Origin: a virus
IMG/VR virus record: IMGVR_UViG_3300049216_000621
Span: 1-39,861 of that record
Strand: one strand, 5' to 3'
Length of the DNA stretch: 39,861 nucleotides
The notes below the pieces were generated by a model. It did not search any database and had not been told where the DNA came from. It saw nothing but the letters and a program-made list of their open reading frames with translations. The first letter of the stretch is position 1. Each line of letters begins with the position of its first letter. Shown piece by piece: positions 1 to 39,861 of the stretch. The translations under genes and the position numbers were made by a program.

Positions 1-780
1 TTACTCACTGGAAACAAGGGCTATGGCGCCGGTCTGGGAACCGCCACCGCTGGAAGAATAACCCGGGGCGTACATCGGTATTTCGATGCCATCGAGGGTC
101 ACGGTATAGGGTGATGGTGGCGCTGATCCTGCCCGCAACGAAGAGATCGAGCCGCCGAAGCCAGCCACGAACATAGAGGCAGAGGTAAAATCGACCCGTA
201 AGCCGGGATAGCAATATCCCTCGTCGTCCAGGACGACGGCAAATTGATTGGTGCTCGAAGGGTTACTGGCTCCGGCTAAACTGAAAAGCAGCGCTGACAT
301 CGAAGAGTCAAAAGGGCCGGGCGGCGGCGGGGTAGGGTTATCGTCAGGATTCCAGTTAGGACCGGTTGTAATAGTACCGGTTCCGCTCAATCCTGCGCCT
401 TGCGTGATTACAAGAGCCAAGCCGTTTAATCCTCCATAAGGGAAAACGTTGGCTCTTTGCTCAATCGGGGGGTCGGGGGCGTCAGCATCGCAATTCCACG
501 GGAAAGTCTGGGGGGTCGTTATTTTGTTTGTGTAGGTCCAATTGAAAAAGCTGGCGACGTTGAAGGTGTTGGTCAGGTTAGGTGTGACCACGATCTGCTT
601 TTTTCGCCACCAGTAGGAGCAGGCTTGATCGATGAGCATTCGTGCTGGATAAGCAGTGCCGGGGCCGGTTTGGATGCCGAGACGGACGGCCAGCTCTTTC
701 GGGCAGAATGTCCCTGGCGCGGTAATATTGGTACCGGGAAAAATCGGGAGCCAGCCGCGCTTGCGAAACAGGTGGCTCAT
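1..780 (-). CDS. Unknown protein at the distal end of the tail gene block
   Basis: I do not recognise this 259-residue protein. It begins MSHLFRKRGWLPIFPG, has a proline/glycine-rich stretch in the middle (NPDDNPTPPPPGPF) and a Ser/Gly-rich C-terminus, and shows no signal peptide or membrane segment. The TAA stop is the first three bases of the window, so the gene is complete. It starts 12 bases after the stop of the baseplate-like gene, with AGGTAAGT just before the ATG. Its place directly after the tape measure and baseplate-like genes suggests a minor tail or tail-tip component, but that rests only on gene order. Confidence 0.7.
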   Translation of the reverse strand: MSHLFRKRGWLPIFPGTNITAPGTFCPKELAVRLGIQTGPGTAYPARMLIDQACSYWWRKKQIVVTPNLTNTFNVASFFNWTYTNKITTPQTFPWNCDADAPDPPIEQRANVFPYGGLNGLALVITQGAGLSGTGTITTGPNWNPDDNPTPPPPGPFDSSMSALLFSLAGASNPSSTNQFAVVLDDEGYCYPGLRVDFTSASMFVAGFGGSISSLRAGSAPPSPYTVTLDGIEIPMYAPGYSSSGGGSQTGAIALVSSE

Positions 781-792
781 ACTTACCTACCG

Positions 793-3177
793 TTAATGCG
801 CGGCTGCGGCGGAGGCAGTCGGGTAAGCGATCAGGCAGATATAGCCACCGATGGTCTCGTTGTAGATGAGGAGATTGGTCACGCAGCAGGGAACGGAGAT
901 CGGCCTCCCGTTGGAGTCCGGCTTGATGATGGCCAATGGCACGCGGAAAAAGGTCTGGTTGCCAGGTCCGGCGAGATAGGCATTTCCGCTCGCGTCCCAA
1001 GCCGGAAGAGCAGGGTCGAACGTGCCTCCGTTGCTCTTGGTATTGATGGTGCCGTTTTGAGGCGCACCGCCCATGACGGGAACCTCCAAATAAAAGATGT
1101 CGCCTTGGGGGTTAACCTTGATCGGTGTATTGAGGTTGGAGATGGTGATGATGTCGCCTTGAGACGACGAGTTCATCAGCAGGCTTGTGCTCTCGACGCT
1201 GCCCATCCATTGACCTCCCGCCTGCGTGAAAGAGATTTCCCATGGTGTGGGCGGATTCGGAGGAGGCGGGGCAGTCTGCATCGTATCGGCGGCATGCTTG
1301 GGATCGGTGACGTTCGCGCCGCCGATGATCTTCCCGGTCGTGCGCTGTTGCAGTTTCCACGTCGGCAGCAACCCGAGATTGGCGCGAAACAACTCGGCTA
1401 GCGTGTCGAGACCGAGCGCGACGGGTGGCCCGAATTGGACGCTCGTCGTCCCAAGATCGATGTTCTCCGTGACGCTTAGGACCAGGGCGTTCATCTGATG
1501 CCAGTCGGCAAGACCGTCGCTGGCGTTGAAGATAATGCCGAGCGGGATCAGGTCGCTGCACTCCAGTTCCTTGATAAGGAAGTCGCCTTGAAAGTGGAGA
1601 GGAGCCAGTTCGTTATAGAGGTACTGAGCGTAGCCCTGGGGAACCGGTTCCGAGGCGGTGAAGGAGGTCAGCTCGCTGTAGGTCTTGTTGACGGCGTTTG
1701 TGACCTTGGTCTTGTAGAATTGGCGATAATAACCTTTGCCCGGCGCTGCGAGATTCTTCGGGGTGTGCGGATTGTTGCGGAAGAGCTCCATCGTCGCGGG
1801 ATCGTTGCCGCTGTAGGAGAGCCACACCTCGATCATGGTTAGCGCCGCCACGACACCATCGTTGAGCGTCATCCAATCCGCGATGGTGCCGGTCAGGAGT
1901 TCGTTATCGAGGGTGTGGCAATCGAGCGGCACGTTCGCCGGGTTGCTCGTGTTAAGAGGGTCATTCGGATCGAGGACCAGGCTGAGGTAGGCCATCGAGA
2001 TGTTACCCCAATCATATTGGAATTTCAGCGGCCCATTATTGGGGGCCTGCACTTGGTTCTTCCACCATGGCTCACGCTTAAAAATCCAGCTCATCGCGAC
2101 GGCATCTGTTGCCAGAACAGGCCGCGCCCGCACGCTCGGCGTCTGTGTCTGCGTGGTGGTCTCACCTCCGAGCAGGTCGATCGTCTGAACCCATGCCCGA
2201 GGCTGCGATCCGCTAACAGGCGGCAACGGGAATTGATCGACCAGGAGGGAATCGTAAGACGTGCCGTTGATCGTATTCTTCTGCTCGAACTTTGCGACCA
2301 CGACAGGGACTTGGAGATCGTAACGCGGTCGCGGATTAAAGCCCTCGATGGCGTAGCCATTGACCGGGATGGAAGTGCCGAGCGATTGGATCGTCTTCGG
2401 CGGGGGAAGAGGCTGCGCGGGCGCGGGGATGGTTCCGGGAGGAACGGGCGCTCCGGCAAGGTAAGTCCGCTGGGCGATGTTAAGCGTGGGCAGCGGATTA
2501 CCATTGGCGTCAACCGTGCTATAGTCGAGCCAGGCGACCGCCGAGGGCGAATATTTCATCATCAACCGGATGATGTCGGCGCAGCTCTTATCGCGCGGAT
2601 TAGAGTAAGGAACAGTGATCGACGGCGTGAGATGGCCGATTTGAAAAGGGAGCGGCCCATCGGCGGGATTCGGCGCTGGCGGAAGATTATTGACATCCAC
2701 CTCGACCGGAAATGCGACGCCCTGATAAGCGTACATCGCATAATACAGCACTTCGAGCATGACCTGCCCGGAGTTCATCTTCACACCGTTGAGTGCCTGC
2801 CCGAGGATCACGCTGCTGCGCAGGGTGGTCATGGTCGCGATGCCGCCGCCCGACAAATCGAGCGTGACCCACATTTGCTGAAAGGTCGTTTTCTCCAACC
2901 AATACCACGGGCCGCTGATTTCGTAATTGAGCGATTCCGATTTGCCAGAGGCTTTGCGCGGCACATCGGTCACGATGCCGGTAAACCAGACCTTGCCGTT
3001 GCGCAGGATGGTGAGGGGCTTCCACTGCGCGAATGACTGCGCTGCATCGACGTAGCCCTTGATCCTGAAGGTGACCGTATCGGTCTCGCCCGATTTACGT
3101 TTGCGCTGCATGCCCTCGATGCGCCACGTTGCGAGGTCCTGCGTCACGCCGTTGTAGGTGAGTGTCCAGACGGCCAT
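793..3177 (-). CDS. Large tail protein, probable baseplate hub/tail-tip component
   Basis: This is a 794-residue protein directly downstream of the tape measure gene; its ATG abuts that gene's TAA. The N-terminus (MAVWTLTYNGVTQDLATW, then a segment with VTFRIKGYVDAAQSF and FTGIVTDVPRK) looks like the beta-rich start of hub/tail-associated proteins of the gpD/gp44 type, where a scalar field, 'GIV' and a following strand recur. The rest is beta-rich with proline-rich linkers (PAPAQPLPPPK near residue 250 and APPPPNPPTPW near residue 640). No enzymatic motif was recognised. Length and position fit a tail-tip/baseplate protein that binds the tape measure end; the specific role is inference. Confidence 0.6.
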   Translation of the reverse strand: MAVWTLTYNGVTQDLATWRIEGMQRKRKSGETDTVTFRIKGYVDAAQSFAQWKPLTILRNGKVWFTGIVTDVPRKASGKSESLNYEISGPWYWLEKTTFQQMWVTLDLSGGGIATMTTLRSSVILGQALNGVKMNSGQVMLEVLYYAMYAYQGVAFPVEVDVNNLPPAPNPADGPLPFQIGHLTPSITVPYSNPRDKSCADIIRLMMKYSPSAVAWLDYSTVDANGNPLPTLNIAQRTYLAGAPVPPGTIPAPAQPLPPPKTIQSLGTSIPVNGYAIEGFNPRPRYDLQVPVVVAKFEQKNTINGTSYDSLLVDQFPLPPVSGSQPRAWVQTIDLLGGETTTQTQTPSVRARPVLATDAVAMSWIFKREPWWKNQVQAPNNGPLKFQYDWGNISMAYLSLVLDPNDPLNTSNPANVPLDCHTLDNELLTGTIADWMTLNDGVVAALTMIEVWLSYSGNDPATMELFRNNPHTPKNLAAPGKGYYRQFYKTKVTNAVNKTYSELTSFTASEPVPQGYAQYLYNELAPLHFQGDFLIKELECSDLIPLGIIFNASDGLADWHQMNALVLSVTENIDLGTTSVQFGPPVALGLDTLAELFRANLGLLPTWKLQQRTTGKIIGGANVTDPKHAADTMQTAPPPPNPPTPWEISFTQAGGQWMGSVESTSLLMNSSSQGDIITISNLNTPIKVNPQGDIFYLEVPVMGGAPQNGTINTKSNGGTFDPALPAWDASGNAYLAGPGNQTFFRVPLAIIKPDSNGRPISVPCCVTNLLIYNETIGGYICLIAYPTASAAAAH

Positions 3178-4932
3178 TTAACTTTGGTGATTGTTCGTCA
3201 GCGACCGAATTTGATTGCGTAACGATTCGTGGGTTGCGTCGATCTGCTGGAACTTCGCGTTAACGCCGGTGGTAAAAATAATCTGGAGCTGCGTTAGCTC
3301 GGCGTGCTTGTCGAGGATCGTTTCCATGATCTTGCGCGCCTGAGCGATCAGCTCCTTGTTTCCGGTGGCCTCAATCTGGCCGCGCACGGTTTGGAGTGCG
3401 GCGCTGGTCTCTTTTGCGTCGTCCTTTTTGTCCTGTCCCTCGACGGTAAACTGTGCCCGCTTCATCAGGCTCGCCACGTCGGCCTTAAGCTTTGTGACCT
3501 CAGCTTGCGAGAGCTGGAGCTGCGCCGCGTTGTTGATCTTGTCCTGGAAGCCCTCGACATCGACCTGGTCGCCCTGCGCCTTGGCGGCGGATTTCTGGTC
3601 CGGTGTCGCGTTCGGGTCGTCCTGAACATCCTCGGCTTGCTTTTTCCGCGCGTAGCGGTCGGCTTCGCGAAGACCGAACGCGACCTTGGCGTCCCCAACC
3701 GTCTTCTCATCCTCCTCTTTCTGCTGCGCTGTTTTATCAGTCACGACCTGCGTCTGCTGCTGGAGTTGGAGAACTTTATTGGCCGCCGTGAGATCGTTAA
3801 TATCCGAGCTTAGGGAAGCGACTTTATCGGTGAGGGTCTTGACGTCGGGACCGAGCTTCTCCTGCCATTTTTCCAGGCCGACACGGAAGTCCTCTGCTTG
3901 GTCCGCCGCGTTGAGCTTGTCTCCAGCCTCCTTGATTTTTTCGCGCCACTCGTTCTGGTCGGCCTCCTTTGGCGGATGCCGCTGGAGATTATCGAGCTCA
4001 CGGGCCCATCTCTTTTGCTCGTCGCCATAGGCACCCTCAGCGTTGGGTTTCACGCCGAGTGCTGCTGCCGCATCCGCTTTGGCCTTGGTCGCATCGATGT
4101 GGCTCTGAAGCTCGTCCAAAAGACCGAGGCCCTGTGAGGTATCCGAGCTCGTGAGTTCATCTTGGGCGCGATTCCGGGCGCCTTTCTTTTCGGCGATTTC
4201 CTCGGCGCTTGCGCTGATCTGCATGCGCAGTCGATCTGCTTCTGAGGCAGCCTGCGTTTGCTCGATGAGCGCTTTGTACTTTCCCTCGATCTCCTTCTTC
4301 TCATCCGAGCTGGTGGCTTTGCCAAGGGCGAGCTGCTCTTGATAGGCCAGCTCAGCAACGGCCAGCTTCTGTCGGGCCTCGTTGAGCTTCTCGGTCGAGG
4401 CGATGGCTTTTTGGTTATAGCCCTCCGCTTTGTCCAGCTCCTCGTTGAAATCCATCTCGGCCTTGAGCTGCTTGGACAACCCATCGATGACATAATTTAT
4501 GTATTCGATGCGCCGCTTGGACGCCTCCTCCGAGGCGTTGCCCAGCTCGGTTTCCGCTGTCGCGTTCTCATCGACGGCGTTTTTGTGTTCGCCCCACGCC
4601 CGCGTGAGCATCGGGATGGCGATGGACAGGCCGAGCAGGATGATGCCAATCGGCCCCATCGCGATGTCCATCGCCTCACCTGCGAGGTAAGCCTCGGTGG
4701 CGATACCGCCAAAAGCCGCCACGCCCCCTTCCTTCATCTCCATCAACCCGCGCACCAAGTGCGTCAGGTTGCGTCGGTTTTGCAGCGTCGAGTTTTCAAA
4801 CCTCCCTGCTGATTCCTCCGCGCCAGTGGCTACGCCGCCCAGGCCCGCCTGCACTTCACCAAGCCCGGCTTGCGCATCGGACGGGTCCACGCGGACCCCG
4901 ATCCGAAACTCGGAATCAGGCGTATCGGCCAT
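3178..4932 (-). CDS. Tail tape measure-like protein
   Basis: The 584-residue product has the composition of a tape measure. After a short N-terminal region it has a hydrophobic stretch around residues 90-110 (MGPIGIILLGLSIAIPML), then about 450 residues of Ala/Glu/Lys/Gln-rich predicted coiled coil (for example AEEIAEKKGARNRAQDEL and AKVAFGLREADRYARKKQ). Tape measure proteins set tail length inside the tube and usually combine long helices with one or more hydrophobic segments. At 584 residues it would specify a fairly short tail of under about 90 nm by the usual 1.5 angstrom per residue rule. It lies between fibre-like genes and the large baseplate-like gene. No clear Shine-Dalgarno site precedes the ATG. 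Confidence 0.7.
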   Translation of the reverse strand: MADTPDSEFRIGVRVDPSDAQAGLGEVQAGLGGVATGAEESAGRFENSTLQNRRNLTHLVRGLMEMKEGGVAAFGGIATEAYLAGEAMDIAMGPIGIILLGLSIAIPMLTRAWGEHKNAVDENATAETELGNASEEASKRRIEYINYVIDGLSKQLKAEMDFNEELDKAEGYNQKAIASTEKLNEARQKLAVAELAYQEQLALGKATSSDEKKEIEGKYKALIEQTQAASEADRLRMQISASAEEIAEKKGARNRAQDELTSSDTSQGLGLLDELQSHIDATKAKADAAAALGVKPNAEGAYGDEQKRWARELDNLQRHPPKEADQNEWREKIKEAGDKLNAADQAEDFRVGLEKWQEKLGPDVKTLTDKVASLSSDINDLTAANKVLQLQQQTQVVTDKTAQQKEEDEKTVGDAKVAFGLREADRYARKKQAEDVQDDPNATPDQKSAAKAQGDQVDVEGFQDKINNAAQLQLSQAEVTKLKADVASLMKRAQFTVEGQDKKDDAKETSAALQTVRGQIEATGNKELIAQARKIMETILDKHAELTQLQIIFTTGVNAKFQQIDATHESLRNQIRSLTNNHQS

Positions 4933-4968
4933 GGGCGTGACTGGTCAAGCTGAGGGCGCGGGCCGCGC

Positions 4969-5376
4969 CTACTGCGAGTTGCTGGAGGAGCCGGAGTTCG
5001 ACGAGCCGGTCGAGTTGTTTGACGTGATCGCGGGTGGCGCGGGCAACGATCCCGGCGCAGCAGGCATAACGAGCGTGCGCGTGCTGCCGTCGTTGTAGAA
5101 CGTGATCGCCAACGAGCGCGGCACCGAGCCGCTCGGCAGCGTGATACCGGAAGCCGTCAGCCACGGCGTGAGATAGGCCGACGCGAACGACGCCGACTGC
5201 GCGGGCGTGTTGTAGGTCACGGCAGGCGTGTAGATGGTCGATGTGGTGGCGCTGGCCTGCTGCTGAATCAGGACGCCGCTGGGCGCAACGTTAGTCGATT
5301 GGGCGATAGCAATTCCAGCAAGGATGCCACTGAGCAAAGTGGCCAGGGTAAGGACTCGGGAGATGTTGATTTTCAT
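4969..5376 (-). CDS. Small protein with N-terminal signal peptide, unknown function
   Basis: This 135-residue protein has a convincing Sec signal peptide: Lys near the start, a hydrophobic core (TLATLLSGILAGIAIA) and a likely cleavage site AIA|QS after residue 25. The mature part is Thr/Ser/Pro-rich and ends in a low-complexity Ser/Asn/Gly tail (SSNSGSSSNSQ). A leader peptide is unexpected for a protein encoded between tail fibre and tape measure genes, since virion proteins assemble in the cytoplasm. It may be a moron-type envelope protein expressed with the late genes. The stop is TAG. No homologous family was recognised. Confidence 0.65.
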   Translation of the reverse strand: MKINISRVLTLATLLSGILAGIAIAQSTNVAPSGVLIQQQASATTSTIYTPAVTYNTPAQSASFASAYLTPWLTASGITLPSGSVPRSLAITFYNDGSTRTLVMPAAPGSLPAPPAITSNNSTGSSNSGSSSNSQ

Positions 5377-5403
5377 GATGATGGTGGTTGGGGTTGAGGT
5401 GGG

Positions 5404-7080
5404 TTAGTAGAGACGAATCCAATGGCCGCTGGTGTCGCATTCCCATGCCAGCGAAGCGGGCGCGGTAAGCGACGCGGGCGACGTGCCGATGTCGACCGTG
5501 CCGCTGATGGTCAGCGTGGTGACGCTGCCCTTCGTGACGAAACGCAGGACTTGGCCGGGCTGCGAAGTGTTGGGCAGGGTGATGGTGGCCGTGGAGAGCG
5601 TCGACGAGGATGTGTTGTAAATGGTTTGATTCTGCTTGCTCGAGTTGAACGTGATCGTGCCCGTGGTGTTGCCCGTCATCTTGTTCATGAGTGCGAACTG
5701 ACCGCTGGCAGGCGGCATCTGCACCGTCTCGGCGGCGATCTGCCCATCCAGCGAGCAATCGATGGTCGCGGAGTACGGGCAGTCGCCCAGCGCGATGACG
5801 GAACTGCGGTCGAGCTGAATACTTTCATAGCCGCCCAAGCCAAGGACGTTGAAGTGGAGCCCGTAGCCATTGGAGTTGTTGAGAATCAACATCCCATCGA
5901 GGTTCAACTGCGGCCCGGTGCCTGTGTTCGTCGTATTGCCCATGACGAAGCCCATGACACTGTTGATCCCGTCCCATGCGTGCAGTTGGAGATTTCCGCT
6001 GGCATCGAAGCACCACTGATTGCTGTTGCCGCTCGCGTTCTCCTGGAGGAAGCCGTTGTTATTGGCGTCGACGCCCATGACGGTGGCGCTGTTGGAATCA
6101 ATGATGGCCACCGCAGGGTAGGTGGTCAGCGGCAACGGAGCTGTTGCTGAGGCCGAGATTCCGGTCAGCGCCGATCCGTTCAGCGCGGGCAATGCGCCGC
6201 CGCTGCCGAGCTTGACGAGCTGGTTCGCGCCGTTGAAGCCGTTGGTCGAATCGAGCGTGCCGGACACGTAGCTGATGCCCGCGCCCGCGAGGTTGCTCCC
6301 CACGGTGATGGATGCGCCAGCCGCGCTGACTTCCACGTTGGTCCCGTCCATCGTGGTGGTGACGCCAGGACCAGCCTCGATCTGCGCGGCGGTGAGGCCG
6401 TCGACGATGCCATACCCCGCAAGATTGGTGGGCGTGTTGGTGACGCTCGACCAGCCGACATGCGCCCATTGCACACCGGTACCGGTATATTCGAGGCAGT
6501 CGCCCGCGTTGGCGTTGGTCGTGTCGATCTGCGCCGGTGCCATCAGCCCGGACAGGCTGGAGAAACCGGGCTGACTCTGGTGCGGCACGCCCGAGGTATC
6601 GATGGAATCGATCCATTCGTTCGACGCAGTCGTGATCGCCTCGACGCCACCGATGTTCGTGGTGGTAGGCGTGGCGAGACTGAGCACGTTGCTCGTATCG
6701 ATGAGGCCAACACCCACCGTGAACGCCACGGCATAATTGCTCGTTGAGGTGAAGGCCGCGCTCCCGAGCGTACCACCTAAGCCGATGTTCAGCGTTGAGG
6801 TATCGACGCCCGCGATGGTGACCGTGTTGCTCACGGTCAGCGTCTTGCTGCCCGCGATGGTGACCGTACCAGGTCCGACCATGAAGTTGTGGAGCTGCGC
6901 TCCCGTGATGACGTAGGTCGTGCCGGGCACCGAGCCGAGCGTCGCGCCCTGGTCATCGAGGAAGAGGTCGGAGCTGCTCGGGTTCGAGCCCTGCGTCAAC
7001 TGATAAATCTTCACGCCCTGGCCGAAGGCCGGAGCGCAGGCGGTCAGGAGAAGAGTGAGGAGGACGAGTAGTTTTTTCAT
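5404..7080 (-). CDS. Tail-fibre-like beta-repeat protein with lipoprotein-type leader
   Basis: The 558-residue protein is Gly/Ser/Thr/Asn-rich and beta-repetitive (TVTIAGSKTLTVSNTVTIAG, GTLGSAAFTSTSNYAVAF), like phage tail fibres. The C-terminal 100 residues resemble the end domain of many phage fibre/appendage proteins (ITLPNTSQPGQVLRFVTKG ... SLAWECDTSGHWIRLY). The N-terminus is odd: MKKLLVLLTLLLTACAPAFG is a strong signal sequence with a lipobox (LTAC, Cys15), or alternatively a Sec signal cleaved after AFG. The ATG overlaps no leader of another gene, and the upstream gene is downstream-coupled by ATGA at 7077-7080. Either a fibre gene has acquired an export leader or this is a surface-displayed host-range or exclusion factor. 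Fibre likeness is seen in sequence; function is inference. Confidence 0.6.
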   Translation of the reverse strand: MKKLLVLLTLLLTACAPAFGQGVKIYQLTQGSNPSSSDLFLDDQGATLGSVPGTTYVITGAQLHNFMVGPGTVTIAGSKTLTVSNTVTIAGVDTSTLNIGLGGTLGSAAFTSTSNYAVAFTVGVGLIDTSNVLSLATPTTTNIGGVEAITTASNEWIDSIDTSGVPHQSQPGFSSLSGLMAPAQIDTTNANAGDCLEYTGTGVQWAHVGWSSVTNTPTNLAGYGIVDGLTAAQIEAGPGVTTTMDGTNVEVSAAGASITVGSNLAGAGISYVSGTLDSTNGFNGANQLVKLGSGGALPALNGSALTGISASATAPLPLTTYPAVAIIDSNSATVMGVDANNNGFLQENASGNSNQWCFDASGNLQLHAWDGINSVMGFVMGNTTNTGTGPQLNLDGMLILNNSNGYGLHFNVLGLGGYESIQLDRSSVIALGDCPYSATIDCSLDGQIAAETVQMPPASGQFALMNKMTGNTTGTITFNSSKQNQTIYNTSSSTLSTATITLPNTSQPGQVLRFVTKGSVTTLTISGTVDIGTSPASLTAPASLAWECDTSGHWIRLY

Positions 7081-7547
7081 GAGTTGATTTGGGTTCCGCT
7101 GTCAGTTTCGATATTCACGCCCGCGTCGGTCTGGACGCTCAGATTGGTTTGCACCGGCGCGTTGCACTGGAAGGTGAGCTGGTAGCCGTAGGAGATGCCG
7201 CGCGTGGAGTCCTTGAGCACCTCGATGGATTCGAGGACCGCAATCGGGAAGGTGATTTCCTTCCCGTTTCGATAGAAGCTCAGCGCGCCGGTCGACGGGA
7301 GCTGCACGAAGATCAGCCCCTTGGCGATCATCGCGTCTTCCAGTGTGTCCGCCGTCTGCGGGATGATCGTCCCGGTCAAAGTGTGCTTGCGGTTGCCGCG
7401 TGCGATGGGTATCGCATCCGTCGCCCGTAGCGCCTCGGCCCACTGGACGTTCTGCTTGCCGCTCGGGATCAGGAAGCCGTCCACGGAGTCGGTCCCGCCG
7501 TCCGAGAAATCGGCGGCGAGGGTTATGCCGTTGAAGGTGATTTTCAC
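7077..7547 (-). CDS. Minor tail protein-like, unknown
   Basis: A 156-residue acidic protein beginning at a GTG codon (7545-7547) in the short gap after the tube-like gene, and ending with a TGA that overlaps the next ATG (ATGA, 7077-7080). The N-terminus KITFNGITLAADFSDGG and the middle TLTGTIIPQTADTLEDAMIAK look like a compact beta-rich tail protein, possibly a tail chaperone or tube-cap type. It has a repetitive C-terminus, LSVQTDAGVNIETDSG. I cannot name a family. Position between the putative tube gene and the fibre-like gene supports a structural role only. Confidence 0.6.
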   Translation of the reverse strand: MKITFNGITLAADFSDGGTDSVDGFLIPSGKQNVQWAEALRATDAIPIARGNRKHTLTGTIIPQTADTLEDAMIAKGLIFVQLPSTGALSFYRNGKEITFPIAVLESIEVLKDSTRGISYGYQLTFQCNAPVQTNLSVQTDAGVNIETDSGTQINS

Positions 7548-7568
7548 GATTCATTTTCGGGCGCTGGG

Positions 7569-9035
7569 TTAGACGGTGGGCGCGGCCACGCCGACGAAGG
7601 CAATCGGGTTCTGGTTCGGGCCACGGAACGTGCGCACGCTGCTGAATTGCAGCTTGTCGATGCGGTCGGCTTCGCTGCCGAACTTGACCGGAGGCGTTTC
7701 GAGGTCTGCGCCGTAGACGCGGATGAAGGGGTCTTGCCCCGGCCCGTGAATGTCCAGGTTGACCGCCTGAAGGTCCTGGCCCATCGCCGCCGATCCGCCC
7801 TGGAGCTCCATCTCGTTGAGGATGGTTCCGAGGTCCACGTTCGTCGGCGTGAAGGCGACCTTCGCCTCCGCCATGGTGATCGACCGGCAGTTGAGGCCAT
7901 CGCCGCCCGAGGAAACTTCGGCCCAAGTGACAGGGAAGCTGACCTCAATGGCCTCGCGCGGCTCGATGCCCTTGACGAGGTTCGCAGTGACGACGTTGAT
8001 TTCACCGCTGCCATCGCTGACCAGCGCAATCGCCGTGGGCACCGCTGCGTTATCGGCGCTGGTGGCGAGCTGGATCGTGTTCGCATCGCTCACGATCACG
8101 TAGTAAGTGGTGTTGGGTGCCAGCGCGCTGGGCAGCGCCGCGCCCGCGCTCAACGTGTCGAGCGTGACGGCCTGCGCCGTGACGAGGCCGTGGTTGGCGA
8201 TGGTGAGGGTGTTGGCATCGTCGTCGATGGCCGTGACCGGCAGGCGCGTGGCCCAATCGATGCAGTAGGAGACGGTCGGGATTTGCGATTGATCGGGTGG
8301 CACCGCGCCGACAACACCGCCGGACAGGGTGAAGAGGGAGTTGGCGTCCTTCCACGATTGGCCGTGGAGCGTGTAGCCCTCGAACTTGACCGTCTTCATG
8401 GTCGAGACGAGCGCAGCCAGGCTGAGCGCCGGTTGATCGACGACGGCCGCATTCCAGACGGTGAGCTGCACGCCATCGACGGTGGTAATGATCAGCGGCG
8501 AGTTCTGGATCACAAAAAACGTGCCGGTGCCGTTATCGGTCATGGCGACGATATTCGAGTTGGCCAGGGCATGGGCCTCGGTGTCTGCGAGGCTGATGGT
8601 GTTGGCATCCACCGCGATGACGTAGTAGGTCGTGTTGGCCGCGAGTCCGGTCGGCAGCGTCCATGCTGAGGTTTTCATGCCGCCTATCCGCACGCCGGTC
8701 CCGGTGATGAAACCATGATTGGGAACGGTGATCGTGCCTGCGCCGTAGGTGACGGCGGTGACACTGCGCACGGGCGTGTTGTAATCGCCGTAACGGGGAT
8801 TGAGATAGGGGAAGAGCACTGCGAGCTGCGCGGCGGTCCACACGCCGACCGGCGTGAAGGTGACGGTGACGAGGCGACCGCCCTGACGCTTGGCGATGTT
8901 GCCGAACGCATTCGATTTGATCGGGAATGGCTTGAGGGCGATGTCCAGCGCGGCCACGTCCTGCGTCCAGAAGTCCTGGCCTTTGTAGTGAAGCGAAGCT
9001 GCGCCGCGCACGCGGGAGAAGAGATCGAGGGGCAT
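7569..9035 (-). CDS. Probable major tail tube protein with two inserted repeat domains
   Basis: A 488-residue protein whose ends look like a tail tube protein. The N-terminus has VRGAASLHYKGQDFWTQDVA, and the C-terminal third has SITMAEAKVAFTPTNVDLG followed by QDLQAVNLDIHGPGQDPFI. Two copies of a roughly 50-residue module are inserted in it. Each has a 'NHG(F/L)(I/V)T' turn followed by 'L(A/P)xNTTYYVI(A/S)DANTI(S/Q)LA' (around residues 105-160 and 275-330). Such modules are common in phage tail proteins, probably as surface-exposed domains. An AAGGA ribosome site lies 8 bases before the ATG. No sheath gene adjoins it, which favours a non-contractile tail. Tube identity is inferred from position and size. 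Confidence 0.55.
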   Translation of the reverse strand: MPLDLFSRVRGAASLHYKGQDFWTQDVAALDIALKPFPIKSNAFGNIAKRQGGRLVTVTFTPVGVWTAAQLAVLFPYLNPRYGDYNTPVRSVTAVTYGAGTITVPNHGFITGTGVRIGGMKTSAWTLPTGLAANTTYYVIAVDANTISLADTEAHALANSNIVAMTDNGTGTFFVIQNSPLIITTVDGVQLTVWNAAVVDQPALSLAALVSTMKTVKFEGYTLHGQSWKDANSLFTLSGGVVGAVPPDQSQIPTVSYCIDWATRLPVTAIDDDANTLTIANHGLVTAQAVTLDTLSAGAALPSALAPNTTYYVIVSDANTIQLATSADNAAVPTAIALVSDGSGEINVVTANLVKGIEPREAIEVSFPVTWAEVSSGGDGLNCRSITMAEAKVAFTPTNVDLGTILNEMELQGGSAAMGQDLQAVNLDIHGPGQDPFIRVYGADLETPPVKFGSEADRIDKLQFSSVRTFRGPNQNPIAFVGVAAPTV

Positions 9036-9050
9036 GGTGTTATCCTTGGG

Positions 9051-9860
9051 TTAACTGACGGTGAGGGCGGCGAGATCGCTCGCCTGTTGGTTGGGGTTGT
9101 AGGCCACGGCCTGCACAAGCGTGCCGCTGGCCACTGCAATGGGTCCGGTGGAAGATGCGATGTCCTGGGCGTCGTCGGTGTCGACCTGCTGGCCGTCGTC
9201 TGTCTCGATGAGCAGATCGAGCTGCACGGCGGTGGGATTGCCGCTCCAGGGATAAGTGCCGTCCGTCGTGTACCAGACGGTCGAGCCGGGCGGCACAATG
9301 ATCGTGACGCCGCTTTCCGAGTTGCCCGAGATCGCCGGGCGCGGCGTCTTTTTGCGGCCATCGAGGCCCATGCGCACGTCGAAAAAACAGTCGTACACGA
9401 CGAGGCCGTCCGCGAGATATTCCTTCACCGGGACGAAGGGCTTTTTATCGGCCCGCATGGTCGATCCTGCGCGCTGGACGTACCAGAGATGAAAAAGATT
9501 GAGGACGAAGAGGACCAGGTCCTCGGCGCTGATCTGCGTCCCGCTCTCGCCCATATTGATCAGAGGGTTTTCAAAAACCCGCACGGAGAAGCCGAGCCGC
9601 AGGTCCGGGCCGGGCGTCTCGGGCGCGGGAATATCGCCGGAGGGCAGATCGACCAGGATGGCCGCGCCGCCCACGCCATTGAGCGATTCAAGACCGGCGC
9701 CAGCGAGGGCGTCGTTTATGCTGTCCTGGATCATGGTCGCCTGCCCGGCGCTGCGTGGACGCAAAACGAAAACGGGGACGGAGGCGAGGTCCTGGCATGC
9801 TTCAATGCGACCGCCCATGTCGAGCTGCATCTGCTCGAGAAGAGAGGGCTTGTAGCTCAT
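9051..9860 (-). CDS. Tail terminator/joining-like protein with chitobiase C-terminal-type domain
   Basis: The 269-residue product has an alpha/beta N-terminal part (RIEACQDLASVPVFVLRPRS, LRLGFSVRVFENPLIN) of the size and position expected for a tail terminator or neck protein. The C-terminal 95 residues (VTIIVPPGSTVWYTTDGTYP ... ASGTLVQAVAYNP) match the pattern of the chitobiase/beta-hexosaminidase C-terminal domain (the 'YTTDGT' motif plus 'vkAvAyn' strand), a carbohydrate-associated beta-sandwich often appended to surface proteins. The ATG overlaps the stop of the upstream gene by ATGA (9857-9860). The domain is seen in sequence; a host-surface-contact role is inference. Confidence 0.6.
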   Translation of the reverse strand: MSYKPSLLEQMQLDMGGRIEACQDLASVPVFVLRPRSAGQATMIQDSINDALAGAGLESLNGVGGAAILVDLPSGDIPAPETPGPDLRLGFSVRVFENPLINMGESGTQISAEDLVLFVLNLFHLWYVQRAGSTMRADKKPFVPVKEYLADGLVVYDCFFDVRMGLDGRKKTPRPAISGNSESGVTIIVPPGSTVWYTTDGTYPWSGNPTAVQLDLLIETDDGQQVDTDDAQDIASSTGPIAVASGTLVQAVAYNPNQQASDLAALTVS

Positions 9861-10510
9861 GACGCCCTCCGGTTAGTCAGGCCGATGTAATCGACGACGG
9901 CGCGTTCCGCTGCTACACCCAATTCTTCCATTGGCGGTAGGACATTCGGATCGGGACGGATCGTCGCGCTGGGCACGAGCCAGAAAAAGACGCCGTCACC
10001 TTCAGCCCGCGCATCGATGGATTTGCGGCCCTGTGCGTCCTTGGTCTTTTTTCCGCGCGTCTTCAGACCAGCGCCGAGTGGCGTTTGAACAAGCGCAAGG
10101 ATGGGACCGCCGCTTGGGCCGATGCCGAGCTTGACCAAACGCAGGTCACTGAAATCACGCGGAGACTTGCCGTAGGCCTCTTCACGCGCCGGGATGGCAA
10201 GCGTCTTCGCGACCGCTGGATAAACCGTGCCGCCGAAATAACGAAGTGCCACCGGGCGCGGAGTGCTGACAAAGCCTCCTTCGTCATCAGCTCCGGCATA
10301 AGTGCCGGAAAGCATCTGATTCCAGAACGAACTGCGCACACCAAAAGAATTGTGATTCGTCTCGGACATGTTGCGCAGGCTCGACTGGACAGGAGGCAAC
10401 ATTCCCTCGGCGGCGGCTCGGTTAAGCTGCGCCTTGTTGAGGAGACGATTCCTCGCGGCGCGCAACAGGGGCGTCGCTTGATCGTTGACGATGTCGATGC
10501 GGATGCTCAT
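9857..10510 (-). CDS. Tail completion/virion morphogenesis-like protein
   Basis: I start this gene at ATG 10510, which overlaps the TGA of the MuF-like gene (ATGA, 10507-10510), instead of at the longer open frame that runs antisense-like into that gene. The 217-residue protein begins MSIRIDIVNDQATPLLRAAR and has the layout of gpG/tail-completion proteins: a short beta start, a helical stretch, and a central 'VALRYFGGTVYP' segment followed by basic residues. It ends with a helical tail (ELGVAAERAVVDYIGLTNRR). It lies between the MuF-like gene and the tail-terminator-like gene, the normal place for head-tail joining factors. Family assignment is moderate. Confidence 0.6.
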   Translation of the reverse strand: MSIRIDIVNDQATPLLRAARNRLLNKAQLNRAAAEGMLPPVQSSLRNMSETNHNSFGVRSSFWNQMLSGTYAGADDEGGFVSTPRPVALRYFGGTVYPAVAKTLAIPAREEAYGKSPRDFSDLRLVKLGIGPSGGPILALVQTPLGAGLKTRGKKTKDAQGRKSIDARAEGDGVFFWLVPSATIRPDPNVLPPMEELGVAAERAVVDYIGLTNRRAS

Positions 10511-11991
10511 GCCGCCTCCTGGAGAATGCCCTTGATCCGACCATGCAAGAGGCGTAGATTGGCCTTGGCGGTCACTGCACCCTTTCCCGGACGCGGCCAA
10601 TGTAGGCCGGGCAAGCGTAGACTCGATGGAGTAAAATCCCTCCCCGAGTTCATCAGTGGCCGCTTTTTTTGTAACGTCGAGTCATAAGCGGTCAGCATCC
10701 AATGACGCCGATCCTTGTTTTCGCTCTGGGTCAAGACGACGCGGCTGCCCTCATGTTCAACGACCTGGGTGTTGCCGTTGCGCGGAAGCACGTTTCCGTA
10801 AGCAATGACGTGCGGCGCGTGCAGAGCGGCCTCTTCTCCATGATCCGCGACGATTTTGAGCAGGCCCTTGCCGCCGCGTTTATCGAGCGGAAAATCGATG
10901 GCTCCGAAGCCCGGATGCCACATGGCCGAGATCGCATCGCGTTTTTCCCGGAGCGCGGTCTTGATGGCGCGAACGCCCTTTCGCTTCTCGCCCTCGCGGC
11001 GCGCGTCCCATCCCTTGTAAGCGCCCTCCGATGTTCCGGAGTTGCTGATAGCATCGAGCAATCCGCGCAGACCCGCGCGGGCATTCACGATCTGCGCCCG
11101 GTTCGCCAGGCGCAGCACACCCTTGACGATTTTTAATCCACCGCCCGTAAGCGCGTCCTGCATCGCCGCGCTGAACTTCTCGACGCGCGCTTCGAGGTTC
11201 TCGTTGATGTCGATGTCGATGTCGTCGTCGGGCTGGACCTTGTCGTCCTCGTCTATGATCTCCAGCTCGACGCACTCGCTTCGCGATACCGCAATCGTGT
11301 TCATCCCCGAATTAAAAGCGAACGGAGCCCACGGATTGCCGAGCGTGTCGTCGTAGCCGCCTGCGCCGTCGCCCAGCGCCTGCCAGATCGGATGATTGAC
11401 CAGGGCAACCATGCGGCCATCGCTCTCGTCGGGATCGGTGCAGCCATCATTGGCCGCATCGCCGATCTCATCCATCGCATCGTGCCAACGCTGAATCCAG
11501 TCGCGCTCGGCAGCCTCGCCGCCCTTCGGCACAACCATGCGGATCAGCTCCAGACCGGGATTGACATCGAGTGCCACCGGGTCTTGCGACGCGATGTGGC
11601 GACCAGCGCCGAGCACGTCGAGAAGGTTGGTTCGGACCATCAAGTCACGCCGCGCGTCAGAGTAGAAATCTTTGATGGTGGGCGTGTTTTCATCGCCGAA
11701 AGGAACGCCCGCTTCAACCATCGCCTCACGAAGTTGCGCCTTGGCTTCGGCAACCGATCTGGTGCGTCCGTTTTCATCTGCGATTCCCATGCCTCCCGCG
11801 ATTTGTTCCACATTTTTGCCGAGCACCTGGAGGACGCTCGCCTTGTCCATGCGCGCGGAGAACCAGGCGCGCTGCTTCAGCGCGGTCTTGAGACGCGAGA
11901 GCTGCGCGGAGGAAAGATTGGTCGGAAGTAATCCCTTTTGCTGGCAATAGGCAATCGCCTCGTCGAAAGGAATGGGAGCGTCGAAAGTCAT
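10507..11991 (-). CDS. MuF-like head morphogenesis protein with C-terminal PBECR-type nuclease domain
   Basis: The 494-residue product starts at ATG 11991, preceded by GGAGGG six bases upstream, and overlaps the stop of a tiny upstream gene. Residues 1-245 resemble MuF-type minor head proteins, ending in the segment around 200-235 with HPIWQALGDG and LGNPWAPFAFNSGM that corresponds to the conserved Phe-Asn-x-Gly core. An acidic linker (DDDIDIDINE, 256-264) follows. From about 350 to 445 lies a domain with MWHPGFGAIDFP, GGKGLLKIVADHG, an 'EGSRVVLTQ' strand and RRHWMLTAYD. This is the pattern of the phage Barnase-EndoU-ColicinE5/D-RelE-like nucleases found at the C-termini of MuF proteins. Such domains are thought to be RNases injected with the genome. 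Nuclease activity is inferred, not shown. Confidence 0.65.
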   Translation of the reverse strand: MTFDAPIPFDEAIAYCQQKGLLPTNLSSAQLSRLKTALKQRAWFSARMDKASVLQVLGKNVEQIAGGMGIADENGRTRSVAEAKAQLREAMVEAGVPFGDENTPTIKDFYSDARRDLMVRTNLLDVLGAGRHIASQDPVALDVNPGLELIRMVVPKGGEAAERDWIQRWHDAMDEIGDAANDGCTDPDESDGRMVALVNHPIWQALGDGAGGYDDTLGNPWAPFAFNSGMNTIAVSRSECVELEIIDEDDKVQPDDDIDIDINENLEARVEKFSAAMQDALTGGGLKIVKGVLRLANRAQIVNARAGLRGLLDAISNSGTSEGAYKGWDARREGEKRKGVRAIKTALREKRDAISAMWHPGFGAIDFPLDKRGGKGLLKIVADHGEEAALHAPHVIAYGNVLPRNGNTQVVEHEGSRVVLTQSENKDRRHWMLTAYDSTLQKKRPLMNSGRDFTPSSLRLPGLHWPRPGKGAVTAKANLRLLHGRIKGILQEAA

Positions 11992-12083
11992 GACTTCCCT
12001 CCAAAGCAATAACCACCGACCGCGACGGAGATCACCACGGTCACAAAAACCCAAAACATAGGGCAATGCAGAGCCTCGGTCAT
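11988..12083 (-). CDS. 31-residue single-pass membrane protein
   Basis: A tiny gene between the connector-like and MuF-like genes. It starts at ATG 12083, which overlaps the preceding TGA (ATGA at 12080-12083), and ends in a TGA that overlaps the next ATG (11988-11991). The peptide is MTEALHCPM followed by FWVFVTVVISVAVGGYCF and GGKS, a clear single transmembrane helix. The next gene's GGAGGG ribosome site lies inside its last codons. Double overlap, tight packing and a clean hydrophobic helix argue that it is translated. Function is unknown. Confidence 0.55.
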   Translation of the reverse strand: MTEALHCPMFWVFVTVVISVAVGGYCFGGKS

Positions 12084-12553
12084 AACCCCCTCAAATTTCG
12101 CCCGGTCGCGATTTTCCGATCCGCGCGCACCACCACGGCGGGCGTTCCGCGCTGTTGATCGTCCGGGGTCAACGGGTCCGGGGGCGCGGTGATCACCACT
12201 TCGCCGCGAGCGATCCGCTTCAAATAATCCCGCGCCTGGTCCGCTGCGTCCTTCTGGCTCTCTGAAAGCTTCAAGCTCGGAATGCGGCGTTGCAGCGCCT
12301 CCACGATCAATACCATCGCCGTGCTCTTCAGGTCGGGCGGAATGGTCAGGGGCGTCTCGCTCACCACGTTGCGGGGGCTGCTCCGCATTTCGCTGCGGAT
12401 GCGATTGACCACGTCCGTCATGATGGTCGTCCAGGTGTTCTCTTGCCCCGCCGCCAGCGCCGCCGTTTTCAAGGCAGTCGCCTGCGCGCCCACGAGATAA
12501 TCGTTGAGGTCAGTCTCCTGGATCACGATCCACGGTTCGGAAGGAAGGCTCAT
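12080..12553 (-). CDS. Head-tail connector-like protein
   Basis: A 157-residue mainly helical protein immediately after the major capsid gene. It begins MSLPSEPWIVIQETDLNDYL and has a helical middle (QENTWTTIMTDVVNRIRSEM, STAMVLIVEALQRRIPSLKL). The tail is shaped like DUF1320/gp36-type connectors, with KDAADQARDYLKRIARGEVV followed by a disordered basic end. Mu gp36-like proteins occupy the same position after the capsid gene and carry the same 'RDYL.. iA.G' ending. The similarity is by architecture and position, so the name is tentative. Its TGA overlaps the start of the 31-residue membrane protein. Confidence 0.6.
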   Translation of the reverse strand: MSLPSEPWIVIQETDLNDYLVGAQATALKTAALAAGQENTWTTIMTDVVNRIRSEMRSSPRNVVSETPLTIPPDLKSTAMVLIVEALQRRIPSLKLSESQKDAADQARDYLKRIARGEVVITAPPDPLTPDDQQRGTPAVVVRADRKIATGRNLRGL

Positions 12554-12577
12554 GTTATTTTCGGTTGCGATTCAAAG

Positions 12578-12607
12578 CTGCGCGGGGGATTCGGACCCTC
12601 CGCGCAG
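12578..12607 (-). terminator. GC-rich hairpin after the capsid gene
   Basis: In the 74-base gap between the capsid gene and the connector gene the arms CTGCGCGG and CCGCGCAG are perfect 8-bp complements, and two further G-C pairs can form after one mismatch, around a 7- to 9-base loop. On the transcript the loop side reads GGGTCCGAATCCCCC, resembling a tRNA T-arm (GTTCGAATC with one change). No U-run follows, so it may act as a partial attenuator or RNA-stabilising hairpin that sets capsid expression above that of downstream genes. No tRNA gene is present. Confidence 0.4.
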
Positions 12608-12627
12608 AGCATGAATCTCAGTCGCGC

Positions 12628-13677
12628 TTAGCTGATGGTCAGCGCCTCGATGCCCAGCGAGTTGGTGAGGAGCGGATTCGAGTAGTGCTCGACCGTCACC
12701 GTCACGAACTTCTCGTCCACCTGCGAATAGACCCGGATCGGGCCGCTCGCAGTGGGCGTGAAGAACCGCTTAATATGGGTCGGGTCTTCCATATCCACGC
12801 CGTCCTGGGCGTAGAACAGGAACACGAGACCGGTGCCGAGACGGCTCTTGGTGGCCGCCGCGCTCTGGTAGACCGCGCGGGAGATGAGTCCCTTCTGCGC
12901 GCCGACCATCTGGGCGATGGCATCGGGCGATTGGCCCGCATAGCGGTAACCCGCCGCCGTCGTACCACCCGCCTCGAATCCGCTCTGCATGTTGGCCCAG
13001 GCGTCAGACGCCCACCAGATGCGGGAGGGGAAGAGGCCCGAGGCCAACTGGGCCGCGAGCGCCGTGTTGCGCAAATCCGCCACCGGATTAGGGGTACCCG
13101 TCGCCCAGGTCTTGGCCGTGTTGACAGCCGAGGCCGCCAGCAGGACAAGGACGCGGGCGTACTCGGAGCGATACAATCGGCGAAGCAATTTCGCCGTCAG
13201 CACCTGCTGCGTCTTGGTCGGATCGGTGTCGCGGTCCAGATCGCGCCGGATGGTGAGACCCTTGTTGAGGGTCTTGCCGAGTTCCGTGTTACCGGTGTAC
13301 TCGACTTCCTTGAACGGCGCGTTGATCGCACGAATGTCGTCCTGGTCGAGCACGAACTCTTCGGCGTTTTCTTCCTGCTTGAACTCGAAGCGGCGACCCG
13401 TTTCGACCGGCGGCGCGATGAAGTCCATCGCCGTCTTGATGTCCTCGGGGTCTTTCCAGCCCGTGGCATAAACCGTGTTCGGTTCGCTGAACGTGTCCTG
13501 GGTGAACAGCGCTTCGTTGCCCAGGGCGCAGATTTGATCGTTGGCCGCATTGCCGTTGTAAAGCGGCAGCGGAGCAAGATCACGCGCGGTGATGCCCTGT
13601 CCGACCAGGAGGGCGTTGGTAAGCATCCGATGCCGGGCGATCTTCTCACCCTGCGTCGGTAGTGTCTTTCGATTCAT
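12628..13677 (-). CDS. Major capsid protein
   Basis: The 349-residue protein has the size, position and texture of an HK97-fold major capsid protein. It follows protease, scaffold-like and decoration genes and precedes connector genes. The N-terminal region LPTQGEKIARHRMLTNALLV is followed by a body with aromatic/acidic stretches (VETGRRFEFKQEENAEEFVL), a long spine-helix-like segment (LLRRLYRSEYARVLVLLAAS), and a C-terminal strand region (GPIRVYSQVDEKFVTVTVEH). An AAGGAAA ribosome site lies upstream of the ATG. No N-terminal delta domain of usual length is obvious, consistent with a separate scaffold gene. Fold assignment is by context and feel, not alignment. Confidence 0.7.
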   Translation of the reverse strand: MNRKTLPTQGEKIARHRMLTNALLVGQGITARDLAPLPLYNGNAANDQICALGNEALFTQDTFSEPNTVYATGWKDPEDIKTAMDFIAPPVETGRRFEFKQEENAEEFVLDQDDIRAINAPFKEVEYTGNTELGKTLNKGLTIRRDLDRDTDPTKTQQVLTAKLLRRLYRSEYARVLVLLAASAVNTAKTWATGTPNPVADLRNTALAAQLASGLFPSRIWWASDAWANMQSGFEAGGTTAAGYRYAGQSPDAIAQMVGAQKGLISRAVYQSAAATKSRLGTGLVFLFYAQDGVDMEDPTHIKRFFTPTASGPIRVYSQVDEKFVTVTVEHYSNPLLTNSLGIEALTIS

Positions 13678-13704
13678 ATGTGTGTGTTTCCTTTCAGGGT
13701 TGAG

Positions 13705-14532
13705 TTAGGCGCGGAAGACGACGTAGTTGTACTTGGTCGTTCCGTTGGTGGTGTTGGCGCTGGTGACGATGTTGATCTGACCGGCAGCCGCGACAGCGGT
13801 GACGATCTTTTCGGCACCGCCGACCGCGACGAGGGTCACGACCACAAAGTCGCCGACGATCAAGCCCGCCACGGGAATAGCATCGGCTTCCGCCGAGACC
13901 TGCGACGTGTAGCTGCCCGAGGCGAACCGGGTCGGAACGCAGGGAGCAAACTCCACCGTGCCGCCCGCCACGCCCGCCGTAATGGCCCGGCCAAAGCGAT
14001 TCAGGTTGAGACCCGGATCGGTCATGCCATAGATCGGATTGGTCGTATCCGGGATCAGCCAATCGCCCACGGCTACGTTCGAGTTGACCGCAACTTTCTG
14101 CGTCCGATCCGAGGCATTGCTCAGTAGGCTCACAGCCAGAGGTATCGCGAGGTCGTTGGTGATCGTGTCGGTCGTATCTTCCGCGATGCCCCAGGGCGTC
14201 GAGGAAGCGAGGTTCGCTTTGATCGTCTTGCCCGCCGATGCGCCGATGGTCACCAGCGAGTAGCGCACATTGATCGCCGCGTCGGCTGTATAGTAGCCGA
14301 TGCGACCACCCTTGTGCGTTTCCGCATTCGGGTCAAAGGGCGTCACGCTCAGCGATGGAGTCGTATTCCACAAAGGGGAGAGACCCCGGCGAGAATGCAA
14401 CAACGTCTGCCGACGATGGCGCTTGATCTTGCGGCTTGCGTAGCCGACAACGCCCATCGCGAGGCAGAAGCCCAGCGCCAGGATGGAAAGGAACGCGAGG
14501 ACCGCGTGCCACATAGTGAGGAGATGATTCAT
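13705..14532 (-). CDS. Head decoration/stabilisation-like protein with N-terminal membrane segment
   Basis: From about residue 70 the 275-residue product has the short-strand Gly/Ala/Val-rich look of capsid decoration proteins of the DUF2190 type (YYTADAAINVRYSLVTIG, AVNSNVAVGDWLIPDT, AGLIVGDFVVVTLVAVGG), just upstream of the capsid gene. The N-terminus is odd. Residues 8-30 form a hydrophobic helix (WHAVLAFLSILALGFCLAMG), followed by a very basic stretch and the motif SRRGLSPLWN, which recurs in the scaffold-like protein. An AAGGAA site precedes the ATG. A membrane anchor on a decoration protein is unusual; the anchor may be removed by the prohead protease or may be an independent addition. 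Confidence 0.6.
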   Translation of the reverse strand: MNHLLTMWHAVLAFLSILALGFCLAMGVVGYASRKIKRHRRQTLLHSRRGLSPLWNTTPSLSVTPFDPNAETHKGGRIGYYTADAAINVRYSLVTIGASAGKTIKANLASSTPWGIAEDTTDTITNDLAIPLAVSLLSNASDRTQKVAVNSNVAVGDWLIPDTTNPIYGMTDPGLNLNRFGRAITAGVAGGTVEFAPCVPTRFASGSYTSQVSAEADAIPVAGLIVGDFVVVTLVAVGGAEKIVTAVAAAGQINIVTSANTTNGTTKYNYVVFRA

Positions 14533-14564
14533 AATGATTGGTTCCTTGGATGGGACCGCGCCGA

Positions 14565-14744
14565 TTACTCGGCAGGTGCCTCCGTTTTTTGTGACTTGGC
14601 GTTTTCCGCATCGCGTAAGAGCTGGCGACGCGCCACGCTTTCAGCCTGGTCACGGGTCAGGCCTGCCTTTCGTTTTTCCGCGACGAGTTCGTTGAAGGAG
14701 GCCTTCGGGGCTTCGCCTTCAACCTGTTTGTCTTTATTTGCCAT
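14565..14744 (-). CDS. 59-residue helical protein related to the scaffold C-terminus
   Basis: A short gene between the scaffold-like and decoration genes, from ATG 14744 to TAA 14565, with an AAGGA site upstream. The peptide runs MANKDKQVEGEAPK, then ASFNELVAEKRKAGLTRDQ, AESVARRQLLRDAENAK and SQKTEAPAE. The core 'LVxEKxxxGxTxDxA....RR....L' matches the last 40 residues of the adjacent scaffold-like protein (LVNEKQAKGMTYDAAFDAVR), so it looks like a detached duplicate of that module. It is highly charged and probably a single helical hairpin. A role in prohead assembly is inferred from the shared motif and location. Confidence 0.6.
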   Translation of the reverse strand: MANKDKQVEGEAPKASFNELVAEKRKAGLTRDQAESVARRQLLRDAENAKSQKTEAPAE

Positions 14745-14776
14745 AGGTGTGTTTTCCTTAGTGGGTTGAGGGTTGG

Positions 14777-15574
14777 TTATTTCTTGGCCTCCGGCTGCTG
14801 CATGGCCTCGAAAAGGGCTGGTTTCTCGCGGCGAACGGCGTCGAAGGCGGCGTCATAGGTCATCCCCTTCGCCTGCTTCTCGTTCACCAACGTCTGGACC
14901 TGGTCGGCGCGGGATTTCTCGTCGGCAATGGCCGCACTGCGGTCACCGAGGCCGCGTGTGGTCGACGTGGTTTTGATGGCCGATCCGGCCTTCGTGTTCG
15001 CGAGCTTCGTCTTGGTCCCGGCGAAGTCCTTCTCGAAATCGCCCTCCCACGTCTTCCGATCCGCAGGCTTGATCCGGCCCGTCTCGATGGCATTGGCCAG
15101 GAGGTCGCCCATGCGCTCCTTGCGCTCGTTGGCAATGGCCACGGCAGCGGGATCTTCCGGCTCCGGCTTTTTCAGCGCGGCGAGGGCCGTCTTCGAGCCG
15201 TCGAAGTCGGTCGCGAATTTCTTCTCCCAGCCCGCACGGTCCTCGGCCTTGAGACGGCCTTCCGTGACGGCGTTGCCGAGCAGCGAGCCCATTTCCGTCT
15301 TGCGCTCGTTGCTCATCTCGGCGGCGGCAGCATCGGTGGTGTCCATCTCATTGGACATCGCGGTCATGTGCTCGTCGTGCGCCTTTTCGAGTTCTTCGTC
15401 GGGCGCGGTGGCGAGTTCCGGCTTCCCAATGGCCATGGCCGTTTTCCGCTTCCAGTGATCCGCGCTGCGCGTGGTGGCGGCAGCTTCGTTCCAAAGCGGC
15501 GAGAGGGTTGCTCCACGGCGAGACCCCACGAAGAGTGAGGTCAGACCGAGGACCATTATTTTGATTTTATTCAT
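14777..15574 (-). CDS. Scaffold-like protein built from Mu I-type repeats
   Basis: A 265-residue charged, helical protein immediately after the protease gene, the usual site of the scaffold (Mu Z-like). After a hydrophobic N-terminus (MNKIKIMVLGLTSLFVG) and the motif SRRGATLSPLWN, it contains two tandem copies of a 45-residue unit beginning NERK(T/E)xMGxLL. Each has 'G(R)(L/I)K..DR..WE..F..DF.G.K..LA' (about residues 88-135 and 148-195). The same unit occurs near the C-terminus of the protease. The end carries LVNEKQAKGMTYDAAFDAVR. Mu-type scaffolds commonly share C-terminal sequence with the protease. The hydrophobic leader is unexpected for a scaffold. Confidence 0.65.
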   Translation of the reverse strand: MNKIKIMVLGLTSLFVGSRRGATLSPLWNEAAATTRSADHWKRKTAMAIGKPELATAPDEELEKAHDEHMTAMSNEMDTTDAAAAEMSNERKTEMGSLLGNAVTEGRLKAEDRAGWEKKFATDFDGSKTALAALKKPEPEDPAAVAIANERKERMGDLLANAIETGRIKPADRKTWEGDFEKDFAGTKTKLANTKAGSAIKTTSTTRGLGDRSAAIADEKSRADQVQTLVNEKQAKGMTYDAAFDAVRREKPALFEAMQQPEAKK

Positions 15575-15614
15575 GGGGTCTTTCTGTTGGTTGTGTGTTG
15601 GTGACTGTCAAAAA

Positions 15615-16919
15615 TCAGGGCTTACCGAATCCCGTGAGGCGGGCGATGTGTTCAATCGGGTTCTCTCCGGCCAGACGGCCCAGGCCGAGAAAGCCGCGCG
15701 ATTTGGCTCCGCTGCTCATGGAGGAGGCCGCCGTGCTCGCTGCGCGCTGAGGAAGCGGAGGAGGCGTTGTCGGTGCCTTGGGTAATTCGATTTTTTCGCC
15801 GGATGGTTTCTCAGGAGAGCCCGATGTGGCGCGCGATGCCTGGACGGCAGCGACAGCTTTTTCGCCCGCAGCTGCATCCGCTTTATCTTTTGCCGCCCAC
15901 GCCGCTTTCGATCCAGCGGCAGGCCTCTTCGCCCGAGATGCGCTTCGCGTCTTCGCCGCAACCTTGGCCGCCGCCTTCGGGGCCTTGGCCTTTTTCGCGG
16001 CCATGTTCCCGCGCCGCGTTTCCCAGCCCTTCTTCGCGCCTTCGCTCGTGCCTGCGTTGGCCAGGACCATCGTCGCGCCCTCGAAATCCTCCGCGAAATG
16101 CTCCAGCCAGAGCGGACGCTCGTTCTCCAGAAGCCCCCCGCGCCGCAGCGCCAGATCGATGAGCGTGTTAGCGGCAACCACTTCGTTGCTCAGCGCCTGC
16201 GGCCTCGTTTCATTGGACAACGGCAGCACCGGAATCTGCGGCTGGTTCGTGAAGCCCACGCTGATCAGCATGTTGGGGAAGAGCACCGGCTTGCCGTTCT
16301 CCATCGCCATCTGCTTCGAGTGGTCCCAATCCCAGCAGGGCGAGAAATATTTGTAGGAGCCACCCTCTTTCAGGGCCTTTCCTTCGTCGGTCCATTTCAC
16401 GTTGCCCATCAGCCCCTGGTCCCCGCCGTCTTTGACTTCCATTATCCAGCCGTAGGATTTGCTGTCCCGGTAACGCTCCGAGTCCATGTCCGGGTGACCG
16501 ATGTACCAGGGGAGGCCGGCGAACTTGTCCCCCATCTCCTTTTTGAACGCATTGAAATCGTTGACCATGTCGGTCACGGACTGACGATTGACCCGCTGAA
16601 TGACGCCCTTCGGATAGACGTGACGGCGACTTGCATCCAGCGGGCCCGCATTAGGAAAATCGCCCAGCGGCGTGATCTGCACCCAATTGTCCTGGAGCAC
16701 CCGGAAATCGTTGGTCAGCCCGGTCAGCCCCTCCCCGTTTGCCCGCGAATTAGCCAGCACCCCCCGATTTTTGGGTGTCAGGCAGACCTTTAATACCGTT
16801 GCAAAGCGTTGCATGACGGCATAGGCGGCACGCAGGAGAGGGGGGGTGCGGTGGAGATATTGCCCAATTCGTCCTGGGGCATTCTGGCGCGTTTTGTGAA
16901 GGGTCGTTTTCGTGGTCAT
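15615..16919 (-). CDS. Mu I-like prohead protease with basic linker and repeat
   Basis: The N-terminal half matches the Mu gpI protease family: a start domain (WVQITPLGDFPNAGPLDASR), a central 'LPWYIGHPDMDSERYRDSKS' followed by YGWIMEV, and 'WTDEGKALKEGGSYKYFSPC', the last being the characteristic 'Y(R/K)YFSP' strand. Gly-His-Pro-Asp is the position of the family's catalytic His. The C-terminus has one copy of the NER/WxxxFAxDFxG repeat, the motif GTSEGAKKGWETRR, and a long Ala/Lys/Arg-rich disordered tail. I start at ATG 16919 (434 residues), just after the portal stop, since the longer frame overlaps the portal; no good ribosome site is visible. It processes scaffold and capsid in the prohead. 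Confidence 0.75.
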   Translation of the reverse strand: MTTKTTLHKTRQNAPGRIGQYLHRTPPLLRAAYAVMQRFATVLKVCLTPKNRGVLANSRANGEGLTGLTNDFRVLQDNWVQITPLGDFPNAGPLDASRRHVYPKGVIQRVNRQSVTDMVNDFNAFKKEMGDKFAGLPWYIGHPDMDSERYRDSKSYGWIMEVKDGGDQGLMGNVKWTDEGKALKEGGSYKYFSPCWDWDHSKQMAMENGKPVLFPNMLISVGFTNQPQIPVLPLSNETRPQALSNEVVAANTLIDLALRRGGLLENERPLWLEHFAEDFEGATMVLANAGTSEGAKKGWETRRGNMAAKKAKAPKAAAKVAAKTRSASRAKRPAAGSKAAWAAKDKADAAAGEKAVAAVQASRATSGSPEKPSGEKIELPKAPTTPPPLPQRAASTAASSMSSGAKSRGFLGLGRLAGENPIEHIARLTGFGKP

Positions 16920-16930
16920 TTGGTTGTCGT

Positions 16931-18583
16931 TTAGTGGGTGAGGCCGTTGATCAGCATGGTTCCCAGGGCTTCCTGCCAACCCTCTACGGCCTGGGCATCA
17001 GCATCGGTCGGCTCGAGGAGCTTCGGCATTTCATTGATGAACGCCTGACACTCCGCCGCGAAATTGGCTTCCGAGGCTTCGTCCAGTCGTTCGATCCAGT
17101 CCAGGATCGGCTTCTGTGTTTCCGCCGAGGCCTGCGCGATGTGCTGGCCCAGCGAGTTGAGAAGAGAATTCAATCCAGCCGGCTGATATGCCGTTCGCAC
17201 GTTCGCCAGCCGCTTGAATGCGCCCGCACAGGCATTGCCCAGGTTCGGCGGCAACTGCTCGGGCTGGGCCGGGGCGATCAGGAGCTTGTCGCCCTTCTGC
17301 GCGGGCGTGCGGCCATAACGCTTGAGCGCATCTTCCCAGCTGAGGCCCTCGCCGGGAGGCGCGACGGAAACGAGGAATTGATCCGTGGCGATGTCCTGCG
17401 CAGTCGCGCGGTCGGGCGGAACGACGGTCTTGTATCGCGCGAGAGGACGGTCGTCGCCGTGCACATATTCAATCACGTAACGCGACAGGTATTGGTGGAT
17501 CGTCTCGTCGATATTCTCCACGTCGTCATCAAGGATCGTGTCGGCCTCTTCATCCTGCCGTTGCGAACCATGCCCCTGCGATTGCTTGCCGCTCGACATC
17601 GTCGACAGATCGCCGCCGCGCCACAGCGCAACAATCGCCCGGTCCATCCGCTCCACGAGAGGCGCGTAAGTCTTCTCCGCGTCCACAGCGCCCAGGTCGA
17701 TCTTCTCGATCACGTCGGTCATGTTCATCAGCGCGATGTATTCGCGCCCCAGCGATTCCAGCGCCGTCAGCATCGCCTCGTATTGCGCCGAGCCAGGCGT
17801 CGAGGGGGTTTTCCCGACAATCGCTGGCATCCCCGCGCGCTCGGAAAGCGTCAGCCAGTCCCGCAAAGGCAGCACCTTGAAGATGTAGGCGATCAGCGAG
17901 GCGTACATCAGACCCTCGCCGACTGAAACCATCCAGCCGCCCTCGTCCAGATCGACCCCGTAGGTCTGGCCCTCCATCGCGAGGTAGCGCAACTTCCCGG
18001 TCAGATTCTCGAAGAACCAAAGAGGGGTCCAGCGCACCTCCGCCGTGAGATCGCCGTCCGCCTGCGGTTTCCAGACGATCTCATGCACGCTGTATTTACT
18101 GCCGACCGCATCCATCATCTGGCGCACCATCATCTTCACGCCGCCGCGCTCGTTCTCGTCGATGGCCTTCGTGCAGGTCAAATTTCCAAAGAAGTATTCC
18201 AGCGTCGCCTTGTGCTCTTCCGCCTTGGCTTTTTCTCCAGTAGTCAAACCATCGACGTGCTCGATCTGATAATCGAACCGCGCAACCGCCTTCTGCCGCA
18301 GACCCGAGGCCAGTTTGATCTTGTCATCCCGCTCCTGCACCGCGTCCCATACCAGGGCGAGTTCCCGCAAGAACCCGACCTTGGACCGGTCCATATAGAC
18401 CGAGAGCAGTTCCGGGGTCAGACGCCGGATCGGGTTGAACCGCGACCGCAGGTAAAGCAACACGCGATCCGCGCCCACCACCGAATCTTTCTTTTGCTTC
18501 GGCGCTTTCACCGGCGCGTTGGCAATACGCGACTTGCCCCGCGAGGACGGCGACGACTTGGTAACCTTGCTCGCGAGCTTCAT
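16931..18583 (-). CDS. Portal protein, DUF935 (Mu gp29-like)
   Basis: The 550-residue product has the hallmarks of the Mu gp29/DUF935 portal: RRLTPELLSVYMDRSKVGFL near the start, a 'LASGLRQKAVARFDYQIE' segment, and 'VGEGLMYASLIAYIFKVLPL' followed by 'RDWLTLSERAGMPAIVGK'. The last is the strongly conserved 'R.W..f.E.fG.P...Gk' signature. Beyond it come an acidic segment (ADTILDDDVENIDETIHQYL) and a helical C-terminus with 'PILDWIERLDEASEANFAAE'. The portal forms the dodecameric DNA channel at one capsid vertex and docks the terminase. Its ATG overlaps the terminase TGA (18580-18583), so the two are translationally coupled. Confidence 0.88.
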   Translation of the reverse strand: MKLASKVTKSSPSSRGKSRIANAPVKAPKQKKDSVVGADRVLLYLRSRFNPIRRLTPELLSVYMDRSKVGFLRELALVWDAVQERDDKIKLASGLRQKAVARFDYQIEHVDGLTTGEKAKAEEHKATLEYFFGNLTCTKAIDENERGGVKMMVRQMMDAVGSKYSVHEIVWKPQADGDLTAEVRWTPLWFFENLTGKLRYLAMEGQTYGVDLDEGGWMVSVGEGLMYASLIAYIFKVLPLRDWLTLSERAGMPAIVGKTPSTPGSAQYEAMLTALESLGREYIALMNMTDVIEKIDLGAVDAEKTYAPLVERMDRAIVALWRGGDLSTMSSGKQSQGHGSQRQDEEADTILDDDVENIDETIHQYLSRYVIEYVHGDDRPLARYKTVVPPDRATAQDIATDQFLVSVAPPGEGLSWEDALKRYGRTPAQKGDKLLIAPAQPEQLPPNLGNACAGAFKRLANVRTAYQPAGLNSLLNSLGQHIAQASAETQKPILDWIERLDEASEANFAAECQAFINEMPKLLEPTDADAQAVEGWQEALGTMLINGLTH

Positions 18584-20031
18584 GCGATCACCCTCCGGTT
18601 AAAGCGGTCAGTCGCGATACCGCCGCGAGTCAAATTTTTCAATGTGTAGCATTGAAAGCCGCTCGGCCCTTTTGTGGCATGCAACGCCAGAGCCTTGGCC
18701 CAAAACCGGTCACAGTGTCCGCTCTCGCTGCGCTCACCGCTGAAGCGGATGTTGCCCGCCGCCGTCGTCTCCTTGCGGATGCCGCGAAAATCACCGATCA
18801 CGTCTTCGCGGTCGGGGATGCGGCAGGAGCGATCCTCCAGAGCTGCGCGAACGGGATAAGCCAGCTCCTCCTTGACGGGAGCCGTGAAAGTCACTGGCTC
18901 GATCCGGTACTCCCCGAACCGCTCCTGCGCCCGCTCGGCGAACTGCATGCCGATGCCCGTATTGTCGATGCAGGCGCGGCGCATGTTGGGGAGCGCAAAA
19001 ATCGGATAGATAATCGCTTCCTGCTGAGAAAACGGCATCCGCTTTAGATCTAATTGCATCCGGCAAAGCGAGACGCCCCCGACCTTTTCATCGAGCCAAA
19101 GCGAGGTCAGATCGTGCATGCGCCCGATGTCCAGGCCGACGAAAAGCGGATTCTCCCCGCGCGCCAATTCAGCGACGGTACGTTCCCATTTTTCAAGCGG
19201 TCCATATTTGCAACCGTCGATCAGGTCGTAGGACAGGAACGCCGAATTGTCGTCGCTCGGCACGCACATGTATTCCTGGAGAAAGGTCTCCTCGTCGCGG
19301 CAACGGGACCGGATGTAATTGAAATAATCCGTCTCATCCATCTGCATGCGCGGATCGCTCTCGGCCAGCTTGGTCTGCAATTTCCAAAGGAATCCCTGAT
19401 CGAGAGCGTCTTGTAAGGTGACGGTGTGCAGGCTGATGCCCTTGGGATTTCCCTTGTGCTTGATCTCCAGCACGAGCTGGTTGAAAAAGTTGGCCGTGCC
19501 GCGATGCGTGCTGATGATGTCGCCGCGACCGCCCCAATCGCCCGTGGGTGACGCGATGGCGTAAACTTGAGCCGGGTCCGGCTTGCGCAGGGCAAATTCA
19601 TCGAGACCCCAATCGCCGCCCTTGCCCGCAAAGGCGTCCGCGTTACCGGCGAGACTGTTAATGCGGCGACCATTGCTGAATTGCAGGACATGCGCGTTCG
19701 TGCCCTTCTCATCGATCACGCGCTCGCCCAGGTCGCGTGCGCCCTTGTCGAGAACCGAGGCGAAATTCTTGCAATAGAGAATCCACTCGCGGGCCGTCAG
19801 TTCGTCGCGCGAGGAGAACCAGGTATCGACCTGGCAGTCCCTCAAGCTGCGACGACGGACATGGTCATAGGCCGTGGCGAAACTGATGCCGGTGCGGCGC
19901 GATTTTTCCATCAGGCGCATGAGGGCCGGATCGTTCACCCACCTCGCCTGGTATTTCAGGAGAAAGGTGTCGCGGGCCGGGATGTTCTTCGCGCGACCCT
20001 TGAAATTTTTGGCGTGGTCGGGGCGGCTCAT
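18580..20031 (-). CDS. Large terminase subunit (Mu gp28-like)
   Basis: I start at ATG 20031 (483 residues), overlapping the small terminase TGA; the longer open frame upstream is an out-of-frame reading of that gene. Residues 43-50, KSRRTGIS, are the deviant Walker A ('(S/K)RQxGxT/S') typical of Mu-type terminases. WGLDEF (Asp144, Glu145) is Walker B. Asp301 in FVGLDIGRMHDLTSLW is the first acidic residue of the RNase H-like nuclease domain. It packages DNA through the portal, cutting headfuls from integrated copies. Order small terminase, large terminase, portal is standard for Mu-like phages. Confidence 0.88.
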   Translation of the reverse strand: MSRPDHAKNFKGRAKNIPARDTFLLKYQARWVNDPALMRLMEKSRRTGISFATAYDHVRRRSLRDCQVDTWFSSRDELTAREWILYCKNFASVLDKGARDLGERVIDEKGTNAHVLQFSNGRRINSLAGNADAFAGKGGDWGLDEFALRKPDPAQVYAIASPTGDWGGRGDIISTHRGTANFFNQLVLEIKHKGNPKGISLHTVTLQDALDQGFLWKLQTKLAESDPRMQMDETDYFNYIRSRCRDEETFLQEYMCVPSDDNSAFLSYDLIDGCKYGPLEKWERTVAELARGENPLFVGLDIGRMHDLTSLWLDEKVGGVSLCRMQLDLKRMPFSQQEAIIYPIFALPNMRRACIDNTGIGMQFAERAQERFGEYRIEPVTFTAPVKEELAYPVRAALEDRSCRIPDREDVIGDFRGIRKETTAAGNIRFSGERSESGHCDRFWAKALALHATKGPSGFQCYTLKNLTRGGIATDRFNRRVIA

Positions 20032-20528
20032 AGCATCTTCAATTGCTTCTCCACCTCTTCGAGCGTTTCCTTGGTCAATCCGCCCTTCCCCCTTTTCTTG
20101 GCTCCATCGATGATCGCCTGCGCGCGCGCCACCTGGCCTTCCAAGACTTTCACTCGACGCGAATCGTTCTCCGTCCGAAGCCGCGCCACTTCCAAACGCG
20201 CCAGGGCAACGAGCACCTTCGGATCGAGGTCCGGGCTGGCCAGCAGCTCGAACACTCGCTGAGCCGTGAGACGCTTCGCTTCCGCATCGAAGGTCGATTC
20301 CTTCTCCGTGGCCATGGCCGTCGAGCGCGCAAAGCCCAATTGCCAGAGCAAATAGTGCCGCCGATAATTTTCGTAGATGGAGGACCGCGACGTTTTGAAG
20401 CCCAGCTTTTTGCAGAACTCCAGGCCGATGGCCCCGCGCTGCTTGTCGCTCGCCTCGGTCATCGCGATCATGAAGTCGTCGAGGTGCCCCTCTGACTTCA
20501 ACAGGTTGAGTATGGAGTCCGTTCTCAT
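20028..20528 (-). CDS. Small terminase subunit (Mu gp27/DUF3486-like)
   Basis: A 166-residue helical protein directly upstream of the large terminase. It has a helix-turn-helix-like start (MRTDSILNLLKSEGHLDDFM, GLEFCKKLGFKTSRSSIYEN), an acidic middle, and a C-terminal coiled coil (VLEGQVARAQAIIDGAKKRG). Mu gp27-type proteins have the same length and order: an N-terminal DNA-binding region built on 'gi.vSrSslyrY' (here GFKTSRSSIYENYRR) then long helices for oligomerisation. Its stop overlaps the large terminase start. It recognises packaging DNA and recruits the large subunit; these functions are family knowledge. Confidence 0.8.
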   Translation of the reverse strand: MRTDSILNLLKSEGHLDDFMIAMTEASDKQRGAIGLEFCKKLGFKTSRSSIYENYRRHYLLWQLGFARSTAMATEKESTFDAEAKRLTAQRVFELLASPDLDPKVLVALARLEVARLRTENDSRRVKVLEGQVARAQAIIDGAKKRGKGGLTKETLEEVEKQLKML

Positions 20529-20795
20529 TCATCGTCTCAGCTCCGCCTTGCCCGACTCCGTGATCAGCCAGCCCACGGCACCGAGCCCCAGCTCCATCTG
20601 ATCAACAAAGCCTCGCGACTTGAGCCAGTCGACCGTCTCGTCGAATTCGGCCTCTCCGCAGGGAGGGCGCAGCGCGGCATTGACCGAGAGACGCACGCTC
20701 GCCTCGGGCGGCGCATAGGGCGCGGCGCGGTCGAGAATTTCCAGCACGGTGCGGCGGCATTCGACTTGGCGGGCGATTTCGTTGGCATTGCTCAT
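20529..20795 (-). CDS. Small winged-helix-like protein (Mu gp26 position)
   Basis: I choose ATG 20795 (88 residues), which overlaps the stop of the membrane/coiled-coil gene upstream (ATGA at 20792-20795) and gives a compact protein. It runs NEIARQVECRRTVLEILDRA, then APPEASVRLSVNAALRPP, 'EFDETVDWLKSRGFVDQM' and VGWLITESGKAELRR. The pattern of three helices followed by 'GxxWxITExGxxEL' is that of a small winged-helix protein. Such a gene stands before terminases in several Mu-like phages, where its role is unknown. DNA binding is inference. Confidence 0.65.
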   Translation of the reverse strand: MSNANEIARQVECRRTVLEILDRAAPYAPPEASVRLSVNAALRPPCGEAEFDETVDWLKSRGFVDQMELGLGAVGWLITESGKAELRR

Positions 20796-21145
20796 TGGAG
20801 GAGTCCTTTCGTATCGCGCAAAAGGGCGATGACTTTTTGGGGCATGGCCTCGATGTCCCGATGGAGATTTCGCCGGCCTTCGGTGGCTTCCCGGCGCATG
20901 TTCGCCAAATCCTGATTCATCGCGCTGACATGCTCGTTGAACTCTTCCTTGGTCACGTACTCGTCGTGCTGCTTCACGATCAGCGGCTGCGGCTTGAAAG
21001 TGGTTTCTTCCTTCTTCTTGGGCAGCCATATCTGAATCAGCCAACTGACCAGCACGGCCACTCCGAGGATGTAGACCCCGATCTGAATCCAGCCCACAAA
21101 CCCAGGAGGCGGCGCGTCCATCGATTGAGCGAAAAACGGATTCAC
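20792..21145 (-). CDS. Membrane-anchored coiled-coil protein, possible spanin-like
   Basis: A 117-residue protein with one N-terminal transmembrane helix (about 17-41, GFVGWIQIGVYILGVAVLVS) followed by a basic stop-transfer (LPKKKEE) and a coiled-coil segment (VTKEEFNEHVSAMNQDLANM). The start is GTG at 21145, overlapping the lysozyme TGA (GTGA). This topology, one anchor plus a periplasmic or cytoplasmic coiled coil next to the endolysin gene, is what an inner-membrane spanin or a lysis regulator looks like. No outer-membrane partner is encoded beside it, so the spanin idea is tentative. Confidence 0.6.
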   Translation of the reverse strand: MNPFFAQSMDAPPPGFVGWIQIGVYILGVAVLVSWLIQIWLPKKKEETTFKPQPLIVKQHDEYVTKEEFNEHVSAMNQDLANMRREATEGRRNLHRDIEAMPQKVIALLRDTKGLLQ

Positions 21146-21726
21146 GATTGCGCCTCCACTCCCGGAATCAGCGCCCGCAGCATCACCAGAACGCCGAGCT
21201 GTTCGTCGACGGCATGCGCGTTGTAGACGCCATCAGCGACGTACTTTCCGGCGATGTACCCGCTCGTGCCGGCCAAAACGTAGGGATCGGGAACGCCACG
21301 CTTCGTGTAGCCCTCGCCGTTGAAAAATTCCGCGAAGAGGCACATGGTCGGAAGATCCCGCGTCTCCCCCGTCATGCCGCTCGCCAGACGTGCAGCGGCC
21401 TCTCGCTCGATGGCATCCACCGCGCCGGTAATCCAGCTCGTGAAGAGCAGGCCCGCAGGCACGTCTGTCGTTGGGATCGCGTTCCCATTCTTGTCTGTCA
21501 TCGGGTCGCCGTTGCACAGGTACTCGTTGAAATCGCCCGACGCCTCGCGCCAGTGCAGGGCCGCGATCAGCTCGACGGGAATTTCCGCCACCCGAGCCAC
21601 CGCCTCGTATTTCGAGAAGTTGGCTGGCGTCTGGTAGTGCCGAAGGAAATCAGCCAGGTCCGACTTTTGATCGTCGGAAAGATTCAGCGAGAGAGTCGCG
21701 ACGTTGGCATAGCGGTCGAGGTTCAT
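21142..21726 (-). CDS. Lysozyme-family endolysin
   Basis: This 194-residue protein fits a family of phage lysozymes. The conserved block LIAALHWREASGDFNEYLCN has the catalytic Glu at 61, followed by 'GDP(M/L)T', then WITGAVDAIEREAAARL. 'FAEFFNGEGYTKRGVPDPYV' and 'GTSGYIAGKYVADGVYNAHA' then 'VDEQLGVLVML' match the typical 'Y.GKY..DG.f...aVd.Q.G' pattern. It cleaves peptidoglycan at the end of infection. No signal peptide or SAR helix is seen, so export depends on a holin; the membrane protein at 24003-24782 is the likely one. I start at ATG 21726, overlapping the upstream TGA. An in-frame GTG four codons upstream is possible. Confidence 0.8.
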   Translation of the reverse strand: MNLDRYANVATLSLNLSDDQKSDLADFLRHYQTPANFSKYEAVARVAEIPVELIAALHWREASGDFNEYLCNGDPMTDKNGNAIPTTDVPAGLLFTSWITGAVDAIEREAAARLASGMTGETRDLPTMCLFAEFFNGEGYTKRGVPDPYVLAGTSGYIAGKYVADGVYNAHAVDEQLGVLVMLRALIPGVEAQS

Positions 21727-21908
21727 TTTTTTTTCCACTTTCTTGGCCTGAACCAGGTGCGTGTCGGCTTGAACGCCCCTTTCACCGCATTGAGGATCAG
21801 GTCGAACATGAGCTTCGTGGCCGTTCGGTCATTTTCCGGTCCTTCGCTGGTGACGCTGATGATTCCCGTGCGCGCATCTTCCTCGACGGTGATGACGTAT
21901 TTGGTCAT
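21723..21908 (-). CDS. Small unknown protein in the lysis module
   Basis: A 61-residue protein with a beta-strand-like start (MTKYVITVEEDARTGIISVT) and a very basic end (TRTWFRPRKWKKK). The start overlaps the glycosyltransferase-like stop by ATGA (21905-21908) and the TGA overlaps the lysozyme ATG. No family is recognised. Overlap at both ends and a sensible composition support expression. Confidence 0.6.
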   Translation of the reverse strand: MTKYVITVEEDARTGIISVTSEGPENDRTATKLMFDLILNAVKGAFKPTRTWFRPRKWKKK

Positions 21909-22639
21909 GCGAGCCTCGGTTGCCTGCGGTTACCGTCCCAATTTTCTCCGATGGAGGGGGGAGCAGAGCAGAGGTGGGCGCAGACGACGGTCGGCAGCAA
22001 CCGCCTCTGCGTCGTGGGCCATTCCTCGGCGAACATCACATCGTCGTGGGCTGCCGTGCCCAGGGAATACGGATAGGGCTTCTCGCAACTGCAATGCCAG
22101 AGCTGGAAGAAGCCAATGGGCACGTAGCCGCGCAGCGGGTCCACGTAGCGCGGCGAAACGACGCCGCCCGGCGTGACGAAGGCCTTCCACGAGTGCTGCG
22201 GGTTCGCGCGCAGCGCAGCCAGGGCGGCGGTGCCGACGACATCGACCCGATCCGCGCCGTAGATGCAGGACGCGTCGAGCGCCGTGTGGTTGAAGAGCAG
22301 GCGGCGGAAGTTGTCAGGCAGAGCGATGTCGGCATCGAGATGCAGCCGCCAGCCGTTGTACTGCCAGCGCGCCAGACCGGCATTGATCGCCGCGCCCTTG
22401 TTGAACGTGCGCCCGTTCTTGCCGAAGAGGTCGGTCTGAACACAGATCGCGCCATGCTTCCGAGCGACGAGCTGCGTCGCGCGATCCGCAGGCGACGTCA
22501 CCACGATCATGGTGTCGAGGTGCGGATGGTTGAGCCCGAGGGTCACGTCGAGCAGATCGTCGAAGCCGACGCAGGCCGTCACAGCTTCAAGGCGCAGCGC
22601 CTCGGCGGCGTGAGGGGAAGAAGGTGCCGCGTAGTTCAT
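21905..22639 (-). CDS. GT2-like glycosyltransferase
   Basis: A 244-residue protein with the order of motifs of a GT-A fold family 2 enzyme. A Rossmann start (LDTMIVVTSPADRAT), 'FNKGAAINAGL' at 80-90 and 'WRLHLDADIALPDN' with the metal-binding Asp-x-Asp at 102-104 are followed by PYSLGTAAHDDVMFAEEW, where the HDD/E acidic residues fit the catalytic base region. It transfers a sugar from a nucleotide sugar; the acceptor is unknown. Its place in the lysis block is unusual. Possible jobs are glycosylating phage DNA or virion proteins or remodelling the host envelope. Starts and stops overlap neighbours. Confidence 0.65.
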   Translation of the reverse strand: MNYAAPSSPHAAEALRLEAVTACVGFDDLLDVTLGLNHPHLDTMIVVTSPADRATQLVARKHGAICVQTDLFGKNGRTFNKGAAINAGLARWQYNGWRLHLDADIALPDNFRRLLFNHTALDASCIYGADRVDVVGTAALAALRANPQHSWKAFVTPGGVVSPRYVDPLRGYVPIGFFQLWHCSCEKPYPYSLGTAAHDDVMFAEEWPTTQRRLLPTVVCAHLCSAPPSIGENWDGNRRQPRLA

Positions 22640-22770
22640 GGCGTGCCCCCCCCGATTGCGCCCAGATGCACCATCAGAAACACGAGGGCGACCTTCGATA
22701 ACGTCACCAGGGCCGTGCAGGCCAGGGCCGTGACGCAGACATAGAAAACGCAGCGTTCCGGTGCCTTCAT
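22636..22770 (-). CDS. 44-residue membrane protein
   Basis: I use ATG 22770, which overlaps the preceding TGA (ATGA, 22767-22770). The peptide MKAPERCVFYVC continues through a long hydrophobic stretch (VTALACTALVTLSKVALVFL) and ends MVHLGAIGGGTP. One strongly hydrophobic helix of about 25 residues, with two Cys, and a short tail. Its TGA overlaps the glycosyltransferase ATG. In this lysis block it could be a small antiholin-like or accessory membrane peptide, but nothing in the sequence proves that. Confidence 0.55.
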   Translation of the reverse strand: MKAPERCVFYVCVTALACTALVTLSKVALVFLMVHLGAIGGGTP

Positions 22771-22913
22771 GGAAACCTCACTTGGTAGCGCCAGCCGTTG
22801 TTCGTCCAGAGGACCGTGACCAAAATCCCGCGCGCCTCCAGAAACCGGATCGCCTCGAAGTCCCTCCTGGGAACCTGGCTGATCAGGGAAATGCAATCGT
22901 GGGGCTTCTTCAC
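22767..22913 (-). CDS. 48-residue protein of unknown function
   Basis: Starts at GTG 22913, where the lipase TGA overlaps it (GTGA at 22910-22913), and ends at a TGA overlapping the next ATG. The peptide is MKKPHDCISLISQVPRR followed by DFEAIRFLEARGILVTVLWT and NNGWRYQVRFP, a compact alpha/beta mini-protein with no membrane segment. The longer reading frame upstream is an out-of-frame reading of the lipase gene. No family is recognised. Confidence 0.5.
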   Translation of the reverse strand: MKKPHDCISLISQVPRRDFEAIRFLEARGILVTVLWTNNGWRYQVRFP

Positions 22914-23641
22914 GCGGCCCTCGCTTTCAGCGCCTCGGCGACACCAGCCAGGGCGTGGTTGCCGTCGATGGATGTTTTCTGGTAGCACAGCGCGACCGGC
23001 TCGCCGATGTGCTCGAACTCCAGGCCGAGATGGATCGAATCAGCGGCAGGCCTCATCGTCGCCACCGGGATCGTCGGGACGATGTCTTCAGTGTTGAACA
23101 CGCGGAAGAGCGTGAGGCCGCTCGCGCGGAACGCCGCCGCCGCGACAGGATCGAGCGTGCGCGGCCCCTCGAACGTGATCGACTCGGGCCGGAAGGCGAG
23201 CGTGCGCCAGATGTCGATCTGCGCGAGGTGCGCCAGCGCCGCGCCGAGGGAATGCCCGGTCACGACGATCTGGTCCGGCGCGAGCAGCTTGATCGCCGCG
23301 AGGATGTCCGCCGCCATCTCATCGTAGAGATTCGAGAAGCCGAGCGTGGCGTTGCCGATGCCTCGGAAGGGGACCTGCTGGATCGTCGCGTCAGCCCGCC
23401 ATTCATAGAGGTCACGCGTCCCGCGAATCACCACGTAGGCCGTGAGCGTTCCGCCCGGCGTCTCCCGCATTGAGGCAACAAATCCGAACGGAACAGTCTT
23501 GCCCTGTTCCGTGGCGTGCAGGGTCCGCTCGATGATGAGGCCGTTCGGGAGAGGTGCCGTCGCACCGTCGAATTGCGCGTAGGCACAGTCGAGCAGCTCG
23601 ATCAGGAGCCGTGCTTCATCGATGGGAAAATCGTCGTTCAT
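22910..23641 (-). CDS. Class 3 lipase-like protein
   Basis: A 243-residue alpha/beta hydrolase of the fungal/class 3 lipase type. VTGHSLGAALAHLAQ holds the nucleophile Ser131. Asp186 (FNTEDIVPT) and His229 (DGNHALAGV) are well placed as the other catalytic residues. The 'TAYVVIRGTRDLYEWRADAT' segment before it is the family's 'V.fRGT....dW..D' oxyanion-loop region. No signal peptide is seen. It sits in the lysis block beside the holin-like gene, so it may attack host phospholipid or other envelope esters at lysis, in the manner that mycobacteriophage LysB esterases complete envelope disruption. The substrate is unknown. Confidence 0.75.
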   Translation of the reverse strand: MNDDFPIDEARLLIELLDCAYAQFDGATAPLPNGLIIERTLHATEQGKTVPFGFVASMRETPGGTLTAYVVIRGTRDLYEWRADATIQQVPFRGIGNATLGFSNLYDEMAADILAAIKLLAPDQIVVTGHSLGAALAHLAQIDIWRTLAFRPESITFEGPRTLDPVAAAAFRASGLTLFRVFNTEDIVPTIPVATMRPAADSIHLGLEFEHIGEPVALCYQKTSIDGNHALAGVAEALKARAA

Positions 23642-24001
23642 TTACTTGGCAACCGGAGGTGTCGCGATGGCGTTTTGCTCGACGATGAGGACGGCGAAAG
23701 CGGCGAGAGTGAGGAGCTGGTTTCCACTGTCCAGGGGGACGCGAATGGTGATGCTTGCCAATCCCCCGGCTGTGAGACCCCCGGCGTTGAGCAACCTCCC
23801 AACGAGAGCGCCGTAAGCGAGCTGAGCGTCACGGTCATCAGGAGCTGCCGCCAAGGCATCGCTTGCCGCTTGGATCGCTTCAATTCGTGTTTTGTACGCA
23901 TCGAGAAGGCTTTGTTTTTGTTCCTGCGATATGGTCGGGGCGAGGACGCTGATCACCGTTTGCGCGAGATCGATTCCCGCCCCGACCGTCGTATCGGACA
24001 T
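23642..24001 (-). CDS. Small protein with C-terminal hydrophobic segment
   Basis: I use ATG 24001 (119 residues). MSDTTVGAGIDLAQTVISVL leads into an acidic helical region (QEQKQSLLDAYKTRIEAIQA) and a C-terminal hydrophobic segment (NQLLTLAAFAVLIVEQNAIA). The stop TAA abuts the lipase ATG. It has the look of a small late membrane-associated protein in the lysis module, perhaps holin-associated. No family is recognised. Confidence 0.55.
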   Translation of the reverse strand: MSDTTVGAGIDLAQTVISVLAPTISQEQKQSLLDAYKTRIEAIQAASDALAAAPDDRDAQLAYGALVGRLLNAGGLTAGGLASITIRVPLDSGNQLLTLAAFAVLIVEQNAIATPPVAK

Positions 24002-24002
24002 C

Positions 24003-24782
24003 TCAGTTCGAGTTCGTAGTGGAGGACGCCGTGACCGACTGCACCACTCCAGCCAGGGCCGTGGGTGTCGTCGCCGCGCTGACCACGGCTTGCACTGCTG
24101 GAGGCGGCAAGCCCTGCGCCGCCGCATTGGCCGAGAGCGTCGTAGTGATCAGGTTCACCTTGTTGATCACGGCGGTCGCCTTGGACCCATGCACGACGAG
24201 CCCGGCAATGGCCGTGGCCTCGCTGATCTGAGGAGCGAGAATGGCCGTTCCCGCGTTCAACGTCTGATTGATCTGCGCCTGCGTCTCAGCGAGCGCCAGG
24301 AGATTCTGATTGAGCGCCGTGCCAGTGGTTGCGATCTGTTGCGCCGCTGTCGGCGTGCTCGTCGGCGAACTGCCTGACGGAGTGCCGGTGCTCGAACCCC
24401 CGCTCGTGGCACCACACCCCGCCAGGCCCCCGGTGATCACCAGGCTGAGGAGAGCAGCACCGATGATCGTGGAAACGCCGGGGATCGTCCCGGCCTGAGC
24501 CTTGGGAACAAAATGAAGCGGCTTCGAGGCGAAGATGCGCCCGGCAATTACCGTGACGCTCGCAGCAATGGCCGCGAGGCTATGCACCAACGGGGGCAGC
24601 GCATGTACGAGGCCCGCGATGGCCGATGCCAGCGGCGCAACCTGGTCGGCGAGATTGACGCCCGTGAGATAGTTGATTCCAGAAACAACGAACAGGACGA
24701 GGGCCTGCGGGCTCCCGCTGAGCAGCGCGAGGAGCGAACCTCCCCACACCGTCGTTGACTTGAGAAAGAATTTGGTTTCCAT
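24003..24782 (-). CDS. Holin-like membrane protein with internal lipobox and long hydrophilic tail
   Basis: The 259-residue product begins METKFFLKSTTVWGGSLLAL, a start typical of small phage holins. It has two further hydrophobic stretches, around 60-87 (SLAAIAASVTVIAGRIFASK) and 105-125 (VSTIIGAALLSLVITGG). The third ends in LAGC, a perfect lipobox, followed by GATSGGSSTGTPSG as in mature lipoprotein tethers. The remaining 130 residues are Ala/Thr/Gln-rich and hydrophilic. It looks like a holin domain fused to a lipoprotein (o-spanin-like) part, or a frame with an internal restart near the lipoprotein leader. It is the first gene of the late lysis block. Confidence 0.55.
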   Translation of the reverse strand: METKFFLKSTTVWGGSLLALLSGSPQALVLFVVSGINYLTGVNLADQVAPLASAIAGLVHALPPLVHSLAAIAASVTVIAGRIFASKPLHFVPKAQAGTIPGVSTIIGAALLSLVITGGLAGCGATSGGSSTGTPSGSSPTSTPTAAQQIATTGTALNQNLLALAETQAQINQTLNAGTAILAPQISEATAIAGLVVHGSKATAVINKVNLITTTLSANAAAQGLPPPAVQAVVSAATTPTALAGVVQSVTASSTTNSN

Positions 24783-24864
24783 GCCCGTGATCAAATCACG
24801 AGCAGGCCAAATGACGTTAGCTCACCATGGACACCATGGATACTATTGCAGGTATTTTATCATC
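24783..24864. promoter_or_regulatory. Gap upstream of the late block with dyad and tandem repeat
   Basis: The 82 bases between the TM2 gene and the holin-like gene contain two ordered elements. A near-perfect inverted repeat lies at 24783-24803 (arms GCCCGTGAT and ATCACGAGC, 3-base centre, one mismatch), just ahead of the holin-like start codon. Two exact 9-bp tandem copies of CACCATGGA lie at 24823-24840. The region is less GC-rich than its surroundings and contains GATAAAAT on the minus strand. It is a natural place for a late promoter or activator site, but no standard -35/-10 pair is obvious. Confidence 0.35.
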
Positions 24865-25317
24865 TCATGCCATTTTCAGGCCTTCGCTGTCATCGCTAAC
24901 CGTAATCAGTTCGATCAATATCCATGCGCCAACGGCAACAGCAGCCAATGGGTAGATGGCAAACGCGAGAATTGTCAGAATCAATTGAACCACCCCGCGA
25001 CCATAGAAACCGGCGTAGAAATTGTGTGCGCCGATGCCACCGATCAGGAGGCCGAGAATAATGAAGATACCGCGCTGCTTGATGGATTTTTTCCGACCTG
25101 AGAGCGGCCCACCGAGGATCTGTTCATATTTTTGCATCCGTTCTTTCTCTTCTTGGCGTTCAGCCTTGATCCGACCCCAGTCTTTCCAGACATCGCGCCC
25201 TTCAAGTCGGGTCGGAGTCATTGCATTTATCTCCCCGATTTGCTCATACATTTGTAAATCATCGAACGAATAAGGTCCCTGCTCTTCGTTCCTGACGCGG
25301 ATAATGTAGCTGCTCAT
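24865..25317 (-). CDS. GYF-TM2 domain membrane protein
   Basis: The 150-residue protein has an N-terminal GYF_2-like domain (MSSYIIRVRNEEQGPYSFDD ... MTPTRLEGRDVWKDW), a short charged linker, and a C-terminal TM2 domain. The TM2 domain reads RGIFIILGLLIGGIGAHNFY followed by AGFYGRGVVQLILTILAFAI, with the signature 'G..GahnFYaGfygrG...l'. GYF_2 domains often bind partner proteins and TM2 domains are two-helix membrane units of unknown activity. It is host-like instead of structural. Lying between the control region and the late block, it may be a lysogenic conversion or exclusion gene. Confidence 0.7.
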   Translation of the reverse strand: MSSYIIRVRNEEQGPYSFDDLQMYEQIGEINAMTPTRLEGRDVWKDWGRIKAERQEEKERMQKYEQILGGPLSGRKKSIKQRGIFIILGLLIGGIGAHNFYAGFYGRGVVQLILTILAFAIYPLAAVAVGAWILIELITVSDDSEGLKMA

Positions 25318-25319
25318 AT

Positions 25320-25661
25320 TTAATTTTTCTTTCTCGGCTTTGGCTTGGGGTAGGATGAAGTCGGCTGCGTAATAACGTTCCCGTCGCCCGTAATTGTCGT
25401 CACCATATTGGGCTTTTCATTCAAGCGAGCCGACTGCGCCGACTCTCGTGCCGCTTCGATGGAATTGTATAGCCCTCGATGGAGGGCCATATCGGTCGCG
25501 TCCTTCTCAGAGAAGCCGCATTCCTTGGCCAGACAATAGCGATAGAACCCGGACTTCGTCATGTGACGGTTTGCCGCTTCGCGCTTAGCCCTCTCGATCA
25601 GGGAAACAGGAGCGCTGAATGCGTCCACGGCTTGGTCGGCTTTACGGCTCTGGCTGGGCAT
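25320..25661 (-). CDS. Small basic protein, possible DNA-binding regulator
   Basis: A 113-residue basic protein, first gene leftward from the divergent control region. SLIERAKREAANRHMTKSGF followed by YRYCLAKECGFSEKDATDMA reads like a ribbon-helix-helix or helix-turn-helix-like core with a preference for helical, basic residues. The C-terminus is disordered (NVITQPTSSYPKPKPRKKN). Its promoter region carries a copy of the palindromic operator core, so it is a plausible partner or target of the rightward regulator. Whether it is a repressor or a membrane gene's regulator is unknown. Confidence 0.5.
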   Translation of the reverse strand: MPSQSRKADQAVDAFSAPVSLIERAKREAANRHMTKSGFYRYCLAKECGFSEKDATDMALHRGLYNSIEAARESAQSARLNEKPNMVTTITGDGNVITQPTSSYPKPKPRKKN

Positions 25662-25670
25662 AGGTTCTAA

Positions 25671-25687
25671 TTAATACACTGTATAAA
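25671..25687. promoter_or_regulatory. Operator-like dyad O2 near the leftward gene
   Basis: Arms TTAATAC and GTATAAA flank ACT; the core TAATAC-N3-GTATAA is nearly the core of the perfect palindrome at 25710-25736 (TTATAC-N3-GTATAA). The dyad lies 10 bases before the leftward gene's ATG, and a TTGAAT -35-like hexamer on the minus strand is at 25691-25696. Same-core sites on both sides of a divergent promoter region suggest one regulator binding both. Confidence 0.5.
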
Positions 25688-25703
25688 AATATTCAACCTT
25701 TGC

Positions 25704-25731
25704 TTGACCGGGGCGTTATACGGTGTATAAC
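25704..25731 (+). promoter_or_regulatory. Rightward early promoter candidate
   Basis: TTGACC at 25704-25709 and TATAAC at 25726-25731 are separated by 16 bases, a good sigma-70-type pair. The spacer and -10 are occupied by the perfect palindrome at 25710-25736, so a bound repressor would block it. Predicted transcription would begin at about 25737-25740, essentially at the ATG of the tiny regulator gene (25739), making the message leaderless or nearly so. Confidence 0.5.
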
Positions 25732-25736
25732 GCCCC
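25710..25736. promoter_or_regulatory. Perfect 27-bp palindromic operator O1
   Basis: Arms GGGGCGTTATAC and GTATAACGCCCC are exact reverse complements around GGT. The palindrome ends two bases before the ATG of the ribbon-helix-helix-like gene and overlaps the -10 and spacer of the candidate promoter. Ribbon-helix-helix repressors typically bind such dyads and regulate themselves. In RNA it would form a 12-bp hairpin beside the start codon if transcribed from further upstream. Confidence 0.65.
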
Positions 25737-25738
25737 TA

Positions 25739-25906
25739 ATGAATCCAGCCAAAGACAAAGAGAGCGAGGAAACTGAGCTGGCAGCCGTGCGTCTCCCAAA
25801 AAAACTTCGGGCCGCCGCCAAATCAAAGGCCAAGAAAGAGGACATCACTTTCTCGCAGCTCATGCGTCGCGCCCTCCGCAAGGAACTTCACAGTTTCTTT
25901 TTTTGA
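25739..25906 (+). CDS. Ribbon-helix-helix-like small regulator
   Basis: A 55-residue basic protein from ATG 25739. AAVRLPKKLRAAAKSKAKKE followed by DITFSQLMRRALRKEL has the CopG/Arc layout: a short strand (LAAVRLP), a helix, a turn, and a second helix with 'SqlmRrAlrkel'. Such dimers bind palindromes and often repress their own promoter, and the palindrome O1 abuts its start codon. It is the first gene of the early block and the best candidate for the switch regulator. Longer starts upstream (TTG 25700) would run through the operator and are less likely. Confidence 0.6.
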   Translation: MNPAKDKESEETELAAVRLPKKLRAAAKSKAKKEDITFSQLMRRALRKELHSFFF

Positions 25907-25909
25907 TCC

Positions 25910-26152
25910 ATGAGTACCGCTTCCGAGCAACCCGAGTTCGATTTCGATAACCAGCTTCCCGCTGGCAAGGAATGGTTCTCGCCGCGATGGTTGGCGCGGC
26001 ATTGGGGCAAGAGCGTGCAACACGTCCTCAACCTCATTGAAGAGGGCGAGATCAAGGACGTCGTCGACATGCGCAGCAAGCACGCGCGCCGGACCTGCGC
26101 CAATATTCCCCGTCAGTCGGTCGTCGATTTCCTGAACCGGAGGAAGAAGTGA
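25910..26152 (+). CDS. Helix-turn-helix protein (excisionase/MerR-like)
   Basis: An 80-residue protein with KEWFSPRWLARHWGKSVQHV followed by LNLIEEGEIKDVVDMRSKHA and 'ARRTCANIPRQSVVDFLNRR'. This is the 'ylt..elA..lgvs...v..li..Gel.a..v....R.r..I....v..fl..' pattern of small excisionase-type helix-turn-helix proteins. Excisionase-like proteins in Mu-like phages act as early transcription regulators (Ner-type role). It follows the RHH-like gene by three bases and its TGA overlaps the next GTG. Confidence 0.7.
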   Translation: MSTASEQPEFDFDNQLPAGKEWFSPRWLARHWGKSVQHVLNLIEEGEIKDVVDMRSKHARRTCANIPRQSVVDFLNRRKK

Positions 26153-26397
26153 GCGCCTACAACATCGCGCTCGGCAATGCCCGCTCGCTCGGGTTGTTCT
26201 CCCAGATCGAACCCGAGCAGTCGCACCCATCGATCCCCACCCTCCTTTCTGCGCCTGCTCCTGGCTGGGTTTCTCTCCTCGATCCGCCCAGCTCCCGTGT
26301 CTACCGCGATTACATCGCCCGAATCGAGCGCGTACGCCTCGGGTTTTCAAAGTCCCATCACTGCGGACGTCCACGTCGCACCTCCAAAACCTTATGA
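26149..26397 (+). CDS. Small unknown early protein
   Basis: Begins with GTG at 26149, overlapping the preceding TGA (GTGA), and ends with TGA overlapping the next ATG (26394-26397). The 82-residue protein is MSAYNIALGNARSLGLFSQ, a Pro/Ser-rich middle, and SRVYRDYIARIERVRLGFSK followed by a basic end. The C-terminal helix has a plausible natural composition. No family is recognised; overlap at both ends is the main support. Confidence 0.5.
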   Translation: MSAYNIALGNARSLGLFSQIEPEQSHPSIPTLLSAPAPGWVSLLDPPSSRVYRDYIARIERVRLGFSKSHHCGRPRRTSKTL

Positions 26398-27140
26398 CTC
26401 CATCAACCCCAACCACCAAGGCCCTTATGTTCCTACCCCCCAAGGCAACACCACAGGAAATTGAAAACTACCTTCGAGGTAGCATTCAACTCGAACAAGT
26501 CAGCGAGCGCAGCCGCATCCTCGCCCAGGCCCTCCAAGGCATGTGCCTCACCGAGCTGCGCAAGCAGCACGGCCACCACAACGTTAATCGCCACTCCGCA
26601 CAGTGCGGAGTGGGGTGGGAAGAGTATATCGATAAGAGCTTTGGCATCTCGGACGATACCGCCCAGCGCCGCATCAAGTGCTGGATCGCGGTTCAGGCTC
26701 GCATCGCCAAGCTCTCCGAGGGCGAGAAAAAGTCTGCCTTCGGGCTCTTGAGCAAATCGCCGAGCCAACTCACCGAGCAGGAATTTGTCACGCTCAAGGC
26801 GGTCACGCACAAGGTCACCGACCGCGTCACGCAGGCCCAGCTCATCGAAGAGGCCGACTATTTGATCCTGCCGCCCGGTGAGCGCGCCAAGCGCCGCAGC
26901 GCCAAGCACGCAGGCGACAAGGGCGGCGCGCACGTCTCCGATCCGAAAGAGGAACAGGTCCAGCTCCACTTCCACTTCGACAACTTTCTGGAGATCGCCC
27001 GTAAGGCGATGTCGAAGGGCAAGGACAAGGTCACCGTCCTGGCCCACCTGCCGCGCGAGCGCTGGCTCGCCATCAAGGCTGACCTCGAGGCCCTCATCAA
27101 GGAAGGCGACGCCGTTCACGGCCTCGGCAAAAGCAAATGA
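26394..27140 (+). CDS. DUF3102-like early protein with a palindromic insert
   Basis: A 248-residue protein. After a polar start it has 'ERSRILAQALQGMCLTELRK' followed by QHGHHN, then 'GWEEYIDKSFGISDDTAQRR', which is the DUF3102 layout (helix, 'HG.w..wl...fgiS..TA.ry'). A ten-residue run (VNRHSAQCGV) sits between the two halves and is encoded by a perfect DNA palindrome (26591-26613). A Lys/Glu-rich region with LTEQEFVTLKAVTHKVTDRV and a C-terminal acidic/basic part follow. The family is often linked to phage and plasmid DNA binding; function is unknown. Confidence 0.6.
   Translation: MTPSTPTTKALMFLPPKATPQEIENYLRGSIQLEQVSERSRILAQALQGMCLTELRKQHGHHNVNRHSAQCGVGWEEYIDKSFGISDDTAQRRIKCWIAVQARIAKLSEGEKKSAFGLLSKSPSQLTEQEFVTLKAVTHKVTDRVTQAQLIEEADYLILPPGERAKRRSAKHAGDKGGAHVSDPKEEQVQLHFHFDNFLEIARKAMSKGKDKVTVLAHLPRERWLAIKADLEALIKEGDAVHGLGKSK
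26591..26613. repeat. Perfect 23-bp palindrome inside the DUF3102-like gene
   Basis: Arms CCACTCCGCAC and GTGCGGAGTGG are exact reverse complements around a single A. It lies in frame within the DUF3102-like coding region at the point where an insertion relative to the family pattern appears. It could form a strong hairpin in the early message or bind a dimeric protein. Confidence 0.75.
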
Positions 27141-27173
27141 GCCCAAGAGAAGTGTTCAGCGCCAAAATCGAAA

Positions 27174-27602
27174 TCAGCCCGTCCTGGAGTCGTCTTCCTC
27201 GCCGTGAATTAGGTTCTGTCGCATCTGCTCGCGCCAGACTGGAACGTGCTTTCCCCAACTGGCGACAAGAAGGTCTTCCAGCGCCCTATCTCCATCTCCA
27301 TCCGCAAATTCCTCCTCCTGCTCGGCCTTCTCTTTTGCCAGGACAACCGCGTACACCACGCGGTGAGCAAAGTGCCATCGCTCCAGCACCGTCAATTTGG
27401 GCATCCGCTGATCTCGCGCCAAGGAACGGGCGGTGGCATCGAGCACTGGGCGCAGTTGCTCTTCGGTTTGTACAATGGATTGGAGCGTTACTTCGTTACT
27501 CAGGCCGATCCATTCAGCAGGCCACGCGTCGCCCAGTCTTTCAAATATCTCCAGCAGCACCGATTGAACTGCGGCCCAATTCAGTTCCGCCTCCGGGTCC
27601 AT
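27174..27602 (-). CDS. Lone minus-strand gene upstream of the transposase
   Basis: The 142-residue product has a natural amino acid mix with Trp, Glu and Leu (LNWAAVQSVLLEIFERLGDA, AWPAEWIGLSNEVTLQSIVQ, LERWHFAHRVVYAVVLAKEK, LLVASWGKHVPVWREQMRQN), unlike the Pro/Arg/Ser-rich plus-strand frame in the same place. It fills the gap between the DUF3102-like gene and the transposase without overlapping either, in the opposite orientation. It is probably a mostly helical soluble protein of unknown family. Convergence with the early block makes it a candidate lysogenic or regulatory gene transcribed separately; its promoter would have to lie just upstream of the transposase gene. Confidence 0.55.
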   Translation of the reverse strand: MDPEAELNWAAVQSVLLEIFERLGDAWPAEWIGLSNEVTLQSIVQTEEQLRPVLDATARSLARDQRMPKLTVLERWHFAHRVVYAVVLAKEKAEQEEEFADGDGDRALEDLLVASWGKHVPVWREQMRQNLIHGEEDDSRTG

Positions 27603-27642
27603 CCCGGAAGGTTAATCGATCGACCTCGGAGGACAACGTCAA

Positions 27643-29793
27643 ATGAGCGACATCGCCGCCATCGAGCCGTCCAGCCTCGCCTACAGCGCGGAAATCCAGT
27701 ACGCGCAGCTCCCCGCCCGCATCAAGCGCGAGGTCGATCTATGGCTCCCCTCCGTCCTGCGCGTGATCGAGGGCAAGCCCAAGAGCCTCGCCATCGCCCG
27801 CGAGGCGGAATTTCTGTCGGTGCAATTCCAGCGGCCCGTCTCGGCGGCGACCGTGCGAGCGAAGGTTTCCCTCTTCGAGAAGATGGGCCGCAGCTACCGC
27901 GCCTTCATCAACTGGTCGAAGATGCCCCACCAGGAGAACAATCTCCCGACCGAATTTCTCGAATGGTATCTCGTCACGGTCTGCGGTGGCAACCAGCGCA
28001 AGAACAGGCCCGCTCATTCAAAGCTCATCCGGCACTGGCAGGGCCGCAAGGAAATCCCCGGCTATCGCGGCAAGGACTACACCGTCGACGGGAAGGAAAA
28101 GCCGGAACTCGACTACCCGATGGCGTACCCCGGCACCGACATGCCGTGGGGATGGACCTACTCCAATCTTCAGAAGGCGCTGCGCAAAAATCCCTACTGC
28201 CGGTTTCTCCTCACGATGCGCCGCCAAGGATCGGTCGCCGCCTGCGCCCTCCTGCCAAACGTCTGCCTCTCCACACGGGTCGACATCAAGCCGGGGCAAT
28301 TCTACATGCCGGACGACCGCTGGATCGATTGCGACATCATCGTCGCGGGCCAGACCGAACCGGCCCGGCCCATTGAGCTCGGTTTCGGCGACGTCGCTTC
28401 GACCAAGAAAGTCTGCTGGGGCATCAAGCCCCAGCTCCGCACGCGCCGTAAGGGACCACGCGAGCGCACAAAGCTCGACGATATGCGCCTCCTCCTCGCG
28501 CAACTCCTCTGCCTCATCGGTTATCACAAGGACGGCGTCACCTTCATCATCGAGCACGGAACGGCCACCATCCCCGAGGAATTAATCCTCCTCCTCTGCC
28601 AGCTCTCGGGCGGCGAAGTGGTCAACGGCAAGATCGTCCGCGAGGGATTCATCAAGGTGCACCCCAGCGGCATGCAGGGCGGTTTGCGGATGATGGGCGG
28701 TTACCTGGGCAAGCGCCTCGGCAACTTCAAGGCCAAGGCCAGTTACGAATCGAGCCACAACCTTTACCACAACGAGTCCGCCGATCTGCCCGGCCAGAAG
28801 GGAAAAGACCCCGCGCACGCGCCCGAGGACGATGGCGCGGTCGCCAACGAATCGAAGCGGCTCCTCACCATGATGCTCGCGCTGCGGCCTGATCTCCGCG
28901 AGCACATCAAATTTCACCACCTCCATTTCAAGGCGTTCATGAGCGCCTACATCCAGTTGAAAAACCGGATCGAGGACCGGACCAATCATCGCATCCAGAA
29001 TTGGGAGGAGTGCGGCTACGTCATCGCCGAGTACCGCGTCACCTACGATCCGAACGGCTGGCGTCCGCGCTCCGAGCTTGCCGCGATGCCGCCCGTCCAG
29101 CGCCAGGCCATCGAGGCGCTGATCGAAAAAGTCCCGTATCTCAAGCGGACGCGCCGCATGTCACCCAATGAGGTCTGGGAGCGTGGGTTGGCCGAGCTGA
29201 CTGTGCTGCCCATTCACTGCATGCGCCTCATCCTTGGGGAGGGCCTGATGGAAGTCCACGCGGTGCAGAAGAACGGCGAGTTTGTTTTCAAGCGCACGGA
29301 CGTCAGCGAGGACCCGCTCCACTTCGTCGCCATCGCCGACAATGGCGAGGGCGTCGAAACCGTCTTGCAACCGGGACGCGAGTACCGGACCTGGTTGAAC
29401 GATTTCAACCCCGACATGCTCTTCGTCGAGGAGATGGGCGGCGCGAATCACGGTCGCTACCTCGGCATCTGCAAGCCGGTGCCCAAGGCTGGCCACGGTG
29501 ACGACAAGACGCGCCACGCCGCCGTGCGCGCGGCGGAAGCGCGCTTCGCCAAGGCATCCGCCCCCTACGTCGCCCAGGGGCAAAAGCTCCTCCAGCAGCG
29601 TGAGGCCCAGCTCGACCACAACACCAGCGTCATCAGCGGAGGGCCGCTCACTGATGCCGAACGCAGAGCCGAAGAGACACGCCTCGCCGAGCCGCTCGAT
29701 CCCTCCGACGTCGCCGCGCTGCGCGACACACCCGCTTCTTCGCCAACCCCCGAACCCCCCACGTCCGACCTGTCCGCCAAGGACTTCATCTAA
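27643..29793 (+). CDS. MuA-like DDE transposase
   Basis: A 716-residue transposase with a GGAGG site 10 bases before the ATG. The N-terminal 220 residues are helical, as in the end-binding domains. The catalytic core starts at WIDCDIIVAGQ (Asp229 or Asp231), has FIIEHGTATIPEE (Glu304, where the usual residue is Asp) and later PAHAPEDDGAV (Glu395). The beta-barrel-like region (RSELAAMPPVQRQAIEALIE, MSPNEVWERG) and a disordered charged tail (DLSAKDFI) follow. Neighbouring MuB-like ATPase and phage genes make the identity firm. It integrates and replicates phage DNA by transposition. Exact catalytic residues need alignment. Confidence 0.88.
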   Translation: MSDIAAIEPSSLAYSAEIQYAQLPARIKREVDLWLPSVLRVIEGKPKSLAIAREAEFLSVQFQRPVSAATVRAKVSLFEKMGRSYRAFINWSKMPHQENNLPTEFLEWYLVTVCGGNQRKNRPAHSKLIRHWQGRKEIPGYRGKDYTVDGKEKPELDYPMAYPGTDMPWGWTYSNLQKALRKNPYCRFLLTMRRQGSVAACALLPNVCLSTRVDIKPGQFYMPDDRWIDCDIIVAGQTEPARPIELGFGDVASTKKVCWGIKPQLRTRRKGPRERTKLDDMRLLLAQLLCLIGYHKDGVTFIIEHGTATIPEELILLLCQLSGGEVVNGKIVREGFIKVHPSGMQGGLRMMGGYLGKRLGNFKAKASYESSHNLYHNESADLPGQKGKDPAHAPEDDGAVANESKRLLTMMLALRPDLREHIKFHHLHFKAFMSAYIQLKNRIEDRTNHRIQNWEECGYVIAEYRVTYDPNGWRPRSELAAMPPVQRQAIEALIEKVPYLKRTRRMSPNEVWERGLAELTVLPIHCMRLILGEGLMEVHAVQKNGEFVFKRTDVSEDPLHFVAIADNGEGVETVLQPGREYRTWLNDFNPDMLFVEEMGGANHGRYLGICKPVPKAGHGDDKTRHAAVRAAEARFAKASAPYVAQGQKLLQQREAQLDHNTSVISGGPLTDAERRAEETRLAEPLDPSDVAALRDTPASSPTPEPPTSDLSAKDFI

Positions 29794-29799
29794 ACCCCC

Positions 29800-30867
29800 A
29801 TGCAAGAAAACGATCCCATTCCCGAAAGGCCGAACGGCACGCGCCGTTGGTCCATCCCCACCACCACCGTCAACGAGGCCACGGCCAGCATGCCGGAGGA
29901 ACATCGCGCCGCGCTGCGCTGGCTCCAGGGCTACGGCATCGACAGCAACAAGACCATCGATGAAGTCGCGGCCCTCCTCAAAAAGCGGGATGGCTCGAAG
30001 TATTCCCGCGATTCGGTTTATCAGGCGCTGACCGGTCGGCGCGAGGCGGGCACCGGACTCAATTCCATTGTCGGTTCCATCCTCGAACTGCGTCGCAGCG
30101 TCGAGGCACGCAACTCGGTCGGCTTCCCCTACGTCACATGGAAGGTATCGGAGCGCATCTGGGAACTGTGCGAGATGGCCTTCACCTATCAGGACATCGT
30201 TTTCATCTATGGCCGAAGCCACCGAGGCAAGACCGTTCCCCTGAAGCAGTACGCCAAGGAAAAACCATTCGGTCGGGTCATCTACATCGAGATGCCGATT
30301 GGCGGCTACATCTCGGCGTTCAAGGCCGATCTCGCCGAGGCACTCAAGATTTCCGGCAAGTATTCCACCAACGAGCTGAGCAAGCGCATTCGCGAGGCCA
30401 TCGATCCGGGAATGATCCTGATCGTCGACCAGTTTCATCGGGCCGTCCCCCGCAATCGCCGCCAGTCCCTCGATACGTTCGATTTCATCATGCAGCTCCA
30501 CGACCTTTGTGAGTGCGGCGTTGTGCTCTGCGGCACGCCGCAGGCGCGCGAGGAGATCGAGAACGAGAAGGGCAACAACGCCGAGTTCTTCCGGCAGCTC
30601 ATCAACCGCAGCGTGGGCTCGTTCGTCATCGAGGATGCCGTCAGCGCGAACGATCTCGTTCCCTTTGCCAAGGCCATCGACTTGCCTCCGGCCACAGGCG
30701 AAGCGCTCGACTTGCAGACGGCCACCATCAGCAGCCACAGCCTCGGCAAGTGGATCAAACTGCTTCGCACGGCCATGCGGCTCGCGGCCAACAAGAATCA
30801 GCCTCTCGCTTGGGAACACGTCATCAAGGCCAACCGCTGGCTCACCGCGCAGGGAGAAAGCAAATGA
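29800..30867 (+). CDS. MuB-like AAA ATPase, transposition target selection
   Basis: A 355-residue protein with an N-terminal helix-turn-helix-like region (TIDEVAALLKKRDGSKYSRD, SVYQALTGRR), then an AAA core: Walker A GRSHRGKT at 138-145 and Walker B MILIVDQFH (Asp210, though Gln instead of Glu follows). A likely sensor 1 lies at VVLCGTPQAREE, with a C-terminal helical domain (SLGKWIKLLRTAMRLAANKN). MuB and its relatives bind DNA with ATP and deliver targets to the transposase. The immediate position after the transposase gene is diagnostic. The stop overlaps the next ATG. Confidence 0.85.
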   Translation: MQENDPIPERPNGTRRWSIPTTTVNEATASMPEEHRAALRWLQGYGIDSNKTIDEVAALLKKRDGSKYSRDSVYQALTGRREAGTGLNSIVGSILELRRSVEARNSVGFPYVTWKVSERIWELCEMAFTYQDIVFIYGRSHRGKTVPLKQYAKEKPFGRVIYIEMPIGGYISAFKADLAEALKISGKYSTNELSKRIREAIDPGMILIVDQFHRAVPRNRRQSLDTFDFIMQLHDLCECGVVLCGTPQAREEIENEKGNNAEFFRQLINRSVGSFVIEDAVSANDLVPFAKAIDLPPATGEALDLQTATISSHSLGKWIKLLRTAMRLAANKNQPLAWEHVIKANRWLTAQGESK

Positions 30868-31067
30868 GCGCCCCGACTTGTCTCGCCCTCATGTGCTGGA
30901 AGCCGCGCGAGGAAACCCGCGTCTTCTGCGACAAGCACCTCGCCATGCTCACCAAAGAGGAGCGCGCCGCCCTCGATGCCGCGCCGGTCGACAGCAACCG
31001 CCGACTTACCCTCATCTCTGAGGCCATGAACTCCATCGCCCACCAGGAAGGACGACTCCGCTCATGA
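30864..31067 (+). CDS. 67-residue Cys-containing small protein
   Basis: Starts at ATG 30864, overlapping the ATPase TGA, and ends at a TGA overlapping the next ATG. MSAPTCLALMCWKPREETRV is followed by FCDKHLAMLTKEERAALDAA and a helical end. Cys6, Cys11, Cys22 and His25 have the spacing of a small zinc-binding knuckle seen in short phage early proteins. Function is unknown. Confidence 0.6.
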   Translation: MSAPTCLALMCWKPREETRVFCDKHLAMLTKEERAALDAAPVDSNRRLTLISEAMNSIAHQEGRLRS

Positions 31068-31252
31068 GCGCTTTCCCCCTCGATCCCGATTACGACCTCG
31101 ACGCCCTACCACCGGTTCCCGACTGCCGCTGCGGGTTCGATCTCTCCCCCATCTATGGACCTCTTACGGCTGACGCCAGCCAGCCGAAACAAACCACACA
31201 ACCTCAGCCCGTATCTGGCGACGCGGGAATCCAACAGGAATCCCAATCATGA
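31064..31252 (+). CDS. 62-residue small protein, unknown
   Basis: Overlaps its neighbours at both ends (ATGA at 31064 and at 31249). The protein is MSAFPLDPDYDLDALPPVPD, a CRCGF segment, and a polar Gln/Thr/Pro-rich end. It may be a short acidic, partly disordered protein. No family is recognised, and it could be a spurious frame in a dense chain. Confidence 0.45.
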   Translation: MSAFPLDPDYDLDALPPVPDCRCGFDLSPIYGPLTADASQPKQTTQPQPVSGDAGIQQESQS

Positions 31253-31698
31253 CCCCACACACCATCCAAAAGAACATCACCCGCGCCATTCAACTCAAGC
31301 GCCAGATCGCCGATCTCGATGCTGAGCTTAAGGACATCAAGGCCGCGCTCACCCTCGAAGCCGAAAGCCGCACCGAAGAGCACGAAGTCACCGAAGGTGA
31401 TGGCTGGTCCTGGACGCAGCCAGACGGCGAGGGCAACATCGTCCGCGTCACCCAGCCGGGCCGCAAGCTCAAGAGCACCCTCAACCCGGAGGCCAAGGGC
31501 TTCGACAAAATCAAGGAGGTCGCCGGTCGCGCCTGGTCGTTCCTCTTCGTCCAAGTCCCGGCCTACAAGCCCAAGGAGGACTTCCGCACGCTCGCCGCCA
31601 CCCACCTGGGTCGCGACGCGCAGAAGCTCATCAAGCTCGTCACCACCGACAGCGACGTCAAGGTCAGCTTCGAGGTCGCGGAAAGCGAGGCCGCGTGA
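31249..31698 (+). CDS. Unknown early protein with N-terminal coiled coil
   Basis: A 149-residue protein with a coiled-coil N-terminus (ITRAIQLKRQIADLDAELKD followed by IKAALTLEAE), then a beta-like segment with GDGWSWTQPDGEGNIVRVTQ, and LFVQVPAYKPKEDFRTLAAT. The end is LIKLVTTDSDVKVSFEVAES. Shape and position recall Gam-like or host-nuclease-inhibiting early proteins of Mu-type phages, but no sequence signature confirms that. The end overlaps the next GTG. Confidence 0.6.
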   Translation: MTPHTIQKNITRAIQLKRQIADLDAELKDIKAALTLEAESRTEEHEVTEGDGWSWTQPDGEGNIVRVTQPGRKLKSTLNPEAKGFDKIKEVAGRAWSFLFVQVPAYKPKEDFRTLAATHLGRDAQKLIKLVTTDSDVKVSFEVAESEAA

Positions 31699-32075
31699 AA
31701 GACGACCACTTCGTGGACGACGAGTTCGTCCAATGCGAAGGCTGCGGTGATCAGGTGGCCCTTCACATCGCGCGGAGCGATGAGGAGGGCCTCTGGCTCT
31801 GCCCCGGCTGCCATGAGGCGTGCGTCGAAGATCGGCCTTTCACCCGGCCCGAACTCATCGAGGGCGTCTGCTGGGCCATCCTGCTCGGCTTGTTTGTCGC
31901 CCTCATGGTCGCAGTCATCATTCATCGCCTGAGCGAGCAGCCCGATCCGCCCCGGCTCCAGGCCAACGTCCACCTCTTCCTCCAGGTGCCGGATGCCTCG
32001 CTCCCTTACATGGGCGAGCTCGACACGCCCGGCGAGTTCGCTGCGCAGCACAAGACCAGGCAGGCCAACCGATGA
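31695..32075 (+). CDS. Zinc-ribbon membrane protein
   Basis: Starts at GTG 31695 overlapping the previous TGA. The N-terminus has a C-x2-C ... C-x2-C pair (QCEGCGDQVALHIARSDEEG, LWLCPGCHEAC) as in zinc ribbons. A transmembrane helix follows at about 57-76 (GVCWAILLGLFVALMVAVII). The remaining 45 residues are polar, with a proline-rich start and LFLQVPDASLPYMGELDTPG. Orientation is unknown. Its TGA overlaps the next tiny membrane gene. Confidence 0.6.
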   Translation: MKDDHFVDDEFVQCEGCGDQVALHIARSDEEGLWLCPGCHEACVEDRPFTRPELIEGVCWAILLGLFVALMVAVIIHRLSEQPDPPRLQANVHLFLQVPDASLPYMGELDTPGEFAAQHKTRQANR

Positions 32076-32161
32076 GCGCTTCCACCTTTCTCCTGCGCGG
32101 ACTCGTCGCGGTTCTCGCGACCGTCCTCGTGGCCTTCGCCCTCACCTACCTCTTCCCATGA
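32072..32161 (+). CDS. 29-residue membrane peptide
   Basis: ATG 32072 overlaps the zinc-ribbon gene's TGA, and its TGA overlaps the next ATG at 32158. The peptide is MSASTFLLRGLVAVLATVLV followed by AFALTYLFP, a single hydrophobic helix. Overlap at both ends in a strictly coupled chain is the evidence for translation. Function is unknown. Confidence 0.5.
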   Translation: MSASTFLLRGLVAVLATVLVAFALTYLFP

Positions 32162-32361
32162 CCATCGAAGTCACCCCATCCGAAGCCAAGTTCATCCGCG
32201 ATTCACTCTGCATGCGCGCCCGCCTGATCGAGAGCGTTCTGCCTGATTCCGCCAGCGTCGAGGAGCGCACGCAGCTCGAAGGCCATCTCCTGCTCGGCGC
32301 GGACCTCACCACGCGCCTCAACCTCATCCTGCGCATCGCCACCACGGAGATTGCCTCGTGA
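32158..32361 (+). CDS. 67-residue small helical protein, unknown
   Basis: From ATG 32158 the peptide runs MTIEVTPSEAKFIRDSLCMR, ARLIESVLPDSASVEERTQL and EGHLLLGADLTTRLNLILRI. It is a short helical protein with no recognised family, whose end overlaps the helicase GTG (32358-32361). The chain of small genes between ATPase and helicase is typical of early phage DNA metabolism regions. Confidence 0.6.
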   Translation: MTIEVTPSEAKFIRDSLCMRARLIESVLPDSASVEERTQLEGHLLLGADLTTRLNLILRIATTEIAS

Positions 32362-33794
32362 TCATGCCCGCAACCAAGACCAAGCGCCGCGCCGCAGAGG
32401 CGCTTTCTCCGCAGGTGCTTTACAGCGCCGAAGCGGAGAAAGCCGTCCTCGGTTGCATGATGGCGCAGCCCGCCGAGGTCATCGACGAAGCCGCCATGTC
32501 GCTCGTCAAGGAGGACTTCTTCGTCCCCGCTCATCAGGAAATTTACGCCGCCCTGCGCGAGATGCACAACGCGCAGACGGCCATCGATGTCATGACCATG
32601 CATCAGCACCTCACCGACCGGAAGCTCGATCAATCGGTCGGATCGCCCGGCATTCTCGGCGAGCTGCTCGTCGGCTTCGCCACGCACCTCAACGTCGGCT
32701 CCTACATCCGCATCGTGAAGGACAAGAGCCTGCTTCGCGCCCTGCAACTCGTCTGCTCGACCATCGTCACCGACATCGCCGACATGCCCGACTCGGTCCC
32801 CTCCGTCCTCGACCGCGCCGAGACCGCCATCTTCCTGGTCACCAATCAGGGCCTCACGCAAACGACCGTTTCCGCGCGCGAGGAGATCGACCGCGCCCTC
32901 GGCGTCATCGAGGCGTTCCGGGGCCGCAAGGGCCACTTGCAGGGAATCCCCACCGGCTTCCACAAGCTCGACGAACTCACCGCAGGCTGGAAGCCCGGCG
33001 AGATGATCGTGCTCGCCGCCCGGCCCGGCCAGGGCAAGACCGCGCTCGCGCTCACCTTCGCGCGTCACGCCCTCGATGGCCGCTACGACGAAGCCTCCGA
33101 CGCCTGGATCAAGCCCGGCTATCCGGTTGGCATGTTCTCGCTCGAAATGACCAACGAGCAACTGATGCTGCGCCTCCTCGCCTCGTTTTCCGGGACGAGC
33201 CTGCAACGCATCCGCTCCGGCGAACTCGATGACCAGGGCATGGAACTGCTGCGCGCCCGAGCCGGGCAGATGAAGGAATGGCCGCTGTACCTCGACGATT
33301 CGTCGTTTCTATCCATCAACCAGCTCCGGGGCAAAGCGCGTCGCATGAAGGACCGCCACCAGATCGAGCTGCTCATCATCGACTATCTCCAGCTCCTCCG
33401 CTCCGAATCCGAGCAGGCCAAGGACAACCGGCAAAACGAGGTCGCCGAAATTTCGCGCGGCATCAAGGCCCTCGCGAAAGAACTCTCCATCCCCATCATC
33501 ATCCTCGCCCAGCTCAACCGGCGCAGCGAGGAGGCCAAGGCCGAGCCCGCGCTGCACAACCTGCGCGAGTCGGGTGCCATCGAGCAGGACGCCGACGTCG
33601 TCATGCTCTTGCACCGGCCCGATCAAGAGAAGGACCAGGACGGCAACGAGCGCCAGAGCAGCCCCATCTGGCCCTACGTCCTGAATATCGCCAAGCAGCG
33701 CAACGGCCCCACCGACCGGCTCGATATTGTTTTCAACGCCCCATACACGCGATTCGACGATCCGATCCGCCACGAGACCCGGAGGAACGAATGA
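32358..33794 (+). CDS. DnaB-type replicative helicase
   Basis: A 478-residue DnaB-family helicase. GTG 32358 overlaps the upstream TGA; ATG 32364 is an alternative start. The N-terminal domain (SAEAEKAVLGCMMAQPAEVI) is followed by the RecA-type motor: Walker A ARPGQGKTALAL near 219-229, MFSLEMTNEQLMLRLLAS, Walker B LLIIDYLQLL near 338, LAQLNRRSEE near 385, and 'DADVVMLLHRPD' near the C-terminus. It is expected to unwind DNA 5' to 3' ahead of the replication fork. Mu itself has no helicase gene and uses the host's, so this phage brings its own. The stop overlaps the next ATG. Confidence 0.9.
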   Translation: MIMPATKTKRRAAEALSPQVLYSAEAEKAVLGCMMAQPAEVIDEAAMSLVKEDFFVPAHQEIYAALREMHNAQTAIDVMTMHQHLTDRKLDQSVGSPGILGELLVGFATHLNVGSYIRIVKDKSLLRALQLVCSTIVTDIADMPDSVPSVLDRAETAIFLVTNQGLTQTTVSAREEIDRALGVIEAFRGRKGHLQGIPTGFHKLDELTAGWKPGEMIVLAARPGQGKTALALTFARHALDGRYDEASDAWIKPGYPVGMFSLEMTNEQLMLRLLASFSGTSLQRIRSGELDDQGMELLRARAGQMKEWPLYLDDSSFLSINQLRGKARRMKDRHQIELLIIDYLQLLRSESEQAKDNRQNEVAEISRGIKALAKELSIPIIILAQLNRRSEEAKAEPALHNLRESGAIEQDADVVMLLHRPDQEKDQDGNERQSSPIWPYVLNIAKQRNGPTDRLDIVFNAPYTRFDDPIRHETRRNE

Positions 33795-34354
33795 GCCCCG
33801 CCCAGGACAAAGGCTACTGGCGTCGCTGGTCCGCCGTCGTGCGCGCTCACGGCCTCAATCGTCTCCCAAAGACCGAACAGGACGAAGAGCGCCACCAGAT
33901 CACCCTGGAAGCGACCAAGGGCCGGACCTCCTCGCACAAAGACGTGACCGACAACAAGGAAATCACCCGGCTCTTCCGCATCCTCGAATACCGCGCGCAG
34001 CCCGACAACCTCAACGCCGCCATTCCCGTCGCCAATCCCGAGAACGAAGCCGAGGCCGACGAGCAGCGTCGTTGCGTCGTTGCCCTTTCAAAGAAGGGCC
34101 TCCCCACCGATGAAATCGCCCGCATCGCCGCGCCGCTTTGCCGCCGTCACCGTGTCGGCGACTGGACTCTCCTGCCATCGAAAGTCCTCCACGAGATGAT
34201 GCACTGGAAACAATTCCAGCCCGCAGAAATCGCGCGTCGTCGCCACCTCAGCGCTCTCCCGCTCCAACAGACCGGCAACGACGCCTTCACTTATTACCTT
34301 CGTCCGCCACCCCCAACCCCCAAGCCAGTGCATGCACGCATCCACACCTACTAA
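33791..34354 (+). CDS. Unknown early protein after the helicase
   Basis: The 187-residue product from ATG 33791 (ATGA with the helicase stop) begins MSPAQDKGYWRRWSAVVRAH and has 'DVTDNKEITRLFRILEYRAQ' followed by PDNLNAAIPVANPENEAEAD. The later 'LPSKVLHEMMHWKQFQPAEI' segment is helical. The layout recalls GemA/gp16-like early proteins of Mu-type phages, small helical DNA-associated regulators. Position after the helicase could also suit a helicase-loading partner. I cannot decide between these. Confidence 0.55.
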   Translation: MSPAQDKGYWRRWSAVVRAHGLNRLPKTEQDEERHQITLEATKGRTSSHKDVTDNKEITRLFRILEYRAQPDNLNAAIPVANPENEAEADEQRRCVVALSKKGLPTDEIARIAAPLCRRHRVGDWTLLPSKVLHEMMHWKQFQPAEIARRRHLSALPLQQTGNDAFTYYLRPPPPTPKPVHARIHTY

Positions 34355-34355
34355 A

Positions 34356-35537
34356 ATGATAACCAAACTCACCCCCTCTCAGGAAAAGGACATGGTCAAT
34401 GTCCGCGATAATTGGCTGAAAATCGGTCGCAGTTGCGAGCCGCTTAATCGACCCGCCGCTACCGAATCCATCCGCAAAATGTATGAGGCCATCGGAGAAA
34501 AGCGACCGACCGTTCTTTTCTTTTCTTCGCCCTTAATGTGCATCCTCGCTTATGGCGTCCTGCGAAGCAGGACGCCGTTAAAATTTGAGTCGCTCGGGGA
34601 CCAGCTCAGGGACCAGCTCAGGGACCAGCTCGGGGACCAGCTCTGGGACCAGCTCAGGGACCAGCTCAGGGGCCAGCTCTGGGACCAGCTCGGGGGCCAG
34701 CTCTGGGACCAGCTCAGGGACCAGCTCTGGGACCAGCTCTGGGACCAGCTCAGGGACCAGCTCTGGGACCAGCTCTGGGACCAGCTCGGGGGCCAGCTCA
34801 GGGGCCAGCTCTGGGACCAGCTCGGGGGCCAGCTCGGGGGCCAGCTCTGGGACCAGCTCGGGGGCCAGCTCAGGGACCAGCTCGGGGGCCAGCTCAGGGA
34901 CCAGCTCAGAAATTATTTTTCAGGCGCACATGAGTGCGCCTGGGAGGTCTTCTATCATTTCGGAGAACGAATCGGAGCAAAATATCCTCCTAAATTGTCT
35001 CGAAAGCTGGGCCTTTGGATCGAGCAATCGAAGCAATGCTATTGGTGGTTTCCGTACAAGGGCATCGCTCTGGCCTCTGAGCGGCCCTCACAACAGCACC
35101 TCGACGAACGCGGTCGGCTCCATTCATTCAGCGAGAAGGCCATCAGATTTTCCGATGACTGGGGATTCTATTTTTCTCATGGCGTAGCCATGGAGGAATG
35201 GATGATCACGACTCATCCTTCCAAGCTTGACGCCAAGAAGGTACTCAGCGTTCCGAATGTGGACCAGCGCCGAGAGCTGATTCGCCGCATCGGCATCGAA
35301 CAGCTCGTCGATCACCTTCCCCACAAGGTGCTCGATAAACAGGACGAATATGAGTTGCTGGCCATCGATCTCTCTCCAGAACTCAAGCGCTGCCGCTACC
35401 TCAAGATGAAAAATCCCAGCATTGGCCTGTGGCATTTGGAAGGCGTCAGCAACGACTGCCAGACCGTTCAGCACGCTCTTAATTGGCGCAGATACAAGGA
35501 GATCAACCGCGCCTGGAAACCCTGTCAGCTCACCTAA
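34356..35537 (+). CDS. DUF6745 protein with a 26-unit tetrapeptide repeat
   Basis: I start at ATG 34356, one base after the previous stop; ATG 34332 is in frame but overlaps it. The 393-residue product matches DUF6745. The N-terminus has LTPSQEKDMVNVRDNWLKIG and TESIRKMYEAIGEKRPTVLF. A middle run of 26 units of (D/G)QL(R/W/G) follows (34599-34910). The C-terminus has 'YWWFPYKGIALASERPSQQH', 'LDERGRLHS', GVAMEEWMITTHPS and 'GLWHLEGVSNDCQTVQHALN', the recurring family features. DUF6745 has no known function. The repeat is expected to form a helical or amphipathic coil. The gene is in the plus chain but not overlapped by the next gene. Confidence 0.75.
   Translation: MITKLTPSQEKDMVNVRDNWLKIGRSCEPLNRPAATESIRKMYEAIGEKRPTVLFFSSPLMCILAYGVLRSRTPLKFESLGDQLRDQLRDQLGDQLWDQLRDQLRGQLWDQLGGQLWDQLRDQLWDQLWDQLRDQLWDQLWDQLGGQLRGQLWDQLGGQLGGQLWDQLGGQLRDQLGGQLRDQLRNYFSGAHECAWEVFYHFGERIGAKYPPKLSRKLGLWIEQSKQCYWWFPYKGIALASERPSQQHLDERGRLHSFSEKAIRFSDDWGFYFSHGVAMEEWMITTHPSKLDAKKVLSVPNVDQRRELIRRIGIEQLVDHLPHKVLDKQDEYELLAIDLSPELKRCRYLKMKNPSIGLWHLEGVSNDCQTVQHALNWRRYKEINRAWKPCQLT
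34554..34576. repeat. Perfect hairpin upstream of the repeat array
   Basis: Arms GGCGTCCTGC and GCAGGACGCC are exact complements around GAA. It lies in frame in the DUF6745 gene, 22 bases before the first 12-bp unit. In RNA this would be a very stable 10-bp stem with a GAA loop. Confidence 0.75.
34599..34910 (+). repeat. Tandem array of 26 units of 12 bp
   Basis: Unit: G-(A/G)-C CAG CTC (A/T/G)-GG; all units are the same except at base 2 (A or G, giving Asp or Gly) and base 10 (A, T or G, giving Arg, Trp or Gly), apart from the final A in the last unit. It encodes (D/G)QL(R/W/G) 26 times without a break. The same DNA is open in other frames (SG(T/A)S in the +1 frame). Variation in only two of twelve positions suggests copying by slippage or recombination under coding constraint, not simple decay. 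Confidence 0.95.
34921..34942. repeat. Perfect hairpin downstream of the repeat array
   Basis: Arms CAGGCGCAC and GTGCGCCTG are exact complements around ATGA. It begins 10 bases after the last unit, still in the coding frame. With the hairpin at 34554-34576 it brackets the array. Confidence 0.75.
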
Positions 35538-35563
35538 AACCAACCCCTAAAGGAAACATCGGT

Positions 35564-35902
35564 ATGAAACAAATCCACATCCAACAAGGCGACGTTGCCC
35601 TCGAGCGCATCGCCAAGCTCCCGCCCGGCCTTAAGCCGGTGAAGCCCGATCCGCGCGGCATCGTCCTCGCAGAGGGCGAACACACTGGCCACCACCACCG
35701 CATCGAACGAAAGTTCGTCCCCCTGGTGGAATTACTCGAAGGCGAGGATGGTCGCCGCTTCCTGGTCAACAATAGCAAGAAGGCCGTGGAGGTCATCCAC
35801 GAGGAGCATAAGCCCATCACCGTCGATCCCGGCATCTACGAGGTCGGCAACATTCACGAGGTGGACCACCTCGCCGGCCTGGAGCGCAAGGTCATCGACT
35901 AA
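35564..35902 (+). CDS. Small protein often found beside DUF6745 genes
   Basis: From ATG 35564, preceded by AAAGGAAA, the 112-residue protein runs MKQIHIQQGDVALERIAKLP, 'RGIVLAEGEHTGHHHRIERK' and 'NSKKAVEVIHEEHKPITVDP'. Two features recur: the 'QGDV' strand start and the 'GE.TGH.H.I' motif. I recall similar short proteins adjacent to DUF6745 genes in other genomes. The clustered His (GHHHRIE, HEEHK) could bind metal. Role unknown; a functional link with the repeat protein is suggested by adjacency. Confidence 0.65.
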   Translation: MKQIHIQQGDVALERIAKLPPGLKPVKPDPRGIVLAEGEHTGHHHRIERKFVPLVELLEGEDGRRFLVNNSKKAVEVIHEEHKPITVDPGIYEVGNIHEVDHLAGLERKVID

Positions 35903-35937
35903 CACTCTGCGAAGGTCCGACCCCTTCCATTGTCGCT

Positions 35938-36393
35938 ATGAAAATTTTAGCCTTCCTTCAAAACCAGTGGGTCAACGAACCTGAGCGCGTCCGCGCCTCA
36001 ATTGAAAAATACGGCGAGAAATATCGCCGTCGCTTTATCGCCTTTGCCCTTTTTTCCGGTTGTTCCACCGGTCGCAGGCTGCGCTCTTCCTTCGGCGATC
36101 TGTGTGATCAGATCATCTGGGAAGAGGCTTCTCCCAAAATTGGTGGCCACTCATCCTCCTTTTTCGTCCCTGATAAAAATCACATTTCCCAGCGGATCGA
36201 CGAGGAATCTCCCGATGTGATTCTGGCTTTCGGCGCTGCTGCCTGCGCCGCCGTTCAGAAGACCCTTTCCAAACGCCTCGACGGACCCTGCATCGAATTT
36301 ATCCAGCTCCCGCATCCCGTCGCCAGACACACCGGCCTGATGGAGTTGTTGAAGAAAACTGGCGCTTATTTGCGCGCACGGAATCAGTTATGA
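35938..36393 (+). CDS. Uracil-DNA glycosylase superfamily-like protein
   Basis: A 151-residue protein with a Rossmann-like layout: MKILAFLQNQWV at the start, a central 'GCSTGRRLRSSFGDLCDQII' helix, 'SPDVILAFGAAACAAVQKTL' (strand-helix) and 'EFIQLPHPVARHTGLMELLK'. The 'kILafg' and 'HP.aR' elements fit small UDG-superfamily proteins found in phages. They excise or bind abnormal bases, but the catalytic motif A (GQDPYH-like) is not evident, so it may bind without cutting. It begins 35 bases after the previous gene and overlaps the next ATG. Confidence 0.5.
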   Translation: MKILAFLQNQWVNEPERVRASIEKYGEKYRRRFIAFALFSGCSTGRRLRSSFGDLCDQIIWEEASPKIGGHSSSFFVPDKNHISQRIDEESPDVILAFGAAACAAVQKTLSKRLDGPCIEFIQLPHPVARHTGLMELLKKTGAYLRARNQL

Positions 36394-36731
36394 CCACCGC
36401 GCCCGAGATCGAACGCTACCTACTCGCCCAGGACCGCTGGGTGAGTAGCGCCGATCTCTGCGCGCGCTTCGACATCGACGAGCGCGAACTCCGCTGCATC
36501 GGCCATGAGCCCGGCCTCATCAGCGCCTACGCCATCAGCCACACCCGCAAGGGCTATCGCCACGTCCGCAACGCCACCACCATCGAGTGGCTCGCCTTCA
36601 AGTTCGCCATCCTGCGCCACGCCATCTCCGAAATCCGCCGCGTTCGCCGCCTCGCCAAAGTCCGCCACAACGTCCTCAACCCCACCATCCCCCTCTCCGA
36701 AGCCGACAACGGCCAAGGCATCCTACTGTGA
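36390..36731 (+). CDS. Winged-helix-like small protein
   Basis: A 113-residue protein whose ATG overlaps the previous stop. PEIERYLLAQDRWVSSADLC followed by ARFDIDERELRCIGHEPGLI reads as a helix-turn-helix/winged-helix, and 'AISHTRKGYRHVRNATTIEW' as the wing. A basic C-terminal helix (ILRHAISEIRRVRRLAKVRH) follows. It may bind DNA and regulate or help the modification genes beside it. Stop overlaps the methyltransferase GTG. Confidence 0.6.
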   Translation: MTTAPEIERYLLAQDRWVSSADLCARFDIDERELRCIGHEPGLISAYAISHTRKGYRHVRNATTIEWLAFKFAILRHAISEIRRVRRLAKVRHNVLNPTIPLSEADNGQGILL

Positions 36732-37597
36732 ACAATGAGCTCAAAACGATTGGTTCTATCTGCACCGGAATCGCTGGCTGGGACATCGCCTTCGAGGAGG
36801 CTGGCTGGATCACGAGCTGGCAAATCGAACTCGATGACGTCAACCGGGCTGTCCTTGCCGATAGATTTCCTCGGGCCCGCCAATTCAAAAACGCCAGAGA
36901 TTGGCGATCACATCGATTGCCCAAGGTTCGTGCTATCGCGTTCAGCAGCCCGTGTCAGAACCTCTCGATCATGGCGAACTTTGTCAAAGATCAGTCGCAA
37001 CGTGGCCTTACGGGAGGCAAGTCATGCCTTTTCTTCGAGTGTATGGAAATCGTCGGAGCTCTGGGCCCGGAGTTCGTCGTGTTCGAGAACGTACCAAACT
37101 TGCTCCATTCCAATGGTGGCCGAGACCTTCAAGCGGTTGTCGAGTCATTCGCCGAACGCGGTTACATGGGATCAGCGCGAGTGCTCAATTCATCGGCTTT
37201 CGGAGTGCCCCAAAACCGTCGTCGGCTTCTCCTGGTCGCACGTCTTGGACAACAACCCCCAGCTGAGTTCATGGCTGACGCTGGGCCAATGGAAGCGTTA
37301 CCTGCTTCGCTTGGGTCGAGCCGGATCGCAGAACACGAGGGCGCTTGGGCTGGGTATACTCTTACGGCTCCAAACAAGCTCAACTCCTGTAATTCCCGGA
37401 TCAATATTGGCAGTGAACTTCTCGTTGCTGAGGAAGGAGGATGGCATCAGATGGCTGAGCGGTCCCGAGCGGCTGAGATACATGGGTTTCCCAGGGGATT
37501 GGATGTCACCAACACTGAAGAGGCTTATGCCGCAGGAAACGCCATGCCCCCCCCTATGGCAAGATGGCTGGCTGAAATTATAAACCGGGCCCTATGA
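36728..37597 (+). CDS. C5 cytosine DNA methyltransferase
   Basis: Starts at GTG 36728 (289 residues). The motifs appear in order: I (IGSICTGIAGWDIAFEEAG), IV (AFSSPCQNLSI, catalytic Cys75), VI (EFVVFENVPNL, Glu119-Asn-Val), VIII (AFGVPQNRRRLLLVAR) and X (AYAAGNAMPPPMARWLAEII). It transfers a methyl from S-adenosylmethionine to C5 of cytosine in double-stranded DNA. The variable region between VIII and X is short, so the target is likely simple. No restriction enzyme is beside it, which suits an orphan phage methylase protecting DNA or marking for packaging or regulation. Confidence 0.88.
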   Translation: MNNELKTIGSICTGIAGWDIAFEEAGWITSWQIELDDVNRAVLADRFPRARQFKNARDWRSHRLPKVRAIAFSSPCQNLSIMANFVKDQSQRGLTGGKSCLFFECMEIVGALGPEFVVFENVPNLLHSNGGRDLQAVVESFAERGYMGSARVLNSSAFGVPQNRRRLLLVARLGQQPPAEFMADAGPMEALPASLGSSRIAEHEGAWAGYTLTAPNKLNSCNSRINIGSELLVAEEGGWHQMAERSRAAEIHGFPRGLDVTNTEEAYAAGNAMPPPMARWLAEIINRAL

Positions 37598-38409
37598 AAG
37601 CAGTCCCTCAGTCCTTCGACTTCGGTCACAATCCGCTCCGGCCCGATTTCGTCGTCAAGACCTCGTACGGAAACGACTCGATTGCCTTGATCCAGTGGCT
37701 TCACGAATACGATCTTAAACACTCACTTGGCCGGGTCGTCTGCCTCTTCAATGATACCGGTTGGGCTGCTGACTGGTGGATGAAGCGCGTCGATAATGCC
37801 GAGGAGAATCTCGTCAAAAAATACGGTTTCATCCCATCCCGGACAAGCTGCATTGGGATGCGAAAACTGATAGTCCAAAAGAATGCGTGGCCGAACATGC
37901 TTGCCCGCTTCTGTACCGAGGAGTTGAAGATCGTTCCTACCCATAATTGGCTCATCGTTCATGATGTTGAGGGGCTGGCGGAGATGGTCTGCGGGGTTCG
38001 ACGCGAGGAAAGCCAGGATCGCGCTGCGTGGCCCGAGTATGTTCCAGCATCGGATAAAAATGAGGGGCGTGCTGAGTGGTCGCCAATGGTCGAGGTTAAG
38101 AAAGTAGAACGTGACGCACTGGTCCTACGAGCGGGCTTTCAAGTACTGCCCCATCGTTCGAGGGAATGCCGGTGTGTGCTCGCCAACTCAACAGACCTGA
38201 AGACATGGACCGAAGGGGATATTAAGGACATCGAAGAGCAGGAAGCGATCCTTGGGCAGAGGCAGAGGCAGACAAATAATTTTATGTTTCGACCGAATGA
38301 CAAGAGAGGAAGACCGCATGGCATTCGCGCCGTCGTCGCGTGGGCCCATGGCGTTAAAACCAAGGAACCAGCCCGGAGCGGTTGCGATGGCGGCTATTGC
38401 GTGTCGTGA
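37594..38409 (+). CDS. PAPS reductase-like PP-loop ATPase
   Basis: A 271-residue adenine nucleotide alpha hydrolase. The PP-loop is SYGNDS at 24-29 (S-x-G-x-D-S), a Rossmann core follows (GRVVCLFNDTGWAADWWMKR), and 'MLARFCTEELKIVPTHNWLI' with Cys107 is the CTxxLKxxP-like element of PAPS reductases. A Cys cluster near the end (RECRCVLAN; CDGGYCVS) could bind metal. Such proteins in phages and restriction systems make or use sulfur or nucleotide activation in DNA or tRNA modification. Overlap with methyltransferase stop and the next GTG places it in the same unit. Confidence 0.7.
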   Translation: MKAVPQSFDFGHNPLRPDFVVKTSYGNDSIALIQWLHEYDLKHSLGRVVCLFNDTGWAADWWMKRVDNAEENLVKKYGFIPSRTSCIGMRKLIVQKNAWPNMLARFCTEELKIVPTHNWLIVHDVEGLAEMVCGVRREESQDRAAWPEYVPASDKNEGRAEWSPMVEVKKVERDALVLRAGFQVLPHRSRECRCVLANSTDLKTWTEGDIKDIEEQEAILGQRQRQTNNFMFRPNDKRGRPHGIRAVVAWAHGVKTKEPARSGCDGGYCVS

Positions 38410-38960
38410 AAACTCCAGCCTCCATCGTCACTGTCCTGTTACAGCGGGCCCGCCGTGATCTATACGCCTCGCTGCCAGACCGCGCCTGGTTCACCCAGCA
38501 AGCCCGCGTTAAAGCCGCCCTCACACTGCCAGCCAAGTTCCTCGAGGACCGCAAGGTCGAAATCCCCGCTGAGCGCTACCAAGCCATCGTGGAGAGCATC
38601 CTCGACAGAATCAAGGGCCATGGCCGCAAGGACCTCGGCGCGTACCCCTGCGCCTATCTCCATTCCTGCGTCGAAAGCCACCTCCGCCATCACGGCGACG
38701 AGTATTACGAACAGGGCAAAGGCATCCGCAACCGCGTCCGCCTCTTCATGTCAGCCGTAGACAAAGGCCGCGTCGGCGCTGACTCCACCATTCCCGTCCT
38801 CGCCGCCGTCCACACCGCCACCGTCGCCGCCCTCCAAGTCGGTCGCCGCAAAGCCAAAAGCACCGCCCCTGCACCCGCCATGCAACCCGATTTATTCGGC
38901 GATGCACGCCGGGCTCAAAATGCTAAAAGTGATGCCAACTTGCCCAAACGAGCCAGTTAA
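38406..38960 (+). CDS. Unknown protein with C-terminal clamp-binding-type motif
   Basis: Starts at GTG 38406 (GTGA overlap). The 184-residue protein is helical, with MKTPASIVTVLLQRARRDLY, AERYQAIVESILDRIKGHGR, a basic stretch with YPCAYLHSCVESHLRHHGDE, and a linker. Near the C-terminus it has MQPDLFGD (Gln160-Phe164). Q-x-(D/S)-L-F is the beta sliding clamp-binding pattern, and the motif lies in a disordered tail, its usual place. The last gene of the plus chain, it may act at replication forks or tie the modification module to the clamp. The body family is unrecognised. Confidence 0.6.
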   Translation: MKTPASIVTVLLQRARRDLYASLPDRAWFTQQARVKAALTLPAKFLEDRKVEIPAERYQAIVESILDRIKGHGRKDLGAYPCAYLHSCVESHLRHHGDEYYEQGKGIRNRVRLFMSAVDKGRVGADSTIPVLAAVHTATVAALQVGRRKAKSTAPAPAMQPDLFGDARRAQNAKSDANLPKRAS

Positions 38961-39062
38961 ATGCTAAAACCTCGATTCTCCTCCCGAGGCAGCGGCAAAT
39001 CCCGTAAGTGTTTGATTTACGGGCTATTCCCGGCTAATCCGGCTTAATCCGGGATTGCTAAA
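38918..39062. repeat. Short direct repeats near the right boundary, possible transposase sites
   Basis: AAATGCTAAAA occurs at 38918-38928 and 38959-38969, and a degenerate copy (ATTGCTAAAT) at 39053-39062. As I recall, the Mu end-binding consensus has AARYRCGAAAR in its right half; these copies match 10 of 11 positions. Positions just past the last phage gene make them candidates for the right-end sites of the element, or they may be chance. Confidence 0.3.
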
Positions 39063-39129
39063 TTCACTTTCCCCGAAGCCATTACCTTCTGGAGGCTGAT
39101 CCTTCGACAAGCTCAGGATGACGGATTGC
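38961..39129. other. Non-coding region at the probable right end of the phage
   Basis: No long open frame is seen here; an ATG directly at 38961 opens only a 28-codon frame. A hairpin at 39001-39023 (arms CCCGTAA and TTACGGG, 9-base loop) may end rightward transcription although no T-run follows. A second imperfect dyad (CCCGG/CCGGG) lies at 39029-39053. At about 39101-39118 CCTTCGACAAGCTCAGGA is a sequence I know as a common intergenic repeat in many bacterial genomes, suggesting host DNA from there on. Confidence 0.5.
39001..39023. terminator. Hairpin past the last plus-strand gene
   Basis: CCCGTAA and TTACGGG pair exactly around GTGTTTGAT, 40 bases after the last early gene. The stem is modest and no T-run follows, so intrinsic termination is possible but weakly supported. 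Confidence 0.35.
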
Positions 39130-39861
39130 TTATACAATGCGCATCCACCGCTTGAATGCCCTTATGTCAGCTGCATGGAGATCAAACCATTCCCCATTTT
39201 TTCTTTTTGAAGCAAATCTCTTATGCCAATAGGCCTCAACACCGTCCGGATCATCTGTCTTAATCACATGGACGGTTGTTGGTTTTTCCGCCAATTGAAT
39301 CGCAAGATCGTACTCCCTGCGCCCGACAGAATTTGTTTTTCCGGTTTTATAAAATCGGCCTGATTTCATCAGGTAGACAAATCCGATTTTCTCATTGGAT
39401 TCCGGTTTTTCTTCGGATTGCTGACTCAATTTGGCTTTGGGTAATGCCGCCTCGCACATTTGAAGAATATCTTCATAGTCACTTTTCTGCCGGCAGTATT
39501 CTGCAACTCTTGAAACAAAATGGCTTTTTGATCCGAAGTGGGCTTCGAAGGTTTTTGAACTTGGAAACGTTTTATCCTTATAAGCTTTCAACTTTAGTTC
39601 CCTTGAAACTGGAAAATGTTCAATCTCACGAGCTAAACTTATCAGCTTTTCAATGAGAATATCTTCCTCATAACCCATCTGCATTTGGTTGGGGATGAAG
39701 CCAGCTTCACGAATTGCCTCACTCCAACGAGGCCAGTACTTTCCACTCCAATCGTGCTCTTTGATGTTGGTCGCGTTGTAGAAGGTCATTCTGCCCGGAG
39801 GTTTGCCTCCATTTGCCGAAGCTATGCGCTCAATCTCATCAAGAATGTGCTGCTTGGTCAT
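39130..39861 (-). CDS. GIY-YIG endonuclease with homing-associated repeat (T5orf172-like)
   Basis: The 243-residue product starts at the last base of the window (ATG at 39859-39861), so an upstream extension cannot be excluded. Residues 25-57 (MTFYNATNIKEHDWSGKYWP followed by RWSEAIREAGFIPN) match the homing endonuclease-associated 'fy..tgi...dW.gkYWarW.eAl.eAGf' repeat. From 160 GFVYLMKSGRFYKTGKT carries the GIY-YIG core, with Arg181/182 and Glu209 (GVEAYWHKRF) as catalytic candidates; WFDLHA ends the domain as in T5orf172. The gene is visibly less GC-rich and points leftward against the early chain, so it is probably host or homing cargo, not phage core. Confidence 0.75.
   Translation of the reverse strand: MTKQHILDEIERIASANGGKPPGRMTFYNATNIKEHDWSGKYWPRWSEAIREAGFIPNQMQMGYEEDILIEKLISLAREIEHFPVSRELKLKAYKDKTFPSSKTFEAHFGSKSHFVSRVAEYCRQKSDYEDILQMCEAALPKAKLSQQSEEKPESNEKIGFVYLMKSGRFYKTGKTNSVGRREYDLAIQLAEKPTTVHVIKTDDPDGVEAYWHKRFASKRKNGEWFDLHAADIRAFKRWMRIV

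Follow-up and report, generated by a model that had tools for sequence, protein, structure and literature searches.

The question raised by this locus is whether five tightly overlapping genes near one end of a phage genome work as a single machine or whether resident genes and cargo share one row. The window, i.e., the whole stretch of DNA analyzed here, is a 39,861-bp virus record from IMG/VR (IMGVR_UViG_3300049216_000621). Its plus strand carries five open reading frames, here termed genes A to E, which form one coupled chain just where the initial annotation had placed it; each junction is a 4-bp overlap (ATGA or GTGA), with C and E starting with GTG. The initial annotation took A for a UDG-like protein, B for a winged-helix (wHTH) protein, C for a C5 methyltransferase, D for a PP-loop protein similar to PAPS reductases and E for a clamp-binding protein, and it read all five as a possible DNA modification module.

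Based on its gene content, the window can be classified as a B3-like, Mu-type transposable phage, since it carries MuA- and MuB-type genes (positions 27643-30867, matching phrog_310 and phrog_296) and a B3-type terminase and shows the layout of B3 in reverse. The terminase shares 50% identity with its counterpart in Pseudomonas phage B3 across 76% of its length, the terminase-portal block lies on the strand opposite to the early genes, and in both phages the early genes run out to one end. Pseudomonas phage B3 is a member of the Beetrevirus, among the saltoviruses related to Mu. With these phages the window shares the MuA/MuB-type transposition genes and early genes diverging from the structural block, but its MuA reaches only 24-30% identity with the nearest records, indicating a different lineage, and it carries C and D as cargo as well as early genes of its own, B and E, for which blastp revealed no match in B3 itself. 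A single-protein scan of IMG/VR with MuB yielded no relatives. A DnaB helicase gene is located at 32358-33794, and the five-gene row downstream of it lies at the end of the early region of this B3-like phage.

What belongs to this region and what has been added to it emerges from a comparison with related phages. The close kin are three phages, all of them IMG/VR records, of which L161 and L162 were found by scanning with E and L182 via a sequence motif of A. L182 is clearly related, its DnaB being 75% identical, and displays the order A (53% identity), B (44%) and E (62%), with the stop codon of B overlapping the start codon of E; it is an empty version of the site that is filled by C and D in the window. 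In L162, the slot from B to E is taken by a 116-aa open reading frame, a DUF1643 gene (E 8e-38) and a MethyltransfD12 gene (E 3e-26), the latter being an N6-adenine DNA methyltransferase of the D12 class, and in L161 by a DUF2786/DUF7168 gene. The more distant records L152 and L153 carry a B-like gene followed by E with nothing between them. Neither a relative of D nor a PF00145 gene was detected in the records of L161, L162 and L182, the last of which was covered over its whole 39,999 bp. The C-D insert as a whole (36728-38408, plus strand) is thus absent at the site in L182, L152 and L153 and replaced in L161 and L162.

B and E, in turn, are resident early genes of this phage group. Gene B (36390-36731, plus strand) encodes a protein of 113 aa that is 69% identical to its counterpart in L162 and 51% in L161; in L152 and L153, weak counterparts (20-24% identity) directly precede E. 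Its earlier description as a wHTH protein is plausible, its product looking winged-helix-like, but B has no family match in the libraries searched. Gene E (38406-38960, plus strand), encoding 184 aa, closes the early region, with 59% identity to L161 and 55% to L162 in addition to its L182 match; no match to E was obtained by tblastn in phages. Its C-terminus carries QPDLF, a putative clamp-binding motif of the type Q-x-x-[LF]-[FL] that a motif scan placed at residues 160-164 (38883-38897, plus strand). Peptides of this type occur in seven of eight relatives (QADLF, QPDLF, QPDFL, QLGLF, QLDLL, QPDLL and QLSLL; QPDFL is that of L182) and thus in eight of nine family members including the window, the exception being L165. 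As the peptide is kept in most relatives, the label of a clamp-binding protein is supported for E.

The composition of the genes follows a similar division. GC3 and fit to phage codon usage amount to 0.88 and 0.85 for B and 0.71 and 0.66 for E, and most core genes lie at 0.66-0.86 and 0.59-0.87, a range leaving out the entries at 35563-35902, an outlier read in the wrong frame, and 27137-27646, which is perhaps no gene. Values are 0.60 and 0.53 for A, 0.57 and 0.48 for C, and 0.62 and 0.54 for D. By this measure, B and E appear native, and A, C and D seem to be recent acquisitions.

Taken together, we favor, at a probability of about 80%, the reading that the early operon of this B3-like transposable phage ends in a slot for accessory genes, where C and D are cargo and not parts of one five-gene machine. 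B and E are conserved neighbors that are translationally coupled in the empty state, the stop of B lying on the start of E, with A upstream of B and the two-gene insert set between B and E. Since the insert has retained the 4-bp overlaps, all five genes could be expressed from a single transcript by coupled translation. Such overlaps are also present in relatives with wholly different cargo or with none and are, therefore, no mark of a functional unit; coupling of this kind appears to be a habit of the region and does not prove joint function. An overlapping, operon-like gene row can mislead in this respect, and it is the comparison with kin that tells resident genes and cargo apart and brings the empty site to light. 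The slot thereby defined at the early-operon end of B3-like phages holds two unrelated kinds of DNA methyltransferase, m5C and N6-adenine, in two phages.

A comparable situation has been described for the Burkholderia prophages phiE125, phi644-2 and PI-E264-3, in which two conserved genes flank a hotspot of insertion that is occupied by a PAPS reductase moron; the morons of sister phages differ there, DNA methylases being among those shown (PMC2920897). The C-D slot is a further case of this kind from a different group of phages, having a PAPS-reductase-type gene between two conserved phage genes and cargo that differs among sister phages. In Burkholderia, however, PAPS reductase and methylase are described as separate morons, whereas the insert in the window combines a PP-loop gene with one for an m5C methyltransferase.

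The first gene of the insert, C (36728-37597, plus strand; 289 aa), had been annotated as a C5 methyltransferase, and this holds: PF00145 is matched with an E-value of 8e-34 (117.9 bits), and a motif scan found motifs I, IV (PCQ), VI (ENV), VIII (QNRRR), IX and X, with only a compact stretch separating VIII and IX. The catalytic PCQ is located at residues 75-77, corresponding to 36950-36958 on the plus strand as computed from the gene start. The nearest solved relatives are the HhaI and HaeIII methylases, and the best match to a phage protein (39% identity) covers the catalytic half. The sequence features thus point to an intact, phage-borne m5C DNA methyltransferase, apparently an orphan, as no accompanying nuclease gene was detected. 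Like the orphan phage m5C methyltransferases of phrog_116 and phrog_363, C has all catalytic motifs and no adjacent nuclease partner was found; unlike them, it is compact. A type II restriction-modification unit was considered and dropped, there being no nuclease match among A, B, D and E; in a PADLOC scan of 15 window proteins, the only nuclease candidate was a weak REase_II match in a GIY-YIG gene at 39130-39861, past the likely end of the phage. Going by its family, C most likely methylates cytosine at a short site of the phage (and host) DNA, and phage DNA methylated in this way, once replicated and packaged, would resist host restriction at the site of C.

The second gene, D (37594-38409, plus strand), codes for 271 aa and was correctly recognized as a PP-loop protein similar to PAPS reductases; its fold is of the PAPS-reductase/DndC-like type, although its score against PF01507 (PAPS_reduct) is barely above the cut-off (23.9 vs. 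22.5 bits). An AlphaFold model computed with 24 sequences in the input reached a pLDDT of 84 and matches PP-loop enzymes (Foldseek E 5e-9, VIA Z 10-13.5), the closest structures being CysH, APS reductases and other PP-loop enzymes; by sequence, the D profile hit no chain in the PDB. The PP-loop motif SYGNDS spans residues 24-29 (37663-37680, plus strand), and its G26, N27, D28 and S29 are invariant in 83 sequences. This SxGxDS loop, together with the HUP-type fold of the model, places D in the PP-loop ATP pyrophosphatase superfamily. In the same 83 sequences, three cysteines are invariant (C107, C192 and C194) and two more are conserved in 94% (C264) and 99% (C269), and these five near-invariant cysteines are suggestive of an Fe-S cluster. 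D most likely acts as a separate adenylating PP-loop enzyme of the sulfur-transfer type, probably Fe-S-dependent, accompanying C in the cassette; sulfur transfer itself is what we infer from these features. With DndC/SspD and with APS/PAPS reductases D shares the PP-loop fold and the FC..LK and ECx(P)C motifs. Its matches to the DndC and SspD profiles are weak (E 5e-5, 20-21 bits; 20.1 against a cut-off of 290 for the NCBIfam DndC model), and Dnd- or Ssp-like phosphorothioation was dropped as an explanation, PADLOC finding no DndD/E or SspB/C partner among the 15 window proteins.

Whether C and D belong together beyond sharing a slot was addressed via the surroundings of D relatives, which were found at 80 viral and 17 bacterial genome loci, a single-protein scan of IMG/VR with D having given none. 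An unlikely reading that nevertheless retains some weight is that C and D alone form a two-gene DNA modification unit, with C marking or flipping a cytosine and D adding sulfur or another group. The two genes are directly coupled and were inserted together, and the fold and cysteine pattern of D are of the sulfur-transfer or sulfonucleotide kind, in line with its weak DndC and SspD similarity. The initial annotation had proposed a search for the same gene set in other phages; no relative carrying the complete set turned up, which largely matches the outcome that the annotation had named as refuting its module (homologues in which the genes never occur together), but a weaker link between C and D survives. 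An m5C methyltransferase adjoins D in 6.6% of the 41 dereplicated groups, compared with 1.2% when other genes from these loci are taken as anchors and the window is omitted (p about 0.02), so that C and D may share the insert for more than accidental reasons; this control supersedes a permutation that included the window (p = 0.0016, 8 loci). Within two positions of D, PF00145 is the commonest family, though with only 4 of 145 neighbors, followed by integrases, polymerases, N6/N4 methyltransferases and helicases.

Against such a unit, 31 of the 41 dereplicated D groups have no m5C methyltransferase in the available flanks, as opposed to 10 with one somewhere in them, and the records of the three closest D relatives (56-62% identity; 38-59 kb) contain no PF00145 gene. 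Moreover, the methyltransferases found next to D differ from C (25-33% identity over the aligned parts) and occur on either side of D, and no Dnd or Ssp partner was found among the scanned genes. D is thus a gene of phage DNA-handling regions that shows a mild leaning towards methyltransferases and has no fixed partner among them.

Another reading, in our view quite improbable, is that D is a metabolic PAPS/APS reductase, i.e., an auxiliary metabolic gene for sulfur assimilation without a role in DNA. It draws on the PF01507 match and on CysH and APS reductases as best structural neighbors, and phage records carry this annotation. A host APS reductase used for comparison, L170, displays SFSGAED, ECCGIRK, GCEPCT and KECGLH; D shares the middle cysteine region with it, but the D family lacks both the C-terminal KECGLH (ECGLH in APS/PAPS reductases generally) and the SFG/SFSGAE loop of the reductases and has two conserved C-terminal cysteines, and where L170 has SFSGAEDV, D shows SYGNDS with an invariant Asp-Ser. 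Because it has no KECGLH and carries the SxGxDS loop of ATP pyrophosphatases, D falls outside the reductase family on motif features. The named neighbors of D are, furthermore, mostly DNA-handling genes.

That C and D act in series on phage DNA to install a sulfur-bearing or further altered cytosine of a kind not seen before, while A may guard against mis-modified bases or process them, seems very improbable to us. A module of all five genes is hardly credible: the unbroken chain of 4-bp overlaps, a possible role of E in bringing enzymes to the clamp and a faintly UDG-like half of A would speak for it, but it is contradicted by L182, L161 and L162, as B and E occur without C and D there (more weakly in L152 and L153), A-B-E stands on its own in L182, the slot holds other cargo with the same overlaps, and C-D is a later insertion whose foreign composition, like that of A, differs from that of B and E.

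As an observation on the cargo-slot reading itself, the small number of close kin, three phages, and the weak relation of B to the genes preceding E in L152 and L153 weigh against it.

Gene A (35938-36393, plus strand; 151 aa), an accessory gene with foreign codon usage, is the member of the row whose earlier label was not confirmed. The protein gave no match in Pfam, PHROG, NCBIfam or the PDB, and its family none in PHROG or the PDB; a single-protein scan of IMG/VR and tblastn in phages and plasmids returned no relatives either. Genomes sampled from the phyla to which L089 (Sandaracinus) and L094 (Proteobacteria) belong yielded only spurious-looking matches, and L106 was an antisense artefact. 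A model from the single sequence reached a pLDDT of 37. When the family was compared with UDGs from ten genomes by hhalign, a probability of 52% was obtained over 35 columns around FG..HPxAR, vs. at most 1.3% for controls from other families; the GxxPG-type motif 1 was unmatched in this comparison, and the N-terminal half of A did not align with UDGs. The similarity is suggestive at most, and UDG-like is, therefore, better treated as a lead than as a finding. The family was reached in IMG/VR only via a hand-chosen motif pattern and comprises relatives at nine loci with 39-53% identity, one of which, L182, has the same A-B-E order; its invariant pattern reads AFxQNxW...FxGCxTGRRL...IWEE...FG...HPxAR. 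Two phage protein families are delineated in this way, namely that of A, recognizable by FxGCxTGRRL...HPxAR, and the five-cysteine PP-loop family of D with its SYGNDS motif.

A relative of gene A, the first of the five overlapping genes, is found in another phage record, L178 (positions 900-2584, minus strand), where the A-family gene lies immediately 3' of a different PAPS-reductase/DndC-like PP-loop gene with an SGGKDS loop. This is a second, independent neighbourhood of A and a PP-loop gene, and a separate PF00145 protein is also encoded in the same record. A further neighbourhood, here of a methyltransferase and a PP-loop gene of a differing subfamily, is that of Bacteroides phage BS-TP4 (L003:3242-5876), in which a single hypothetical gene separates an m5C-type methyltransferase gene from a PP-loop gene with an SGGKDS loop. 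In the closely related phage L162, the place 5' of the winged-helix-like gene B where A would sit (L162:2938-4700) is taken by a DUF5131 (Gp37/Gp68-type) gene and an unnamed gene of 281 aa, with 4-bp overlaps again joining the genes.

Downstream of E, the last of the five genes, the window shares with the tail of L162 after its E gene a repeat-rich stretch at about 39020-39075 (GGCTA..TCCGGCTTAATCCGGGATTGCTAAATTC). Beyond this stretch the window's G+C content falls from 0.60 to roughly 0.41-0.48. The phage probably ends at about 39.1 kb, and the GIY-YIG/HNH-repeat gene at 39130-39861 (minus strand) is likely flanking host DNA.

At 34332-35537, a DUF6745 protein with a long [DG]QL[RWG] repeat run (DQLWDQLRDQL...) is encoded. 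A repeat-protein gene seems to be a standing feature of this position, since L161, L162 and the more distant L153 carry other Ala-rich low-complexity repeat proteins there (EVAAAEVAAA, RDAAWDAA). Within the gene block adjoining the terminase, the window also encodes a class 3 lipase (22910-23641, minus strand; PF01764, E 2e-20), which is an unusual gene in a Mu-type phage.
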